Part shown: in pieces, positions 1 through 64,000 of the stretch
Layout: each line of letters starts with the position of its first letter
How positions within the stretch are numbered: the stretch's first letter is position 1
Assembly: GCF_034274695.1 (NCBI RefSeq)
Contig: NZ_CP128362.1
Coordinates: forward strand, 496,001 to 560,000
Direction of reading: 5' to 3'
Origin: Chitinophaga sp. LS1
Lineage (GTDB): Bacteria > Bacteroidota > Bacteroidia > Chitinophagales > Chitinophagaceae
Length of the DNA: 64,000 nt
Notes under the pieces: generated by a model
What the model was told of the DNA's origin: nothing
Database searches by the model: none
What the model saw: only the letters and a program-made list of their open reading frames with translations
Position numbers and translations under genes: made by a program

Positions 1-621
1 AGCCTCTTTTAACCTATCTTTTGCATTAGCAGTATGACGTATTTTAATTTTATTTGAACAATTGCGCAAAGCGGCGTTTAAGGTATTGTTACACACGATA
101 CGCACGGGAGTAAACCCGGCCACAATTGAGCCGCTGCCATCGTGGGACGTTGTAAGGAAAAGATAGTTTTCCATTGTGTCTATGCCTGCAACGGTAATAT
201 ATGAAGGTAGTTTTGCGGTTATAAAAATACGCTCCCCCTTCCCCAATGCTCCGGCTGTTTCGTAGTAGATATTTTCAGGTCCTGCGATGCAATCAAAAAA
301 GCTAAATGCGTCTATGTTCTGCACTACTTCATAACCACTTCCTACAACTCCGAGAGGTTGATTTGTATCGGTGCGAACAGTCGCGAAAAAGTCAGGAACT
401 TTAATATCCGGTACAATTAATTCGTTTGGTTCTTCACCAATAGCATCATAAGTAATCAAGGGACGCTTAACTACATCAAAATTTAGTTGTGCAGCTGTTA
501 GCACATCCGTACTATTTTGATACTTGTCTACTATCTGTCCTTTCCCGTGCCATGCTTTTTGACGTACTGAATAAAAAGCGTGTTTACCTGTGATCTGGTT
601 AAAATTTATATTATCTGCCAT
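1..621 (-). CDS. DUF932 (phage/plasmid-like, TIGR03299-type) protein, 3' end outside window
   Basis: An open minus-strand frame runs from the ATG at 621 off the left edge (207 codons visible). It begins MADNINFNQ and contains KAWHGKGQ near residue 23, VVGSGYEVVQN near 92 and TSHDGSGS near 155, which fit the DUF932 family typical of plasmids and ICEs. The family is common on mobile elements; its biochemical role is unknown to me. No signal peptide or membrane segment is seen. The gene lies downstream of the tra operon on the same strand, separated by small ICE genes. Confidence 0.8.
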   Translation of the reverse strand, partial: MADNINFNQITGKHAFYSVRQKAWHGKGQIVDKYQNSTDVLTAAQLNFDVVKRPLITYDAIGEEPNELIVPDIKVPDFFATVRTDTNQPLGVVGSGYEVVQNIDAFSFFDCIAGPENIYYETAGALGKGERIFITAKLPSYITVAGIDTMENYLFLTTSHDGSGSIVAGFTPVRIVCNNTLNAALRNCSNKIKIRHTANAKDRLKEA

Positions 622-675
622 AGGATAGCCGCTTATTTTTGAACTGGCGGCGGCATACGCCAGGATTACAAGTGA

Positions 676-897
676 TTAAATAAAAAGTGTGAGGTTGTTA
701 GTGGAAACCTGGGGTTTCTGACGGGTGCCATGTTTGGCAGCCAAGCGATAGAGCATAACATTTTCGCTTAGGAACATGCCCCAGGCGTAGCATAATGCGC
801 GGCTACGTGTTACGCGTGTTTCGATCTGGATAGCCCAGGATGTTGCCATAATCTTGGCAAAAGGCGGCGGCGTGTGCGTGTTTGCGTTGTGTTTCAT
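676..897 (-). CDS. Small hypothetical ICE protein
   Basis: A 73-codon frame starting MKHNANTHTPPPFAK. An upstream GTG/ATG would add a low-complexity Lys/Ser/Phe stretch that lies in a foldback arm, so I take the internal ATG at 897. The middle (RSRALCYAWGMFLSE) resembles short helical ICE proteins often found beside DUF932 genes. It ends 55 bp upstream of the DUF932 start. Function is not recognised, and the short length and low-complexity context keep confidence modest. Confidence 0.4.
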   Translation of the reverse strand: MKHNANTHTPPPFAKIMATSWAIQIETRVTRSRALCYAWGMFLSENVMLYRLAAKHGTRQKPQVSTNNLTLFI

Positions 898-921
898 TTT
901 GCTTTTTTTTGCGTGATCATT

Positions 922-1137
922 TTTAAAAGAAAAAAGAGAAAAAGAAAGCATCGAAACATGGCACGGACAAGGGTAAGAAAGCAACCCTGGGTTAAAAAAA
1001 ATACTACCTCATATATGAGGTCCGCCGCCAGGCGGACACCAAACTGTATGAGGTGGAGATTTTTTTTGCCTTCAGACTTGCTTTCTTACCCGCGTGCCAT
1101 ACTTTTGTTTTCTTTTTTCTCTTTCTTTTAAAAATGA
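922..1137. repeat. Long imperfect inverted repeat (arms about 60 nt)
   Basis: The left arm (about 922-985) contains a purine run followed by CATGGCACGGACAAGGGTAA. The right arm (about 1079-1137) carries the reverse complement: TTGCTTTCTTACCC, GTGCCAT, then a pyrimidine run ending CTTTTAAAAATG. The arms are matched but not perfect, with a spacer of about 90 nt that contains a CCGCCnnnGGCGG hairpin. It could form a large cruciform or RNA foldback. No gene is visible inside. Confidence 0.6.
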
Positions 1138-1144
1138 ATAGTGA

Positions 1145-1169
1145 TCCCGTGGCGCAGGGCGCCACGGGA
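1145..1169. repeat. Perfect 11-bp stem, 3-nt loop hairpin
   Basis: Arms TCCCGTGGCGC (1145-1155) and GCGCCACGGGA (1159-1169) flank the loop AGG. No T-run follows on either strand, so it is not a classic terminator. It sits between the large foldback at 922-1137 and the terminator at 1182-1201. Confidence 0.6.
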
Positions 1170-1174
1170 CCAAT

Positions 1175-1201
1175 GAAAAAAGCCGCCTCAAATGAGGCGG
1201 C
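1175..1201 (-). terminator. Rho-independent terminator
   Basis: A perfect 9-bp stem GCCGCCTCA / TGAGGCGGC (1182-1190 / 1193-1201). Read on the minus strand it is followed by a six-T run. It lies about 95 nt downstream of the minus-strand zinc-ribbon gene, so it probably ends that transcript. Confidence 0.65.
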
Positions 1202-1250
1202 AAAAGGGATCAATTACTATAATTTTTTAAGAAGCGCTTGCTATTTAGTA

Positions 1251-1283
1251 GATAACTGGTGTAATAAGTATACACCAGTTATC
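1251..1283. repeat. 13-bp perfect inverted repeat, 7-nt spacer
   Basis: Arms GATAACTGGTGTA (1251-1263) and TACACCAGTTATC (1271-1283) lie just downstream of the minus-strand zinc-ribbon stop at 1295. It may be an RNA hairpin or a protein site; there is no T-run on the minus strand right after it. Confidence 0.5.
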
Positions 1284-1294
1284 ATTTCAATTAA

Positions 1295-1600
1295 TCATCC
1301 ATATACCCTAATATGTTCCTTATCGACGTAATCGACATTTCTTCTTCCCAGCACCTGTCCTGTCGATGGATGGAATATCCTTCCGCAGTACTTGCATAGA
1401 ATTTTGTATTTTCTGCTATCGACAGAAGGATCAAAGAGGTTACCGAAGTTATCGCAAGGCCAAAATGAATCCCGCATAGCGTCTGGACCGCAAGGGCACT
1501 CCCAGTCATCTTCAAATTGAATTTTGGCGAATTCCGGATTGCCTTCTGCATCACGATACAGGTACTTAGGCTGCTTTTGTTTGCTTTTCTTGTTCTTCAT
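1295..1600 (-). CDS. Small zinc-ribbon-like hypothetical protein
   Basis: The 101-aa frame starts MKNKKSKQKQPKYLY at the ATG at 1600. The open frame extends further upstream, but that part coincides with a foldback element and does not look coding. Two Cys pairs are seen, CPCG near residue 37 and CKYCG near residue 73, spaced as in zinc ribbons. The N-terminus is Lys/Gln-rich. It is probably a metal-binding nucleic-acid or protein interaction module. No named family is recognised. It stands alone between the foldback at 1620-1712 and a terminator. Confidence 0.55.
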   Translation of the reverse strand: MKNKKSKQKQPKYLYRDAEGNPEFAKIQFEDDWECPCGPDAMRDSFWPCDNFGNLFDPSVDSRKYKILCKYCGRIFHPSTGQVLGRRNVDYVDKEHIRVYG

Positions 1601-1619
1601 ATTTTTTTTCGAGGCATTT

Positions 1620-1712
1620 CCCACCTGCCGGTTCGAGACAAGGGATCGTGGAATAGCGGAACGCAGTGAGCATATGCCGCGAAAGCCCTTGTTGAGAACG
1701 GAAAGGCAGGTG
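1620..1712. repeat. Imperfect inverted repeat upstream of zinc-ribbon gene
   Basis: CCACCTGCC...ACAAGGG at about 1621-1644 pairs with CCCTTGT...GGCAGGTGG at about 1685-1712, leaving a spacer of about 40 nt. It lies directly upstream of the minus-strand gene that starts at 1600, so it would be in its 5' leader or promoter. It is similar in style to the foldbacks at 922-1137 and 30658-30801. Confidence 0.5.
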
Positions 1713-1782
1713 GTACATTTGCGGAGAAAAAAATGATAGGCAAGAAAGCAAATAGGGTAGCTGTCGTTATCACAATGGCAAA

Positions 1783-1804
1783 CCGCCCCCAAAATTGGAG
1801 GCGG
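1783..1804 (-). terminator. Possible weak terminator hairpin
   Basis: CCGCCCCC-AAAATT-GGAGGCGG forms an 8-bp stem with one mismatch. It lies about 90 nt downstream of the minus-strand gene that ends at 1891. On the minus strand it is followed only by TTTG, so termination is uncertain. Confidence 0.3.
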
Positions 1805-1890
1805 CTTATGGGTTATTCCCGCAATAGTCCTATCGCTGACGGGTTGCGCTCCCGCATTGCCCGTTTCCTTTTCGGACTATAAGTTGAGCA

Positions 1891-2385
1891 TCACTTTGCA
1901 GCACGGCCATAGCCTTTATTAGGCTTAAATAATCTGGAAGCTGGTTGTCGCTGATGCAATGCTGTAAGTTCCTTTTCGATCTGTTCATAAGCCATTAGCC
2001 TATAAGCCGTACCGGTTCCCAAATTAATAGATGGATAACTTATAAGATCTTGCCCGGATAACCTATTGTACTCTTCTGTTGCAATGCCGTGCAAGGACAG
2101 GTAAATACCTGGGGGCCGTTCACGCGACCAGCCAAAATAACTTTTTGTGATATTAATTACACCATCACTGTCATGAATTACAGCGTAATCCAACGACTTA
2201 TTAAGCTGATGCTGAATGGCTAAAGCATCAACAAAGCAATAACTGGGGATATTATTTAAAGCAATAATTGCATCATTTATGTTGGTGAAAGGTTCTCTTG
2301 TAGAAAATGATTCAGGCAAACGGCTGTTTCCCATCCTCCACTGATCATATTTTAACCCTACGGTAGCAAGAAATAATGTTTCCAT
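1891..2385 (-). CDS. Hypothetical ICE protein
   Basis: A 164-aa frame with ATG at 2385, beginning METLFLATVGLKYDQWRMGN. No signal peptide or membrane segment is visible. The C-terminus is basic (RLFKPNKGYGRAAK). I recognise no family. It lies 355 bp downstream of the last gene of the tra operon on the same strand, with the intervening DNA apparently non-coding, so it may have its own promoter. Codon use looks coding, with no competing frame of similar quality. Confidence 0.6.
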   Translation of the reverse strand: METLFLATVGLKYDQWRMGNSRLPESFSTREPFTNINDAIIALNNIPSYCFVDALAIQHQLNKSLDYAVIHDSDGVINITKSYFGWSRERPPGIYLSLHGIATEEYNRLSGQDLISYPSINLGTGTAYRLMAYEQIEKELTALHQRQPASRLFKPNKGYGRAAK

Positions 2386-2739
2386 AGTCTATTAAATTTA
2401 AGTAAACGGCGAAACGAGCCTGGACGGAACATCGCTTTTATATTTGCTAAAACATTTCACATGCATTCATCTTCTGATTTAGAACTCATACAGTTTCCTG
2501 ACACTGTCGCTGTTATATGCTTTTGCATGAGCAGGATTGTAAGTACTGAGCAGATGAAGTAACTATAATAGGCTTGTCCTGTATGAGATTAAAACGAGTT
2601 TCAGAGCTGCATGATGCATAGCGATCCAAACCCCGAACGGAGCGTCGCAACGGATGCCCAATGGGGCATTTAAAAGCTGACAATCCAAGGAAAAACAACG
2701 GGAACATTGATCCAAGTGTAGTTCCCGTTGCATTATGCT
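2386..2739. other. Intergenic, no convincing gene
   Basis: A 354-bp gap between the tra operon and the 164-aa gene. It holds a short hairpin TGCCCAATGGGGCA at about 2651-2664. The only open frame (2513-2707, minus) lacks a recognisable protein pattern. It may contain the end of the tra transcript and a promoter for the next gene. Confidence 0.4.
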
Positions 2740-4011
2740 TTACATTGTCTTGCCATTCTTATTACCGTCTTCAGCAAAACGTCGGTTACGGCTAAACATT
2801 GACCGAATCTGCCCCAAAACACCCTGTTGCGTGGTTGCACTATTTGCGTGGGAAACGCCATTCGTTTCTGCACCTTCGGGTAGGCGAGCATTTGATGGCG
2901 GATTAATGGCAGGCATTTGATTCGCTTCAGCATTTCTCTGCTGCCGGTCATGGGAACTCAACACTTCTGGCCTGGATAGATTTTTCCTTTCCGGTGGAAC
3001 TTTAAGAAAAGGAACCGGGCTAAGGACCTTACCGTCCATGTTGGAAATTTTCAGGCCATCAGGGGGATTAGCAGAAACTAATAAATCTGACGTACCGGAT
3101 GCATTAGGATATTTAACTACCACTTCACTACCTTTTCGAATATGGTAGGCCAGTTTGTGTACATAGCTGGTTTCGTCCATATTGAGGAAGTTAAATTCCT
3201 TCAATTGTGATTCTACATTACGCAGACCACCTACGAACTCAATTGCCTTTATTCCATCAGGTTGGTCTTTGAGTTTTAGCCAGGTATCGAAGTTAGAGGA
3301 TACTTTTTTTAGGTCCGGGCGATTTTTAAGGTTCTCACCTTCCACCAAATTGCCATCATTGTCAACATAGCTATATTGTTTCAATGTTTTGTACACAGCT
3401 CTATCTTCCAGCAAGTTGTACATTTCCAAGGTGGTAAGTTTATAGTAATCACTAAATTCAAAGGTCCTGTTGTGGTCTGCATCAATTTTAGCCTGCCTAT
3501 CCAGCGAATTCTTATCCATCTGAATATCGACATCAGGATCGTATTTTACAATAAGGCGGTTAAAAATCTCCGGTTTTTCCTTCTGAACAATTAATAGATC
3601 CTGTTTAATCTCACCTTGATACGCTTCCAAAGCAATATTGTATTCATTTCTGTTTTCGGGTCCAACTAATTCCGGGTTAGGCGGGTTTGCCAGACGAGCT
3701 TCCAGGTCTGCTGTGTTAAGGTTGCCTATTTTCTCGTGATGTATTTCAATTTCTCTACTGACAGTAGTAACAGCCCTATTGTAGTAATACTTATCACCTA
3801 CCAAATTAAAAATAGCCTCTACGGCAACAATAGTAGAAGTATCCTCGAAACCAGACATACCATAGGTTTTAATTTCCGGCTTTCCGGCTGCCATCTGTTC
3901 GGGCAGTGTATTTAAAACTGTTTCAGGCAGCTGCCTGATGCGGACAGTATCAGCTAATACTGCCAAATTCTGTTCAATATTGAAACCTGATTCATTCTGC
4001 ACGTTGTCCAT
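2740..4011 (-). CDS. Large hypothetical protein at end of tra operon
   Basis: 423 aa from the ATG at 4011, soluble, no signal peptide, Asp/Asn-rich. The N-terminal two thirds look globular (for example KYYYNRAVTTVSREIEIHHEK near 76-96). The C-terminal 100 residues are Pro/Ser/Asn-rich and end in the basic tail RSMFSRNRRFAEDGNKNGK, suggesting a flexible tail. It is last in the tra operon, 24 nt after the 219-aa gene. Such distal genes in ICE operons often encode cytoplasmic transfer-accessory proteins, but nothing in the sequence fixes a function. Confidence 0.65.
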   Translation of the reverse strand: MDNVQNESGFNIEQNLAVLADTVRIRQLPETVLNTLPEQMAAGKPEIKTYGMSGFEDTSTIVAVEAIFNLVGDKYYYNRAVTTVSREIEIHHEKIGNLNTADLEARLANPPNPELVGPENRNEYNIALEAYQGEIKQDLLIVQKEKPEIFNRLIVKYDPDVDIQMDKNSLDRQAKIDADHNRTFEFSDYYKLTTLEMYNLLEDRAVYKTLKQYSYVDNDGNLVEGENLKNRPDLKKVSSNFDTWLKLKDQPDGIKAIEFVGGLRNVESQLKEFNFLNMDETSYVHKLAYHIRKGSEVVVKYPNASGTSDLLVSANPPDGLKISNMDGKVLSPVPFLKVPPERKNLSRPEVLSSHDRQQRNAEANQMPAINPPSNARLPEGAETNGVSHANSATTQQGVLGQIRSMFSRNRRFAEDGNKNGKTM

Positions 4012-4035
4012 AACTCAAAAATTAAATTGTAAAAA

Positions 4036-4695
4036 TTATTGTATTGTACGCATCCTACCGCTATGTGTTTTTATTTCCCGGTCGCGGTGAACTGATTTAC
4101 GCAAAGGCGCTGCATCCATTTTGATTTCCGGTTCATTCCCCGGCGTGTCTGTGGCCGACGCTAATGACGCAGCGGCATTTACAGGTTTGTAAGTTGGCAT
4201 AGAATCGGCATCTACAGGCGGGCCGCTATTGGTTTGTGCCGTGCCAGCTATTGACGCTTTGTCCGTCTTTAGTTCCGGAGAGACATATACGGCGGTAAGC
4301 GCCGCTCTGTCCGGATGTTGCTGCGCAATAGGCGCTTCATTCGGCTGCGGGGACATACTCAACATGGTCGAATCCTGCAAAAAAGCTGGATTTCCATTTA
4401 AAATGCGATCAACCGTTTTCCAGAACTTGTAATTCATCTTCTGAAAAAAGCCCTTTATACCGGGGAACAGGGCATCATCCATCTGCCTGATTTGTCCTTT
4501 GACGAAATGCAGGTCATCGTATTCACCCTCAGTCAGCCTTAATTTATTATGTTGTTTAACAATTCTCTTCCAAACCTGCAAACGCAGCAAATTGAATTCC
4601 CGATCTTGTAAAAGATCCGTCCCAAATTTCTGAAGGTACTTCGCCTGCTTGGCATCCCATCTGCTTACCGCTACTTCAACCCTGTTTTGCTCCAT
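4036..4695 (-). CDS. Hypothetical tra-operon protein, paralog of next gene upstream
   Basis: 219 aa from the ATG at 4695. Residues 12-25 (RWDAKQAKYLQKFG) and about 65-100 (VKGQIRQ...LFPGIKGFF...FWKTVDRIL) align with RWAAKEQLYQKTLG and LKGHLRT...LYPWWQRW...AWKTVGFIF in the neighbouring 4718-5257 gene, so the pair arose by tandem duplication. The N-terminal half is helical and basic. The C-terminal half is Ala/Pro/Ser-rich and probably disordered. No signal peptide. Function unknown. Confidence 0.65.
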   Translation of the reverse strand: MEQNRVEVAVSRWDAKQAKYLQKFGTDLLQDREFNLLRLQVWKRIVKQHNKLRLTEGEYDDLHFVKGQIRQMDDALFPGIKGFFQKMNYKFWKTVDRILNGNPAFLQDSTMLSMSPQPNEAPIAQQHPDRAALTAVYVSPELKTDKASIAGTAQTNSGPPVDADSMPTYKPVNAAASLASATDTPGNEPEIKMDAAPLRKSVHRDREIKTHSGRMRTIQ

Positions 4696-4717
4696 AACAC
4701 ACTATTTTAGGCCCGCC

Positions 4718-5257
4718 TCAGGATATACCTTTACCCAAACGGGGCGCATTGAGCAGTACCCGTGGTTGTTCCCGTCGTTTCGATTTGAGCAGAGGTTGTT
4801 GCATTTGCTGAGAAACAGCTTTTGTAGTCGCGTCCTGTTTGTTATCTGTGGCCAAAACATTGGTATCAAAGGGGGCATTATTCACAAGCCTGCGTTCCCT
4901 TTGCTTTTCATTTATTATTTTAGCTGCATTCCTAACCTGCTTGAAAATAAAGCCAACAGTTTTCCAGGCCGCTCTTGCGATGTCAGCCGTCCATCTTTGC
5001 CACCAAGGATAAAGCTGGCGCCGGGTAGTCCTCAAATGCCCTTTTAATATCTTACGGGATGCTTTCACATCTTTGTCCTTGGAGTCCTTAATTTGACGCT
5101 GTAGACTACGAAGGTGTTTATATTTTACCTTCAGGAAAGATTTAGACTGTACAGTAGCAGCACCCAGCGTTTTCTGATACAATTGTTCTTTCGCTGCCCA
5201 TCGTTGCAATTCCTCTTCGAGTGGGTTCATTTTCACACCAGTATCTTTCTTCATCAT
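4718..5257 (-). CDS. Hypothetical tra-operon protein, paralog of 4036-4695
   Basis: 179 aa. The ATG at 5257 overlaps the TGA of traN (ATGA coupling), which favours this start. An internal ATG at 5230, preceded by GTGAAA, is an alternative (MNPLEEEL). The protein is very basic (Lys/Arg-rich throughout) and helical, with a conserved core RWAAKEQLYQKTLG and AWKTVGFIF shared with the adjacent gene. The tail is Gln/Lys-rich. It may bind nucleic acid or sit at the inner face of the mating pore; this is inference only. Confidence 0.6.
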   Translation of the reverse strand: MMKKDTGVKMNPLEEELQRWAAKEQLYQKTLGAATVQSKSFLKVKYKHLRSLQRQIKDSKDKDVKASRKILKGHLRTTRRQLYPWWQRWTADIARAAWKTVGFIFKQVRNAAKIINEKQRERRLVNNAPFDTNVLATDNKQDATTKAVSQQMQQPLLKSKRREQPRVLLNAPRLGKGIS

Positions 5258-6102
5258 TGATCAGTTTTATCGGGGAATAGTGGACTTGCTTTTAATATAT
5301 CCTTCCCCTTAATTCTGAGCTGTAAATGCCTATCGCCGTTTCTTTCAAAAAGATCTATCGTTAAGAACTTCGAATCTGCAATGGTAAATTGAGGAAAGGC
5401 AATCACCCAGGTCTGGCTTATTTTGTTGGAAATGTTCCCGCCTGGTGTTAGTAGCTGATACAAGGGGTAAACTTCCTGTTCCAGGACAGAGGTACGTTTA
5501 GCCTTTGTTTTGTCCCTCTGGCATGCCTTGCTATAGTCGATGACATAAGGAATATTAGAACGGTTATTCAGGGTAAGATGAAAGTATAATACGCCATTAT
5601 GTATATATACGCCCCGCAAGTTGATTTTCATTCCGCTGTTATGCGCTTTTGGATGGCGTGCCCTCTTTTTGAATTGGGCAATGCTGTCAGCATTTCTCCT
5701 GATAGCGTATTGAAATTGATTAGAGGTATCTACTTTCTGCGACTGTATGGCTGACAACAGTTTCTCAGGTGTACCAAAATGGTATTCCAAGGAGGGGGCT
5801 TCTTCAACATAAAAGACACGGATTGAGTAGATGGCACCTTTATCGGTAAAGACAGATATGGTGGTCGGCTTAAAATTCTCCCGGTTAGCCTTAACCTTCA
5901 GCACATAGCTGTTCTTATTAGCTGCCTTGACTAAAATATCGGCAGACCCTCTATCGTAATCCTGTACAGGAGCGTCAAACACGAGCAATACGGTTTGGTA
6001 AAAACTTACATAAATGTTCTTTACCTCGAACGTAGTTTGTGCATGCAGCCTCGAAAAGAACAATCCAACAAATAACCAATTTAACAACATCACCTTTTTC
6101 AT
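5254..6102 (-). CDS. traN: Conjugative transposon protein TraN (DUF4138, VirB9-like)
   Basis: From the ATG at 6102, MKKVMLLNWLFVGLFFSRLHAQ forms a clear signal peptide. An upstream GTG (6108) is also in frame. The mature part starts TTFEVKNIYVSFYQTVLLVFDAPV, typical of the TraN/DUF4138 family, which is thought to act as the outer-membrane-core (VirB9-like) part of the Bacteroidota mating pore. The length of about 282 aa fits. It is followed by an overlapping small basic gene and separated from traM by one unrecognised gene, an unusual insertion. Confidence 0.85.
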   Translation of the reverse strand: MKKVMLLNWLFVGLFFSRLHAQTTFEVKNIYVSFYQTVLLVFDAPVQDYDRGSADILVKAANKNSYVLKVKANRENFKPTTISVFTDKGAIYSIRVFYVEEAPSLEYHFGTPEKLLSAIQSQKVDTSNQFQYAIRRNADSIAQFKKRARHPKAHNSGMKINLRGVYIHNGVLYFHLTLNNRSNIPYVIDYSKACQRDKTKAKRTSVLEQEVYPLYQLLTPGGNISNKISQTWVIAFPQFTIADSKFLTIDLFERNGDRHLQLRIKGKDILKASPLFPDKTDQ

Positions 6103-6144
6103 TTTCACATTATTATTAGTCAAAGAATACAGTAGTCTTATGAG

Positions 6145-6768
6145 TTACAGCTTTTTTGCCCTGCCACCCTTCCTTTTGATACCCTCCGGCAAGTCCCATC
6201 CCTTAATTTTAAGCTCATGGCGCATAAATAAGTGAGCTTCCTTAACAGAAGGGAAATGGTTGCGAAATGACTGACGCGGGTAATGCTTTTCACTCAGCAA
6301 CTTGAGGCGGAAATCCCCTGCAATAGACTTGGCAAATGGAGTACCTGTCAGGTATTTCACTTGCAGCTGCCTGCTAATAGCATATCCATCCGTTCCGGCC
6401 TGTTCCAAAGCATAGAGCGTACTAAGCAATTCTATCATGGTGTTGTAAACACCGTTAGTTTTAGATAGCTGCTGTCCCCAGTCAATTTCTGATAGCTTCC
6501 GTTCCAGATTGGCGGTATCGATACCATCGATTTGTGCGTGTATAGGAACAATGGGGAGCTTTAATAAAATTTCATATTCGGTTAAATCTATAGATTTCAA
6601 GTCCGGCAACAGGCGAAATGACAGATATATAATTAAATCGTCCTTACCCTGTTTTTCAGGAAAACTGATAGAAGCCTCCGAAAGGCCATCCTGAATAGCC
6701 CGTTCAATAGGCGCCTTTGCAGCGCTTAGCCCTAACTTATCTAATTGCTCTAATGTTAATTTTGCCAT
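6145..6768 (-). CDS. Hypothetical protein between TraM and TraN
   Basis: 207 aa from the ATG at 6768, with no signal peptide or membrane segment. The N-terminus is amphipathic (MAKLTLEQLDKLGLSAAK), then LIIYLSFRLLPDLKSIDLTEYEILLKLPIVPIH, and the tail is basic (KRKGGRAKKL). Canonical Bacteroides tra operons place traN directly after traM, so this is an extra gene in the core operon. It starts 11 nt after the traM stop and is clearly co-transcribed. It looks cytoplasmic; role unknown. Confidence 0.65.
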   Translation of the reverse strand: MAKLTLEQLDKLGLSAAKAPIERAIQDGLSEASISFPEKQGKDDLIIYLSFRLLPDLKSIDLTEYEILLKLPIVPIHAQIDGIDTANLERKLSEIDWGQQLSKTNGVYNTMIELLSTLYALEQAGTDGYAISRQLQVKYLTGTPFAKSIAGDFRLKLLSEKHYPRQSFRNHFPSVKEAHLFMRHELKIKGWDLPEGIKRKGGRAKKL

Positions 6769-6779
6769 CGTTCTTTCGT

Positions 6780-8063
6780 TTATTCGTTACTATTCGTGTC
6801 CAATAGAAGGATAGGATGACCGCTTTTCACCGTTACCTTGATAAGTTTAGTCTTTTTAGAGAGCAGACTTTTTGCAGCACTAATACCGGCTGTAGCTGCT
6901 TGTGCGCCAATATTGGGATCAAGTGATGCCATTTGCAGGGTCTGAATAGCGTTTGTAGCTTCGTCTTTAGCCACGTCCCTGGTTATAGCACCGGGGACAC
7001 GTATGCCGGCAATGCCGTCACCATCATAGATCTGTAAGGATACCGGAAAAATATTACCCTTATATTGAATTTCTTTAATCTCACCCATTAACCTTTCATT
7101 GCTTAAGTCGCACACAGCATGTGCATTTGTACCTTTAGGTATCAGTTGCCCTTTGATATAAATATCCTGCGTTAACCGAATCTTTAAAGCTGCACCTGCT
7201 ACTAAGGTCTGCTCTTCGTCTACAACAGCGGCAACAGCATTAGTTGTCCCAGGTTGATCCTCCGCATCTTCAAGATCAAAAAAACGATTCGTTTTCGCAG
7301 GCTGCTGGAATATGCGGGCAAGCGAATCTCTCCACCTGCTATAGATGGTATCGCCCTGATTGGGCCTGGCAGGCAATAAATCGTCTCCTTGATATTTGGC
7401 TGATGTAGCAACCGGATAAACTTTGCCCCGATTTTTCAGCGATTCCTCCTTTAATTTATTTCTCGTTCTGGAAGGATTCTGAATATCAAGGACTTTATCA
7501 AGCATATTGTTTAATTGCGTCATTTCCGGGTCAGGCTCACTGGCAGCCCCCTGCATAGCATGCATCATCTTTTCCATCTGACGCAATTGCTCATCTGCTG
7601 ATCCTGAAACATCCTGTGTTTGGGAAGTGGCAGGCCCACTCGCCTGCACTGGCTTATCGGATACAGATAACTGTTTCTGCAACAAAGCCAATTGTTCCTT
7701 TACCTTTTCTTCTCCGCCTACAGGTTTGCCGGACTTTAGATTTTTAAATTCAGAGCCGGGGGTAGTCGGCGTGGAGAAAGTATCACTGCCGCTGGGCACT
7801 GTTAAGGCATACGGGTCACCTTGGGCAAGTTTGCGTAAGGACAGTGAATCTGTCTCTGCCTTCTTATACAATGACAACTTATCCATGGCATCATCCTCTT
7901 TTAACTTTGGTGACGGCAGGACAGTATTAAACCCTGAATTCACGGTTGGCGGCTCCCTATTATCCTCCGCGCCGCCCATACCGTAAAAAATCAAACAAAT
8001 TAATGGGATGAATACCACAGGCATGAATAACAATATCCGCGCTTTCAATTTTTCTTTTTCCAT
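6780..8063 (-). CDS. traM: Conjugative transposon protein TraM (VirB10-like)
   Basis: 427 aa. Residues 8-30 (RILLFMPVVFIPLICLIFYGMGG) form one N-terminal membrane helix. A Pro/Ser/Gln-rich periplasmic linker follows (about 35-280), then a C-terminal domain with VAGAALKIRLTQDIYIKGQ, LIPKGTNAHAVC and GDGIAGIRVPGA, typical of TraM. In the family this is the VirB10-like scaffold that spans inner and outer membrane. It is preceded by traL with an 8-nt gap. Confidence 0.88.
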   Translation of the reverse strand: MEKEKLKARILLFMPVVFIPLICLIFYGMGGAEDNREPPTVNSGFNTVLPSPKLKEDDAMDKLSLYKKAETDSLSLRKLAQGDPYALTVPSGSDTFSTPTTPGSEFKNLKSGKPVGGEEKVKEQLALLQKQLSVSDKPVQASGPATSQTQDVSGSADEQLRQMEKMMHAMQGAASEPDPEMTQLNNMLDKVLDIQNPSRTRNKLKEESLKNRGKVYPVATSAKYQGDDLLPARPNQGDTIYSRWRDSLARIFQQPAKTNRFFDLEDAEDQPGTTNAVAAVVDEEQTLVAGAALKIRLTQDIYIKGQLIPKGTNAHAVCDLSNERLMGEIKEIQYKGNIFPVSLQIYDGDGIAGIRVPGAITRDVAKDEATNAIQTLQMASLDPNIGAQAATAGISAAKSLLSKKTKLIKVTVKSGHPILLLDTNSNE

Positions 8064-8071
8064 AGTCGTTG

Positions 8072-8524
8072 CTATTTTTTTGGATACAATGAATTACTAA
8101 TTAGGAGCATGCTATCGAGTAGTCCAGGATTATCGGCTTCAAAAAACTCAATTTCCTTTCGGCCTTGTTCAGTTCTGCGCATGCTGTCAAGTATGTTTCT
8201 AAAACGCGATGCAAGCAAAGAATCATTTTTGCTATAACGGGCATCAGCTAAACTCTCTGAAGGGAATACAGGAGGTGGCGCGGATTGCAATGGAAGCATG
8301 CCGGATACAGGCAAAATATGGATACCAGGTATTGCACAAACAACACCAGCTATACTAAGCGCAAATAGAGACACTATCAGTACGGTCTTTCTTTGCCTGA
8401 TCGCCATTCGTTCGACCTTGGCATTCAACATTAAAGAAAGATGTCGCAACTTTTTGTCGGCAAAATCAGCCAGCTTTCCAAATACAAAGGGAGTACCCTT
8501 TCTATTATTATTTTTCAACCACAT
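8072..8524 (-). CDS. traL: TraL-like protein (DUF3989 position)
   Basis: 150 aa with one membrane helix at about residues 49-70 (VLIVSLFALSIAGVVCAIPGI) after a cytoplasmic basic N-terminus, then a short periplasmic domain. Its place between traK and traM and its single-pass layout match TraL of Bacteroides CTns. It starts 3 nt after the traK stop. Assignment rests mainly on synteny and topology, since the sequence itself is weakly diagnostic. Confidence 0.65.
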   Translation of the reverse strand: MWLKNNNRKGTPFVFGKLADFADKKLRHLSLMLNAKVERMAIRQRKTVLIVSLFALSIAGVVCAIPGIHILPVSGMLPLQSAPPPVFPSESLADARYSKNDSLLASRFRNILDSMRRTEQGRKEIEFFEADNPGLLDSMLLISNSLYPKK

Positions 8525-8527
8525 ATA

Positions 8528-9148
8528 CTATTTATTATTGACGGTTACATCAGTATTATCAATTATGGCCCATCGTTCAATCAAAAAGCCATGCGGATTA
8601 TTCTCTGTACGGGTATTCAGGTCTCTAATAAACCCATCTGTAATGAGGTTACGTATCACTGTAGAAGTTGGCCTAACAATGCGTAATTTTCCATAATACC
8701 GAAAAGAATAAGGGTATTGGTTAATATCAATATGAACACTGTCGCAGGAAACTTCCTGGCTAATATTGCCAGACACCACCTGATCATAATAGCCCGCTTC
8801 CTTTAAATCATCATATTGGGCTTTAGCTGATTTATCAACCAGGTACATTGCCTTGCTTAGGCCAGACTGTATAGCTTTCTCATCTGGTGTAAGAGAAAAG
8901 AAAAGGCTATGAAACACTTTAATGTGATCGGTGGCTTCTACTGGAATATTATCCTTTCTCGTAGCGGAAACTGCCTGAATAGCTTTGCCGTCTATTATTA
9001 CGAATACCTTTTGTTGCGCATCGCCTGCGTACCGATAACTCCTGTAGATGGTATAACAGGTAATAATCACCGTTGCAATGATAAGCACAGCTGTAAACAG
9101 TCGAATATGTTTAAAAGCCGTTTCTATATTCTTGAATTGTTGGAACAT
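8528..9148 (-). CDS. traK: Conjugative transposon protein TraK (VirB8-like)
   Basis: 206 aa from the ATG at 9148 (MFQQFKNIETAFKHIRLF); an in-frame M three codons upstream is less likely. One membrane helix at about 19-40 (AVLIIATVIITCYTIYRSY). The periplasmic part contains QQKVFVIIDGKAIQAVSATRKDNIPVEATDHIKVFH, a hallmark of TraK. The family has a VirB8 fold and helps assemble the inner-membrane part of the mating pore. The gene lies 42 nt after traJ. Confidence 0.9.
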   Translation of the reverse strand: MFQQFKNIETAFKHIRLFTAVLIIATVIITCYTIYRSYRYAGDAQQKVFVIIDGKAIQAVSATRKDNIPVEATDHIKVFHSLFFSLTPDEKAIQSGLSKAMYLVDKSAKAQYDDLKEAGYYDQVVSGNISQEVSCDSVHIDINQYPYSFRYYGKLRIVRPTSTVIRNLITDGFIRDLNTRTENNPHGFLIERWAIIDNTDVTVNNK

Positions 9149-9190
9149 AACACACATTTATCATTCTACACACTTACAATACGGCTCCCT

Positions 9191-10264
9191 TTACGAACGG
9201 ATACCGAACGGGTTGGTGGCAACATCAGCTACCCTGCCGGTCATCGAGTGGGCATGTCCAGTCACCTTATGCTGCAAAGCTGATCCGCCGCCGGCATGTA
9301 CAATCCAATCTGCGATACTTGGAACTGTGGTATAACAGATAATGCCTATGACCATAAATACCAGGTAACCTGCATCATATAAACCAAAACTGGTCGTTCC
9401 TGATTTGGCAAGAGAATCCAAATCCATCTGAATTAAATGTTGTTGAATTGTACCCAATACCGAACCAAGGATATTACAGATGGGTAGCCACAAGTAAATA
9501 TTGATGTACCGGGCAAGGTAAACCGGGAGCGTATGATGCAAGCCGTCGAAAACGCTCAACCCAAGGACCAACGGTCCAAGTATACCCAATAGGATCAGGT
9601 TAAAAATTCTAAGCGTATTTATACAGAGGGAGGCAGCAGCATACAAAATTTGCAGAATGGTAGACAATACCATTTTAAGCTCGTTTTGCATATTGTACTT
9701 CATTTTATCCCATATAAACTGCATTTCCTTCCAAATCCTGGAGAACATCCCCCCGCCACCATCACTAGGATGTGCATACTTCACCCAAAGGTCATAGTCA
9801 CCTGTCTCTGACTTGCCTACCAAGGCTTGCCACTGGTCCGTACTTTTTATAGCCGCATCCTTTTTCGCGAAGAGTTCCTTTACTGCCGCGTCAGAATTTA
9901 CCACCAGCGTCTTGGTCCCACTTACTGTAGGAGATAGGATTCCGTTGAATACCGCCAAGACGGCGGGAAAGTTCAGGATGACGAGCGCAATCGCAAAAGG
10001 CCGCATTAAAGGATATACGTCTACCGGCTCTGCTGCTGCTATGCTACGCCATACCCGATGACCTATATAAAAGACTGATGCAAAACAGGCAATAGCCCTT
10101 CCAATACCGATCAGGCTGGAACACTTGGGAAGCATATCTTTATATAACTTATCTAAAACAGCCTGAAGACCGTTGATATGCTCAGCTACGGACTGTGCTG
10201 ACGCAATAGAGGGAATAAATACACCTATAGCAATCCCGATTATAACCAAACACCACACTTTCAT
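9191..10264 (-). CDS. traJ: Conjugative transposon protein TraJ (VirB6-like)
   Basis: 357 aa. It has a signal-like N-terminus (VIIGIAIGVFIPSIASAQS) and at least five further hydrophobic segments, including ALVILNFPAVLAVFNGI, IFNLILLGILGPLVLGLSVF and AGYLVFMVIGIICYTTVPS. RVWRSIAAAEPVDVYPLMRPF at about 68-88 is typical of TraJ. It is a polytopic VirB6-like channel component in the inner membrane. The C-terminus (GGGSALQHKVTGHAHSMTG) is cytoplasmic or periplasmic and short. Confidence 0.9.
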   Translation of the reverse strand: MKVWCLVIIGIAIGVFIPSIASAQSVAEHINGLQAVLDKLYKDMLPKCSSLIGIGRAIACFASVFYIGHRVWRSIAAAEPVDVYPLMRPFAIALVILNFPAVLAVFNGILSPTVSGTKTLVVNSDAAVKELFAKKDAAIKSTDQWQALVGKSETGDYDLWVKYAHPSDGGGGMFSRIWKEMQFIWDKMKYNMQNELKMVLSTILQILYAAASLCINTLRIFNLILLGILGPLVLGLSVFDGLHHTLPVYLARYINIYLWLPICNILGSVLGTIQQHLIQMDLDSLAKSGTTSFGLYDAGYLVFMVIGIICYTTVPSIADWIVHAGGGSALQHKVTGHAHSMTGRVADVATNPFGIRS

Positions 10265-10293
10265 AACTACTCAATTTTAAACAGGTATATAAA

Positions 10294-10917
10294 TCAATTC
10301 AAATCATGCAGCGTTTCCAATCCGCTGTTCTCGTTATTTTCCCGAATGAGGTTTACCATGTACGTCCTGGTGTCAATGTTGAATAACCTTAAAAAGGTAA
10401 GTTTGCCTTGGAGATCATCATAAATTTTATCAATAGCCTTTAAACGTTCATCATCCGACATTCTCAGTGAACCTGAAGTAATGACCATTGTAAGCTCAGA
10501 TAAATTCCTAACTGAACCTTCGTATAAGCTGTTAAAAACACGGCTGATATAATCACGATAGGAGCCTTGAAACACACTGGCAGATCCAAATGTTTTCCAG
10601 GCTTCTTTACCCTCCTGAAGTATAGCTACCTGACAAGAAATAATATCGGCTACACGCCTGTATTTTTTCACCTCCGGGCTTACGATGTAAAGACCATCTA
10701 AAAAGACCTCATGTAACTTATAGTTACCGCTGGCAACGTCCTTCACTTTGTTATAGCCATCAGAAAGGACTTTATATCCCTTATACATATCCTGCAATAT
10801 GCTCTTCAACTGGGCTAACTTTTCAATATTCAATGCCAATTGTGCCAACTCAATTGCTTGCGCGCTTCCAGACCTGGGCAATAATAACAACAGCAAAAAA
10901 CCTACACACCATTTCAT
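10294..10917 (-). CDS. Secreted conjugation-associated protein (TerB-like annotation family), paralog of upstream gene
   Basis: 207 aa from the ATG at 10917; the GTG at 10923 is also in frame. The signal peptide MKWCVGFLLLLLLPRSGSAQ is followed by AIELAQLALNIEKLAQLKSILQDMYKGYKVLSDGY, a helical pattern found in a family next to TraI and TraJ in Flavobacteria/Sphingobacteria-type CTns. LRMSDDERLKAIDKIYDDLQGKL near 150-172 also occurs in the neighbouring paralog. It is probably periplasmic and pilus- or VirB5-related by position. The start is 2 nt after the previous stop. Confidence 0.7.
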   Translation of the reverse strand: MKWCVGFLLLLLLPRSGSAQAIELAQLALNIEKLAQLKSILQDMYKGYKVLSDGYNKVKDVASGNYKLHEVFLDGLYIVSPEVKKYRRVADIISCQVAILQEGKEAWKTFGSASVFQGSYRDYISRVFNSLYEGSVRNLSELTMVITSGSLRMSDDERLKAIDKIYDDLQGKLTFLRLFNIDTRTYMVNLIRENNENSGLETLHDLN

Positions 10918-10919
10918 AA

Positions 10920-11564
10920 TCACTTCTTAATGCTTAACAAAGTTTGTAATCCTTCATTCTCAGCCGCCTGCTTTCCCACGTTCTGATCCGTAAAAATCAC
11001 CAGCTGATAATACCTGCCTGCGTCTGCGGACTGAACGCGATTGGCATTGATTGCGGCATTAATTCTTTCAATGCGTTCGTCATCCGTCATTTGCAGGCGT
11101 CCGCTTGTGGTCACTGCAATAAGATCATCCAACGTAGCGGAGATTTTACCCATCAGTGTGTCTATGCAGCGTGAATAATATTCTCGTTGAGCAGGGAGAA
11201 AACGACTATTCCCTGTCATTCGATGCTTTGCTTCGGTGCATAGTTTGAAAGAAAAGGCTATATTATTTGCCGCCTCCAATAAGGGCGCATAGTGCTGTAT
11301 ATTGGGATTGACCTGTTTTAAAGAGTTAAAATAATCGCTGTGCAAGCTGAATTCCCCGTTTTTAATATCATAGACAGCATTTAAGCCCCCCTTCGCTATA
11401 TCATATCCTTTCTTAAGATAGCCGGCATACACCTGGAAAGCTGCTATCTGTGCCAACAGGTATTTTGTCTGTGTCTTTTTCTGGTTAAACCATTCATCCC
11501 AGGTCTGAGCATATCCCAAACGAGATATGGAGAGCAGCAACAACAATAAGATTACAATTCTCAT
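10920..11564 (-). CDS. Secreted conjugation-associated protein, tandem paralog
   Basis: 214 aa with signal peptide MRIVILLLLLLSISRLGYAQ. The mature part has KKGYDIAKGGLNAVYDIKNGEFSLHSDYFNSLKQVNP and RLQMTDDERIERINAAI, matching KGYKVLSDGYNKVKDV...KLHEVF and LRMSDDERLKAIDKI of the next gene. Helical, periplasmic, unknown mechanism; such genes lie between traI and traJ in related elements. The 139-nt gap to traI is unusually long for this operon and could hold an internal promoter. Confidence 0.7.
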   Translation of the reverse strand: MRIVILLLLLLSISRLGYAQTWDEWFNQKKTQTKYLLAQIAAFQVYAGYLKKGYDIAKGGLNAVYDIKNGEFSLHSDYFNSLKQVNPNIQHYAPLLEAANNIAFSFKLCTEAKHRMTGNSRFLPAQREYYSRCIDTLMGKISATLDDLIAVTTSGRLQMTDDERIERINAAINANRVQSADAGRYYQLVIFTDQNVGKQAAENEGLQTLLSIKK

Positions 11565-11703
11565 ACGGATAAATTAAAAAAGTAAACACATAGGTTGATA
11601 ATATCGCTTTATGGCATATTATCTAAAACGCGTGGTAGACGTTCCCACAGCCGACAAAGGTATATGCCTGAACATATACAGCGCGATTACAGGAAATTTG
11701 GCT

Positions 11704-12381
11704 TCATTCAAGGTTTCCGTATAACCGACGCAATGCAGCCAGATCGTTTTGATCCTTAGCCCTGTTAAAAGCCTTCGCCTTATTACTACTATTATACTGA
11801 CGCAAATCACTACAATTTTCATCGATAGCTTCCCCAGCTCGATGTATAAGAGCCAGACGTGCGGCATCGTTCATCTGCGTCAGGAAGGAATTTATAACCA
11901 GATTAACCGATTTAAGATTTTGTGCACTTTGCGTTAAAATACCGTCATACACCTCGGCCATGTGCTCAACTTCATCAGGGGTAAAATGGCTATCGCTCTT
12001 AAAAAGACTGTAAGCCTCCTTATACTCATCGATCATGTCTGCCTGCTTTTGAATGATGACCTTTATTTCCTGGTAGTAAGTAATAACGTTTTTAACCTTT
12101 ACCAGTTCGTCGTAATAGACCTGGTAAAGCTCCTTCTGCTTTGTCACCCAGCCTGATATTTCATCCAGCTTTAGTTTCGACAACGTATTCTCGATTGCCT
12201 TCTGAGCATTCTGAAGACCGATGGTTTTGTTTTGCATTCGTTGAACCTGCAAATCAATCGCCTTTATGATCTTTTTTGCAGCGGCCTTCACCACCACCCA
12301 AACGATTGCATGACTTTTTTGAGTGGGTGCAACCGTCAGCATGGCAGACAAAAAGAGCGCTATAATTAGTGACCTCTTCAT
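11704..12381 (-). CDS. traI: Conjugal transfer protein TraI (DUF4141-like, VirB5-type by position)
   Basis: 225 aa. The signal peptide ends near SHA (residue 25), then IVWVVVKAAAKKIIKAIDLQVQRMQNKTIGLQNAQKAIEN, which is characteristic of TraI in Sphingobacteriia-type CTns. Long coiled-coil-like helices fill the middle. LSKLKLDEISGWVTKQKELYQVYYDELVKVK at about 68-98 supports the call. It is exported to the periplasm and probably assembles at the pore or pilus tip. It should not be confused with the TraI relaxases of F plasmids. Confidence 0.8.
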   Translation of the reverse strand: MKRSLIIALFLSAMLTVAPTQKSHAIVWVVVKAAAKKIIKAIDLQVQRMQNKTIGLQNAQKAIENTLSKLKLDEISGWVTKQKELYQVYYDELVKVKNVITYYQEIKVIIQKQADMIDEYKEAYSLFKSDSHFTPDEVEHMAEVYDGILTQSAQNLKSVNLVINSFLTQMNDAARLALIHRAGEAIDENCSDLRQYNSSNKAKAFNRAKDQNDLAALRRLYGNLE

Positions 12382-12392
12382 TTTAATAGATT

Positions 12393-13022
12393 CTATTTAA
12401 GAAAACTGAAAACACATTTCTTTGGATTTGCATTCACTCGCTTATACAATTCCGAAATAGCTTTATCAGCCGGGTAGTAAACAGCACCGGCAGAAAGGTC
12501 AACAGTAATTAACAGCTCTTTTGGCAGTACATAAAAGGCATCGTGCGTCAAATAAAATGATCCCAACATGGATAGAGGCAAGTAGTTTAAGGCAAGATAA
12601 ATGCCTATATGCCTGTCTTCATTTGAAGGCGAAGAAATGATCCAACCCAATTTTTCTACTACTGCGTATGTACTGTTCCAGGCATCCAATCGGCTGCGAA
12701 CATCCCCGGCGTACCGTTCATTCCACGGCAATTGCTTCAGATCTTCTTCCAGCGTTTTAATACACACTGAACCTATATAAACCCCTTCAAAATCTCTGTT
12801 CATCAATATCGCAGAAGTATACGAGTCAAGATGGTAACAGCCAGCCAGATCCCTATTGAAATCAATCTTAAAATGAAAATTGGCTTTATCTTCTCTTTTC
12901 CGGCAATAGAGTGAAAAATTGGGTGGCTCTTTTTCAGCCATCAAATCAATTTCACTTGTAGGTAATAACGTATCAAACCCTAAAGCCACCAACATCGACT
13001 TTGCAAAGAATGTATCACTCAT
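12393..13022 (-). CDS. Hypothetical protein between TraG and TraI
   Basis: 209 aa from the ATG at 13022, no signal peptide. It looks like a compact alpha/beta protein: FSLYCRKREDKANFHFKIDFNRDLAGCYHLDSY (34-66), LGWIISSPSNEDRHIGIYLALNYLP (about 125-150) and LLITVDLSAGAVYYPADKAISELYKRV near the C-terminus. I do not recognise the family. It is tightly spaced with traG (17 nt) and traI (11 nt), so it is in the operon core, perhaps as a cytoplasmic partner of the TraG ATPase. Confidence 0.65.
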   Translation of the reverse strand: MSDTFFAKSMLVALGFDTLLPTSEIDLMAEKEPPNFSLYCRKREDKANFHFKIDFNRDLAGCYHLDSYTSAILMNRDFEGVYIGSVCIKTLEEDLKQLPWNERYAGDVRSRLDAWNSTYAVVEKLGWIISSPSNEDRHIGIYLALNYLPLSMLGSFYLTHDAFYVLPKELLITVDLSAGAVYYPADKAISELYKRVNANPKKCVFSFLK

Positions 13023-13039
13023 ACAATTTATTTTAAGGA

Positions 13040-15565
13040 TTATGCCGCCATGACCATTTCCTGGATGCCTTTCTCCATGCTGCCATGTATTGCTGCCAAC
13101 TTCTGCACGTTAGTCTTCTCAGTCTGTTCGGTGGTGTAGGCATAATATTCCTGACGGGATACTTCCGTTCTGTATACCTTACTAACTGTTCCACCTAAAC
13201 TGATAAATACTTCTTTGTATTTCCTTCCGGGTTCATTTGCTTTGTTCATACTTAATATGAGGGCCTTTTCCTTATCAGTAAGACCCAAAAGCTCTTGAAT
13301 TTGGTCAAACTTGTTCTGATACTTGCTTTGATCGAGAAGGATTTTTGTATCACTATTATTGATAATGGCTTGCTTCACAATAGGGCTTGCAATCATATCG
13401 TCTGCTTCCTGTGAAACAACAATTGCTTCACCATAAAATTTCCGTACGGTTTTGTAGAGGTATTTAATATATTCCGCGAATCCATCTTTCATCAATGCTT
13501 TCCACGCCTCTTCAATAAGGATTACTTTGCGAATTCCCTTCAGCTTTCGCATCTTGTTTATGTACAGCTGCATCACCGTGAGTACGGCTGCTGTAAACAA
13601 AATTTGATTATCCTTAATATTATCAATTTCAAAGACTATGAACCTTTCATCCAAAAGGTTTAAATTCTCGGAGGCGTTCAGTAGAAAGTCAAATTCGCCA
13701 CCGGTATAGTAAGGTTTCATGACGAATAGGAAATTATTTACGTCAAAATCCCGTTGCTGTAGCTTTTCGGCCTCTAAAACAGACACATACTCGTCCCTGA
13801 AAAATTCATAGAAGCTATTGAAGCAAGGAAATACCTGGCTATTGGCATCCAAAAAGGCATAGTAGGCCGTCAAGACGTTCGATAACGCGACATATTCACT
13901 ACGTTTAAATGTTTCGGTGTCCTTCTTCCATAAAGCTAACAGTAGTGTTTTGATACTTTCCTTTTTCTCGGTATCCAGGGTATCCCCAATGGAAATGTAG
14001 AAGGGATTGAACTTAATCGGGTTTTTCTCTTCATAGGTAAAGTAATAACCGTTAACAAGCGAACACAATCCGGAATACGAGTGGCCTACATCAACTATGA
14101 CCACATGTGCCCCCTGTTCGTAACAAGAACGCATGTATGCATTTGTAAAAAAGCTCTTACCCGATCCGGATGGTCCAAGAATAATACGATTAAGATTTTG
14201 AATTACCCCATTGGCCCGTGGAGCCAGGTCGAGATCGACAAATAGTGGCTTACCAGATATACGATCCGCTAAACGAATGCCTACGGGAGCAATAGAAGTT
14301 TCCGCGCAACTTTCCTGGTTAAAGAAACATACAGCCTGTTCGGAAAAGGTAGAAAATGTTTCATTCATGGGCAGGTCTGCAGCGTTTCCCGGTAGTCCTG
14401 CCCAGAACAGTTGTGGTGCACCATTAATTTCCAGATTAGGCACCGCATTCATTTGGGTAAGAGACGCTGCGACTTTATTGCGCAAATCTTTTATACCTGC
14501 CTGGTCATCCGACCATGCCAATATATTGAAATGACCACGTACAAATTGACGCTGTTCACTAATTGCCTCATTAAGGAAATCATTTGCTGCATCCCGGCTG
14601 ATGCTATTCTCCCTTGAATAATTGGAAAGAGACTGCATCCGTCTGCGCTTCGCCTCCAACGCTTTGGTTTCTTTAAGGGGATCTTGTACAACTATGTACT
14701 GATTATAAATATGATTGCAACTTAAAAGCTGGCCTACCGGTGAAGCGAACCCGACAAAGAACTTCGTTTTATCGGTAGAATACTTGTCATTCTGTATTTT
14801 CGGACTGCAAACAGATGGCAGGTTCTCCACATCACTTAAAGTATACAGTTGGCAAAATTTTTCACCAATTCTCAGATCAGGTTTGAAGGTTATGTCCTTT
14901 ATTTCCGGCGTATCACCATCGGCTGACAGGAAAAGATATTTTTCAAATAAGCCTGGCAAATCTTTATTACCCACCAGGTCGGATGCGGTCAACATGCGGG
15001 ATTTAATGGCCCCACTTGCTGTTATGAGCTTTTCAAATTGACCGGCTTTATCCTGAAAGTTCTGTAATACAGCAGGATTAATGGTCTGAGGCGGTACAAA
15101 AGAATTCCTTAGTAAGTTGGAGAGTACAGAACTGGCGGGCCTCCTTCCTTTTACAGGCAAGGTCAGCATAAGGTAGCAATGATGGTCTAAGTAAGGGCGT
15201 TCATGAAAGTACTTTTCACTACTGTAACTTAGGAAAGTATGATTATCCCGATCAAAGTCTCCTTTATATACCCTATCGACGTACCAATCCTGCTTGTGCA
15301 GAATGGTTCCGGTAGGCAGGATGCGTATCGCTTTTACCCATGCATGATGAATTGCATCCAGGTCCTCCTGACTTGATGTAAATATCTCGGGAAGATGCAA
15401 TTGAAAAGCGACTGTAATGTCACCATTCTTACTGATAATTGCGTCGTTTTCCACTTTATAGATCGGCAGAATGCCGTCTAACTTCTTAGTATTGTTGACC
15501 GGTGGCTTAATTTGCAATACCACGGCGGTCATTATGACCATGACTAACGCTAACACTACTATCAT
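13040..15565 (-). CDS. traG: Conjugative transposon ATPase TraG (VirB4-like)
   Basis: 841 aa from the ATG at 15565 (a GTG precedes it). One N-terminal membrane helix (VVLALVMVIMTAVVLQI). Walker A GPSGSGKSF lies near residue 463 and Walker B VILIEEAW near 680. KKLDGILPIYKVENDAIISKNGD near the N-terminus is typical of Bacteroidota TraG. It powers pilus/pore assembly as the VirB4 homolog at the inner membrane. The gene overlaps the end of traF by about 59 nt. Both ATPase motifs appear intact. Confidence 0.92.
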   Translation of the reverse strand: MIVVLALVMVIMTAVVLQIKPPVNNTKKLDGILPIYKVENDAIISKNGDITVAFQLHLPEIFTSSQEDLDAIHHAWVKAIRILPTGTILHKQDWYVDRVYKGDFDRDNHTFLSYSSEKYFHERPYLDHHCYLMLTLPVKGRRPASSVLSNLLRNSFVPPQTINPAVLQNFQDKAGQFEKLITASGAIKSRMLTASDLVGNKDLPGLFEKYLFLSADGDTPEIKDITFKPDLRIGEKFCQLYTLSDVENLPSVCSPKIQNDKYSTDKTKFFVGFASPVGQLLSCNHIYNQYIVVQDPLKETKALEAKRRRMQSLSNYSRENSISRDAANDFLNEAISEQRQFVRGHFNILAWSDDQAGIKDLRNKVAASLTQMNAVPNLEINGAPQLFWAGLPGNAADLPMNETFSTFSEQAVCFFNQESCAETSIAPVGIRLADRISGKPLFVDLDLAPRANGVIQNLNRIILGPSGSGKSFFTNAYMRSCYEQGAHVVIVDVGHSYSGLCSLVNGYYFTYEEKNPIKFNPFYISIGDTLDTEKKESIKTLLLALWKKDTETFKRSEYVALSNVLTAYYAFLDANSQVFPCFNSFYEFFRDEYVSVLEAEKLQQRDFDVNNFLFVMKPYYTGGEFDFLLNASENLNLLDERFIVFEIDNIKDNQILFTAAVLTVMQLYINKMRKLKGIRKVILIEEAWKALMKDGFAEYIKYLYKTVRKFYGEAIVVSQEADDMIASPIVKQAIINNSDTKILLDQSKYQNKFDQIQELLGLTDKEKALILSMNKANEPGRKYKEVFISLGGTVSKVYRTEVSRQEYYAYTTEQTEKTNVQKLAAIHGSMEKGIQEMVMAA

Positions 15566-15890
15566 CACACATCACATTTTCTGTTAATCGAAGAAATACC
15601 TTCCTTGAAGTAGATAATATTGCAGAAGGCACCCGGCGGTAAGCCATGGCTTTCATCAACCCATGTTCACCATACTTTCTCGAAGCCTGGCTTACCCCTG
15701 TAAACAATGCACCCCCTAAAACACCCACTGTTGGCAACAAAATAAAACCGGGCGCCCCTGCAATATGACCTACGACATAGAGCAGCAATAAAACGATCGC
15801 TCCTATTGCCAAATAAATAAGGTATTGCGCTTTTACGCCTTTTACTTCAAGCGGCTTATTGACACCTTTATTGATCTGATATAGTTTCAT
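15507..15890 (-). CDS. traF: Conjugative transposon protein TraF (DUF4133)
   Basis: 127 aa from the ATG at 15890 (MKLYQINKGVNKPLEVKGVKAQYL), the classic TraF start. The open frame runs further upstream, but that part is not conserved in style. Two hydrophobic segments follow (YLIYLAIGAIVLLLLYVVGHI and GFILLPTVGVLGGALFTGV). DUF4133 proteins are VirB3-like partners of the VirB4 ATPase. The C-terminal 30 residues (MCDDSSVSVSHGHNDRRGIAN) overlap traG and may be non-conserved extension. Confidence 0.88.
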   Translation of the reverse strand: MKLYQINKGVNKPLEVKGVKAQYLIYLAIGAIVLLLLYVVGHIAGAPGFILLPTVGVLGGALFTGVSQASRKYGEHGLMKAMAYRRVPSAILSTSRKVFLRLTENVMCDDSSVSVSHGHNDRRGIAN

Positions 15891-16029
15891 TCTTAAGACA
15901 TTATAAGAAAACATAAACAGGAACACCCGGCATTCAAACACACTTTCCATCTACAGGTCTATACTTATGCCAGGAGAACAACACGAATCAATAATCACTG
16001 CATAGACCTCACAAACGCGGGCATTCCTG

Positions 16030-16137
16030 TTATGTATTGGTGGGTACTAACCGCAGCCAAGCCGGCTGATAGCTGGGGCATGCTTCATCATCATGCCCAA
16101 AATGGTCCGGTCCTTTTCCCCAAGAACGTGCTTTCAT
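16030..16137 (-). CDS. Possible 35-aa ORF coupled to traE
   Basis: The ATG at 16137 directly follows the traE TAA, with no gap. It encodes MKARSWGKGPDHFGHDDEAC and 15 more residues, ending TNT. It is His/Asp/Gly/Pro-rich with no membrane segment. The perfect stop-start abutment suggests translational coupling, but the length is short. The remaining 139 nt to the traF start hold nothing recognisable. Confidence 0.3.
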   Translation of the reverse strand: MKARSWGKGPDHFGHDDEACPSYQPAWLRLVPTNT

Positions 16138-16476
16138 TTATACTTTAAAGAAGCCTTTCAATATCGTAGCCACTACCACCAAGAAAATACACGCACCGAA
16201 CCAGCTGCTAGCTACTTTCGAGGTATCCTGATCTCCGCTTGACCACTTGTTATATACCTTCACAGCCCCCACGATCCCTACCAGAGCACCTATTGCATAC
16301 ATGAGGTTAACAGCAGCGGGAAAGTAACCTTTGACGGCGGTTTCGGCAGCGGTTAAACCATCCTGCGCATATAACTTTGATATTCCTGCCATTGCGGCAA
16401 CGAACAAAAATGTAAGTTTCCTTCTCGAAAAGACATGATCCCTCACACGAACCCATGCACCACACAGTCGTTTCAT
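16138..16476 (-). CDS. traE: Conjugative transposon protein TraE (DUF4134)
   Basis: 112 aa. The N-terminus is basic then hydrophobic with a signal-like segment ending YAQ (about residue 38). The mature part, DGLTAAETAVKGYFPAAVNLMYAIGALVGIVGAVKVYNKW, has two membrane helices with the second near the C-terminus (WFGACIFLVVVATIL). This is the DUF4134/TraE pattern, a VirB2-like pilin candidate. First recognisable core gene of the operon; it lies 45 nt after the upstream gene. Confidence 0.92.
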   Translation of the reverse strand: MKRLCGAWVRVRDHVFSRRKLTFLFVAAMAGISKLYAQDGLTAAETAVKGYFPAAVNLMYAIGALVGIVGAVKVYNKWSSGDQDTSKVASSWFGACIFLVVVATILKGFFKV

Positions 16477-16521
16477 TACAATATGTATTTAACTTGAAAA
16501 AATAAGAGAAAAGCAATGCTA

Positions 16522-17040
16522 TTAAGCAGCTGGAATTAGCGCGTCCGCTTCAGCGGTTGAAAGCTCCAAACCAGCTACCTCAGATGCTTTCCGGGTAATC
16601 ACATTAGCCAGCATTGTTCTATAAGGAGGTGCATGCAATACAGGAGCTGAAGCGACTTCCTGTGTAATGTTTGCGAAAAGCAGTTCCCTATCCATATCAG
16701 TTCCAGCATTTTCCAATAGAATCTCAATGTTATCCACTACCAAAGACATGGTATCCAGGGCTTGTTCTTCCGGTCCTGGTTCAAAAACAAATCCCGGTTT
16801 TGGGATTGGCTCCGCTTTAAGTGAATTAGATAATGTTGCATTTTCGTTTACCGGGGTCTGGTCAATTTCGTCTGGTTCTTCCTGCGTTTCGACATGCCAT
16901 ACCCGCTTTGAAGGGGTGGGCGGCGGCCCACTCTTCCATAACACTTTACCAAATCGCAACATCACGTAGCCGTAATACACTGCCGCCGCACCACCCAACA
17001 AAGTGAAAAACTGCCCCCAACTCATAATTCCTGCTAACAT
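16522..17040 (-). CDS. Membrane-anchored hypothetical protein, first gene of tra operon
   Basis: 172 aa from the ATG at 17040; a TTG one codon upstream is also in frame. One N-terminal helix (GQFFTLLGGAAAVYYGYVMLRF), then a Pro/Glu-rich linker and a helical C-terminal domain (MDRELLFANITQEVASAP...LPYRTMLANVI-type pattern). Similar small anchored proteins precede traE in Sphingobacteriia-type CTns. It may be a tether for assembly proteins. As first gene it marks the operon 5' end, and the promoter should lie in 17044-17240. Confidence 0.65.
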   Translation of the reverse strand: MLAGIMSWGQFFTLLGGAAAVYYGYVMLRFGKVLWKSGPPPTPSKRVWHVETQEEPDEIDQTPVNENATLSNSLKAEPIPKPGFVFEPGPEEQALDTMSLVVDNIEILLENAGTDMDRELLFANITQEVASAPVLHAPPYRTMLANVITRKASEVAGLELSTAEADALIPAA

Positions 17041-17043
17041 CAA

Positions 17044-17243
17044 TATTTTCGTTTTGCGTTATTAATATGTTTGTCAATCATCACGACACAAACATACATT
17101 CAGCAGGAAGAGAAAATATACACCGAGTATACAGGTCTATAAGATTTCTTGTCTTGGTATTATAAAGCCCAATTATGTTCGAGCGTATCTCAAGTATTAC
17201 ATAGATTCATCTTTGCAATAATAAAGTTTAAATAAAAATATGG
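17044..17243. promoter_or_regulatory. Intergenic with probable divergent promoter of tra operon
   Basis: The AT-rich 200 bp between the start of the tra operon (minus) and the peptide module (plus). On the minus strand TATATTTT (around 17117-17124) resembles the Bacteroidota -7 box TAnnTTTG, but no good -33 TTTG is seen at the right distance. An imperfect inverted repeat TATAC-ACCGA-GTATA is at about 17128-17142. No gene is visible. Confidence 0.35.
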
Positions 17244-17297
17244 GGTTACTCCCTAAAATCACCGGTTCACTCCCTAGAAAGAACTGTTTACTCTATT
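17244..17297 (+). promoter_or_regulatory. Three 21-bp-spaced direct repeats, candidate LytTR operator
   Basis: GGTTACTCCCTA (17244-17255), GTTCACTCCCTA (17265-17276) and GTTTACTCTATT (17286-17297) share the pattern GkTnACTCyCTa and start exactly 21 bp apart. LytTR-family regulators bind direct repeats placed two helical turns apart. The third repeat ends two bases before a predicted -33 element. The linked operon encodes a LytTR regulator (20031-20780), so autoregulation is the simplest reading. Binding itself is inferred. Confidence 0.65.
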
Positions 17298-17299
17298 AT

Positions 17300-17330
17300 T
17301 TTGAAATCTTACAAGTATGGGTTAATTTTA
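17300..17330 (+). promoter_or_regulatory. Bacteroidota-type promoter of the peptide operon
   Basis: TTTG at 17300-17303, a 19-nt spacer and TAATTTTA at 17323-17330 match the -33 TTTG / -7 TAnnTTTG consensus with one mismatch. Transcription would start near 17337, about 25 nt before the peptide ATG at 17362. Confidence 0.6.
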
Positions 17331-17361
17331 TATCAGTTTGTAACCAATAAATACACATCTT

Positions 17362-17562
17362 ATGAAAACACCTAAAATGCACAACGGGAAAGCATTATTA
17401 TTATCAAAAACAATCATTTCGAACTTTGCCCCTTATAATATTAAATATTCTAATGCCAACACTCCTAAGGAATCTCAGTTTATATGTGATTCTACTGTTG
17501 AACCAATTTGCCGAGGAGTAGTAAAAAATATTCATGCGCAAAAGTTAAAAGAGAATATTTAA
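17362..17562 (+). CDS. 66-aa Cys-containing peptide, candidate RiPP precursor or signal peptide
   Basis: MKTPKMHNGKALLLSKTIIS leads the peptide. LLLSKTIISNF resembles the L-x-L-x-K-x-T-I-x-x-L leader motif of Bacteroidota class I lanthipeptide precursors. The C-terminal half has Ser/Thr and two Cys (ICDSTVEPICRG at about 47-58) and a basic tail. There is no secretion signal. It has its own predicted promoter with LytTR-like repeats upstream. The S41 peptidase follows after 49 nt, then a kinase and regulator. No modification enzyme or exporter is encoded nearby in this window, so a modified product is uncertain; an unmodified signalling peptide is the alternative. Confidence 0.6.
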   Translation: MKTPKMHNGKALLLSKTIISNFAPYNIKYSNANTPKESQFICDSTVEPICRGVVKNIHAQKLKENI

Positions 17563-17611
17563 CGTTTACAATGCCAATAAACTAAACTTTCAACTCAATT
17601 AATCATTAAAA

Positions 17612-19030
17612 ATGCAACGGATAATATTACTCTTAATTATCTGCAATGTATTCTTGTGTTTAAAATTAAAAGCACAGGAATGTAATTGTAGCACAAACCT
17701 TGATACACTAATAAGCGATATAGAAAATAATTATGTGGGCTTTAATATAAAAACGAAGGAAGAAAAAGCGCATGATTATAAAACCCTAATTAAAACCCTT
17801 CGTGCAAAATCACACAATTCTGACCATTATAAATGCTATTTACTATTGACAGAATATGCAAACTTTTTTAATGATCCACATTTAAAGGTACTAACAACCA
17901 AATTGGGACCAACCAATAAATACTACGATTCATTAAAAATTATGTTTTCTAAACTTGCAGTTGAACATATCAATCTTGACTCAATAATAAATTATTATCA
18001 TGAACACGACACCAATAATACCTTAGAAGGAATTTGGAGTCTGCCTGAATTCAACTATAAGATAGTAATTGTAAAAACAAACACAGCAGAAAGATATAAG
18101 GGTATTGTAATAAAAGCAGACAACTTTAAATGGTATAAGGGACAAGTTAAAATGGTATTGTCTGGAAAAAATCCATATAATATTCAATTCTATATTGCCG
18201 ATCACACTCAAAGAAATGCAAAAGCATTAGTAGAAAATAATACTATGAACCTCGGTGAACTCGGAACATGGAGAAAAGAACAAAAAGGAATTCAAATAAA
18301 TTCGGACAAAGAAGATATAATATATTTCAAATATTTGTCCAGCCAAACATCTCTGCTAAGAATAGGAAGTTGTGATATCCGTTTAAGAGATACCATTAAT
18401 GAAATTATAGGAAAAAACTGGAAAGAAATTACGGGAAGGAATAATTTAATTATCGACATTCGGAATAACACTGGCGGAAGCATTATGACATTAGATACAC
18501 TTATTAGGCTATTTTATATCAAACCAATTCTTACAGACGGTCTATATATTAAATCTTCTAAGGAAAATATATTATTGTATACGGAAGCCTTGAACAATCC
18601 AGAATTTAATGATAAAGAAAAAAGAAATTTCCAAGAAGTAATTGATAGCCTGAGAGCTCACCTAGGTGAAATAACTCTGGTTTCAAAGCCAGATTCTATT
18701 GTCCTAAATGGAACCGTTAATCCGAAAAAGATCGCAATAATAACGAACTCCCGAACAGGAAGTGCAGCGGAGCTATTTACATTATACGCCAAACAAAGCA
18801 ATAAGGTTATTGTAGTCGGCGAACATACTAATGGTGCATTAGATTATACAGAATTAGGGAGAAATCGAAATTTACCTTGTCCAATGTGGCAATATATTTG
18901 TCCTATGGGCATGTCAACTCATATATACAAACCCTTGATCGACAATATTGGAATTATACCTGACCAAAAAATTCCTTACAATATTGATTGGATAAAATGG
19001 ACTCAAAAATATCTCGAATATGATAATTAA
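17612..19030 (+). CDS. Secreted S41-family peptidase
   Basis: 472 aa with a signal peptide ending near KAQ (residue 22), then Cys 24/26. The S41 core contains LIIDIRNNTGGS (about 285) and NSRTGSAAELF with probable catalytic Ser384. NDPHLK places His90 where NSR-type Ser-His peptidases have their His. The usual tail-protease Lys region (FGKG) is NGALD here, so a Ser-Lys dyad is unlikely. No PDZ domain is seen. It could cleave or remove peptides in the periplasm, plausibly the product of the gene just upstream. The stop overlaps the kinase start by 11 nt. Confidence 0.8.
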   Translation: MQRIILLLIICNVFLCLKLKAQECNCSTNLDTLISDIENNYVGFNIKTKEEKAHDYKTLIKTLRAKSHNSDHYKCYLLLTEYANFFNDPHLKVLTTKLGPTNKYYDSLKIMFSKLAVEHINLDSIINYYHEHDTNNTLEGIWSLPEFNYKIVIVKTNTAERYKGIVIKADNFKWYKGQVKMVLSGKNPYNIQFYIADHTQRNAKALVENNTMNLGELGTWRKEQKGIQINSDKEDIIYFKYLSSQTSLLRIGSCDIRLRDTINEIIGKNWKEITGRNNLIIDIRNNTGGSIMTLDTLIRLFYIKPILTDGLYIKSSKENILLYTEALNNPEFNDKEKRNFQEVIDSLRAHLGEITLVSKPDSIVLNGTVNPKKIAIITNSRTGSAAELFTLYAKQSNKVIVVGEHTNGALDYTELGRNRNLPCPMWQYICPMGMSTHIYKPLIDNIGIIPDQKIPYNIDWIKWTQKYLEYDN

Positions 19031-20030
19031 AGGGTTAAATAATTCACCTTGGATTCATGTCATTTTCTGGTTATTATATTCGTTAATGAACTATGGTATT
19101 ACCTATATTCACTACGGAGGTGATTGTCATATATGGGATACAGTATTTAAGTATTTTTTTGCGGCGTGGATGTTTTATGCGACATCTTCGCTAATATTTC
19201 CTTATTATTTAAAAAATAAAAACTGGATCAAATTAACATTGTCCATGTTAGTATTATTGGTGGTGACCTATGTGATAAGAGAATTTATTATTATTTATAT
19301 CTACCCATTGTTTATGACCGAAAGAACTCCATATACTCATACGGAATCCTTTATAATGCATTTATATTGGTATACACAATATTCAATGTTGGGAATTGGA
19401 TATTGGTTTGGAAAACAAACAGTTATAAAAAAGTGGGAAATAACGAAACTCGAAAAAGAGGTAATAGTAACTGAATTCCATGCATTGAAAGCTCAAATAG
19501 ACCCTCATTTCTTGTATAATACTCTTAATTTCTTTTACTCGGAAGCGCTTGAATATTCGCCTTCTTTGGCAGAAGGTATTATCGACTTAAGCGATGTTAT
19601 GAGATATTCGATAGAGAAAAAGGAAGATCATAATGGGGAGATATTGCTAATTGATGAAATTACCCACATTGAAAAGCTATTGACCTTATTTAATTATAGA
19701 TTTAACGATTCAAGTCTAATAACATTTAACAAATCTGGAAATCTAAAAGACCTAAAAGTTCCCCCTTACATTTTAACCATACCAATTGAAAATGTATTTA
19801 AACATGGAGATACGACCCAGGAAATATTCATTGATATCAACTTTGACGATTTCAGTTCGTCTTTATTAATTTACATTGCAAATAGTAAAGGCTTAAAGGT
19901 AAGTCCCTCAACAGGTTTAGGCTTGGAAAATCTAAAGAAGAGATTGCATTATCATTATGCAGATAAACACATATTAACTGTAAATGAGAATGCTCAAACT
20001 TTTGAAATAACCATTGAAATTATGTATTAG
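19020..20030 (+). CDS. LytS-type membrane sensor histidine kinase
   Basis: 336 aa. Four hydrophobic segments in residues 10-140 (HVIFWLLYSLMNYGITYI, FFAAWMFYATSSLIFPYYL, LTLSMLVLLVVTYVI, YSMLGIGYWFG), no large extracellular domain. The HisKA_7TM-less PF06580 phosphoacceptor motif QIDPHFLYNTLNF has His163, and the N-box is PIENVFKHG. G-box GLGLENLKKRL is near the C-terminus. It should phosphorylate the LytTR regulator that begins directly at the next base after its TAG. The ligand is probably membrane-embedded or small. Confidence 0.88.
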   Translation: MIIKGLNNSPWIHVIFWLLYSLMNYGITYIHYGGDCHIWDTVFKYFFAAWMFYATSSLIFPYYLKNKNWIKLTLSMLVLLVVTYVIREFIIIYIYPLFMTERTPYTHTESFIMHLYWYTQYSMLGIGYWFGKQTVIKKWEITKLEKEVIVTEFHALKAQIDPHFLYNTLNFFYSEALEYSPSLAEGIIDLSDVMRYSIEKKEDHNGEILLIDEITHIEKLLTLFNYRFNDSSLITFNKSGNLKDLKVPPYILTIPIENVFKHGDTTQEIFIDINFDDFSSSLLIYIANSKGLKVSPSTGLGLENLKKRLHYHYADKHILTVNENAQTFEITIEIMY

Positions 20031-20780
20031 ATGGAAAGTAAACTTTTATGTTACATATTAGAAGATGAAGTGGCAGCGGTTAATATATTAAAAAAGCATA
20101 TTGAAAAACTATCTGACATCGTGGACTTAGTAGGGTACACATCTGATTTTTTAGTGGCAAAATCTATTCTGGATAGCATAAAAATCGATATATTATTTCT
20201 GGATATTAGGTTACCCAAAACCACAGGATTCAAATTTCTGGATCTCTTACAAAGAAAACCCCAAATAATATTAACAACAGCTCATACAGATTATGCCTCT
20301 GAATCTTATGAATATAATGCTGTAGACTACTTAATGAAACCCATTAGCTTTGAAAAGTTTGAAAAAGCGGTATTTAAGGCAATTGGGAAACAAGATATTA
20401 ACAGCAATACTATACAAAAAAGTTTGCTGCCAAAAAACAAGAAGTATGTATTAATAAAAAATAGCGAGAATAATAGAATATTGAAAGTCAATTTTAAGGA
20501 AATAATATACCTAGAATCAAAAAACAAATCAACAATTTTCAAAACTATAAATCAAGATATCCAATCTAGTTATGTATTGGGTCAATGGGAAAGAAATTTA
20601 CCGGAAAATGATTTTTTAAGAATACACAAATCATATATAATAAATGTAAATTTTATAGAATCAATTGAAAAAGGAAAAGGGAATATCAAACTAGCAAACA
20701 TCGATAAACCTTTCCCAATAGGGGATCAATATAAAATAAAATTCCAGAACCATATAGATAATAATAGCGTACAGCTATGA
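20031..20780 (+). CDS. LytTR-family response regulator
   Basis: 249 aa. Receiver domain 1-120 with acidic residues EDE at 11-13, phospho-acceptor Asp58 in LFLDIRLP, and the conserved Lys in LMKPISF. LytTR DNA-binding domain about 140-245: IIYLESKNKSTIFKT, FLRIHKSYIINVNFIE. It starts at the base after the kinase stop. Regulators of this class recognise direct repeats about 21 bp apart; such repeats lie upstream of the first gene of the operon at 17244-17297. Confidence 0.92.
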   Translation: MESKLLCYILEDEVAAVNILKKHIEKLSDIVDLVGYTSDFLVAKSILDSIKIDILFLDIRLPKTTGFKFLDLLQRKPQIILTTAHTDYASESYEYNAVDYLMKPISFEKFEKAVFKAIGKQDINSNTIQKSLLPKNKKYVLIKNSENNRILKVNFKEIIYLESKNKSTIFKTINQDIQSSYVLGQWERNLPENDFLRIHKSYIINVNFIESIEKGKGNIKLANIDKPFPIGDQYKIKFQNHIDNNSVQL

Positions 20781-20828
20781 ATGTTAATCATCTTATTTAG
20801 AAGGTAGGGTACTGGGAAGAAAAGCCTC

Positions 20829-20852
20829 AAAGCCTATTATTTTGCGGCTTTC
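20829..20852 (+). terminator. Weak candidate terminator after the LytTR operon
   Basis: AAAGCC (20829-20834) and GGCTTT (20846-20851) form a 6-bp stem with a loop rich in T, ending in TTTCC. Located 50 nt after the regulator stop. A short stem, so uncertain. Confidence 0.3.
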
Positions 20853-20947
20853 CTATTCTATTGCGCATTTAGAAGTACTTTCAGTAATATAAATGCACAA
20901 TATTATTTAATAGCAAAATTATTTTTAACCATATTAATTAAAAAGCG

Positions 20948-21802
20948 ATGATTGAAAAAGCCAGATCAATGAGGGATGAGCTTCTTAATGAATTTTACGA
21001 GAAAATTCCTCTTTATGAAAAAGATATAATTGAGGCACTACAAAAGGTATCCTCTGATACAGCATATCTTAAATCAATAATGGCGAGTTATAATTTTGAT
21101 AATGAAAAAGACGAGATAGAATTTTATAAGGAAATTAAACCTGAATTCGATAGCACAATAATTTTTTTGTTTAGATTACATTCAATAATACTTAATTGTC
21201 CCACAGCCCACCAGAAACAAATCGACTATTTTGATACTGAAATCATAAAAATTAAAAAGTTCTACTCTAACAACAAAGAATTCCTATTATATTTTAATTC
21301 TGGAAGCACCCATCTTGATAAATTTTACTTTTTAAAAAGAGATGAATTTATATGGATAAACCCAGATGAAGGGATATTATTTGACGAGAGATTTCTTACC
21401 CCTATGTCCTCCAAGATTGCCTGCTTAAAAGCATGGATTAAACTCGAAACTATACTTAAAATAACAATTCAAACCTTAACACCAGTATTGCAAAACGGGA
21501 ATTCCAACTCTCACAAAGAGAATACAGTAATATTAAAATGGACTGGGAAGATAAATGATATAGTTGAATTAGGATATTTCATTTATTGCTCTCGTCAAAT
21601 AAATAATGGCGAAGTTAGCATTAACCAAATTTTTGAATGGATACAATCATCCTTACATATTAATGTGGGAAATCAATATAGAACTTGGCAAGCAAATCTA
21701 ATAAGAAAAAACCCTACGCAAGGAATTGATAAGATGGTGAATAACTATAAGGAATATATAGATAATACTTTATTAAATCCCAGGTATTATAATAATAAAT
21801 AA
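20948..21802 (+). CDS. rteC: RteC-family regulator
   Basis: 284 aa. FYKEIKPEFDSTIIFLFRLHSIILNCPT (about 58-85), FYSNNKEFLLYFNSGSTHLDKFYFLKRDEF, ILKWTGKINDIVELGYFIYCSRQINNGEVSINQIFEWIQ and NVGNQYRTWQANLIRKNPTQGIDKM match the RteC family. In CTnDOT, RteC activates excision genes in response to RteAB. Here no classic RteA/RteB is adjacent; the LytTR two-component system lies just upstream and is a possible functional neighbour. Complete, with a good start at 20948. Confidence 0.85.
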   Translation: MIEKARSMRDELLNEFYEKIPLYEKDIIEALQKVSSDTAYLKSIMASYNFDNEKDEIEFYKEIKPEFDSTIIFLFRLHSIILNCPTAHQKQIDYFDTEIIKIKKFYSNNKEFLLYFNSGSTHLDKFYFLKRDEFIWINPDEGILFDERFLTPMSSKIACLKAWIKLETILKITIQTLTPVLQNGNSNSHKENTVILKWTGKINDIVELGYFIYCSRQINNGEVSINQIFEWIQSSLHINVGNQYRTWQANLIRKNPTQGIDKMVNNYKEYIDNTLLNPRYYNNK

Positions 21803-21916
21803 TAACAAAATCCGTAGCAATTTATACTAAAAAGAGCTAATGATATGCCTGGTATTCTTATTTGTAGGTATCGCTCCGAACAATAGCAATACCGTTACAA
21901 GGAAACTAAAACAAAT

Positions 21917-22287
21917 ATGAAAAATTGAGACTAAGAAGGTGTATCACGAGGCATGCGTTGAGCTGGAAGAACTCTTAAGTAAAGGGTTTACTGCTCTAAG
22001 TGAGCGAGAAGAATTGCGCCTTGCGGAAGTGTCAGATGCTATTGAGCAGTGGGAAAATATGGCTTACACCATGCCAATCAAGCCGACGTTCATCGACATT
22101 CTTAATTATTTATTTATTAAAGCAATACGGCTTGACTAAAACGGAACTTGCCACACGCCTGGATATTAGTAATGCCGGCATCACCCAGTTATTTAGCGGG
22201 AGAGTACCAAGTGCAACGGTCCTGACGAATTTACGCTTCCTTTGGGTTGGATGGAAACTTAATGTTACAGAGCCTTTTACTGAATAA
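21917..22287 (+). pseudogene. HigA-like XRE antitoxin, two frameshifts
   Basis: VYHEACVELEELLSKGF...SEREELRLAEVSDAIEQWE...PIKPTFIDIL continues in another frame as KQYGLTKTELATRLDISNAG...RVPSATVLTNLRFLWVGWKLN, together a HigA-type antitoxin with a helix-turn-helix. The frame shift is at about 22110-22130. A second one-base shift near 21921 (run of five A) would join the ATG at 21917 as MKIETKKVYHEAC. No toxin gene is adjacent. Homopolymer sequencing errors cannot be excluded. Confidence 0.65.
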
Positions 22288-22400
22288 TGAGAGTTAGTCC
22301 ATATTGCGGAATAAACCAACTTTGAGAATACTTGATGTATAGTCCCCTCAGCTATGCCTTTGGAGGTTAAGAAAAACCCTTGATTAGACAATGCCAAGTA

Positions 22401-22652
22401 TTATTTCTTATCTTCTTTATCTCTCCCTATTTTAATAAAGTAAGGTTCCTTTTCAAGAAGATCACGCCAATCTTTCAGTTTTAGAAATTCTGCTATTCTA
22501 TATAATTCCTGAATGGGAGGTTGTGCTCTGTTACTATTCCACTTGGTAATACTATTCACAGTTTTACCTAAAAACTTTGCTAAATCTTCATTTCTAATAC
22601 GCTTATCAGAAAGAAAACTTTTAATCTTATTGTATTTAAGTACCTCTTCCAT
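22401..22652 (-). CDS. XRE-type helix-turn-helix regulator
   Basis: 83 aa from the ATG at 22652. Helix-turn-helix RIRNEDLAKFLGKTVNSITKWNSNRAQPPIQELYRIAEFLKL at about residues 18-60, with a short charged tail. The start codon lies in an inverted repeat TCCATA-TAG-TATGGA (22648-22662). An array of three 15-bp palindromes with 21-bp spacing lies 54-110 bp upstream, which points to cooperative autorepression. It converges on the HigA-like pseudogene. Confidence 0.75.
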   Translation of the reverse strand: MEEVLKYNKIKSFLSDKRIRNEDLAKFLGKTVNSITKWNSNRAQPPIQELYRIAEFLKLKDWRDLLEKEPYFIKIGRDKEDKK

Positions 22653-22705
22653 ATAGTATGGACAAATATAAGAAAGAGATAAATAATTGAAAATGTGTAT
22701 TATTT

Positions 22706-22762
22706 GTATTTAAAATACATTTTTATGTATTTTAAATACATAAAAATGTATTTTAAATGTGT
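22706..22762. promoter_or_regulatory. Operator array: three 15-bp palindromes, 21-bp period
   Basis: TGTATTTAAAATACA (22706-22720), TGTATTTTAAATACA (22727-22741) and the weaker TGTATTTTAAATGTG (22748-22762) start exactly 21 bp apart. The first two are perfect dyads about one central base. They lie upstream of the minus-strand XRE gene and downstream of nothing on the plus strand for 450 bp. The likely binder is the adjacent XRE protein (inference). Confidence 0.6.
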
Positions 22763-22924
22763 TTTATTATTATTTTTGTTTTAGAATGATAAAATGTATT
22801 AATTTTTCTTTTTATTATAATACCAATACAATTAAACGTATTTAAATTACATTTTAAAAATAAATGATATTTAGGACGGTTTTTCATAATATAATAGTTA
22901 AAGGCGCGCCAAGTATTTACCTAG

Positions 22925-22979
22925 CGGCGATTTAAGTAATAATCACTTTCATTATGCACCAAACGCTATAAAATATGGG
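22925..22979 (+). repeat. Duplicated upstream region (second copy at 23182-23229)
   Basis: GCGATTTAAGTAATAATCAC...TTATGCACCAAA...ATAAAATATG here matches GCGATTTATATCATAACTAA...AATGCACCAAA...ATAGTATG at 23182-23229. The second copy leads into the 77-aa gene starting MKENPLEAH. The first leads into ATG-GGG-AGG-AAC-CCA-ATT-AAA, which encodes MGRNPIKTH and stops, a dead relative of the same gene start. The rest of 22763-23180 shows no gene. Confidence 0.55.
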
Positions 22980-23226
22980 GAGGAACCCAATTAAAACTCA
23001 TTGAAGTTTTAGCACAAAGGTATGGACGAGATAAGAAATCAGATACGCAGACTGATAGACTAGCTCTTCCCCCTACTTCATACTGTTAAAACAGCTAGAT
23101 TTCTTAATGAATACATAGATATCTGATGATTTATACATGACACCGAAAATAGATTACAAATGTACTGGATTTAAATTCAGCGATTTATATCATAACTAAT
23201 TCAATAATGCACCAAAATATAATAGT

Positions 23227-23460
23227 ATGAAAGAGAATCCATTAGAAGCTCACCGTAACTATACAATAAATAGTACCTCAGAGCTAAGGAATGAAATATG
23301 CAAATTGTTAGGTTGGTCTGACGGTCAATTTTATAAATCCTTTCATAACGGAAAGTATAAACGTTTAACTGAAATACAGCAAAGAGCGGTCTGCCTATTG
23401 ATATGGGAAAAGCATATTACATTTCTAATGGAATTTATGAATCTGTATATAAAGCGATGA
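23227..23460 (+). CDS. Small GWS-motif family protein (member 1)
   Basis: 77 aa. The core SELRNEICKLLGWSDGQFYKSFHNGKYKRLTEIQQ (about 18-53) aligns with ELRDAIIKECGWSEATYYNKF in the 24026 gene and KYREAACKEFSWSIPTFYRKM in the 31005 gene. The pattern suggests a helix-turn-helix-like fold that may bind DNA. The start is set by a duplicated upstream region that also precedes a dead copy at about 22976. A 13-bp hairpin follows 30 nt after the stop. Confidence 0.65.
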   Translation: MKENPLEAHRNYTINSTSELRNEICKLLGWSDGQFYKSFHNGKYKRLTEIQQRAVCLLIWEKHITFLMEFMNLYIKR

Positions 23461-23489
23461 AAGCTAACATGATGGTCATATGTAACAAA

Positions 23490-23519
23490 GTATGCGCTGG
23501 ATCTTCATCCAGCGCATAC
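23490..23519 (+). terminator. 13-bp perfect hairpin after the 77-aa gene
   Basis: GTATGCGCTGGAT (23490-23502), loop CTTC, ATCCAGCGCATAC (23507-23519). It is followed by A-rich DNA, not T, so it is at best a factor-dependent or 3'-protective stem on the plus strand. On the minus strand no gene is nearby. Confidence 0.5.
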
Positions 23520-24025
23520 AAAAAACATACCTACCTGATCGTTAGATTTTCCTTACTTAAATATATGCTATAGATCTCGCAGTAATAGAATATAACACCT
23601 CGATAGTTTCCACCACCGATCTTTAAATAGATATTCAATTATAACCCACCTATATGAATGACCAGGGTCAAAAATTATTTCATTGATAAAATAATAATCA
23701 AACGGATCCAAGCACCATCAACCAGTTAATAACCAAAAAATTAAAACAACTTACACTTTAAATATTCATCAACAGCCAAAGGAACGCAAAGATGCACATC
23801 CCTTTAGCAAAATTTTAAAAAAATAAAACACTATTATATAAATAAAAGCAAGGGAAAAGCTTTGCACTATTACAGTTCCCAAGCTGGCTTTGAGCCCAAT
23901 GGGGAGTTTTCGTTTCTTTTTCATATCGCGCCAGGATGGTTTCTACCTCCTGGTTTTAAATAAGCCTTAATAATTAACCTATGAAAAACCACAATTAAAA
24001 TTCACAACCATTCAAACAATCTATT
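23520..24025. other. Intergenic, AT-rich, no gene seen
   Basis: 506 bp without a credible frame. A short hairpin CCAGGA/TCCTGG (about 23930-23953) followed by TTTT, about 70 nt before the next gene, could be a leader terminator or attenuator. A promoter for the 24026 gene is expected here, but no clear -33/-7 pair stands out. Confidence 0.35.
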
Positions 24026-24502
24026 ATGAGCAGGTTTAATGAAAATGATTATAAAGGAAATGGAGGTAATGAGTCGCAAAGAAAAGACGAAGAAAAGATT
24101 GAGGGGAAAGAGAAAAATAGAAAAAGATATAATAAGCCAATTAATCTTTTAAGTGGAAAGACGGGAGACTCACTGTATGCACTTAAAAATGAATTTGAAT
24201 ATCAAAAATCTCAACTAGATAAAGAGGGTAGGCAGAGAGACAGTATCTTCTATAAAATCGTCTCAGCAATAAATGACCTTCCCCGAGAACTTCGTGATGC
24301 AATCATAAAAGAATGTGGCTGGTCGGAAGCAACATATTATAATAAATTTCGCGCGGAAGTGAGTCCCGAAATTGTAAACGGATATAACGTAAAATTGGTG
24401 AGTAAAGCAGATCTGCAAAGTATTATGACGCTCTATGTAGACAGAGTAGGTGAGAAATTAAAATATCTTCAATCAGTACAACGAGACTTACTCAAATCCT
24501 GA
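24026..24502 (+). CDS. GWS-motif family protein with long charged N-terminus (member 2)
   Basis: 158 aa. Residues 1-45 are highly charged (Lys/Glu/Asn-rich) and probably disordered. LPRELRDAIIKECGWSEATYYNKFRAEVSPE lies at about 90-120 and is shared with the 23227 and 31005 genes. The C-terminal helices are VSKADLQSIMTLYVDRVGEKLKYLQSVQ. It is probably a DNA-binding or adaptor protein specific to this element. It is followed after 27 nt by a gene cut by an IS. Confidence 0.7.
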   Translation: MSRFNENDYKGNGGNESQRKDEEKIEGKEKNRKRYNKPINLLSGKTGDSLYALKNEFEYQKSQLDKEGRQRDSIFYKIVSAINDLPRELRDAIIKECGWSEATYYNKFRAEVSPEIVNGYNVKLVSKADLQSIMTLYVDRVGEKLKYLQSVQRDLLKS

Positions 24503-24529
24503 AATATCTTTCCCTTTTAATTACAATAT

Positions 24530-24733
24530 ATGGCATCACTTGGATATTATATACGAGGAGATAAAGTACTAATAATTAAAGTACGTCTCCTTATTGGCGA
24601 TGCGGCATTGCTGGATTATCATGAGACCCAATGGGGTATCTGGCTAGTCTTCAAGTACGCAATAGAACAAGAAATTAAAGATACGTTATATAAACTTCCA
24701 CTAACTAATAGTAAACTTAAACTAACTCTATTC
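24530..24733 (+). pseudogene. 5' part of a hypothetical gene cut by the IS701-type element
   Basis: MASLGYYIRGDKVLIIKVRL...IEQEIKDTLYKLPL runs in frame into the left end of the IS at about 24734, where it stops after a few IS-encoded residues. Sequence right of the IS (28615-28952) is open and lacks a start, with a compatible helical, charged protein. The two halves may be one gene of about 180 codons, but no target duplication was found to prove it. Confidence 0.45.
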
Positions 24734-24870
24734 TGTCAAATTTAAAGTTCTTTGCATAACATAGTCGAAACTTTGCAGGGAAGCGGGATTTCATTAAATT
24801 TGCAACGACCAAAAAAGAAAGCCCAATCAGTAGAAACCGAACGGGCTTTAATACTAAAAATAAAAATTAT

Positions 24871-24948
24871 GAGTCGAAAATAAACAATTTCCGGCTCATA
24901 GAGAGTCGGTTGTTTCAATTTCTTCTCCGCTTCACATTTTACTTCAAG
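24871..24948 (+). CDS. Transposase, first exon (upstream of the intron)
   Basis: ESKINNFRLIESRLFQFLLR is in frame up to AAG at 24946-24948, immediately before the intron's GTGCGAC. The intron-free join gives TFYFK-SQTKNGTCNAHSY in the same frame as exon 2. The nearest ATG (24869) is one base out of frame, so either a one-base indel occurred or the start is non-standard; the real start is not settled. IS701-type transposases begin with a similar hydrophobic helix. Confidence 0.5.
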
Positions 24949-27385
24949 GTGCGACCTGCTAAGGTTATAATTGAATTGTTTTATAAGGGTAAAACCTTAA
25001 GCTAAACCTTTCCCTCCACGGATAGTAGCCTATTAGAGCCTGCGAACCGGGTGACCAGATCGTGGGAAGCCTCTAAGACAATGTACCGAGCAGTTTAAAC
25101 TGGCTTTAATAAGTCGTGAGAATATTTAAAGAATCGATAGACTTAATCGATGTAGGGCTAGGCTGGATGACATGCGTAAGATAACTGAACGAACGTTTGA
25201 ATCATCGTGAAAAATAATGAGCCAAATAAGTTTGACAGGCTTTAACCAAAAGGTAATGATATGGGTTAAACTGCTTTTGAATCAGTTTACGTGGACAATC
25301 AACATATCCGGTGAATAGTTCGACGCTAACTCATCCTTGTTCAATTATGACAACAGGGGAACCCCGTGTACCGCTCTATAACAATAGGGCAGGCAACCTG
25401 CAAAGGAAGCTTATGGGAGGCGGGAGTAAGAACAGGCAAAAAGCGAAGGGCGTTCTGTAATGGAACGTATAGAGGTTGAAATATAACCTTACAGTGAAAA
25501 CTGGCTGACGTGCCTATGGTCCGTGAAACGTAGTTAAGACAGAAGAACTTCATATTTAGAAGGCAAGCAAATGATCGTAATAAATAAAAAACCGGAAACT
25601 CCGATAAATAAAATATTTACGAATGCGGCCATCAGGTCCGCGGAAAGTTGGAACTCCATTAATTGGGGCTATATCCGCGTGATCGTCAAGAAGCTTCAGT
25701 TGAGAATTGCGAAGGCGACACTTGATAGGAAGTTCAGGAAGGTCAAAACCCTTCAATGGCTTCTCACCCATTCTTTATCTGCTAAATTATTGGCTACAAG
25801 AAAGGTTATGCAGAATAAAGGGAGTAAGACTCCTGGAATAGATGGCATCATTATTAAAACACCAGAAACCAAACTAGCCTTAGCTAAAAACCTGAAACGC
25901 AGAGGATATCAACCCTCACCTCTAAGACGCATTTATATTCCAAAGAAGGGCAACAAGAAAAAACTCAGACCTTTAGGTATTCCTACCATCACAGACAGAT
26001 GCCAACAAGGCTTGCATGCACTGGCTCTAACACCTGTATCCGAGGTTACTGCAGATCTTAATAGTTATGGATTCCGACCATATAGAAGCTGCGCAGATGC
26101 TATAAGCCAGGTCTTCAATGCCTTATCAAGGAAAAATAGCTCTCCATGGATATTAGAAGGAGATATCAAAGGGTGCTTCGACCATATCAGTCATAATTGG
26201 TTACGCAATAATATATCCATGGACAAAACCATTATGAATAAATGGCTGAAGGCTGGATTTATCGATATGGGCAAACTATTCCCAACAATCGAAGGAACCC
26301 CGCAAGGCGGCCTTATTTCGCCATTAATGTGCAATATGGCACTTGATGGGATAGGTGATCTATTAAAGAATAAGTTCAACAAGCAGAAAGGCATTAATTT
26401 CATTCGCTACGCAGATGACTTCATCGTAACTTGCCGTTATAAGGAAACATTGGAGAAAGAAATCAAGCCAGCTATCACAGATTTCCTGAAACAAAGAGGA
26501 TTGGAATTATCACAAGATAAAACCAGGATTACACATATCACTGAAGGCTTTGACTTTCTCGGTCAAAATGTTCGCAAATACAGCTCTGGAAATGAACTTA
26601 AACTCCTGATCAAGCCTTCAAAGAAGAATATTCATTCTTTTTTAAAGGATATCAGGAAAGTACTCCGCAAGGCACGTAGTATTACGCAATCCGAACTCAT
26701 TAGGATACTAAATCCCAAAATCATAGGATGGGGAAATTACCATAAGAGTGTAGTATCTAAGGAAACGTTCACAAAGATTGACAACGAAATTTGGAAATTG
26801 ACATATCAATGGGCGAAACGACGTCATTCCAAAAAGACGAAACCGTGGATTTTGCATAAGTATTTCAAAAGGTTTAAAGGAAGGAGTTTTAGATTTAGTT
26901 CGCCTGAAGTGCAGGAAAACGGAACAATACAGGAACAAAGACTCATGTTGATGTCCACCATTCCTATCCGTAGGCATGTAAAGATTCTTCAATCAGCAAA
27001 TCCTTATGAGGAGAAATATGATGAATATTTTGAAAAGCGAATATCTGAAAAGTGGAAAAATAGTAGCAAAAGATTTTATATCGACCGCTATATCAATATG
27101 AATCAAAAAGGGAAATGCCTTTGTTGCTCTGAAGCCCTAATGATTAGTCAAAACTGGTGTATAAGTCTGAAAAGAAAAATCTCAAAGGGAGGAGGCCACC
27201 AATCAGATAATTTTGATGTTATTCATAAAAATGCTATGAAAAATGGCAATCTAAAAGAACTGCATAAGTGAAACCGGCCATCGTCATAAATAGGTGGCTT
27301 ACAACGGGCTTGAGCCGGATGAGGCGAAAGCCTCATGTCCGGTTCTAAGGGGGCAAAAGGGTGGCAACACCCTTAGCTACCCGAT
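24949..27385 (+). mobile_element. Group II intron with reverse-transcriptase ORF
   Basis: The 5' end GTGCGAC (24949-24955) fits the GUGYG consensus. Domain V is seen as GAGCCG...ATGAGGCGAAAGCCTCAT...CGGTTC at about 27312-27345. Domain VI follows with a bulged A in CCTTAGCTACC, and the 3' end is CCGAT (27381-27385). Structured intron RNA fills 24949-25570 before the ORF. It is inserted in sense orientation in the IS transposase gene. Splicing would rejoin the frame exactly. Confidence 0.88.
25571..27271 (+). CDS. ltrA: Group II intron-encoded reverse transcriptase/maturase
   Basis: 566 aa. RT domain with GSKTPGIDG (about 84), PLGIPTITDR, YGFRPYRSC, EGDIKGCFDHI, EGTPQGGLISPLMCN and the catalytic YADD at about 280-283. 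The maturase X region follows (LLIKPSKKNIHSFL). The C-terminus has a CLCC knuckle and GGGHQSDNFDVIHKNA, part of an HNH fold whose first His looks missing, so endonuclease activity is doubtful. It splices and mobilises the intron. ATG at 25571. No frameshifts seen. Confidence 0.92.
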   Translation: MIVINKKPETPINKIFTNAAIRSAESWNSINWGYIRVIVKKLQLRIAKATLDRKFRKVKTLQWLLTHSLSAKLLATRKVMQNKGSKTPGIDGIIIKTPETKLALAKNLKRRGYQPSPLRRIYIPKKGNKKKLRPLGIPTITDRCQQGLHALALTPVSEVTADLNSYGFRPYRSCADAISQVFNALSRKNSSPWILEGDIKGCFDHISHNWLRNNISMDKTIMNKWLKAGFIDMGKLFPTIEGTPQGGLISPLMCNMALDGIGDLLKNKFNKQKGINFIRYADDFIVTCRYKETLEKEIKPAITDFLKQRGLELSQDKTRITHITEGFDFLGQNVRKYSSGNELKLLIKPSKKNIHSFLKDIRKVLRKARSITQSELIRILNPKIIGWGNYHKSVVSKETFTKIDNEIWKLTYQWAKRRHSKKTKPWILHKYFKRFKGRSFRFSSPEVQENGTIQEQRLMLMSTIPIRRHVKILQSANPYEEKYDEYFEKRISEKWKNSSKRFYIDRYINMNQKGKCLCCSEALMISQNWCISLKRKISKGGGHQSDNFDVIHKNAMKNGNLKELHK

Positions 27386-28612
27386 AGCCAGACAAAAAAT
27401 GGGACATGTAATGCGCATTCTTATTTGAAGGGCTTAATGACTTGTCGCCGACGCAATTGCCAGGTGATGGCGGAAGAACTTTCAGACGCCTCACAGCAAC
27501 GCTTACATCATTTTATCACCGCTGGAAAATGGTGCTATAGAAAACTGATGGATAAGGTTACGGTTGACTTCTGGGATTTGTTAAAGGCAAATGGGCTGGA
27601 AGACGATACCTGCCTAATCATAGATGAAAGTGGTAATCCGAAAAAAGGAAAACTTTCAGCAGGTGTAAAGCGCCAATACTGTGGGCAAATAGGAAAAACA
27701 GACAACTGCCAGGTGGGTGTTTTCGGTGCATTATGTGGTGGAAGCCTAGTAAATCTTGTGCAAGCAAAACTATCATTAGGAGCCGAAGCAACTAAAATTG
27801 AGCTGGCAAAGGAAATTATAAATCACGTTGTCTTAGAATTGAAGGTAAAGGCTAAATGGGTATGTTTTGATGCCTTCTATGGCCGTGATGCACATCTATT
27901 ATGTTCACTGATCAAAATGAAATTACCATTTGTAGCTGATGTTCCTGATAACCTTCAGATCTGGTTGGAGCCCTTTCAAATGAGAGTGCCAATCAAACTA
28001 CCAGGAACCAGAGGGCGAAAGAATATTTATGCAAAGCCTAACCGTGATTCAGTATCCATCCGGCTGTACACGGAGAGCTTGAAAAAGAAAGACTGGACAT
28101 GGATGAAGGTACGGCACCAGAGCAAAGGGAAAGTCTTGTTTGCATGGTTTCATTGCCAGGATATTTATATATACAACCCTATAACACAAAAAAGACAGTT
28201 ACTTCAATTATTGATTAGAAAAGATGTTGACGGCACTATGAAATATAGTTTTTGTTACCATCCGGAGCCAACTCTAAGAACACTGGCATATATGCAATGT
28301 AAACGCTTCTTCATTGAGAAATCATTTAGAGAGGCGAAAAAAGAACTGGGATTAAATGAGTATCAGACAAGAAGTAGTGAAAGTTGGCATAAACATATGA
28401 CGATGGTAATGTTAGGGCAGCTTTTTATAAATATTCAAAAAGTCGATTCCTATAATGAGGAGCTCTGGTTGACAACACAGGATTTTATATTACTTGTAAA
28501 ATCTGTTCTCAAAATGACACTGAGAACCATAGAAAATATAATGGTGGCTATTCTTGCGAAACAGCCACCAGACAATAAAAAACTTAAGAAATTATTATTT
28601 ATTCGAATTTGA
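27386..28612 (+). CDS. IS701-family DDE transposase, main exon
   Basis: It begins at the intron 3' splice site; a TTG at 27425 could start a shorter product if the intron does not splice. LIIDESGNPKKGKLSAGVKRQ, CGQIGKTDNCQVGVFGALC and CKRFFIEKSFREAKKELGL are characteristic of IS701-type transposases, including the catalytic first Asp in IDESG. The C-terminal half is intact to the stop at 28612. With exon 1 the protein would be about 435 aa. Confidence 0.8.
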   Translation, partial: SQTKNGTCNAHSYLKGLMTCRRRNCQVMAEELSDASQQRLHHFITAGKWCYRKLMDKVTVDFWDLLKANGLEDDTCLIIDESGNPKKGKLSAGVKRQYCGQIGKTDNCQVGVFGALCGGSLVNLVQAKLSLGAEATKIELAKEIINHVVLELKVKAKWVCFDAFYGRDAHLLCSLIKMKLPFVADVPDNLQIWLEPFQMRVPIKLPGTRGRKNIYAKPNRDSVSIRLYTESLKKKDWTWMKVRHQSKGKVLFAWFHCQDIYIYNPITQKRQLLQLLIRKDVDGTMKYSFCYHPEPTLRTLAYMQCKRFFIEKSFREAKKELGLNEYQTRSSESWHKHMTMVMLGQLFINIQKVDSYNEELWLTTQDFILLVKSVLKMTLRTIENIMVAILAKQPPDNKKLKKLLFIRI

Positions 28613-28614
28613 CA

Positions 28615-28952
28615 AAATCAAGTTAATTAACATCTATGAAAAATGCTTCAATATAGTATTATGCTTTTACCAGTTGGCAGAGGTTTTCAAAATAACAATA
28701 AATAGAGAAGGATATAAAAAAGCATATAGAATTACTGAAATTGATCTCAATGCCATTAAAGACTTCCTTCAAGTCCCTGCAAATGAATATATTGAATTAC
28801 TGACAAATTTATCTGTAGATTATTGGGGTCCACCTGAAGAGAAATCTAAAGCGTCTATGATCAAACATGGTCCTAACACAATCATTCGTCTTGCGAAAGA
28901 GGTAGACCTTCTCCGGAAATGGTATAAAATACTAACAGAAAGGCAATATTAA
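28615..28952 (+). pseudogene. 3' part of a hypothetical gene right of the IS
   Basis: Frame IKLINIYEKCFNIVLCFYQL...ITINREGYKKAYRITEIDLNAI...PANEYIELLTNLSVDYWGPPEEKSKASM...WYKILTERQY, about 110 residues, reading straight out of the IS without its own start. It looks like a normal coding sequence. It is probably the continuation of the gene beginning at 24530, which the IS interrupted. Family not recognised. Confidence 0.5.
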
Positions 28953-30272
28953 TACTGTCTTAGGTTAACACACAATCTAAAACTAGCGTAAAAGCGATAA
29001 CTATGCCCTATTATAAAGAAAGAACATGTAGATAAAATTTTCCAGTTCCGGGAAAAAGGCATTACACCTGATGAATATTAAATATGGTAATGAATTGGAG
29101 AGGTTACCATGCGGGATAAAAAATTTTCAGTTTAAGTCAAAATGATAGATCAGGAATTGCGGGACTCTAGCGTCTTTTAATTAAACTTACAGATGTAATA
29201 TATACAATAAGCTACCAATTTGACAAAGAGCCTCTAATTAAAAATCATTTATATCATCAAAAGGATTTCCTCTTTTTAAAGCACTATACTGATATAACTT
29301 CCTATCAGGTTTATAGGCAGGTAACTATAGAAATATTTCAAATTTACTATTCCTCATCTGCAGCAGAGAGACCTTTTAGAGGAGGACCGGTCAAAATGCC
29401 GAGACTGTAAAATTTCCTGTGTTAATGGCCTATGGTGGTGAATTATCTCAATAGGCCCCAAAACCGGTGAAGGCGCTGCTGCCGCGCTATTACCCCTTCT
29501 CCATCCCGGCAGAGTTTCAAACAATGGGGAAGGAGTTTACACAAAATATTTTACACTCCCAATACTCATTTTCCTGACGTTGACAGAAATATACAAGCCA
29601 TTTTTCATTAAATTTATCGGTAGAGGTTCTTTTTTTGCATGCAGAAGCCATTCTGGGCTTACCATACCTCTTTTATCTCTATGTACGACCGTCACTCCAA
29701 TGGTATGGCTAATTACACATTCTCCAAATAGGTTCATCTGTTAATCATTTCTCTGCCCTGTAGAGTATCTTTATTATACCCGCAGGATTTTACAACTTCA
29801 AAAAAAACTCGCTCTAAAGATTATTCCCTTCCTTCCACTATCTTTGTATAGTATCTAAAATACCATGGCGTCAGGCTGACTTCTGCTCCTGGCCCCGGGT
29901 CGCTATTTGCAGATCTCCCATGCTAAAGTCATAGTTCTCTCCTGTTAAACTAAACCGTATGATTTACTATTACTGAATACATCCAACTACAACTATAGAG
30001 CTTTGCAGTCTAACGCCAGCTAACCCACAGTAATAGCCGTATATTATATTTCTGTTTGTCGATTCAACAGTTTGTCCACCACTTCCTTCAGTTTCCAACT
30101 CGCGGTGGATACCCTTATTTTGGACTTACGATTCCCAATGGATAATTCGTTCAAGATTTACACTTTAATGAACTATGGAATGCATGACGCACAAAACTGG
30201 GGAAGGCGCCAATACCGCCCCGTTCCCCTTCACCATCTCCGCAGGGGTTTCAAATAATGAAGTTAACTTCCA
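28953..30272. other. 1.3-kb region of decayed fragments, no intact gene
   Basis: Two diverged copies of a segment encoding KTGEGA...VSN lie at about 29460-29522 and 30186-30252 (plus strand, stops around). A minus-strand tail YKPDRKLYQYSALKRGNPFD...DF ends at 29248. A minus-strand frame at 29537-29737 may be another fragment. None has a proper start and length. It looks like a graveyard of older insertions. Confidence 0.45.
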
Positions 30273-30488
30273 TTATTTTTCACGGGAAATCAGATCATTA
30301 GGAGCAATATCTAGCGCCCGGATCAACTTGATCAGGGTTTTCAGGCGAATATCAACCAGGCCATTTTCTATCTTACCAATCTGTTTACTATCCAGCTCAG
30401 ATATCACTGCTAATTCATCAAGAGTCAGCCCTTTTTTCTTACGAGCATCCCTCAGGTTTTTTCCAAATTCTTTTAATTCGATTTCCAT
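30273..30488 (-). CDS. XRE-family transcriptional regulator
   Basis: 71 aa. FGKNLRDARKKKGLTLDELAVISELDSKQIGKIENG...IRLKTLIKLIRALDIAPNDL is a complete single helix-turn-helix XRE protein. A perfect 16-bp palindrome lies 35 bp upstream (30523-30538) and may be its operator. It is convergent with nothing and divergent to the GWS gene at 31005, about 500 bp away. Confidence 0.85.
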   Translation of the reverse strand: MEIELKEFGKNLRDARKKKGLTLDELAVISELDSKQIGKIENGLVDIRLKTLIKLIRALDIAPNDLISREK

Positions 30489-30522
30489 CCAGCAAAGGCA
30501 AAATATTTTTCTGGCACAAAAG

Positions 30523-30538
30523 GAGTATAATTATACTC
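30523..30538. promoter_or_regulatory. 16-bp palindromic operator candidate
   Basis: GAGTATAATTATACTC is a perfect dyad, placed 35 bp upstream of the minus-strand XRE gene, where a promoter is expected. The adjacent XRE protein is the likely binder (inference). Confidence 0.55.
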
Positions 30539-30657
30539 TTTTTGAAATTTTATCAGTATATTTGTTCTCAGAATAAAACTGCTAATTGTGGATCACAGAA
30601 GTATATAATGTATTTTGGTGTTCCCACAAATATCATTGGCAATTCTGTTCAGTATCG

Positions 30658-30801
30658 CTGGAGAAAAGTTGGAAGATTTCAATGCGAAGTACTGAGGCAG
30701 GAACTGCCCATGCATTCTTTTGCGTGGGCTTCTTGTCCGTCATGCTTCGCGCCCACTTCCAACGGGTTCTCCAGCGTGCGGCAAGGAGTCCCACGCATTT
30801 T
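30658..30801. repeat. Nested foldback sequence
   Basis: CTGGAGAAAAGTTGGAAG (30658-30675) pairs imperfectly with CTTCCAACGGGTTCTCCAG (30753-30771), and GCGTGGG (about 30722-30728) pairs with CCCACGC (about 30790-30796). GC is higher than in surrounding DNA. No protein-like frame is seen. It may be a structured RNA or a small non-autonomous element. Confidence 0.45.
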
Positions 30802-31004
30802 CTTTTACTCCTTCCCAAAAACATTCTTAACTCCGGTATAATACAAGGTCAGGTTTAATTAATCTGTTAAAATACTATTGTTAAGAATGTATTATCTGAA
30901 CTAATAAACTTCTCTTCATTATTATCGGCATGACCGAATAGAAATCTTTGCCCCTTAAATTGGCATTGGGGTAATTATAAGATATTATATAACCAAGTAA
31001 ACAA

Positions 31005-31304
31005 ATGATTATGAGCGAACAACAATTTAACCTAATGAAGGTCATTTACAACGGGTTGTTTTTAGATTTTCCATTAAAATACAGGGAGGCAGCCTGTAAG
31101 GAGTTTTCGTGGAGCATTCCAACATTCTATAGAAAAATGCGGAAGTCCAGAAGAAGTTTGGAGCTTGTTGGAGGATTTAGTATCGCAGAATGGCAAATTT
31201 TAGAGCAAATTGGGCACAACGTTATTACTAATCTGACTCAGGCATACCAAACAGAAATGACTAAATACAAGCGATTACTTGATAACAATAATAGAAATAT
31301 CTAA
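31005..31304 (+). CDS. GWS-motif family protein (member 3)
   Basis: 99 aa (or 97 aa from the second ATG). FPLKYREAACKEFSWSIPTFYRKMRKSRRSLELVGGFSIAEWQILEQIGHNV aligns with the 23227 and 24026 genes (W-S-x-x-x-[FY]-Y-x-[KS]-[FM]). Helical C-terminus LTQAYQTEMTKYKRLLDNN. No signal peptide. Probably an element-specific regulator or DNA-binding protein. Lies just upstream of, and convergent with, an integrase remnant. Confidence 0.7.
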   Translation: MIMSEQQFNLMKVIYNGLFLDFPLKYREAACKEFSWSIPTFYRKMRKSRRSLELVGGFSIAEWQILEQIGHNVITNLTQAYQTEMTKYKRLLDNNNRNI

Positions 31305-31349
31305 TTTAGTTATGAAAGGGGCAGGAGAAGAAAATTCCAACCCCTTTCA

Positions 31350-31820
31350 TTATTTTACAGCAAGCTCTAATGTTGGTGCATTATTAAATAAATTATATCC
31401 TTCTATGCTCCGCCATATTTCTCTAATTTTCATTCCAACTTCTTCCTGTGAGATTCGAATATATCTATAGAAATCTTTCTGACATTATGTCCGCTTATTT
31501 TCATTATCAATTCTGCCGGGGTACCAGACAGAAATTCGTTCGTACAAAAGAAGCTTTTGTACGTGTGAGAAGTAACCAAACTATATTGGGGCCTTACCGT
31601 TACGGTATTTCCCCTTTTTTATGGGGAAATTTAATCAGGCTAATGATGCACGCAACCTTTGATACCTTGGTAATACAACGATTAAAATTCTGGATTGATA
31701 ACTACAGGAATATGTCCTTCAAATTTATTAATCAAGATTTCCTCAGCCTCACTCCATAGAGGAATTACAACCCAATGATCGAATTTTTCTTGTTCTTTAT
31801 ATATTTGATCCATTCCTGAT
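31350..31820 (-). pseudogene. Tyrosine recombinase C-terminal fragment, frameshifted
   Basis: Pieces in different minus-strand frames read FDHWVVIPLWSEAEEIL...EGHIPV, then NRCITKVSKVA, then TNEFLSGTPAELIMKISGHN, then DFYRYIRISQEEVGMKIREIW, ending LELAVK at the stop at 31350. The GH and downstream Tyr (FYRYIR) fit the C-terminal catalytic region of phage-type integrases from Bacteroidota elements. At least two frameshifts and loss of the N-terminus. Probably a dead integrase of this or an older element. Confidence 0.7.
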
Positions 31821-31983
31821 GTCTTCGGAATTTACGACTGCAAAATCAAAGAAACTTAAGGCCGTAAGACAGCCTTAGATTTTAGAAAGTTGGGCAATTA
31901 ATAAAATTTTTAACCCTTAACATAGCCTTTGAATATGATAATGTGTCTAAATTTATATCCTTAACATTTAGTTTAGTTGAAAT

Positions 31984-34015
31984 CTAAGTTGTCTTATGAC
32001 CATTATTATGCTCTGACTTTACGAAAAGCAGGTGTACCAAATCCGGATCTGATTTTATCCTCAGAATCTCACTTTCTATGATTTCGGCTACGTCATTTTT
32101 AATTCGTATATAGTTACTATCAACTTCATTATCAGCTAAATGCCTGATTATAGGCAATGGCTTATATGCAGCTTCCTCCTGCTTTATTGCTGAATGATCA
32201 TTAATAATGCGAGAATGAAAGTTTTTTAACTTTACGATCTTCATTGGATCATCCGCCACTTGACCAACAAATTCACCTGAACTTAACGCAGAAATTTTAC
32301 TTGGAGGGATTGCCGAATCCATTTGTGTCGATCTGCTAATACTAGTATCATTCCTGTTTATACTGATACTCTCACGTTCTTGTACAATCTTCCCAATCCG
32401 TTCGGACAACATCTTCGCGGTATCGCCAAGCACTTGACCCGAAATAATATTGCCACATACATTCATCAGAACTTCCGCCTGTTCTCTGCTATAATCCTTT
32501 TTCATCTGCGAATAATCCTGAATGCAGATTGTGTGTGAAACCAAATTTGATCTACTTACTGAAACACTATAATCCAAAGGTTGATAAATAGTGGGATATT
32601 CGTCGAAAATCAGACTAGATTTTAGCTTCCCCTTCTGATTAACCTGTTTTAACAACCGATTTGTATATAAAGACAACACTGCACCATATGTTTGTGTTTT
32701 AGATGGATTGTTCCCCACGCATACCACCTTCGGGGCCTCTGGATTATTTATGTCCAGAGTAAAATCATTCCCGCTAATCACATAATATATTGTAGGAGAA
32801 CTTAACCTTGCTAATGCAATACGAGCTGAGGCAATCTGCCCTTCAAGTTGTTCAAGTGCCCTGTTCAGGTAAGCAGAAATAAAACTTTGTATCAATGATT
32901 CGCATTCCGGTTCAGTTCCCAAAACCGGAAAAAGGTCATCGTAATCTGCTGAAATTAATTCAATCACGTGAGCAAGGGTACAATACAGGCCGTTCTTGTA
33001 CTTACGCAACCACCAAATGACGGCAGTAACAAAGATGACGGCACTTTCCGTGAAAAATTCGCCACTTTTTTTTACCCACTCCTTATTCAACGCCAAGAGA
33101 ATACTGCGTGCTGATTCACTGGCGTCAGTAATATCAACCATCTGCGATGGTTCTAATGGATTACATCTATGTGTTCTTTGAAGATCATCAAAGTTGATTA
33201 CATAAAACGACGGCTTATTTTTATACTTTTTTCTGTTCTTAAGAAATACATTATAGGCAATGCGTGTCAAATCATCAAACTTAAAATCATACACAAACAT
33301 TGTGAAGCCTTTTTCCAAATGCTGTGTGATTACATGCCTGATGACGAAGTAAGTTTTACCGGATCTCTACTACCTCCCTTCGCCTGGACCCGGGCGTGCC
33401 CAGAATGAGCAACGCCCGGAAAGGATTTTGAATGTTAATCCACATCTTACGTACCTTACCTTTCAAATTGTATTCTCCAGGCAGGTTGATACTATATTCA
33501 TTGTTAATCAACTCTTCTTGTTGGGGAAATGTTTCATTTGCCTCGTTGAAAATATCCTTTTTGAAATTGAGACTTATCAAACGGGATAATTTAGCTCCCC
33601 CGGAAAGCACTAACAAATAGCCAAGTATAACTATAAATACATAGCAAACCGCAACTACAGTTAAATCTGCATGCCAGTAAAACAGCAACGAACCTCCAAA
33701 GTAAAATAGTAATCCGATTGAAATATAGGCAACGATATTCTTGGGATTCAAATCCTCTTCCTTCTTACCTTTATTTCCAAAAAGGGAAATAGACAAAAGA
33801 ATTAAAGAGAAAATTTTTGTATATACTGGCTTATTAAAAATGCCAGTGTCACCAATATTCATCAATACACGCTCTATAATATTGGCCGATAATCCAGCTT
33901 TTTCAAAAGCTGCGTAGCAAAATACATAGAAGTGTAAGGCCAGTAAAAAGACACTCCCCTTTCTCAAAAAGTCAATAATGCCACGTAGGCCCTGTTCATT
34001 TTCACCTGTACTCAT
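31984..34015 (-). pseudogene. Type IV coupling protein (VirD4/TraG-type, Bacteroidota MobC), split by 25-bp insertion
   Basis: The N-terminal part (33356-34015) has four hydrophobic segments and reaches LLILGTPGS. The C-terminal part (31984-33318 and upstream in frame) reads TYFVIRHVITQHLEKGFTMF...DFKFDDLT..., with FDEYPTIY as Walker B. Removing 25 bases at 33361-33385 restores GTPGSGKTYF, a perfect P-loop, and one frame of about 670 codons. It would deliver the relaxosome to the mating pore. As it stands it should make no active ATPase. The separate MEKGFTMF start is unlikely to give function. Confidence 0.85.
33361..33385. other. 25-bp insertion inside the coupling-protein P-loop
   Basis: GGATCTCTAC...TTCGCCT, 25 nt, lies between TTTTACC and GGACCCGGG. 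It begins with GGA and is followed by GGA, so a 22-bp insert with a 3-bp duplication is an equal description. It breaks the frame (25 is not a multiple of 3) in the codons of GSGK. No long match elsewhere in the window was noticed. Confidence 0.75.
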
Positions 34016-34061
34016 ACATATCACATTTTCAATTACACAATCAGGTGACGGTAAATTTGCC

Positions 34062-35555
34062 TTATCGTCTCCTATACCTTTTCTTTTTCTTTGCCTCTTT
34101 TAATAATTCTGATGAGATTCCATCATCATGAATTACCTCGAAAGCTGAATCTATCAAATTATTGAGTTGAACATTTAAGTAACTAGAAAATGCATGCATC
34201 GCCTCGATAGAAAATCTGTCAGGTAAAATCTTTGCCAAATTCCTATCTATATAGTTAGCTCTAGCTGGTGTCAATCCATTTGCAATTAGGTAATTGGTAA
34301 CACGCCTATCCAACTTCCAATAGTATTCTGGTAGAATTTTAGAATGTCCCGCTAAAAAAACCGGCCCTGATTCATTATTGCCTGCATTAATATGCACTCC
34401 TGCACTTAGCCATTTACAAAGCACCCCCTTAATTCCAGGCTTATAATCAGTCTGTGAGATAATAGAATTCACGAATTGCTTATTCCAAGAAACTGCCGGA
34501 ATATCTTCATCGGGCTGTAATCGGCTAAAGATTCCTTTTACGGAAAACGATCTTTCAATATCGCTACCCTTAAAAACCGTTAGTGTCAGATTGTCTACAA
34601 ATGTGATTCCATAGGCAAGCCCCTCTTTATTTCGATGAATATGGACATAGATTCCATTATCACTTAGTTCTTTCAGAAATCGCTTTTCATCAACCCCTTT
34701 ATTTAATACATCATCAATTATCCTGTAAATTCGCTCCCTATGTTCTGGCCTCGCCTTCTTCTTTTTAAACTGCCCTTGAAGAAAATCTAATTTTGGCTTT
34801 CCATAAATTGAACTTGATTTAATTCCTTTACCGATCAATTCTCCATTCGTTTGAATAGCGCGGTACACTAATCCGTTATGCTTTCTCATTCGACTATTTT
34901 CTTCACCCTGATCAGCAACAACATTGAATTGCCGTAATATTGAGTTGAATTCAGCCAAACTACCAAACTCGTAAAGAGAAATTACCGAACGGACTACACG
35001 AGATATTTCCTTCTTCGTCGGCTTCTCCCCATATTCAATAGCTTTAATGTCCGCCGCCTTAATTGCAATTGTTTCGTTAGATTTCTGCTCCTTGGCTTTT
35101 ATTAACCCGTACTTTTCCTCTAAGTACTCTGTGGCTGGTATTGACTTTTTAATTCCAATAAAAGAGGTATCGATTGCCTTACCATCGTCTTTAATTTTAG
35201 TTGTTACAACATGCATATGCTGTATTGCAGTATCAAAGTGTTCGTACAATAGAAATGGTTGGTTACCGAAATCAATTTTTTCCATGTACTCAACAGCAAG
35301 TCTCCGCAATAATTCTGGCGATAATTTTTCCGACGGATGAAACCCAATAGAAATATGCGTACAAACATTATCTGCCCGTTGCGCTAAATCTGCTAAGTGT
35401 TGTAAACGAAATAGCTTTTCTTTGAACGAAAGGTTCGATGCTTCTTTAGCATATAAATGAGCATATAATAGTTCGGCAGCCCCCTTTGCTACCTTTTCCT
35501 CGTTATATTCGACTGCACCTCGTATTTCTTCTCCCTCAATTATCCTTGCAACCAT
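34062..35555 (-). CDS. mobB: MOBP-type relaxase (Bacteroidota MobB)
   Basis: 497 aa. ADNVCTHISIGFHPSEKLSPELL (62-84) and LLYEHFDTAIQHMHVVTTKI (102-121) carry the His triad of PF03432 relaxases (His113 and His115 in HMHVV). It nicks at oriT and leads the strand into the recipient. The C-terminal half is a basic helical region, ending in KKKKRYRRR. It overlaps the accessory gene upstream by 16 nt. It appears intact, so the element might still be mobilised in trans. Confidence 0.88.
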   Translation of the reverse strand: MVARIIEGEEIRGAVEYNEEKVAKGAAELLYAHLYAKEASNLSFKEKLFRLQHLADLAQRADNVCTHISIGFHPSEKLSPELLRRLAVEYMEKIDFGNQPFLLYEHFDTAIQHMHVVTTKIKDDGKAIDTSFIGIKKSIPATEYLEEKYGLIKAKEQKSNETIAIKAADIKAIEYGEKPTKKEISRVVRSVISLYEFGSLAEFNSILRQFNVVADQGEENSRMRKHNGLVYRAIQTNGELIGKGIKSSSIYGKPKLDFLQGQFKKKKARPEHRERIYRIIDDVLNKGVDEKRFLKELSDNGIYVHIHRNKEGLAYGITFVDNLTLTVFKGSDIERSFSVKGIFSRLQPDEDIPAVSWNKQFVNSIISQTDYKPGIKGVLCKWLSAGVHINAGNNESGPVFLAGHSKILPEYYWKLDRRVTNYLIANGLTPARANYIDRNLAKILPDRFSIEAMHAFSSYLNVQLNNLIDSAFEVIHDDGISSELLKEAKKKKRYRRR

Positions 35556-35950
35556 TTCTCAGAAAATTGATCAATCCGGATCTGAATTTTTTCGATTTTT
35601 GATAAAAGTTGCGCTTGCAAATTTTCAGAAATCCCTAACCAGGTCAAATATTCTTTTGAGGGCGGAACGCTATTTAGCTTTTTTACGACTTGATTAAAAT
35701 TATTTCCAAGGTAGTTAAGCTCCTGCCGCAAAGTAATCAACTCATTCATGAACTCATCCAGTGACTGGTTGCGAACCTTTACATTGACTGGCTTATTAAA
35801 AATAATGCTACGCAGGTAGTCGCTTAGTTTTCTATATGTGGTATCCTTCAGCTTTCCAAAAAGAATTTCATGTTCCTTTTCTGTTAACCTAATATTGCAC
35901 CAACATGTGCGCTTGTCATGATTTTCCCTCACACTATTTTTCATTTCCAT
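35540..35950 (-). CDS. mobA: Relaxosome accessory protein (MobA/MobC-type, PF05713-like)
   Basis: 136 aa from the ATG at 35950 (MEMKNSVREN); the longer open frame passes through the oriT-like hairpins and is not credible. CWCNIRLTEKEHEILFGKLKDTTYRKLSDYLRSIIFNKPV has the ribbon-helix-helix-like start of the family. SLDEFMNELITLRQELNYLGNNFNQVVKKLN is the typical family signature. It should bind oriT and load the relaxase. Confidence 0.88.
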   Translation of the reverse strand: MEMKNSVRENHDKRTCWCNIRLTEKEHEILFGKLKDTTYRKLSDYLRSIIFNKPVNVKVRNQSLDEFMNELITLRQELNYLGNNFNQVVKKLNSVPPSKEYLTWLGISENLQAQLLSKIEKIQIRIDQFSEKWLQG

Positions 35951-35974
35951 TCTCACTTTAATGAAGATTAATAC

Positions 35975-36070
35975 TGCCGGCGCGACTTCGGAGCATAGCC
36001 CGCCAAGCGGGTTTGTGTAACAAACCCACAGCTTGCTGTGTGCAGCGGAGCAGGCACACAGGCACACTAT
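35975..36070. other. Candidate origin of transfer (oriT)
   Basis: Three adjoining hairpins directly upstream of the accessory relaxosome gene: CCCGC-CAA-GCGGG (35999-36011), GGGTTTG-TGTAA-CAAACCC (36009-36027) and CACAGC-TT-GCTGTG (36027-36040), then GTGTGC...GCACAC. GC is higher than in flanking DNA. Placement next to mob genes is typical of oriT. The nick site was not identified. Confidence 0.6.
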
Positions 36071-36126
36071 TAGACATACAAACCATTGCCTATAAATTGG
36101 CTTCCTAATTAATAAAAAAGGAAATT

Positions 36127-36588
36127 TCACCTTTTCAATCCCCGATTCTGATTACTATCGTCTTTGATAATCCTTAGTGATCTTTGAGTTTGTAGCGATG
36201 TTTGAGTTTGTACAAACTGAATCAGTTCCGTAAAAGAGGGTAATAAATTTATCGAGTTTGCTTCAATACTTCCTTTTTGTCCTTCAATATTATAATCCAA
36301 TCCGCGAAAATGTAAACCATTGACGCATCCGAATTCGTATTTGAAAGCTAATTGAATATCCTTTCCGTTATTTCGTCCGGACGTATGTATGCTAACCGGT
36401 GACGGATCAGCATCTCCCAAATAATATTCCCTACGACACTCATCAATGTATCCGCCATAGAAGAATTGACGCAATTGCTTTTCAGCCGTTCCGAGTTTAT
36501 TATTGCAGTTAAGTTCCTCCGATAAATAGCCCTAACATTCAAACTTTTTCATCTCAAGGTAAATATCATGCTCGAATTCAAAATCCAT
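36127..36588 (-). pseudogene. Hypothetical gene with in-frame TAG
   Basis: From the ATG at 36588: MDFEFEHDIYLEMKKFEC, TAG (36532-36534), then GYLSEELNCNNKLGTAEKQL...RQFFYGGYIDECRREYYLGDADPSPVSIH...GKDIQLAFKYEF. The frame is continuous around the stop (154 codons), consistent with one CAG to TAG change. The downstream part could be restarted at a TTG. Family not recognised. It lies upstream of oriT, next to several other genes with nonsense mutations. Confidence 0.6.
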
Positions 36589-36628
36589 ACAACGGAAATA
36601 AAAGGTAATACAACAAATTGGCAATAAA

Positions 36629-36862
36629 TCAAAATGGCAATCCACGTTTCTTTCTAACTGCTCCAAATGAATTCTTATTATCAAATAACCCTTTTTGTTT
36701 CTTTGCTTTGTTAATTATCCTCACAGCCCGATATGCAGAATTCAAAAGTTGTGATAATGAATTAGCAATAACCACATTATCATTTCGTAATGGTCTATTC
36801 GCAAGAAAGTGAATTAATCTGCCTCTATCATCAAGGTTATCTAATTCAGATAGTAAGATGGC
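36629..36862 (-). pseudogene. Open frame without a start codon
   Basis: ILLSELDNLDDRGRLIHFL...NRPLRNDNVVIANSLSQLLNSAYRAVRIINKAKKQ...AVRKKRGLPF looks like a normal protein end of 78 codons but has no ATG, GTG or TTG at its 5' end, and overlaps the tail of the 73-aa gene in another frame. It may be a 5'-truncated gene or joined to its neighbour by a lost frame. Confidence 0.35.
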
Positions 36863-37062
36863 GATTTAGGATGTACAAATATTTCATTGCCGGATTCGTT
36901 GAAATAAAATTCAATGCACCCAACTTGTTGTTTCTTATAACCATATTCTTTCATCGCAAAAGGAAAATAGTACGTATCCTCCACCTGCCTTAGTACTTTT
37001 AAATAAACATTTTCGCCGTTACCATCAAGCCATTTTGTACTATCCTTAATTAAATAAGCCAT
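36841..37062 (-). CDS. Small hypothetical protein
   Basis: 73 aa, ATG at 37062: MAYLIKDSTKWLDGNGENVY...VGCIEFYFNESGNEIFVHPKSPSYYLN. It looks like a small beta-rich protein. No signal peptide, no known family. Its end overlaps the start-less frame 36629-36862 in a different frame, so a frameshift fusion of the two is possible. Confidence 0.45.
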   Translation of the reverse strand: MAYLIKDSTKWLDGNGENVYLKVLRQVEDTYYFPFAMKEYGYKKQQVGCIEFYFNESGNEIFVHPKSPSYYLN

Positions 37063-37120
37063 AATAATTAGATATTATCGTATTGATAAAATAATAAATA
37101 CAATCCCAGCTCAAAAACAT

Positions 37121-37858
37121 TTACGGCTTTCGCTTACTTTTCCCATTTGAGTTTGACTTTATTGTACGATCTGGTTTTGGCCTATTTAGACGTAAAAAAA
37201 TTCGTTGATGCTTACTATAGTATTCTTTAAAAGTCGGGGTTAGTTTATAACCAGAAATTCCTTTAGTGCGAATTGCCAACCCGACGGGATCAAGATACCA
37301 CAATCCAGGAACGTTTATTGTTGCCTTTAGCGCATTCTTGTCAGTTGAATTGCGTGCTAAATTTTTAATTCCATTGCAATAATTCATTTGAAACATATCC
37401 GTTTCATCATAAAGTCCCACAGATGAAAAGTCGATTTTGTTGCCTCTGTTAGATAGTTGGGTAAATTCTTAGTTTTTAGTATCAACAAAAAAGTCCACAT
37501 CCAATACGGTGAGAAATGGAATTTCACGACCAATAAATTTATAATTACCAAATTCAACGTGGCCGATGTTTTTAGATTCATCTCGTTGGACTCCGGCCTC
37601 TGAATAACCTTCAGGATCAAGAATATACATTGGCGGAATCTCAATGTATGCTACTTCCATAGGCACTGAGTCTATTCCCTTAGGCAAATGGTATATATTT
37701 CTCGTATTATTATCAAATAGAAACCGACGCAATCCTGTATTGCCGTCTATTTCCATTTCTGATAAGAAAAGTTTGTTTTGCCCGTTTTCTTTTTCAGATA
37801 AACAGTTATTAACCGAATCTGGTATAAAATCTATACCTGTAATCACAATCTCACTCAT
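37121..37858 (-). pseudogene. Hypothetical gene with in-frame TAA
   Basis: From the ATG at 37858: MSEIVITGIDFIPDSVNNCL...VAYIEIPPMYILDPEGYSEAG...DVDFFVDTKN, TAA (about 37469-37471), then EFTQLSNRGNKIDFSSVGLYDETD...NVPGLWYLDPVGLAIRTKGI...SNGKSKRKP. Both parts are in one frame of 246 codons with a single stop. The N-terminal product might still fold. Family not recognised. No signal peptide. Confidence 0.6.
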
Positions 37859-37912
37859 AACTTATCTGTTTACTATCATTAATCGCTTCTACTGTCCAAA
37901 GAACAATGTTTG

Positions 37913-38170
37913 TTAAACCTTCAGTCCTTTATCATTGCCTGTTCCTTTGATTATTCGCTGTTTCTTGGAAATTTCTTCGGGCGTATATGGCTTCAACACA
38001 TTACGTTTTGACATATCAGTCAAATAGAAATTGCTATACGTCTTCCCTTTATCCTGGTTTTTCATAAGCTGTTTTGCATATGCATCGGATTCAGAAATGC
38101 TGCCAACAGGATGAAATATTTCGAACTTTTCTTTCAAAAAATGCGGTTCGACATTGTAGTGTAAATACAT
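37913..38170 (-). CDS. Small hypothetical protein downstream of the methyltransferase
   Basis: 85 aa, MYLHYNVEPHFLKEKFEIFH...GKTYSNFYLTDMSKRNVLKP...SKKQRIIKGTGNDKGLKV. Charged and soluble. It starts 11 nt after the methyltransferase stop and is probably in its transcript. Not an obvious nuclease or Vsr protein. Function unknown. Confidence 0.5.
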   Translation of the reverse strand: MYLHYNVEPHFLKEKFEIFHPVGSISESDAYAKQLMKNQDKGKTYSNFYLTDMSKRNVLKPYTPEEISKKQRIIKGTGNDKGLKV

Positions 38171-38181
38171 TTTGAACAGTT

Positions 38182-39000
38182 TTAAGCATGATGAATAATA
38201 TCTATTGCTCGGAAAATCTCATAAGCAATTGCTGGAACTATCGAATTGCCATATCCTTTTATCTCGTTTTTAACCAGCCTGGTGGAAAACCCATCATAAT
38301 TCTCAATAAGTCCGGGTTTGGCAAGGATGTCTTTCTCGATCCGCTGTAGATTGAAAGTCTTGATCCGTGTAAGAAATGGCGCAGGTAAGATCTCTTCTGT
38401 TCTGCAAGTCCCGAACAGCCTCCTTTCATATCGGAAACGGTCGGAGTAGGCCAAAAACCAGATCCTATCTCGTCGGTGCCACGCACCAACGGCACAAGCT
38501 GGAATAATAATCGGCTGGACAGAATATCCCATTCTTTCAAAATCTTTGCAGATGGTTTCAATAATAAATTCTTCTTCGACTGTATAAGTTTTATCTTCTT
38601 CCCATAAAGAGGCTTGATCTGCCAGGCTAGTTGATAGACTGGATTGTACCATACTGGTGATTCCAACAACATTTTCACCAACAACCCAAGTGGGTCTGAC
38701 CTCATTAATAATTCTGAGCATCTGCGGCCAGAGGTAACGGTTATCGCTGCTCCCTCTCCTTTTCCCGGCTGCTGAAAAAGGTTGACAGGGCCATCCACCG
38801 GAAATAACATCAATTGCTCCATAGTATTTTTTTGCATTTACCCTCCTTATATCGCAATATCTTACGCTACTTGGAAACCGCCTTCTAAGTACCTCCTGAC
38901 AGAATGAATCTATTTCAATCTGAAAAACGTTTTCCCAATTTAAATAACTCGCTGCTAAGTCAAATCCGCCCACTCCCGAGAAGATACTCCCATGTTTCAT
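38182..39000 (-). CDS. DNA (cytosine-5) methyltransferase
   Basis: 272 aa from the ATG at 39000 (MKHGSIFSGVGGFDLAA, motif I). Motif IV has the catalytic Cys in GGWPCQPFS (Cys72), motif VI is GENV (about 108-111), motif VIII WHRRDRIW, motif X GYGNSIVPAIAYEIFRAI. The target-recognition region (about 195-240) is short. No restriction endonuclease is next to it, so it is an orphan enzyme, perhaps for evading host restriction after transfer. Starts are preceded by repeated GTGAAAATG motifs. Confidence 0.92.
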   Translation of the reverse strand: MKHGSIFSGVGGFDLAASYLNWENVFQIEIDSFCQEVLRRRFPSSVRYCDIRRVNAKKYYGAIDVISGGWPCQPFSAAGKRRGSSDNRYLWPQMLRIINEVRPTWVVGENVVGITSMVQSSLSTSLADQASLWEEDKTYTVEEEFIIETICKDFERMGYSVQPIIIPACAVGAWHRRDRIWFLAYSDRFRYERRLFGTCRTEEILPAPFLTRIKTFNLQRIEKDILAKPGLIENYDGFSTRLVKNEIKGYGNSIVPAIAYEIFRAIDIIHHA

Positions 39001-39112
39001 TTTCACATTTTCATTTTCACATCTTCGTATGCCCATGCGTCGCATTGGCTGCCGCCAATGGAGTTTTTTTTAGCCATCCCTGCAAGAATAGCTAAGTCAG
39101 GAATCAGAGCGT

Positions 39113-39385
39113 TTATTTGACAGGGAAAAGGTATCCTGCCACTTTGGCACCGCAACTAGTCTTGTTTTTTAAAGGAATTGAATTCCTAAAACTCACGATC
39201 CAGTTGTAGGCAAGCACCTTCCAGTTTCTAAATTGCTCGCCCTTCTCATTACTCCATCTTTTTGATTCATAGAATAAATAGAATGCATCAGAATGTTTCT
39301 CAGACAGATTGAGTAACCGGAAGTAGATATAAACCTCATTTCGTGCTGGTGGGGTAAATTGATTACACTTTGTCATAAATGTCAT
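39113..39385 (-). CDS. Small helical ICE protein
   Basis: About 90 aa from the ATG at 39385 (MTFMTKCNQF; the ATG at 39376 is equally possible). VYIYFRLLNLSEKHSDAFYLFYESKRWSNEKGEQFRNWKVLAYNWI is a pattern often seen in small CTn-borne proteins and in tails of primosomal proteins (W-x-N-x-K/W-K-x-x-A-x-x-W). Possibly DNA-binding. Stops 27 bases upstream of nothing in particular on this strand before the methyltransferase. Confidence 0.55.
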   Translation of the reverse strand: MTFMTKCNQFTPPARNEVYIYFRLLNLSEKHSDAFYLFYESKRWSNEKGEQFRNWKVLAYNWIVSFRNSIPLKNKTSCGAKVAGYLFPVK

Positions 39386-39433
39386 TTTGCTATACCAAAG
39401 GTGGTGTAACAAAAAGGCGATTCTATACACCAA

Positions 39434-39731
39434 ACATACAGGTGTACATTTTAAAATTGTCTTTTACGGAAGTAAGAATGCATATTCGTGATTGAAAAGG
39501 GGCTATGAGAACTTCTGTGAAATATTAGCAATTGTACATAATACTAAACAAGGTTTTGAAAGAAAAGGAAACTCTGTTTAATGACGAAACGGATAAATGG
39601 TTATTTGATCTGGATGCTCCGGTAGATATATGCCTTAATTTTTTACAAGATGGTAAAAAATTTTGAAGGGGTGGTCGCACCGGCTTGTGGAAACAGCCAG
39701 TATTTTTTTATATTTAGGTAGCCAATCCTGA
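39434..39731. other. Junction region with a short remnant
   Basis: A plus-strand frame of about 43 codons (39534-39666) reads LNKVLKEKETLFNDETDKWL...DICLNFLQDGKKF and stops. It lacks a start and is probably a gene tail. No repeat or att-like sequence was noticed. The region separates ICE-type genes from the RHS island and may hide a boundary. Confidence 0.35.
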
Positions 39732-40451
39732 ATGTTTATCATGAATTACCTAAATTTCTTTCCATGTTTGCTGCAACTTAACCTCAACGATCCAAAGCTG
39801 TGGGAGGGGATAAAGATCACCGACTGGATCAGTGCCATGGGCGTGGTCATCGGTGTGCCTGTAGCTATTGTCAGTATCTTTAAGCTGTTCCAAAAGAATA
39901 AGGAGCATGAGCAGCAAATCGCATCTTTTACTTCCATGGTAATATCGCTTGATAAACAGGCCGCCGAATTACTGGAACAAAACAAGTTGTTGCAGCAGGA
40001 TCTGCAACTCCGGGAGAACATCGCCAAAGCCAGCGTAAAACCTGAGCTATTCCTGGTTGAAGAGGAGAGTTATCTCTGCAAAGAAGGAGTTAGGATTTTT
40101 GTTCGTAATACCGGACAGCAGGCTTATTTCGAAGGTTTCGATCAGCCGGTGAACTTTGATAATTTTGAATGGCGTGTCCAGCCCAATTTACATGAACCTA
40201 TTCGCCAAGGCGAGGAATGCCACTTCTTTGCCGCTTATCTTCCATTGGAGCAGAAACTACTGGAACCGCATAGTGACGATCTGGAACAGTATGACCTAAT
40301 TAAACTTGCCGCACCTGTTCCCGAGGATTTGATCAGCGTTCGCCTGAACTTTAGAGACAGCTTAGGATACCGTCATGCCTATCGTATCTACCGCGATACG
40401 AAAGCTCTAAATAGCATGGCCAATCTGAAAATGCACCCTATATTATCGTAA
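39732..40451 (+). CDS. Membrane-anchored protein with coiled coil
   Basis: 239 aa. One helix at about 33-51 (ISAMGVVIGVPVAIVSIF), then a coiled coil (KNKEHEQQIASFTSMVISLDKQAAELLEQNKLLQQDLQL) and a beta-rich C-terminal domain (VRIFVRNTGQQAYFEGF..., VSVRLNF...). No known family. GC and codon use appear higher than in the AT-rich genes on either side, which suggests a different origin. Transcribed towards the RHS genes, convergent with them. Confidence 0.65.
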   Translation: MFIMNYLNFFPCLLQLNLNDPKLWEGIKITDWISAMGVVIGVPVAIVSIFKLFQKNKEHEQQIASFTSMVISLDKQAAELLEQNKLLQQDLQLRENIAKASVKPELFLVEEESYLCKEGVRIFVRNTGQQAYFEGFDQPVNFDNFEWRVQPNLHEPIRQGEECHFFAAYLPLEQKLLEPHSDDLEQYDLIKLAAPVPEDLISVRLNFRDSLGYRHAYRIYRDTKALNSMANLKMHPILS

Positions 40452-40454
40452 TAG

Positions 40455-40823
40455 CTAACCTGCCATAAAGTGTAATACCTGGTAAAATCCATGATAAGGT
40501 TTACCCTTTTCAATACACAGAATATAAGTTCGTTTATTTTTGTCTTTCACCTCCAATCTGGTAAAATCATTTTTATCCATTATCCGATTCTTATACTCCT
40601 CTTGCAGAGCAAATGACACGTTAGCAATATCATTATTAAAAATGATTTCATTTGATGAAGTGGCAATCTTCTTATTTGTCAACAATACCCACTCATCATC
40701 ATTCTTATAATAGATTAGTAAGCCTTTTTCGTCATCGGCTAAAGAAGATAGTATATGTTTGTATTGGGAGCTGTTACTTTCATCTATAATTTTTGTGAAT
40801 AGTCCTTCTCCTCCTTTCCTTTT
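40455..40823 (-). pseudogene. Probable small gene lacking an ATG
   Basis: The frame is open from the codon after a stop at 40824 and reads GGEGLFTKIIDESNSSQYKH...DDEKGLLIYYKNDDEWVLL..., then the tail KPYHGFYQVLHFMAG. No ATG in frame precedes these residues; a TTG at 40685 gives a short form. It lies after a toxin-immunity pair, so it may be a second immunity gene or a 5'-truncated one. Convergent, 4 bp from the 39732 gene. Confidence 0.4.
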
Positions 40824-40841
40824 TTAATATAATATTAGAAC

Positions 40842-41285
40842 TCATATTTGTATCTGATTTACACACTCAATAAAGTCCTTCTTAAATTTCTCTTTATCAA
40901 AATCAGGAATTTCTAAAACATCAATTGCTACAATGGAATTAATAAGTTCGGTTTTAATTCGTTTGATTAATTCATCTCCTTGTGCATTTAATATACTTTG
41001 GAAATCAGCAATGAATTCGTACTCAACATTCCTTTCAATTATTGACTCAGGAAGTCCTTTAGTTTTAATAATTTTGGGCCCCAGGACATAACTAGGTTTT
41101 CTTAATTTCAAGATCTTTAAGCTTTTAGGGTTCATACATATAAACCCAATAACTAAATTTAATACACCACTACCATAATCTCTTTCCTTAAGAAAGGAAC
41201 AAATTTTTTCATTAAAAATTGATATAACACTTAGGTTCGGGCCGACTTCGGGACTAATCATTTCACCTATATAAAAATTTTCCAT
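40842..41285 (-). CDS. Probable immunity protein of the GIY-YIG-like RHS toxin tip
   Basis: 147 aa, MENFYIGEMISPEVGPNLSV...FLKERDYGSGVLNLVIGFIC...EYEFIADFQSILNAQGDELI. Soluble. It lies right after the displaced RHS tail. When the IS is removed by eye the toxin frame (YNFFKTNGKFLYR, stop) overlaps this ATG by about 30 nt, the usual arrangement for toxin and immunity genes. It resembles Imm44-type proteins only loosely, so family is uncertain. Confidence 0.55.
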   Translation of the reverse strand: MENFYIGEMISPEVGPNLSVISIFNEKICSFLKERDYGSGVLNLVIGFICMNPKSLKILKLRKPSYVLGPKIIKTKGLPESIIERNVEYEFIADFQSILNAQGDELIKRIKTELINSIVAIDVLEIPDFDKEKFKKDFIECVNQIQI

Positions 41286-41304
41286 TTGTTTTAAAGAAGT
41301 TATG

Positions 41305-42215
41305 GAAGTTGTTTAAACTTATTTAGGTAAAAAAAGAAGAGTCCCAGGAATTGTAGATTTTTGTTTTTGCGAAAAAAAAGGAACTACTCTGGGACTCATA
41401 GACGAAGATAAAATAAGAGAATGGATATTACCACATTTAAGTAAGGGAAAGCGAGGTTTTAAGCCGAGAATATGTCTGGTAAAAGTGGTACAGCTAATCT
41501 TAAAGCGTATGAAAACTGGGTGCCAATGGCGGGAACTAAGTGTTCGGGAGTACATTGAAGATCCCAAAGTAAGCTGGCAGCATATATATTACTATTTCAA
41601 TAAATGGAGTAAAGATGAATCATTCAAGGCAGCCTGGAAAGCGCTATTGTCAAGCCACAAACAGCTCCTGGACTTATCGTGCGCCCAACTTGATGGTAGT
41701 CATACACCGGCTAAACGGGGAGGAGAACAGGTGGGATACCAGGGCAGAAAGGCCTGTAAGACAACTAACAGTTTGTATTTGAGCGATAACAATGGCTAAA
41801 TACTGTCGGTAGGTAGTCCGCAAAGTGGGGAACATAATGATTTGTATGAGATCAGTAGCATTTTTGAAAAAATGATCAGTTTATTGGAGGAAGCGGGTAT
41901 TAACAGTAGCGGCGTTTTTTTGAATGCAGATCCTGGTTTTGACAGTGAGGAGCTACGGAAGGCTTGTGATATAAAAGAAATAGAGCTAAATGTGAAACCC
42001 AATAAGCGTAACGGCAAAACCGCCAGTGAGGAGTATAGATATTTTGATGACCAATTGTACAAAAGGAGAACAAAAATTGAGCATGCCAATGCCTGGTTAG
42101 ACGCGTTTAAAGCTCTATCTGTTCGCTATGAAACAAAAGTATTCACATGGATGGGGTTACATTGGCTTGCTCTTATTACATTATTCTGTCGAAAATTAAA
42201 AGTTTAAACAACTTC
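41305..42215 (+). mobile_element. IS5-family insertion sequence
   Basis: 15-bp perfect terminal repeats GAAGTTGTTTAAACT (41305-41319) and AGTTTAAACAACTTC (42201-42215), total about 0.9 kb. It encodes one IS5-type transposase with an in-frame stop. It interrupts the 3' end of an RHS toxin gene; a TA target duplication would restore the toxin frame. Confidence 0.8.
41389..42207 (+). pseudogene. IS5-family transposase with in-frame TAA
   Basis: LGLIDEDKIREWILPHLSKG, KTGCQWREL, WQHIYYYFNKW, AQLDGSHTPAKRGGEQ...YQGRKACKTT (catalytic Asp in LDGSH), NSLYLSDNNG, TAA (41797-41799), then ILSVGSPQSGEHND...NADPGFDSEELRK (second Asp) and RTKIEHANAWLDAFKAL. Both halves share one frame, consistent with a single CAA to TAA change. 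No ATG is visible at the start. The element is probably no longer self-mobile. Confidence 0.8.
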
Positions 42216-42218
42216 GTT

Positions 42219-43310
42219 TTATAATTTTAATTTCTCCGCAAATTTAATTTGCATCTGATTTCCAGGCACTTCATTATATTGTCTAACTCCTGGCCCAATT
42301 CTCTGTAAATCACTAAAAGAATATCTATCACTTGATGTCGTCTCCCCAATCTTCCATATCTGACCCGCATGTAAAAACACTGGCACTCCTGTTCTTACAT
42401 TTGGATACACTCCATCCATCGTAGCTCTTAATGTATATTGCCAACCATCCGGACCAAATGGTTTTGCCAAAATGCCCCTCAGCTCTTTCAACTCTTTTTT
42501 AATTAAGTCCGCATTACTATACAGAAAAAAGCCAGTTGAACCAATCCAAACAGGTGGAATCGCAAGATCATCCCATACTCCAATACCTGTCGCATCATCA
42601 CTTGCTAGAGCCACTGTTGTTGACATTGCAACTTGAAAAGCACTAAAGTTCCATTGGGATTTTGACTCCTTTTTTTTGGATATTGAATATTTGCCTTTTG
42701 TCGGAGGATCTTCTTCGTTTGCTACCTGAGACGCTTCTCCCTCACTATAATCTCCGTTTTGAAGTTTATATATCGCCCAGTTAAAAAATACAGAATTAGC
42801 TTCCTTTTCCTTTTTATCATCACTGAAGTTGTTGTATTTATCAACGGCGTCAATTGTAATATTTCCATCGGGGTCAATGAATCGAATTGGGTTAAGATTT
42901 GCATAATTATATGGCGAATACCTTCTTGATTTCTCACATAACAAGTCTACCCCTTGCCATCTGGATATCTGTACATCATACATCCTTCCACCGTAATCAT
43001 ACCAATCCAGTCCCTCTTCATCCAAAAATTCTTTCTGCTGTATTTCCTTGCCGTTATATTGTAGCAGATTTTTGTAGTATCCAGCTCCTTTCAACGCATT
43101 CGAACTAATCCCCGCCATCGTCAGCCCATATGGATAATAATGAGTTTCTTCCAATAATGGCCCACCATTATGCACAACCACTAAATTATCAAAATTAACA
43201 TCTTCTCCACTTTCATTACTCAGTTAAATATACAAAAATCCCGTTTTCGTAATCGCAAATCTATCTACTGACAATGTCTGCAATTCATCCGGATTACCCC
43301 TGTACCGGAA
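42219..43310 (-). pseudogene. Displaced RHS core with GIY-YIG-like toxin tip, truncated by IS
   Basis: Begins as GNPDELQTLSVDRFAITKTG, has one TAA at 43224-43226, then [33 protein letters not shown] and the RHS core to [11 protein letters not shown], all matching the end of the large RHS gene. The unique tip ends [20 protein letters not shown]...[14 protein letters not shown], resembling GIY-YIG/URI-type nuclease toxins (K-x-G-E-T, R-Y, distal Glu). The IS starts right after KLKL. The remaining YNFFKTNGKFLYR lies beyond the IS. No promoter or RHS N-terminus, so it is an orphan tip awaiting recombination. Confidence 0.7.
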
Positions 43311-43379
43311 GATCATATTTTCTATAATCTGCTTCTCTATATAAAATCTTATTATTTCCAGTAACTCCTGGCTGAAAAA

Positions 43380-43727
43380 GGACAATCATAGTAAATAATC
43401 CTTCTGACAGTATAAAAATCTGGACGTACTAAACGCGTATCCCCATCAAATTCTTTTCCATTGATAATAAACTTGTATTTAATCCTTCCAACCCCAGTTA
43501 GTCGCATTATCATATGATTGATAAGTCAACATCTGTCCGTTTACAATAGATTTATATTAACCTCCTTTGATGAAATATTCATTCTGCTCCCCTATCATCT
43601 TTGCCATCATCGCTATGGGAAAATTAGGGCTATCACTCGTGTAGGTAGTCTGGTAGAGGATCTTCCCTTCGAATGACTGGGCGAAAATAGAGAGCGAAAA
43701 AAACAGGAGGATAATGAGGAAACGCAT
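43380..43727 (-). pseudogene. Secreted protein remnant (DUF4412-like)
   Basis: From the ATG at 43727: signal peptide MRFLIILLFFSLSIFAQ, then SFEGKILYQTTYTSDSPNFP and NEYFIKGG, TAA, then YKSIVNGQMLTYQSYDNATN in frame followed by more stops and shifts. The pattern of short secreted Bacteroidota proteins (E-G-K-I-x-Y-x...Y-x-K-G-G-N-Y-K) is clear, but the gene is broken. It lies between two RHS segments and may have been carried in with a toxin cassette. Confidence 0.55.
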
Positions 43728-43840
43728 GTAAGATAATTTTTTACAAAAAAAAGATAATAGATCAATTTTCACTACTACCTATTCAAAGGGTCCGGCTGTA
43801 AAAGCACGGACCCTTTGAATATCAATATCTAATCGAAAGA

Positions 43841-44176
43841 TTATCTCTGAAACATTGGAGGTAATTTCTCATAATAATTTTTTTGATATTTGTCAGCTTC
43901 AATGGATACTAATCCAACCGAATATAAGAATAAATCGAATCTAAAATTAAAATCAATCTGTTTCCTTAGATATTCTTCATGCTTCAAATATAACTCTTCA
44001 GTAATAATATAACTACCAACATCGTCAAATAAAAAGCGCTGGTCCTCTGTAATATCATCTGCAAATATTTCTTCAAACTTTTTATAAGGAATATGGGAAA
44101 TATTTACAAATCCCAGGACTTTGTCTTCCGTCTTCAAAAAAATTTCCAGAAGAATTTGATAATAGTACTTACTCAT
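43841..44176 (-). CDS. Probable immunity protein for the E3-like RNase RHS toxin
   Basis: 111 aa, MSKYYYQILLEIFLKTEDKV...FVNISHIPYKKFEEIFADDI...FLFDDVGSYIITEELYLKHE. Acidic, small, soluble. It begins 30 nt after the stop of the RHS toxin gene, the place of an immunity gene. It is unlike the short colicin E3 immunity protein in length and obvious sequence, so the pairing is by position only. Confidence 0.6.
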   Translation of the reverse strand: MSKYYYQILLEIFLKTEDKVLGFVNISHIPYKKFEEIFADDITEDQRFLFDDVGSYIITEELYLKHEEYLRKQIDFNFRFDLFLYSVGLVSIEADKYQKNYYEKLPPMFQR

Positions 44177-44206
44177 GACTAAATTATTAAAAAATCGACT
44201 TACAAA

Positions 44207-47200
44207 TTAAGGAATCGGAATAACATTTCTAAGAGGAATTATCCTTGTTCCTTCCGATATGATGAAATAAACAACCAAAGCAGTACCAGTTAAGCCAGTC
44301 ACCTCCGACACTTTCTGCACGAAAGCATTATCATATTGAACACCATCAATTCTCTTATAGCTTGGAATACGATTATCTTTCTGTTTACCTTCATTCTCAT
44401 TGCCTGTTTCGGGATCCCAGGCGCCCTGATGCTTTCCTTTTTTATCATACACTTCTATCTCCCCATGCTGAGAATCCCATTCTCCCCACCATCCTTTAGG
44501 CGCCTTTTCGCCCAGGTCAAATGAAGGTCTTGCACCACTTTTAGGAGGCAACATTGATGAACCTGGAAATCCAGGTAACCCATCTTTTTTATACTCTTTG
44601 GGAACCGGTTTATATGAATCCTGTTGATATGGAGTTTTTTCTTTATTGCCTTCGCCTTCTGCTGGCTGCTGTTTATTATCTTTCTTTTTATTCTTATCCT
44701 TGTCCTGATTGTTATTGTTACTATTATTTTCAGCAAAAAATGCCTTTATTTCATTAGGATCGTTTGTTGATTGCCCTCCATTAGCATCTAAACTCCACAT
44801 ACCATCAGGGTCAACATTCCTTACCGGATTATTGAATGCGTAATTATACGGAGTATACCGTCTTCCATATTCAGATAACGGATCCATACAATCCCATCTT
44901 CCTACCTGAACATCATACATCCTTGCGCCATAATCATACCATTCAACACCTGTACCGTCAGCGAACTCATTATTCTGTTGTTCTTTTCCATTATACTTAA
45001 CTTTGTTTTCGATATAGTCTTTCCCCTTTATTGCGGATGAGGAAATGCCCGCCATGGTAAGACCATACGGATAATAATGCGTCTCCTCCAATAACGGTCC
45101 TCTGTTATGGACTACCACCAGATTATCAAAATACACATTCTCCCCACTTTCATTGCTGGTATAAATATAAACAAATCCTGTTTTTTTAATAACAAACTTC
45201 TCTACCGTCAATGTTTGTAATTCATCAGGATTTCCCTGTACCTGTTTCACTCCACTATTATCATCTACCATGTTGAACAGGTCGTCAAAAAGTACATAGG
45301 AGAGATACGCCCTGGGTTTAGTGGCAAGGTTCTCATCAGCATCCTTGCTGATCAACTCTTCGTACTCACTGGATGTATATGCTGACGAAATAGCGGAATT
45401 TGTACCCGCAGCCGCATGTGTACCATCAGAGATAGTGGAAGAACTGAATGCCTGTATGAGTGCGGCTAGCATACTGCTTGTGGTAGTACTGGAGGTGCTC
45501 GCTGCCGTGCTTTTATAAAATGCTTTGACCCCCAGCTGCAGGGTATCCCCCGCCATGACCCGTAATACAATGGAAGGTCCTATTTTTTCACCACTTTCTG
45601 CATTCAGCCTGGCTACATATGCATTTGGATTGGTAGTTTCATCCGTTGGATAGCCAGCAGGAAGCGCCGTGCGGGTATTGTCTATGTTACTGAATAAAGC
45701 ATTTTCAGTCGTACTGCTGGCAGTCTCCATGGTAGCGGCGTATACGCTGGTGTCTGCATTATCTCCCAATACTACCCGGACATTGCCCAGGTGATCTTTT
45801 TCAAAATAATCCCAATGATAAACGAGGGCTTTGCCGGAATCGTATTCCGGGCGAATACGGCCTTCTTCGTGAATAATATATCGTAAGGTGTCCCGTTCAT
45901 ACACTAATCCTTCTATGTAATCAGTCACAGTAGTTTTGACAGGAGATGTGGTACTGTCTACCACGGTTTTTTTCAGTTTCCTGCCATCTGCTGTATATAA
46001 ATAATTAATTGTACCCTTGCCGCTGACCAGAATTTTTTCAGGAAGATTCAGCAGGTTATAACTGATAGAAGTGATTTGCTTATTCTGATCGGATATTAAA
46101 TTGCCATTACCGTTGTATGTATAGTCGTTGCCTGTGTTTGTACCGTCATTAAAATCACCTAGTTTGGCGGTGCTTGTATTACTGGCATCTGTCACAGTCA
46201 ATAGCTTATTACTATTGGCCTGGTAGGTATATGTCAGGTTATCCACATTACTGTTGGTAGTACCTATTAACCCCTGTTGTTTCATTGAGCTAATGTTACC
46301 ATTTGCATCATAAGCGAGGTTGCTTACTGTAAAGTCAGCTTTGTCTGATGTCCATGCTGCTCCTGTAGTGTTTTGCTGGTTAAAGACAGCCTTTTTTAGG
46401 CGGTTGGCGCCATCATAACCAAACCCGTATGCCCTTGGTATGCCGTTGGACCTGGTTTTCCATTTGATGCCTGCAATGTTGCCATTGTATTGGCTGCTAT
46501 CAAAGCCATTATCATAACTGATTTCTTCACCGAACCAGTTGTCTGTGCCGGTGGAATTGACGAATGCTTTGTTGATACCCGCTAACCAGCCTTTTATATT
46601 ATAAGTATAGGTGAGGGTATCTAACTGCCCACTGGCAGCTACGCCTATTTTCCTTTGCTGCAATTGCCCCAGCTCATTATAGGTGTTCTCTGCGATCTTT
46701 TCCTCGAGGTTGGTGCTGTCATTCAGCCGCTTGACGAGTGAAATCAGGTGACCGGCTGCATCATAACCCATTTTGGTCAGTAAGGTTGTCTGAGGCGTAA
46801 CAGTGCTGGAAGGGTTGGTATGCGTAAGGTAGGTGCTTAACACCTTGCCATTGTAGTCATATAGAAGGCTGGTCACATCTTTTCCACCTGTATGGTTATC
46901 TGCAATTGTCTGGATAGTCAGGGCATCATCGTCGAAGTAGTTCGTGGTGGTGAGCCATTGGTCTGTGCCTAATATGCGAACCTTTGTTCCTGTGGTGAGA
47001 GTGGCGACACGCGTACTGGAAGATGTATTGGCCTGGCTATAAGGATTGTCACCTGCTTCCGGTTTTGAAAGGCCTGTGTTCACAAGGCTATGTACACCAG
47101 TATAGTTATAATTATCATAGTAAGTGTAAGACAATGGTGAAAGTGCAGATGAAGAGATAACCGGAACGGGATTGGATGATGCAACACTGGTAATGCCATC

Positions 47201-48586
47201 ATCATTGACGATGGAGGCTTCAACTTCAGCATTATCAGGAGTAGTGAATTCTGGATCAAAGGTAATGGAGTTGGTCGCCTGGTATGCACTGTCTGCACTG
47301 TTATAAGTAGTCACTACCAGGTCAGCAGTAAATGAAGATAGATTGATGACGGAAGTGTCATCTAAATTGGTGGTGATACTACATTGTAAATTTTCTCTGG
47401 TCAAAGCCGTTGTATAGATGGCTGTTTCGTAAGGACGATTCAGTCCATCGTAGAATGTTGTGATCCATTCAGGAGTAGATTTTTGCCTTTGTATGGAATC
47501 TTGCGTGAAGACGACTCTGTTTCGGCTATCATAAGCCATTAAAACAGCTCCTGCTCCGGGGATTTTTTTCGAAATCATGCGGCCACGTGCATCATATTGA
47601 TACTGGAAGCAAAGTTCATCGGCGACGGTTGAAGTGATCTTCCAGTCAGACATGATATTTTGTACTGCCAGTGGCGGTATTACAAAACGAAGACTACCCA
47701 GATCGTCATACACATAGTAGGTGCATAACCATCCATCATGGGCTTTACCAGGACTATCGGCCAATTGTACTTTTTTGAGAATGAGTTGGCCGTCTTTGTC
47801 CTTGTATTCTATCACCTGGTGCCCTGCTTCATCGATTGAAATGTTTTTATTGAGCTGCCCGGTACTGTAAATGCCGGCAGTATCGGGAAGAGTTGCGGAA
47901 CCGGAACCATAAGTAGCAGTGGTGGAACAGTTCTTTTTACTAATTGCAATTTTCCAGATCAGCACAGCATCGTCGCTGGTATTGTAATAGTACTGCATTT
48001 CTACCGGATGATTTCCGCCTGTTTGTGCCCAACTATCACCGGGGTCCCATTTCTTTAATACCCGGTTTAGTGGAGAGGCTTCATACTCAGTCTGGGTATA
48101 GTACACATGTTCATTTGCGATGCCTGGGTTGAGTGCAGTATTTTGATAAAAAGATGCTTGTGCCGCAAACGGATCTGACTTTATTTTTCCATTATGGGCA
48201 CTATCCTGTTGAGGTATATAGGGCAGGTATTGATATTGTTGTCTGCCAAGTGAATCATATACTACAGCAGTGACCATGTCATTGCCGTTAGGACTGATTC
48301 TTCTGGCTACTGTTTGCATGGGTCTGCCCAACCCATCCAGATATTGAGTCATCAGCTTCACATCAGCTGTTGACCTGCTGGTATCAAATACCGCATTTGG
48401 ATCTGTCGTAATCATACTGGGAATCCAGACCCGGATAGAACTTGCTTTTAAGGTATTTAGCGCAGCAGGACGCACTACAGGAGTAGCGGCAGTACGTGAT
48501 GTATTGACCGGTACCTGTGCCATGCCGGGAACAATTGTTCCCAGCAGGCAGATATATAATAAATATATAAATTTTGATTGTCGCAT
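44207..48586 (-). CDS. RHS-repeat polymorphic toxin with colicin E3-like RNase tip
   Basis: 1459 aa from the ATG at 48586 (MRQSKFIYLLYICLLGTIVPGMAQ, signal peptide). DUF6443-type start RVWIPSMITTDPNAVF...QYLDGLGRPMQTVARR, many YD repeats, then the RHS core [13 protein letters not shown]...ARMYDVQVGRW...PVRNVDPDGM near 1200-1290. The tip has WDSQHGEIEVYDKKGKHQGA and WDPETGNENEG at about 1365-1395, matching the catalytic Asp/His/Glu segment of colicin E3-type 16S rRNases. A hydrophobic tail (TGTALVVYFIISEG) ends the protein. It starts 4 nt after the upstream RHS-like gene. Confidence 0.88.
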   Translation of the reverse strand: MRQSKFIYLLYICLLGTIVPGMAQVPVNTSRTAATPVVRPAALNTLKASSIRVWIPSMITTDPNAVFDTSRSTADVKLMTQYLDGLGRPMQTVARRISPNGNDMVTAVVYDSLGRQQYQYLPYIPQQDSAHNGKIKSDPFAAQASFYQNTALNPGIANEHVYYTQTEYEASPLNRVLKKWDPGDSWAQTGGNHPVEMQYYYNTSDDAVLIWKIAISKKNCSTTATYGSGSATLPDTAGIYSTGQLNKNISIDEAGHQVIEYKDKDGQLILKKVQLADSPGKAHDGWLCTYYVYDDLGSLRFVIPPLAVQNIMSDWKITSTVADELCFQYQYDARGRMISKKIPGAGAVLMAYDSRNRVVFTQDSIQRQKSTPEWITTFYDGLNRPYETAIYTTALTRENLQCSITTNLDDTSVINLSSFTADLVVTTYNSADSAYQATNSITFDPEFTTPDNAEVEASIVNDDGITSVASSNPVPVISSSALSPLSYTYYDNYNYTGVHSLVNTGLSKPEAGDNPYSQANTSSSTRVATLTTGTKVRILGTDQWLTTTNYFDDDALTIQTIADNHTGGKDVTSLLYDYNGKVLSTYLTHTNPSSTVTPQTTLLTKMGYDAAGHLISLVKRLNDSTNLEEKIAENTYNELGQLQQRKIGVAASGQLDTLTYTYNIKGWLAGINKAFVNSTGTDNWFGEEISYDNGFDSSQYNGNIAGIKWKTRSNGIPRAYGFGYDGANRLKKAVFNQQNTTGAAWTSDKADFTVSNLAYDANGNISSMKQQGLIGTTNSNVDNLTYTYQANSNKLLTVTDASNTSTAKLGDFNDGTNTGNDYTYNGNGNLISDQNKQITSISYNLLNLPEKILVSGKGTINYLYTADGRKLKKTVVDSTTSPVKTTVTDYIEGLVYERDTLRYIIHEEGRIRPEYDSGKALVYHWDYFEKDHLGNVRVVLGDNADTSVYAATMETASSTTENALFSNIDNTRTALPAGYPTDETTNPNAYVARLNAESGEKIGPSIVLRVMAGDTLQLGVKAFYKSTAASTSSTTTSSMLAALIQAFSSSTISDGTHAAAGTNSAISSAYTSSEYEELISKDADENLATKPRAYLSYVLFDDLFNMVDDNSGVKQVQGNPDELQTLTVEKFVIKKTGFVYIYTSNESGENVYFDNLVVVHNRGPLLEETHYYPYGLTMAGISSSAIKGKDYIENKVKYNGKEQQNNEFADGTGVEWYDYGARMYDVQVGRWDCMDPLSEYGRRYTPYNYAFNNPVRNVDPDGMWSLDANGGQSTNDPNEIKAFFAENNSNNNNQDKDKNKKKDNKQQPAEGEGNKEKTPYQQDSYKPVPKEYKKDGLPGFPGSSMLPPKSGARPSFDLGEKAPKGWWGEWDSQHGEIEVYDKKGKHQGAWDPETGNENEGKQKDNRIPSYKRIDGVQYDNAFVQKVSEVTGLTGTALVVYFIISEGTRIIPLRNVIPIP

Positions 48587-48590
48587 TGAT

Positions 48591-51500
48591 TTAGTTTTTC
48601 CAGACAAGGATGAATATTGTTGGTGTAACGCCGGTGAAAGTAGCTGTTGTACTTGCTGTAAATGTCTTTTCAACGCCATTGATACTGGCTGTACAAGATC
48701 CTGTTCCGGTTATCATTTGCATTGTAATAGTGTAAGTGACACCGGTCGCCACCGTTGTATAATAAGGCCATTCAGTCTTAGCTGTGGTATTGACAGCTGT
48801 TGCACTGGTTGAATTGTTAGTAGCTACGATGCTTAACGTGCCCGGCACTGTAGCTCCGCGTTTCGCTACGACCCCAAAATTTTTACCGGATGGTATACAG
48901 TAACCATACTGGTTAGCCGCAATCGGTCCCTGTTGATCAGCGTATGCCTGTGCCTGGGCATTTGCATCAGCCTGGGAGATTGTGGAAGTGTATAAACCTG
49001 CGGCTAACGTATAAATATAAGCTACACCCGTAGAATCCCCCGTACAGTTGGTTTTGGTATAAGACCCGGAACTGGCTCCACTGCTATATACTGTAGGTGC
49101 TACAGTGGATAAAACTACATTGATAGTAGGTGAAACTGCTGTCCATGTTTGACTACCATTGGTTGTAATCGTTTTGGTCGTACCATTTACGGTGATATAT
49201 ACCTGAGTTGTGGACGCCATTGTCACAGTATAAGTTGCCCCTGTTGGTATAATGGCACATGCTTTCAAGTCTTCGTCTGTAAGCGGACTAAAAGTTTTTT
49301 GATATACAACAGCACCGGTAGTAGTATTTGTGACGGTGATACTAAATGGATTCAGGCTACCAGAACCAGATTTTTTACTGAACAACAAATTGCAGGTCTG
49401 ACATGTGCCATTTGTATTAGCATAGCTTTGCGCATTGGCATTAGCATATCGCAGGGCGATTGCATTGGCAGTATCCTTGCTGATTGTGGTAGAGTCATGT
49501 CTTGCAGCTACAACATAAGTTACATCGGTACCCACATATCCGGAATCACAGGCTTTGGTTTTGGTCACTTTTTGCTCATCACTGAAATAGTAACATATCC
49601 CTAATCTATTCGCCTGGGCGGTACCACTATCTTGCAATGCAGCCTTTGCCACTGCATTGGCACTATCCAGACTGACCAAAGTATAATAGGTGTTAGCCGG
49701 GATAGTAGCTGTTATCCATGAACCTTCTGCCTTGGAATCCGTACAATTTGTTTTCTGAAAACTACCGGTTTGTGCTGTATTATAGTAAACACAATTTCCT
49801 TTTAAATCTGCATAAGCCTGTCCTAATGACTGGAACTTTGCTTGCGCTTTTGCGTTGGCATCGTCCTGACTAATATAGGAAGTATCAGTTCCTCCTGCCA
49901 GTCTATATTCAATAGGATTGGATATTCCACCATTGGTACATTTAGAAGAGTAGAAGGTATCTACCAGTTGCTCACTCAGGTAATAACTACAATCGCCCAT
50001 TTTATTGGCATAGCTTTGTCCATTCGCTGTAATGTCAGCCAGTGCTTTCGAATTTGCATCAGCTACACTTACACGGGAGGCATATCTGCCCGCTTCTACT
50101 GCATAATTCACGACAGAAATACTTCCGGATGAACAGGTCTTTGTAAAGTTTTGGCTCTGGTAATCATTATAATATACTGCGCCATCACACTGATCAATCT
50201 CACCTGCATAGTTGTAACAGTACATTTTCAGGATATTCCTATCCTTATTGCGAATCAGTTTCAGTCTGTTCAGACCATCAAATTCGTAATAGAGCGTATG
50301 GTTCCCTTCGTCAGACTTGCTGGTCATACCTTTAAGCGGATCGAAGGTATAAGTGCTCATCTGGGATGCTGATGGGCGTAATTTGATATCATCAAACCAT
50401 ACTTTCCCGCTACCATTATTTGTCAGACTGATAGTAATGTATGGGGTACCGGAAGGAACGGAGTATTCTTTTTCAATGTATACCCATTTACCAGTTTCGG
50501 ACGTAGATATATTCGCTATATTGGTTGAGCCGGTGCTGGTTGCACTGGTTTTTGACAATAGATTTATAGTAGCAGAAGGGCCATTGCTGTACACCCATCC
50601 GGAGAAACGGAAGGTAGTCGTGTTTGAAAGAGATACATATAACCAGTTTGGATTGATGTATGTACTTGCACCACTAATGAGACCAGCATATTTACCAGTG
50701 TGAGAAACAGTGGCATCGCGGGTAACGCCTGTCCAGGAACTAATATCCTCAAAGCCATCATATAATACCTGATTGAGAGCAGCACCGGCAGTTTGGGAAA
50801 CCGGATAGGTACCATCAGCAGTCCAGGTGTAAGCAGCCGTGATACCTTTATCATCTCTGATCTGGCGGATGTTACCATAAGGGCCATAGCTTTGGTAAGC
50901 AATGGTGGTAGCAGGCAGACTGTTGTCGTTACCTAATTGCCAGCTACTGTCCATTTTAGGCGCTATCAAACTATCATTAGTGCCCCAGCTGTTTCCAAAC
51001 AGGGTATGTTTATAACTCAGTAATGTGCCATTAGTGTAGTTTCCCTGCCAGTAAGGTTGGCGGATCATGTTTCTGTATACCATGCTATTGAGAATGGATG
51101 CATTGCCATCTGTGGATGCATGTTCCCCAGGATAATACATCTTAGAGACAATCGTATCAGACTTACTATTGACTCTGGTAACAGATTTGGGGTAGTTCTT
51201 ACTATTATACGTGTAATTAACTACGTTTTCAAATAGAGTTCCATTGTTATCATACTCGCGAACGGTAGTAGAAGCCAGGTTACGACCTCCGCTCTTTAAA
51301 GGAATATAGTTAAATCCAAAGCTATATATCCCAGATTCGCCTCCACACAGATCTATGTAATATATTTTGTCATACATCAGGATACCTGTATCCACTGAGA
51401 GATTAGATATACCATAAGAATTATAGGTCCATTTGATAAGGTCAAAGGTGCTATCAGCGGCATTGAACTTAAATATTTTTTCATTCGCGAGGAGATCTTC

Positions 51501-53705
51501 TGCTAAGGAGTTGTCTATTCTTTCTTTTCCGGCGAAAGTACCCGGGTTTCCAACAACTGTATAATCCGTTGGTAATAAGTATTGGTACATTGTTTTACCA
51601 TTGGGAGTTTTATTATTGTATTCATATTTAGTTATATAGTTGTAAACAACATTTGCTCCCTGAAAATTGACAGTAGGGTAATATGACTGACCCATAAAAT
51701 TGTACCTGTACCCCGCTATTGCGATACATTCTCCTGTTCCTCTGAATCTGTTTCTTTGTGTAATAACGCCTGTATAGTTTTTGTTCTTGATCTCATCAGC
51801 AGCAGTAATTAAATAGCCGCCTTCGTTTTCTGACGCACCATATTTATATACATCTTTTTTCTGTAGCGTATTGTCAATGTTGTAGGATTCAATAGATTCA
51901 ATCCTGATACCTCCTCCCATGGAACTTGTTCCGCGTTGATTAAGTACGGACATGCTTAAAGTGGCCGTTATTGTGGTTGTACTATAGTCATTAATGTATA
52001 AGTACAACTTGTAAGTATGACTGGTATCGCAGATGTAGGAAGCAGCATAAGATTGTGCACTTGTATCAGTTTCGGTTTGCCAGTTAAGTACCGGCTGAGT
52101 CGTACTGGTAGTGACATCATATAAGTTGACGATCTGGGCGTAAGTTTTTGAATTAGGTGAATGTTTAGAAAGTGCAACATTTATGTCTATTGCATAATTC
52201 TTATCAGTATTGTTAGGAGGTCTTACCTGGAAGGTGATACTAGTGTCGCGCACTATTTGTTGTGTGGTGCTCTTACCTGCAAAGGTAATATCCACCAGTT
52301 TAGTTGTAGAGGAATAGGTGGTTACATCATAATATTGTGAGATACCAAAGTTATATTTTGTGTAACCTCCGGTAGGGTAAATTACTTTGTTAAGCGTTCC
52401 GGCCAGGATAGCTGTTGCCGAAGGGTTTCGGTCTGCAAACCCCAGATTACCATACGGTTGTAACGTTTCTACTTCTGGTAGTGCAGCAGGCAGCAGGGTA
52501 GCTTGATTAGCATTACCATTATAGAAACCCCACCAGTCGGCTCCATCTGAAGTAATATTAGGCAGTTTTGTATTATCATATTCAAAGCTATAACGTTCGG
52601 GTTGTTGCCCTGCCATGTCTTCTTTTGTAAAGGAGAGTAGTTTTAATCTATAATCTCCAAATGAAGGATAGCTATTACCAGTAAAGAAGTAGTCATATGC
52701 CAGCGTTACTTTTTTTACGCGCTGGTAAGTACCATTGTCCTTACTATAGACTATAATGCTGTCCAGTGCATTGTTACCATAATCAATTCGGACTGTATTG
52801 GCATAGAATTTCACTTTTCCCTGGCGGAAAGTGATTTCAGATATTTTTGGCGTATAACTATAGGAATAAGAATAGGATTTTACTGCATCATCCACCATCC
52901 AATTGCTTTCATCCGCATCTGAAGTATTCATATGATATGATCTGGTATAAGAATGTACTTCATCAGGGGATCTTTCGGCCGCCGTGCCAGTTGCATATGT
53001 AAAGGTGACGGTATCTTTTGCATCGTTGGAAATGATACTTGTCAGGTTCCAGCCTACAATATGTTGTTTTGTTCCCTGATTATCATTGAATGAATATAGC
53101 TTCTGTTCAAAGAGATAACGTGTGCCATCATCATCAGTCACCTGGTAGTTATTATTACTGGTATGTACTATGTTGACCGCCTGGTAAGGAGCTGTTACAA
53201 ATTTCTTATCTCTTCTGGAGTAAAGGAACCGGCAGGATTTGCCTGGGATGCTTAAATTAAAGAAATCAGGTTGTAGATCAAAGGACGTACCCTCTTTTAA
53301 GGCAGCCATAGGCCAGTAGTCATTCATTGTCTCAATTGTGTCAATGTTATGAAAATGGTTGAACCACCCTCTTTCGGTTGTTTCATCTTCAATACCACGG
53401 ATACTTCTTGAAATGTTTCCACCAGGCATACAGGTCCAACCAAGTCCTACCCAGGTAGCTTTTTGTCCGACTTTTATGCCGGAGGCGTGATAGCTAAGAG
53501 AAATAGGCACCTTAATCTTTCCGGTGTTGATTTCATAAATCGGGTAGGCAATCTGTGGTACACCGGTGAACAGACTTACGGGTGTACTGGTGTACTTGAA
53601 TAATTCTGCCTGATCGGCCGGTAGCGGGACGATAGGGTTGTCTTGTGCATTGCTGGTAAGTGTTGTGATGAAGCATAGCAATAGGGGAAATAAAATCTTT
53701 TTCAT
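48591..53705 (-). CDS. 1704-aa RHS-like secreted protein with DUF5977 repeats
   Basis: Signal peptide MKKILFPLLLCFITTLTSNAQ. N-terminal RHS-associated domain (PVSLFTGVPQIAYPIYEINTG, ISLSYHASGIKVGQKATWVG). A jelly-roll-like segment at about 985-1120 (YDGFEDISSWTG...KVWFDDIKLRPS) suggests carbohydrate binding. A short RHS run YYEFDGLNRLKLIRNKDRN follows. Then five DUF5977 repeats, recognised by YAN/YAD...G-x-C with ADAN-x-x-A. There is no toxin tip. It sits 4 nt upstream of the RHS toxin gene and is probably its partner, perhaps for surface display or binding. Confidence 0.85.
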   Translation of the reverse strand: MKKILFPLLLCFITTLTSNAQDNPIVPLPADQAELFKYTSTPVSLFTGVPQIAYPIYEINTGKIKVPISLSYHASGIKVGQKATWVGLGWTCMPGGNISRSIRGIEDETTERGWFNHFHNIDTIETMNDYWPMAALKEGTSFDLQPDFFNLSIPGKSCRFLYSRRDKKFVTAPYQAVNIVHTSNNNYQVTDDDGTRYLFEQKLYSFNDNQGTKQHIVGWNLTSIISNDAKDTVTFTYATGTAAERSPDEVHSYTRSYHMNTSDADESNWMVDDAVKSYSYSYSYTPKISEITFRQGKVKFYANTVRIDYGNNALDSIIVYSKDNGTYQRVKKVTLAYDYFFTGNSYPSFGDYRLKLLSFTKEDMAGQQPERYSFEYDNTKLPNITSDGADWWGFYNGNANQATLLPAALPEVETLQPYGNLGFADRNPSATAILAGTLNKVIYPTGGYTKYNFGISQYYDVTTYSSTTKLVDITFAGKSTTQQIVRDTSITFQVRPPNNTDKNYAIDINVALSKHSPNSKTYAQIVNLYDVTTSTTQPVLNWQTETDTSAQSYAASYICDTSHTYKLYLYINDYSTTTITATLSMSVLNQRGTSSMGGGIRIESIESYNIDNTLQKKDVYKYGASENEGGYLITAADEIKNKNYTGVITQRNRFRGTGECIAIAGYRYNFMGQSYYPTVNFQGANVVYNYITKYEYNNKTPNGKTMYQYLLPTDYTVVGNPGTFAGKERIDNSLAEDLLANEKIFKFNAADSTFDLIKWTYNSYGISNLSVDTGILMYDKIYYIDLCGGESGIYSFGFNYIPLKSGGRNLASTTVREYDNNGTLFENVVNYTYNSKNYPKSVTRVNSKSDTIVSKMYYPGEHASTDGNASILNSMVYRNMIRQPYWQGNYTNGTLLSYKHTLFGNSWGTNDSLIAPKMDSSWQLGNDNSLPATTIAYQSYGPYGNIRQIRDDKGITAAYTWTADGTYPVSQTAGAALNQVLYDGFEDISSWTGVTRDATVSHTGKYAGLISGASTYINPNWLYVSLSNTTTFRFSGWVYSNGPSATINLLSKTSATSTGSTNIANISTSETGKWVYIEKEYSVPSGTPYITISLTNNGSGKVWFDDIKLRPSASQMSTYTFDPLKGMTSKSDEGNHTLYYEFDGLNRLKLIRNKDRNILKMYCYNYAGEIDQCDGAVYYNDYQSQNFTKTCSSGSISVVNYAVEAGRYASRVSVADANSKALADITANGQSYANKMGDCSYYLSEQLVDTFYSSKCTNGGISNPIEYRLAGGTDTSYISQDDANAKAQAKFQSLGQAYADLKGNCVYYNTAQTGSFQKTNCTDSKAEGSWITATIPANTYYTLVSLDSANAVAKAALQDSGTAQANRLGICYYFSDEQKVTKTKACDSGYVGTDVTYVVAARHDSTTISKDTANAIALRYANANAQSYANTNGTCQTCNLLFSKKSGSGSLNPFSITVTNTTTGAVVYQKTFSPLTDEDLKACAIIPTGATYTVTMASTTQVYITVNGTTKTITTNGSQTWTAVSPTINVVLSTVAPTVYSSGASSGSYTKTNCTGDSTGVAYIYTLAAGLYTSTISQADANAQAQAYADQQGPIAANQYGYCIPSGKNFGVVAKRGATVPGTLSIVATNNSTSATAVNTTAKTEWPYYTTVATGVTYTITMQMITGTGSCTASINGVEKTFTASTTATFTGVTPTIFILVWKN

Positions 53706-54562
53706 TAAATGCTGATGTAATTATTGGGAATGGGTCGGGATGGTGTACAGATCATCACAGAACCAATGGTTTACGAAATGGGTATTATATGCACATAACA
53801 AAGCTATATAGGTAAAAGGTAAAAAGAACCCGGATCAACGTTAGGGTTATTTTGTAAAAGTATTCATAGTTGGAGATAAATGTTATAACACGTATGTGGT
53901 ATAATTGAATGATTGACGTCTTACCGTATATATTCGATCTTCGAAATTCCAGATTACCTGTACTATGTTTGCTCCCTATGCATTGGCTATTAATAAATGA
54001 AGTTTTTTCTTATTCTGGACTAATCTAATTTAGTTAGGCTGCTTTCTTTTCCCAATATGTAGGCAAAATACTTTTAAGTTCATTTATAATCTTGAAGACG
54101 GTAGTAACCATCAACGATGGTTACTAAGAAGATATTTATTACCAGTCAACGCAGAAATCTGGGCTTTGTTTTTTAAACTAACCTCTTGTTTTCTGTTACC
54201 GCAAAACCTGCAATGCGTTTGTCTTTAAGGATAGCTTAAGTCTCGAATCTTTTAGCACTTGATATAGACAGGTTATCAGAATTAAAAAAGTCTTTTGCTG
54301 TATCTAAACACTTTGAATTTGGGAATTGGAGTGGCTAAGTCTGGTCATTCTCTGCGTTTTTAATTTTTAAAAGCGCTATATAAATTATGCAATGATATGA
54401 TGGGTCAGATCAAAAGGGTCAGTATTTTAAAAAGATTAGCAGTAATGCCCTTGACTTCAAATGAGATATAGCAACCAAAATAAGATATACTTTGAGCTGA
54501 ATCTTGGGATTTGAGATATAAACTTCGTATTTAATAGCAGTTCTACCGGCACATGCAAGACG
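53706..54562. other. Intergenic with hairpin and a gene tail
   Basis: About 850 bp. The promoter of the RHS operon should lie at 53706-53900. A 10-bp perfect hairpin AGTAACCATC-AAC-GATGGTTACT is at 54103-54125. A minus-strand tail VFKIINELKSILPTYWEKKAA spans about 54032-54100, a remnant with no start. Nothing else is visible. Confidence 0.4.
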
Positions 54563-55018
54563 TTAATTTTTTATATGCCGATCTACTTCGGAAAGTAAAA
54601 AAGATAAAATATGGCGCAGTCTACCTTTAGGTTTATGGGTTCCTTTCTCATAGTGAAAAACTGTTGATTCATTAACTCCCAAATTTTTAGCAAGATCCTC
54701 TTGGCTGAATCCATTAACATAACGATAATATTTAATCTTACCCGCGAGGCTAGAAGTATCTATTTCAAATGGAAAATAGCCTAAAAACTCTATGATTTTG
54801 GGATAGTATTTTACCGTTGGATTTGACCGGTTATTCTCCCATAATGTTACACAATCTTCAGTTACGCCTATAAAATTAGCTACCTCCTTTTGTAACATCC
54901 GCTTTTCCAACCGTTTATTAAGAATTTTCTCATTTAAAGTCCTAGGATTCTCTAAATATCTAAAATTCAACGGCTTAGGTACAATTTTGGAAAACGTGGA
55001 AAAAGGCAACGCATTCAT
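54563..55018 (-). CDS. Double XRE-domain transcriptional regulator
   Basis: 151 aa from the ATG at 55018. Two XRE helix-turn-helix domains: LEKRMLQKEVANFIGVTEDCVTLWENN (about 36-64) and RYVNGFSQEDLAKNLGVNESTVFHYEKG (about 100-128). The first 25 residues are of uncertain relevance; the start lies exactly at the edge of the comM fragment. Proteins of this kind are often repressors carried on Bacteroidota islands. Divergent from the comM remnant. Confidence 0.8.
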   Translation of the reverse strand: MNALPFSTFSKIVPKPLNFRYLENPRTLNEKILNKRLEKRMLQKEVANFIGVTEDCVTLWENNRSNPTVKYYPKIIEFLGYFPFEIDTSSLAGKIKYYRYVNGFSQEDLAKNLGVNESTVFHYEKGTHKPKGRLRHILSFLLSEVDRHIKN

Positions 55019-55503
55019 GCCCCTGTGGATATTTTAATCATCCTGACAGGTCCTGCTCCTGCCCCGCAGGCGCTGTTCAACGCTATATGCGCAAAATCTC
55101 TGGTCCACTCATGGACAGAATAGATTTACATATAGAAGTGACACCTGTATCTCACCAGGAATTAACAAGCTTATCCACATCCGAATCCAGTAATAAAATA
55201 AGAGAAAGAGTGATCGCCGCCAGGAATATTCAAAAACAACGATTCAATAGACATAAAGGAATTTACAATAATGCACAAATGCATCCATCCTTATTAAAAA
55301 AGGTATCTCAACTGGATACCCAATGTGCTGATCTGCTCAAAAAAGCGATGCAAACGCTGAACCTTTCGGCCCGCGCTTACGACCGCATACTCAAAGTATC
55401 GCGCACCATCGCCGACCTGGCTCAAAGTGAACATATTCAATCCGATCACATTGCGGAGGCGATACAATTCAGGTCTCTTGACAGAGAGAATTACTGGATG
55501 TAA
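55018..55503 (+). pseudogene. comM: 3' part of comM/yifB (Mg-chelatase-like AAA ATPase)
   Basis: Frame CPCGYFNHPDRSCSCPAGAV...MRKISGPLMDRIDLHIEVTPV (Sensor-1/Arg-finger part), then RVIAARNIQKQRFN and NLSARAYDRILKVSRTIADL...IAEAIQFRSLDRENYW. This is the last third of ComM/YifB, about 160 of some 510 residues. The break is at about 55015, exactly where the XRE gene of the island begins. comM is a known island insertion hotspot in Acinetobacter (AbaR). The 5' part is not in the window. Confidence 0.85.
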
Positions 55504-55559
55504 AGATCCATATACCCTTCCCAGGTAAGATAAATGAGACCTGGGTTGGTGACAAAAGA

Positions 55560-55923
55560 GAACCGGCACTGATAATATGTAAAGTTGGAACTTCTTCATA
55601 AAAGAAGCGTAGTAATTGAATTGCTTAGGGCATTCCTGTATTTCATCTATAAACAATAATGTATTTCCAATTTCTGCTATAGGTATATTGTAAGTCAGGA
55701 ATAATGATTCACAAATTGCTTTTACATCGTCAAAGTCCTCAAAATATTTTCAATCTGTTCCTTTTTCAAGATTTAAGGAAATAAAATGGTCGTAAGAACT
55801 AGAGAAATCATTTACTAATGTAGTCTTTCCGACCTATCTAGCACCTCTGACAATCAGTGGCTTTCGAGAAGAACTAGCTTTCCAATTATGAAGATATTGT
55901 TCAAGATGCCATTTAAATGCCAT
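55560..55923 (-). pseudogene. AAA ATPase (DUF4143-type) remnant
   Basis: From the ATG at 55923: MAFKWHLEQYLHNWKASSSR, KPLIVRGAR-TAG-VGKTTLV (Walker A GARQVGKT with Gln codon turned to stop), later a TGA, then LLFIDEIQECPKQFNYYASF (Walker B FIDEIQ). The frame fades out near 55560 next to comM. Truncated and doubly nonsense. It has the typical palindromic upstream region of this gene family. Confidence 0.65.
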
Positions 55924-55927
55924 ACTA

Positions 55928-55945
55928 CTTTGTTATATAACAAAG
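55928..55945. promoter_or_regulatory. 18-bp palindrome upstream of the ATPase remnant
   Basis: CTTTGTTATATAACAAAG is a perfect dyad 5 bp before the ATG at 55923. Two direct repeats AACAAAnnAAACCAATTTtA lie further upstream at about 55970-56020. Probably an autoregulatory operator. Confidence 0.5.
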
Positions 55946-56251
55946 GTAAAAAATATAAATATTTGAAACAAAACAAACCAATTTTATCTTAAAATTGTAA
56001 CAAAATAAACCAATTTACAAAATCAGGCCTTCTATTACATCTTAAACTTAGTATAATCATTTCATTATCAACCACCTATTAAAATGAGCTATTGTTTTCT
56101 AAATGCACATAGCGCTATTTCACGGCTACAAGTTCATCCGATCTCTTAGATCCGGTAAGAAATTTCTTCTATGAAGTTGATAGCTTATGACTATATAGTT
56201 AAAATCCTCCATCCAATAGTTCGACTTCCGTCCCCATCCCTGTACGAATAG
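55946..56251. other. Intergenic, no gene seen
   Basis: About 300 bp between the ATPase remnant and the terminator. It contains the direct repeats noted above and no frame with a protein-like pattern. I looked for a tRNA around 56190-56245 (GTTCGACTTCC) and found no cloverleaf. Confidence 0.35.
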
Positions 56252-56282
56252 AAAAAGGAACATCTTTCGATGTTCCTTTTTC
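56252..56282. terminator. Strong bidirectional terminator
   Basis: AAAAAGGAACATC (56252-56264), loop TTTC, GATGTTCCTTTTT (56269-56281): a 13-bp perfect stem with A/T tracts on both sides. It can end the minus-strand genes from 57206 to 56330. Confidence 0.8.
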
Positions 56283-56329
56283 TATTTAATATCTCAGCTT
56301 TATAAATCTTAATCCCCTTTATTACTTAT

Positions 56330-56737
56330 TTAGTAAACCTTTAAAAGCACTAACAACTCATCCCATTCTGTCGTAGTGATCGCTTTTTTTCGAACCACTG
56401 CAAATAAATGCTCATGGTTAGATAGAGCTAAAAATTCTCCTTTTCTGACCGCTGCTATTTCACTTATGGTAAGCTTAACTTCTTTTCGCTTAAAAATAGA
56501 ATTATTCACAAAAGAGAATTCTATCTTTTCTGCATCTGATTTAATAATCAGTACTTCATTCCTATTTAGATAAAAACTATAAATAATACCACCTAACACC
56601 AATATCGCGGTGATTGAATAGCTTGTAACTAAATCAACTGGAAGAAATACAAAAAGTCCAATTGCAAATAATAATCCTATGCTTACAATAATTTTAAAAA
56701 GCATATTCAAATAAACAGGCTTTAATTTAATCAACAT
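56330..56737 (-). CDS. Small membrane protein, possible immunity gene
   Basis: 135 aa from the ATG at 56737. Two hydrophobic helices (LFKIIVSIGLLFAIGLFVFLPV and ITAILVLGGIIYSFYL), then a PH-like beta-rich domain (KIEFSFVNNSIFKRKEVKLTISEIAAVRKG). Overlaps the previous gene by 11 nt. With that gene it resembles a duplicated pair of membrane-anchored immunity proteins behind an RHS tip. Confidence 0.6.
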   Translation of the reverse strand: MLIKLKPVYLNMLFKIIVSIGLLFAIGLFVFLPVDLVTSYSITAILVLGGIIYSFYLNRNEVLIIKSDAEKIEFSFVNNSIFKRKEVKLTISEIAAVRKGEFLALSNHEHLFAVVRKKAITTTEWDELLVLLKVY

Positions 56738-57206
56738 ATTTTAATGCTTTACTTTCTTGCAAATAATGAACAATAGCGTCAATTTCTTCTTTCTCCCAGC
56801 CAATATTGTACTGCTCTCTTAATTCAACAACCAGTGAGCCGTTTTTCCTAATTTGGATTGCCTGAGTAGAAACGTGACGGCCAACTGTTGTTTTTCCATA
56901 TCGATAATTGATTTCTTCAAAGGAATACACTTTCCTTATTCGGATAAAAAAATAAATATAATAACCTATTTCACATAATTTCTTCTCCTCATCAAATGAA
57001 ATCCGGTACACATTCCGCTCTTTTTTACTTAACATACTAAGCAACATCACTATAATGGCAACAACTTCTCCTAACAAAATATGATTCTTAAACCAGTTAG
57101 GGTTCATGACCAACACTATATGTACGAATCCAAATGCCATCACCGCCTTTAGTATTGAACTCAGCGACACAAGATTAGTTTCTTCCTTAACTTCAAAAAC
57201 TTTCAT
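56727..57206 (-). CDS. Small membrane protein, possible immunity gene
   Basis: 159 aa. Two hydrophobic segments (VMAFGFVHIVLVM and ILLGEVVAIIVMLLSML), then a beta-rich domain (VYRISFDEEKKLCEIGYYIYFFIRIRKVYSFEEINYRYGK) with a helix near the end (GWEKEEIDAIVHYLQES). The layout matches the next gene, so they may be paralogs. It starts 25 nt after the RHS tip remnant at 57231. Immunity role is inferred from place only. Confidence 0.6.
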   Translation of the reverse strand: MKVFEVKEETNLVSLSSILKAVMAFGFVHIVLVMNPNWFKNHILLGEVVAIIVMLLSMLSKKERNVYRISFDEEKKLCEIGYYIYFFIRIRKVYSFEEINYRYGKTTVGRHVSTQAIQIRKNGSLVVELREQYNIGWEKEEIDAIVHYLQESKALKYVD

Positions 57207-57230
57207 CCTATTTTTTTATAAATTGTTTTA

Positions 57231-57836
57231 TTATAATCCAAAGTGTATAAATTGACTGCCATTCGTCACCATATTACTCTTTGCTGGATCAGGTGCTTTC
57301 ACACCATTACCAACTTTCACATTATTTTGTCCCCTGTTCTTTTTATCTTCATCTGACTTCACCGCGGCATTGACTGTATTGCTAATATCACCTGTATTGT
57401 AACCAGCTATGCCCGCCGCTGTGTAAATATCAAGCAATTTAGTTGGTAGCCCCCCTGCTTTCATACCTGCCCCAAAATCAGTCCACTCTCCAACTAGTCT
57501 CCCCCAGGCTGGTTTACTGGCATCTCCTTTATTTACTGCCTTATCTACTACCATTCCAGATACCTCAAAAACACCACCTGGAATGTTTCCGGAAACTTTA
57601 TCCTTTTTGAACCCCTCAACCATCATTGAAATACCCAACCCTGCAGTAGGCACTCCTGTACTTACCAGATTACTTTCAGTCACCTTCCTCCACCCCGAAA
57701 TAAACCACCCTTATTACAACCTGGATTACTCCAATACATTCCCCAATACCATCGACAAATCAACTATCCTCCAACTAATCCACCAAACAAACTCCTACCA
57801 AACCACCCCCACCATCCATCCTCATTATTAAGTGTT
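57231..57836 (-). pseudogene. Second displaced RHS tip, decayed
   Basis: The intact end, about 57231-57683, reads TESNLVSTGVPTAGLGISMM...FEVSGMVVDKAVNKGD...LVGEWTDFGAGMKAGGLPTK...SNMVTNGSQFIHFGL. Upstream in other frames are LNNEDGWWGWFGRSLFGGLV and VDLSMVLGNVLE, typical of regions after the RHS core, broken by frameshifts and stops. It is an orphan toxin tip without its RHS body, followed by two membrane-type genes that may be its immunity. Confidence 0.5.
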
Positions 57837-57840
57837 CTAC

Positions 57841-58236
57841 CGACATTTATGTCCACCCCATTCACTACCCACCCCCAAAAATCATTTTTTTTGAAAAAAA
57901 ATGCAGAATTTAAATATTCTCATTATCTTCAAACTGAATTCCATAGTTATAAGGAGATATACCGAATAGTAAAACAACCAATCAACAGTGGACGATGCGG
58001 TGGTAAACGCCTAAGCAAGCCGCAAATTAAAGAAGTGGTGTAGTAAATAACTCTGTAGAATTCCAGGTTAGGAGGGACGAATTCCTATAATCATTTATCA
58101 ACAAAAAATGTGAACTGAAACTGGCCCGTATCTCACGATACCATCCAGTATGGCCTGCTATACTCACGTATGTGGCCAAACCAAAACTAAACGTGCGCAC
58201 AAAACAACTATTTATAAACCTAAATACGGAAAAACT
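57841..58236. other. Intergenic upstream of susC
   Basis: About 400 bp between the RHS remnant and susC. It should hold the susC promoter. Two frames here (57849-58043 and 58150-58236) look like noise. No sigma/anti-sigma pair is next to the SusCD genes in the window. Confidence 0.35.
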
Positions 58237-61200
58237 ATGAAGCTGCCTGCTATTCGCAGAAATTGCAATCGATTGCAATTTAAACCAGGGACCACAATAA
58301 GAATGATGTCATTCTTATTGCTGACTGCCGGGATTCAGATCCAAGCCAGCGCATCTCCCCTCCGGATCACTCCCGGAAGCATCAATACCAACGCAAGGTT
58401 TGGCCCCCCAGTTAAAGGTAAGGTGACATCAGCTACTGGTGAACCTATGATCGGCGTGAACGTTATGGTAAAAGCTACTAAAAAAGGAACTTCCACAAAC
58501 GAAAAAGGAGAATTCACTATCAACGCTTCTCCGGACGATATCCTCGTTATTACCTACATCGGATACGAAACCAAAGAAGTCAAAGTAGGTAACAATACTA
58601 CGCTCAATATTGTTCTCTCTTCCGGCGCTACCCAACTAAACGATGTCGCCATCGTTGGTTATGGTAAACAAAAAAGACAGGCACTCACCAGTGCCATCAC
58701 CTCCGTTAAACCAGGAGACCTCAATAGAGGCGCTATTACGGACCTCGGACAACTCCTGCAGGGTAAAGTCCCAGGCCTCAACATTACCGCCAGCGGTGAC
58801 CCTAATAAGCCCGCTGCCGTTATCCTCCGTGGTGCCTCCACCCTCAACTCATCCCAGACACCTTTCTATGTAATTGATGGTGTGCCCGGTATGGATATCT
58901 CCCTCATCGCTCCCGATGATATCGCCAACATCGAAGTACTGAAAGATGCCGCCGCTACCGCTATCTATGGTAACAGAGCTTCCGCAGGCGTTATCATCGT
59001 AACCACCCGCAAAGGGAAATCCGGTAACCTACAGGTAAGCTACAATACCTATGTAGGTGCTGAAAAAATATCTAAAAACCTGGACGTGATGAGCGCCGAT
59101 GAACTCCGCGCTTTCCTCACTAAAAATGGTTCCGGCTTCTCCCCTAACGATGACCTGGGTGCCCATACCAACTGGCAGAAAGAAATCGAAAGAGAAACCG
59201 CCGTGTCTCAAAATCATAACATCTCTTTCAGCGGCGGTTCTGAACATAGCAATTATATCGCTACGCTCAACTATGCCAACAAAGAAGGTATTATCAAGAA
59301 AACCTCTCTGGAACGTATGATCGCCAGATTAGCCGTTGAACAATATGCGCTGAACGATAATGTGAAATTCGGACTCAATATATCCAACTCTATCAGCAAT
59401 GCGAAGGACGTTCCTTACAGAAACACCATCCTCCTGCAATCTGCTATCTATCTGCCCGTTTCTCCTGTAAAAAACACTGACGGCAGCTACTTCGAAAACT
59501 TCCAGTATAGCAACTACTTCAATCCTGTCGCTATGCTGAACAACAGCGACCTGGAAACAAAGAACAATAACTTCTCTGCCAACTTTACCACCAACGTAAA
59601 GCTGCCATGGGGATTCACATATGACCTCAGCGTGTCTTACATGAACGTATCCGCACTCTCCGGTCAGTATCTCTCCAAGTACTACACCAATGAATATAAT
59701 GGTATGTACAACAACCCTGATCCAGGAACCTCCGGTCACACACAACAAACCTTCGGTACCAATGGTCAGGCTACCAGATCTTCTTATACCAACACATATA
59801 AAATTCTGGAAAGCTTCCTCTCCTGGAACAGACACTTCGGCGGCCATAACATCAACGCCGTTGCTGGTTATTCCTGGCAGAGCAACATCATCGGCGATGG
59901 CTTCTCTACTACCACTTACAACTTCGCCGTTGATAACACAAGTTTCAGAAACCTTGCACTGAGCAACCCTTACGCTTACTCTACCCACATCAACCTCGGC
60001 TCTGATGGCGTATACCAGGAAACTAAACTGATCTCTGACTTCGCACGTGTGAACTACGATTACAAAGAAAAATATTTATTACAAGCCTCCATTCGTCACG
60101 ATGGTAGCTCCGTATTCGGTGCCAACAACAGATGGGGTTACTTCCCTTCTGTAGGTATCGGCTGGCGCATCGCACAGGAATCTTTCATGAAAGATCAACA
60201 TCTATTTGATGACCTGAAATTAAGAGCCAGCTATGGTGTAACCGGTAACTCAAGTGGTTTTAGCGCATTCACTGCTCAATATATCATCGGTAGTAACGGT
60301 ACCTTCTATTATGATGGTCAGCAACTGGCCGCTTACGGTCCTACTCAGGCTCAAAACGCTAACCTGAAATGGGAAAAAACAGCCACTACCAACATCGGTC
60401 TGGACTTCGCTATTCTGAAAAGCAGATTGACAGGCTCACTGGAAGTGTATAACAAAAACACCACCGGCATGATCTATTCTTATAGCGTAAATCCTGCCCT
60501 GGTTCCAACCGGTTCGATCGTTGCAAACGGTGGTAGCATGAATAACAAGGGTATTGAATTAAGCCTGAACGGCGCGATCATTGATCAGAAAGACTTCGGC
60601 TGGACCTCCTCCCTGAACCTCGCTACCAACAAAAACCAGATAACCAGCCTGAACAACCCACTGTTCTCAGGTGGTGACTCAGTTGCTGTCGCCTATCCTG
60701 AAGGTGCTTCTCAATCAGGTGCAAGTTTGCAATTGCTGAAAACAGGTAAACCACTGGGACAGTTCTTTACCTTCCAATATGCAGGCAAAAACACCAGCGG
60801 GATCTCTCAATACCTCAAAAGAGATGGTACCACTACCATCTCTCCAAGTAATGGTACTGACTACCACTACCTGGGCAGCGCACAGCCTAAACTGATCTAC
60901 GGATGGTCCAATACCTTCAGGTACAAACACTGGGACCTGAACGTATTCGTGAGAGGTGTGTATGGCAACAAAATTTTCAATGCTACCAGGGCTGACCTGT
61001 TCCGCCCTGCCACTGCTCAATATGCGAACATCCTGGCAGATGCAAAAGATGAATCTGCAAGCGATATAAACTCTTACAGATACTCTTCCCGCTACATCGA
61101 ATCAGGTAGCTACCTGCGATTCGATAACGCAACACTGGCTTATACTTTCGGAAATGTCAATCCTGCTATCAAAAAACTGAGATTGTACGTTTCCTGCAAC

Positions 61201-61335
61201 AACCTCTTCGTCATTACTAAATATAAAGGGGTAGATCCTGAAGTAAATCAGGGAGGCATCGCACCTGGCGTAGATTATAACAACTTCTACCCAAAAACAC
61301 GCACCTTCCTGATCGGTGCGAACCTGTCCCTCTAA
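58237..61335 (+). CDS. SusC/RagA-type TonB-dependent outer-membrane transporter
   Basis: 1032 aa from the ATG at 58237 (MKLPAIRRNCNRL); the open frame upstream is not conserved in style. Signal segment MMSFLLLTAGIQIQASA. A CarboxypepD_reg-like domain follows (KVTSATGEPMIGVNVMVKAT...GEFTINASPDDILVITYIGYE). Plug domain with VAIVGYGKQKRQALTSAITS and VIDGVPGMDISLIAPDDIANIEVLKDAAATAIYG. Long beta-barrel, ending TRTFLIGANLSL. Imports oligomers with its SusD partner 27 bp downstream. Substrate not deducible. Confidence 0.95.
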   Translation: MKLPAIRRNCNRLQFKPGTTIRMMSFLLLTAGIQIQASASPLRITPGSINTNARFGPPVKGKVTSATGEPMIGVNVMVKATKKGTSTNEKGEFTINASPDDILVITYIGYETKEVKVGNNTTLNIVLSSGATQLNDVAIVGYGKQKRQALTSAITSVKPGDLNRGAITDLGQLLQGKVPGLNITASGDPNKPAAVILRGASTLNSSQTPFYVIDGVPGMDISLIAPDDIANIEVLKDAAATAIYGNRASAGVIIVTTRKGKSGNLQVSYNTYVGAEKISKNLDVMSADELRAFLTKNGSGFSPNDDLGAHTNWQKEIERETAVSQNHNISFSGGSEHSNYIATLNYANKEGIIKKTSLERMIARLAVEQYALNDNVKFGLNISNSISNAKDVPYRNTILLQSAIYLPVSPVKNTDGSYFENFQYSNYFNPVAMLNNSDLETKNNNFSANFTTNVKLPWGFTYDLSVSYMNVSALSGQYLSKYYTNEYNGMYNNPDPGTSGHTQQTFGTNGQATRSSYTNTYKILESFLSWNRHFGGHNINAVAGYSWQSNIIGDGFSTTTYNFAVDNTSFRNLALSNPYAYSTHINLGSDGVYQETKLISDFARVNYDYKEKYLLQASIRHDGSSVFGANNRWGYFPSVGIGWRIAQESFMKDQHLFDDLKLRASYGVTGNSSGFSAFTAQYIIGSNGTFYYDGQQLAAYGPTQAQNANLKWEKTATTNIGLDFAILKSRLTGSLEVYNKNTTGMIYSYSVNPALVPTGSIVANGGSMNNKGIELSLNGAIIDQKDFGWTSSLNLATNKNQITSLNNPLFSGGDSVAVAYPEGASQSGASLQLLKTGKPLGQFFTFQYAGKNTSGISQYLKRDGTTTISPSNGTDYHYLGSAQPKLIYGWSNTFRYKHWDLNVFVRGVYGNKIFNATRADLFRPATAQYANILADAKDESASDINSYRYSSRYIESGSYLRFDNATLAYTFGNVNPAIKKLRLYVSCNNLFVITKYKGVDPEVNQGGIAPGVDYNNFYPKTRTFLIGANLSL

Positions 61336-61362
61336 TATTTATCAATTCAACAAACGAGAAGT

Positions 61363-63000
61363 ATGAAACGCTCAATCATAAAATATTTTCTTTCTTCAGT
61401 GCTGGTGGCTGCAAGCTTTGCCTGCCATAAGCTAGAAGTACCAGTGACTACTGAACTCACTACTGATACCTACCCACAGGACTCTGCTTCCTTCATCACC
61501 GCATCCGGCCCCGTGTATGTTGTACTGAGAGGTAACTACGGCGTTGAATGGCAAATGCAGAACTCTTTAAGTACAGACGAAACCATCATGCCCGCCCGTG
61601 GCGGTAACTGGTACGATGGTGGACAAAACGTTCAGATGCACTACCACACCTGGACCAGGGATAATGGTTATGTAAACGGGAACTGGACCTGGCTCTCCAC
61701 CATCATCGGTGTAACTAACCAAACACTCGACATCCTCGGCACCACCGAAACAGATGGCGCTACTAAAAGCAGACATCTTGCCGAAATAAAAATGATCCGT
61801 GCCCTGGCTTATTTCTGGATGATGGACAACTACGGCCGTGTACCACTGGATACTGTAGCCGGTGACTATACTCCGCATGAAAATGTAGATCGCTCCGTTA
61901 CTTTCAACTGGATTGAAAAAGAAATCACCAATGCACTGCCTTACCTGAGCAGGGCAACCGGTACCTCTACCTACGGCAGAGCGAACAAGTTCATGGCGTT
62001 TTCCCTGCTGGCAAAATTGTACCTGAATGCTGAATACTACACCGGCACTCAACGTTACAACGATGCAATCATTGCCTGCGACAGTGTTATTAACTCTAAC
62101 CTGTACACCCTGGCCAGCAGCGGTAGCTACCTGGATATGTTCAAATACAATAACGGTCCTGCTACCCCTGAATTCATCTTCGCCGTTCCTTATGATCCTA
62201 ACTTCAGCAACGGCTCATGGCCGTTCAGAGGCGTAAATATCCACAGCCGCTATGATGTGCCACGCTCTATGGGTAACGTAGCAGCAGGCGCCGGTTACAA
62301 CTACTTCAGCATTCCATTCGTACCAGGTGCACCCAGAAGTACCATACCTTCCTACTATGCCTACTTTTATGATGACAATGATGTACGTAACGGTCAATGG
62401 CTGCATGGTAAACAATACAAACAGGATGGTACTCCTATCACCATCACCACTACTTATGCAGGTTATGATGCAATCACCTATGCAGGTAACACCGCTTCTT
62501 ACACCTATCAGCTGGACCTGACTCCTGATGTAGTGCTGAGACAAAGTACTGACCTGTTTGATTGTGGTAATGACGAAGTAGCCTGGAACATGGGTTACCG
62601 TAATATCAAGTTCTATCCTGATGCAACATCTGCAAACCGTAACCAGAATAACGACATTCCTGTATTCAGATATGCCGACATCCTGATGATGAAAGCCGAA
62701 GCAATTCAGCGTGGTGGTAGCGCTACCAACGGTGCTTCTGCACTGAGCCTGGTAAACCAGGTAAGAGCTCAGCGTACTACCAGCGCAGCATGGACAAATA
62801 TCACACTGGATTCTATCTACAATGAAAGAACCAGAGAGTTCGCAATGGAAGCATGGCATAGAAATGACATGATCCGGTTTGGTAAATTTGAAAACAGCTG
62901 GGGTTTCAAAACAGATGCTGATGTGAATCACCGTATCTTCCCGATCCCTACTAATGCAATTAAGTTGAATCCGAATCTGACACAGAATCCGGGTTATTAA
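61363..63000 (+). CDS. SusD/RagB-type surface lipoprotein
   Basis: 545 aa. Lipoprotein signal with Cys21 (VLVAASFAC). SusD-like N-terminal region (QNSLSTDETIMPARGGNWYDG), TPR helices (HLAEIKMIRALAYFWMMDNYG, YGRANKFMAFSLLAKLYLNAEYY) and the C-terminal SusD part FRYADILMMKAEAIQRGG, NQVRAQRT, ERTREFAMEAWHRNDMIRFGKF, ending IFPIPTNAIKLNPNLTQNPGY. Caps SusC and binds glycan or peptide ligands. The operon ends in a 21-bp terminator stem. Confidence 0.95.
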   Translation: MKRSIIKYFLSSVLVAASFACHKLEVPVTTELTTDTYPQDSASFITASGPVYVVLRGNYGVEWQMQNSLSTDETIMPARGGNWYDGGQNVQMHYHTWTRDNGYVNGNWTWLSTIIGVTNQTLDILGTTETDGATKSRHLAEIKMIRALAYFWMMDNYGRVPLDTVAGDYTPHENVDRSVTFNWIEKEITNALPYLSRATGTSTYGRANKFMAFSLLAKLYLNAEYYTGTQRYNDAIIACDSVINSNLYTLASSGSYLDMFKYNNGPATPEFIFAVPYDPNFSNGSWPFRGVNIHSRYDVPRSMGNVAAGAGYNYFSIPFVPGAPRSTIPSYYAYFYDDNDVRNGQWLHGKQYKQDGTPITITTTYAGYDAITYAGNTASYTYQLDLTPDVVLRQSTDLFDCGNDEVAWNMGYRNIKFYPDATSANRNQNNDIPVFRYADILMMKAEAIQRGGSATNGASALSLVNQVRAQRTTSAAWTNITLDSIYNERTREFAMEAWHRNDMIRFGKFENSWGFKTDADVNHRIFPIPTNAIKLNPNLTQNPGY

Positions 63001-63040
63001 TAAAAGTTTGATAAAGGATAGCTGGCTCCTTTAGCTAACT

Positions 63041-63088
63041 GAATAAAAAGAGGGTGTATCTGAAATTAGATACACCCTCTTTTTATTC
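63041..63088. terminator. Strong bidirectional terminator (21-bp stem)
   Basis: A perfect 21-bp stem: the left arm starts GAATAAAAAGAGGG (63041-63061), the right arm ends CTCTTTTTATTC (63068-63088), loop GAAATT. A- and T-runs on both sides serve susD on the plus strand and the EF-G-like gene on the minus strand. Confidence 0.9.
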
Positions 63089-63191
63089 GGATACCTGATG
63101 AAGCCAGATTCCATTTTATGCGTTTCTCAGGAGTTTCATTTATTTATGATACACCTTCTTTTATTCCCCAATAAATTCAACATTTTTGTTT

Positions 63192-64000
63192 TTATCCCCC
63201 TACTAATTCTACACTCCTATACTCCTCCATCAGCTTCTTCTGTAATTCCCCCGGCACAGCTGCATACTCTGCAAACACCGCTTTCACCCTCGCTTTCCCC
63301 TGCGTCACATTTCGCAATGCTGCAAACAACTTATCCAATTCCGCCTGCGGCGTGCGCGCTTTAATAATCTGATATCCATTTTCAGAATCCATCCCTGTAA
63401 TCAAACTTCGCCTGCTCTGCAACTCTCCCATCACATCGCCCGCCATATCATCCGGCGCAGTCGTCTCCACATCATACACAGGTTCTAATAATAACGGTGC
63501 CGCCTGGTGAAAAGCATCTTTAAACGCCATCATCCCCGCTATCTTAAATGAAATATCATTACTATCCACAGGATGCATTTTACCATCATATACACTCACT
63601 CTGATGTCCCGCACATAAGATCCTGTCAAAGGACCTTCATTCATCTTCTCCATAATCCCTTTCATAATAGAAGGTAAAAACCGTGTATCAATGGCGCCAC
63701 CTACAATACAATTATTGAATACCAGCTTACCACCCCAGTTTAAATCTACCGTTTCCGTATCACGTACCGGATGTTCCTTATACGGAGGCATACCATCATA
63801 GTAAGGTTCTATTTTTATATACACCTCTGCAAACTGCCCCGAACCACCTGATTGTTTTTTATGCCTGTATGTAGACTGTGCACCCTGCCTGATCGTTTCC
63901 CTGTAAGGTATTTTCGCAGGAATAAAATCGATCGGCATTTTATAAATATGCTCCAGCCGCCATTTGGTCAATGCTAAATGTAATTCACCTTGCCCATGCA
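63192..64000 (-). CDS. EF-G-like translation factor, C-terminal part (5' end outside window)
   Basis: The frame runs past the window end (HGQGELHLALTKWRLEHIYK precede the first internal Met). Domain IV: IPYRETIRQGAQSTYRHKKQ, SGGSGQFAEVYIKIEP, FNNCIVGGAIDTRFLPSIMKGI. Domain V: LLLEPVYDVETTAPDDMAGD, MGELQSRRSLITGMDS. C-terminal AVPGELQKKLMEEY. It is similar to EF-G and to the second, EF-G-like copy common in Bacteroidota; the G domain lies outside. Ordinary chromosomal gene. Confidence 0.9.
   Translation of the reverse strand, partial: HGQGELHLALTKWRLEHIYKMPIDFIPAKIPYRETIRQGAQSTYRHKKQSGGSGQFAEVYIKIEPYYDGMPPYKEHPVRDTETVDLNWGGKLVFNNCIVGGAIDTRFLPSIMKGIMEKMNEGPLTGSYVRDIRVSVYDGKMHPVDSNDISFKIAGMMAFKDAFHQAAPLLLEPVYDVETTAPDDMAGDVMGELQSRRSLITGMDSENGYQIIKARTPQAELDKLFAALRNVTQGKARVKAVFAEYAAVPGELQKKLMEEYRSVELVGG

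Follow-up and report, generated by a model that had tools for sequence, protein, structure and literature searches.

A peptide–S41 peptidase–LytS–LytTR cassette beside rteC on an integrated Chitinophaga element, a candidate switch for element control

An integrated conjugative element in the soil bacterium Chitinophaga sp. LS1 carries an autoinduction cassette of RiPP type that has probably been rewired into a peptide switch acting upstream of the regulator RteC. The cassette consists of genes for a precursor-type peptide, an S41 peptidase, a LytS-type histidine kinase and a LytTR response regulator, and recurs in this order; the stretch of DNA analysed here (the window, 64,000 nucleotides) holds one copy. 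The adjacency to rteC and the surrounding conjugation genes argue for control of the element, and we infer the signal, its export and the link to transfer. More tentatively, the switch may sense a quorum or a partner and time excision and transfer, a RiPP cassette having been captured and plugged into RteC, possibly twice, with signal specificities that diverge rapidly between elements.

The four plus-strand genes lie as a preliminary description, made from the sequence alone, had placed them, and their open reading frames and Pfam domains bear this out. A 66-amino-acid precursor-type peptide (ORF 17362..17562; leader motif L12xL14xK16x5F22; Cys42 and Cys50) is followed by the S41 peptidase (17612..19030; Pfam Peptidase_S41, E = 2.6e-13), the LytS-type histidine kinase with His163 (19020..20030; His_kinase PF06580, E = 1.1e-18) and the LytTR response regulator with Asp58 (20031..20780; LytTR 2e-19, Response_reg 3.5e-15). 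The S41 and kinase frames overlap by 11 nt and the kinase abuts the regulator with a gap of 0 nt; at the level of sequence, the peptide, kinase and regulator genes are co-oriented with operon-like spacing. The next gene after the regulator, 167 bp behind it on the same strand, is rteC (20948..21802; PF09357, E = 3.3e-42), with no terminator-like site between the two; counts of promoter-like sites were near the shuffle level (30 versus 25.3) and those of terminator-like sites were 5 versus 2.0.

Family profile, fold and conserved residues all agree for the S41 peptidase. Its predicted fold resembles CPAF and further S41 proteases, and His90 and Ser384, which by analogy with CPAF we take to be catalytic, are invariant across 13 aligned module members. 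The N terminus bears a single hydrophobic signal-type segment (residues 4–22). The hydropathy profile of the kinase has only one strong transmembrane-like segment (residues 76–94), which counts against our main reading.

The cassette sits on a 68-kb element for which another genome of the same species (G111) has an empty site, joining position 482,779 of the contig to 551,013. The right junction of the integrated element (55013..55019 of the window) has a 7-bp overlap with the left junction, which lies near G000:C1:482,779, outside the window; the two junction 7-mers differ at one base. Along with the RteC-family gene and the sensor–regulator pair (LytS/LytTR) upstream of it, the element holds tra and mobilisation genes. 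The minus-strand tra run (2740..17043) begins at 17043, divergent from the cassette, presumably forms one operon and includes a TraG-type ATPase (13040–15568; PF19044, 2.4e-208). A Pfam scan placed a coupling protein (two ORFs) and a MobA/VirD2-type relaxase at 31984..35555, also on the minus strand. The tra run has relatives in both other elements discussed below. Neither the downstream rteC nor the divergent conjugation genes from 17043 figured in the preliminary description.

The peptide, too, belongs to a recurring arrangement. A lanthipeptide-like leader peptide lies upstream of the S41 gene in all 22 non-redundant S41–kinase loci examined (loci with duplicate starts or fewer than 600 bases upstream were left out of the count), so the case that would speak against such a module, an S41–LytS pair without a peptide, was found in 0 of the 22. 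The strict motif LxLxKx5[L/F] was present at 16 of these loci, the other six having been recognised by eye; of 81 kinase-free S41 loci, one had it. A looser pattern reached 20 of 22, yet also 8 of 81 controls, which weakens the case. In the window peptide, as in a further copy in the same genome (L034), the final L of LxLxKx5L is F; LxLxKx5L is described as the leader motif of class I LanA peptides of Bacteroidetes (PMC7268733), and the window peptide conforms to it only if F is allowed at that position. In the proposed search with leader profiles, 12 other peptides were tried against NCBIfam lant_leader_L1a (cut-off 22 bits) and four of them, all cassette peptides, passed (35.9, 26.2, 26.2 and 22.2 bits). 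The window peptide itself matches none of the NCBIfam and Pfam lanthipeptide families at cut-off. Among 5.77 billion proteins, the only candidate homologue of the peptide was the peptide itself; PHROGs gave it weak matches, the best of them, of unknown function, at E = 0.0012, and these were set aside.

A search for S41 homologues with an E-value limit of 1e-20 yielded 22 proteins, query included. After the protein of C. silvisoli, the next relative (53%) lies on a 12.3-kb metagenome contig. No close relative was found in the plasmid collection (four records, all <30% identity) and none on viral contigs in the viral collection. A scan of genome contigs gave three loci, the third of which, from Spongiivirga (27%), is without the kinase motif and was set aside. 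Outside Chitinophaga, the kinase motif occurred at 2 of 42 S41 loci examined.

The preliminary description knew of no described system with this gene order; that the order is otherwise absent from genomes is not supported, since it recurs and 6 of 18 widely flanked cassettes adjoin a Pfam-confirmed LanB (L038, L040, L041, L043, L048 and L187, five of the six with LanC). Five others have a LanC-like gene without LanB, one lies in a grasp-with-spasm locus (L186; maturases TIGR04192 at 248 bits and TIGR04193 at 314 bits, over cut-off), three are without a recognised maturase nearby and three are on conjugative elements. With neither maturase nor rteC in view, L037, L044 and L064 indicate that orphan copies exist without element control, a point against the main reading.

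On the window element itself, the absence of LanB and LanC that had been noted nearby extends to the whole element, as all genome matches (two LanB, six LanC) lie outside it. No maturase or exporter encoded by the element was recognised when selected ORFs were scanned with Pfam, and a GG site is missing from the window peptide; both weigh against the main reading. It is nevertheless unlikely that we are dealing with a mobile maturase-free RiPP locus whose bacteriocin would rely in trans on chromosomal genes, LanB/LanC for its modification and C39 exporters for its export, with the kinase and regulator controlling its production only and rteC as an unlinked neighbour. The same genome does have two LanB/LanC loci, one accompanied by leader peptides (L078) and the other with ORFs that point to a split LanB and an exporter of the C39 type (L079), the peptide core has Ser/Thr near Cys42 and Cys50, and the cassette is found in biosynthetic clusters. 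However, no lanthipeptide model of NCBIfam recognises the peptide of the window, of C. silvisoli or of C. niastensis, and rteC is adjacent in all three element copies although the S41 proteins of the window and C. niastensis are only 38% alike. The idea of a RiPP locus without modification genes fits the anatomy, whereas rteC and the conjugation-gene setting point to element control.

This linkage supports a switch upstream of RteC. The elements of C. silvisoli and C. niastensis have the same five-gene order, peptide, S41, kinase, regulator and rteC, and rteC follows the regulator in 3/3 of the cassette copies that lie among conjugation genes. In C. niastensis the five genes are preceded by relaxase, coupling protein and a 279-aa ORF, in this order, and followed by tra. 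Given the low S41 likeness, the linkage has either outlasted a long divergence or arisen twice. Trees do not unite the three element copies in one clade for S41 or the regulator, a result against the main reading, and the kinase tree groups them weakly (50/13). Among 30 rteC loci examined, this regulator was upstream in one, so the arrangement is rare, which also counts against the main reading. In its favour, the gene before rteC was a regulator in three of six other Chitinophaga loci scanned, which were picked from 30 loci.

Comparison of the window with C. silvisoli, which favours the main reading, shows little divergence at the output end and the greatest at the signal end: identity is 81% for the regulator, 79% for RteC, 58% for S41 and 32% for the peptide, and within the kinase the C-terminal part matches at 152/205 positions and the N-terminal part at 66/131 (50%). 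Constraint on the peptide is weak (pN 0.43, pS 0.79, dS saturated), against the main reading. This high pN and the 32% identity, with no exporter recognised on the element, would suit a decaying relic, with S41, kinase, regulator and RteC sensing some other envelope cue, but we regard this as highly improbable: between the window and C. silvisoli the peptide has kept its reading frame, leader motif and a C-x-S-x4-PICR-like segment, and the repeats and promoter before it are conserved, whereas the same intergenic region is not conserved farther upstream.

These repeats had been called regulator-type in the preliminary description, and they are real. Three LytTR-type direct repeats (17243..17296, plus strand; 12-mers at 17243, 17264 and 17285) form three 9-bp units spaced at exactly 21 bp. 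One shuffle in 60 did as well as the window copy, and none of 60 matched the C. silvisoli copy. In C. niastensis there are no comparable repeats (49 of 60 shuffles were as good), which tells against the main reading. Downstream lie the peptide promoter region and 5′ leader (17300..17361), with TTTG at 17300 and 17337, presumably promoter elements by the Bacteroidota consensus; 28 bp (17321–17348) are identical between the window and C. silvisoli. Repeat length and spacing agree with the LytTR sites described in PMC4847170 and PMC6193735. A matrix built from the window units gave no further spaced pair within the 64 kb. Across the window and ten loci, spaced LytTR-type pairs were confined to the two peptide promoters and one weak pair at L040, so the idea that rteC has LytTR sites of its own is unsupported. 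That rteC starts 167 bp after the regulator with no such repeats before it is a further point against the main reading.

We propose that the LytTR regulator would drive the peptide operon via the three repeats. The peptide, perhaps first modified by a maturase encoded on the chromosome, would leave the cytoplasm through an exporter of the host, the weakest step of the scheme. The exported S41 peptidase, judging by its family and signal segment, may trim or turn over the peptide, and the kinase, given the divergence of its N-terminal part, may sense the product there and, as is typical of its family, phosphorylate the regulator. The regulator would then amplify the operon and raise RteC by read-through or otherwise, and RteC would, like its counterpart in CTnDOT, switch on excision and transfer. 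Alternatively, the cassette might sense foreign peptides, those of host or rival RiPPs such as lanthipeptides of the host or its neighbours, which S41 would degrade for immunity or eavesdropping, the element's own peptide being a primer or decoy. Two further cassette copies in the same genome, one incomplete, and a fast-diverging sensor end compatible with changing targets lend this some colour, but it is improbable, as the own peptide is kept in 22/22 copies and Pfam shows no immunity protein among the five genes. Nothing found here, the Pfam families of the five genes included, favours the immunity or resistance device once suggested, and a self-controlled peptide signal is, in our view, the best of the three readings then offered.

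Such a signal has parallels. In the peptide-pheromone systems agr, sil and blp, a peptide, a kinase and a LytTR regulator share one operon with repeats upstream, and the signal end diverges fastest, all as in the window, which differs in its S41 protease, its Bacteroidota setting, the RiPP-type leader, the adjoining rteC and the lack of a recognised dedicated exporter. On the Gram-positive elements pCF10 and ICEBs1, a peptide encoded by the element governs transfer, as we propose here, and the peptides are imported to cytoplasmic receptors; here a histidine kinase takes that place. To our knowledge, no peptide pheromone system is recognised for Bacteroidota conjugation, and none appears in the titles and abstract openings of the open-licence papers that were examined. 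In CTnDOT, rteC is activated by RteA/RteB, and its product in turn governs excision and transfer (PMC1976400); that circuit is likewise a two-component system on a conjugative element acting on rteC, but in the window LytS/LytTR replaces RteA/RteB and a peptide gene and protease are added. Class I lanthipeptide clusters of Bacteroidota, as described in PMC7268733, share the upstream peptide gene and, if F is accepted as its last residue, the leader motif, whereas the window element has no LanB/LanC, GG site or recognised C39 exporter, and rteC instead. LytTR regulatory systems with autoactivating repeats, in the account of PMC6193735, also have direct repeats before their own promoter, mostly at a distance of 12 bp; there the partner of the regulator is a membrane protein rather than a kinase and peptide. 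An S41 peptidase is also conserved beside the precursor in fungal dikaritin RiPP clusters (PMC6514808), which are eukaryotic, have an unrelated precursor and, as that source presents them, are without a two-component system.

If the main reading is correct, RiPP regulation is linked to element transfer, the S41–LytS–LytTR trio marks RiPP precursors missed by current leader models, and the defined operon, promoter repeats and allelic pair (window and C. silvisoli) lend themselves to direct testing. A separate candidate operator, a perfect 9-bp inverted repeat with a 13-bp spacer (17066..17096), immediately precedes the first tra gene. Its pattern matches there with 0 mismatches, whereas even with 3 mismatches allowed only 0.11 matches would be expected; it has no match in L036 or L189, and C. 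silvisoli has the same inverted repeat upstream of its tra genes with one mismatch.

The four genes named in the preliminary description are present on the plus strand of the window, as read from ORFs and Pfam matches: a 66-amino-acid precursor-type peptide (17362–17562, from the ORF), an S41 peptidase (17612–19030), a LytS-type kinase (19020–20030) and a LytTR regulator (20031–20780; the last three from Pfam). A fifth, co-oriented gene, rteC (20948–21802; PF09357, E = 3.3e-42), comes next; the 167 bp between it and the regulator gene have no terminator-like site listed. The conjugation (tra) genes start at 17043 on the opposite strand, so that the peptide and tra promoters lie in a common intergenic region.

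We searched for this cassette through its peptidase. The window S41 protein (E 1e-3) has matches in 42 of 99 genomes, and an S41 alignment has matches in 11 of 19 further congeners and 41 of 244 family genomes (both at E 1e-40), and in 17 of 395 genomes of the phylum (E 1e-60). Only part of these matches was fetched; locus counts refer to fetched, non-redundant S41 loci with sufficient upstream DNA, which are not independent events because they are related to each other. The kinase adjoins S41 at 22 such loci and is absent next to it at 81. The gene order peptide, S41, LytS, LytTR, whose recurrence the preliminary description had proposed to check, does recur, and a small leader-type peptide lies upstream of S41 at every one of the 22 S41–kinase loci. 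The strict motif LxLxKx5[L/F] occurs at 16 of the 22, versus 1 of the 81 loci without a kinase, and a looser leader pattern at 20 versus 8; near forms were recognized by eye at six cassette loci (L035, L043, L044, L170, L186 and L187). According to PMC7268733, LxLxKx5L is the leader motif in a number of class I LanA peptides from Bacteroidetes. Of 12 other peptides tested against the NCBIfam class I lanthipeptide leader model, 4 pass; those of the window, Chitinophaga silvisoli and Chitinophaga niastensis do not. The anatomy and recurrence of the cassette are firm.

Genomic context was seen with wide flanks for 18 of the 22 loci. LanB adjoins the cassette at six (L038, L040, L041, L043, L048 and L187), with LanC confirmed at all except L043 and a C39-ABC exporter confirmed at L041 and L043. 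Five loci (L034, L039, L042, L045 and L188) form a single type with a LanC-like gene and no LanB recognized nearby; Pfam confirmed the LanC-like gene at the first four, and L188 is the same-species copy. At L034, which is from the same genome as the window, there is in addition a stand-alone C39 protease. The L186 cassette belongs to a grasp-with-spasm cluster, and no maturase was recognized at L037, L044 or L064. At the remaining three loci, the window, C. silvisoli (L035) and C. niastensis (L036), the cassette sits among conjugation genes and is followed by rteC, and no maturase was recognized. The C. niastensis cassette is in line between mobilization and tra genes, behind a 279-amino-acid ORF; C. 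silvisoli has the same element backbone, but its cassette lies away from the tra start. In the shared backbone, tra-region proteins are 47–87% identical and the larger coupling-protein ORF 92.6%. The coupling protein is split over two adjacent ORFs in the window (31,984–34,024) and in C. silvisoli (L080, 15,828–17,858), and is a single 669-amino-acid ORF in C. niastensis.

The third cassette copy in the window's genome (L064, at 1.417 Mb of the same contig; L118 in the same-species genome G111) encodes an S41 protein that lacks its middle (about profile positions 120–238) although there is no stop; a search of the surroundings gave no LytTR regulator. In L187, from another genus, the cassette with LanC and LanB (3,462–10,900) and an RteC gene (18,291–19,211) are separated by about 7 kb; this locus is possibly an element carrying a full lanthipeptide cluster.

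The boundaries of the window's element follow from G111, which aligns at about 99% with both flanks and brings position 482,779 of the contig next to 551,013, the two sides overlapping by 7 bp. This gives the element a length of about 68.2 kb, within a Chitinophaga genome of 8.67 Mb, and an end near window position 55,012. The best G111 match to the window S41 is just 31% identical, so G111 lacks this cassette copy. The element encodes a TraG-type ATPase (Pfam), a relaxase, a coupling protein and, at its left junction, a large serine recombinase with Resolvase and Recombinase domains. Its insertion site (6,700–6,820 of L189, left of the window; window 54,990–55,503) is in a gene that, from its motifs, we take to be ComM/YifB-like.

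RteC was found in 42 of 79 Chitinophaga genomes. The cassette's regulator is upstream of rteC at 1 of 30 fetched rteC loci, and the window and C. silvisoli are two more such loci outside those 30. Six proteins upstream of rteC were picked from the 30 loci; by Pfam, one is a receiver-LuxR, one a LytTR and one an AraC-type regulator, and the other three had no match. In CTnDOT, according to PMC1976400, RteB activates rteC, whose product in turn controls the genes for excision and transfer. From its position, the cassette appears to take the regulator slot upstream of rteC. A peptide switch feeding RteC would be the simplest account of why three elements have kept the precursor, protease, sensor and regulator genes alongside rteC; export and maturation of the peptide, its activity as a signal and the link to RteC are putative. 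Among the open-licence papers listed by our literature searches, none shows this cassette in its title or the opening of its abstract; PMC7440613, PMC7268733, PMC9248904, PMC12715929 and PMC10663231 were consulted in part.

Three 9-bp units with a 21-bp period lie 77–119 bp upstream of the peptide start codon, and the stretch from these repeats to the ATG is strongly conserved between the window and C. silvisoli, including 28 identical bases; no comparable array was found in the C. niastensis copy. LytTR sites are described as two repeats of 9–11 nt with spacers of 11–13 nt, and LytTR regulatory systems are reported to autoactivate through such repeats (PMC4847170 and PMC6193735). A perfect inverted repeat upstream of the tra genes (17066–17096), at the same position in C. 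silvisoli with one mismatch, is a possible operator, whether for RteC or for some other regulator.

Diverging peptide–receptor pairs are expected to show an identity gradient from output to signal. When the window is compared with C. silvisoli, the regulator (81% identical) and RteC (79%) are the most alike; the kinase is 74% identical in its C-terminal part (152/205) and 50% in its N-terminal part (66/131), S41 is 58% identical and the peptide 32%. In this single pair of elements, the gradient looks like signal-like divergence. The dN/dS is 0.07–0.10 for kinase, regulator and RteC, and is not computable for S41 and the peptide because dS is saturated. His90 and Ser384 of S41 are invariant in 13 aligned members, and the regulator has Asp58; the kinase has His163 and, by hydropathy, one strong transmembrane-like segment. 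An AlphaFold model of S41 (13-row alignment; mean pLDDT 85, pTM 0.77) has CPAF as its best Foldseek match (E = 2.6e-14, TM about 0.48), with an r.m.s.d. of 13 Å that implies partial superposition only, and also matches other S41 structures, some from Bacteroidota.

In trees of S41, kinase and regulator, each from 17 modules, the window and C. silvisoli group together with support of 100/100. C. niastensis pairs in the S41 tree with the grasp-with-spasm locus of G217 (95/89). The element group takes two changes in the S41 and regulator trees; in the kinase tree, where its support is 50/13, it takes one. Elements may have captured the cassette on two occasions, or other lineages may have lost the linkage; the trees favour neither.

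Left of the window, the same element encodes a protein with Multiubiquitin and prokaryotic E2 matches and, adjoining it, a ThiF protein that weakly matches JAB (L189, 13,493–16,019), by their domains a bacterial ubiquitin-like gene pair carried as cargo. Within the window, a group II intron reverse transcriptase/maturase (25,571–27,271) is followed by a DDE transposase (27,425–28,612). Two giant proteins of 1,490 and 1,704 amino acids are encoded at 44,207–53,705; the former, with weak RHS repeats and a Pfam Cytotoxic match near its end (PF09000, E = 1.2e-8), is perhaps an interbacterial toxin. A repeat of about 120 bp (63,045–63,166) has dozens of matches across the same-species genome.
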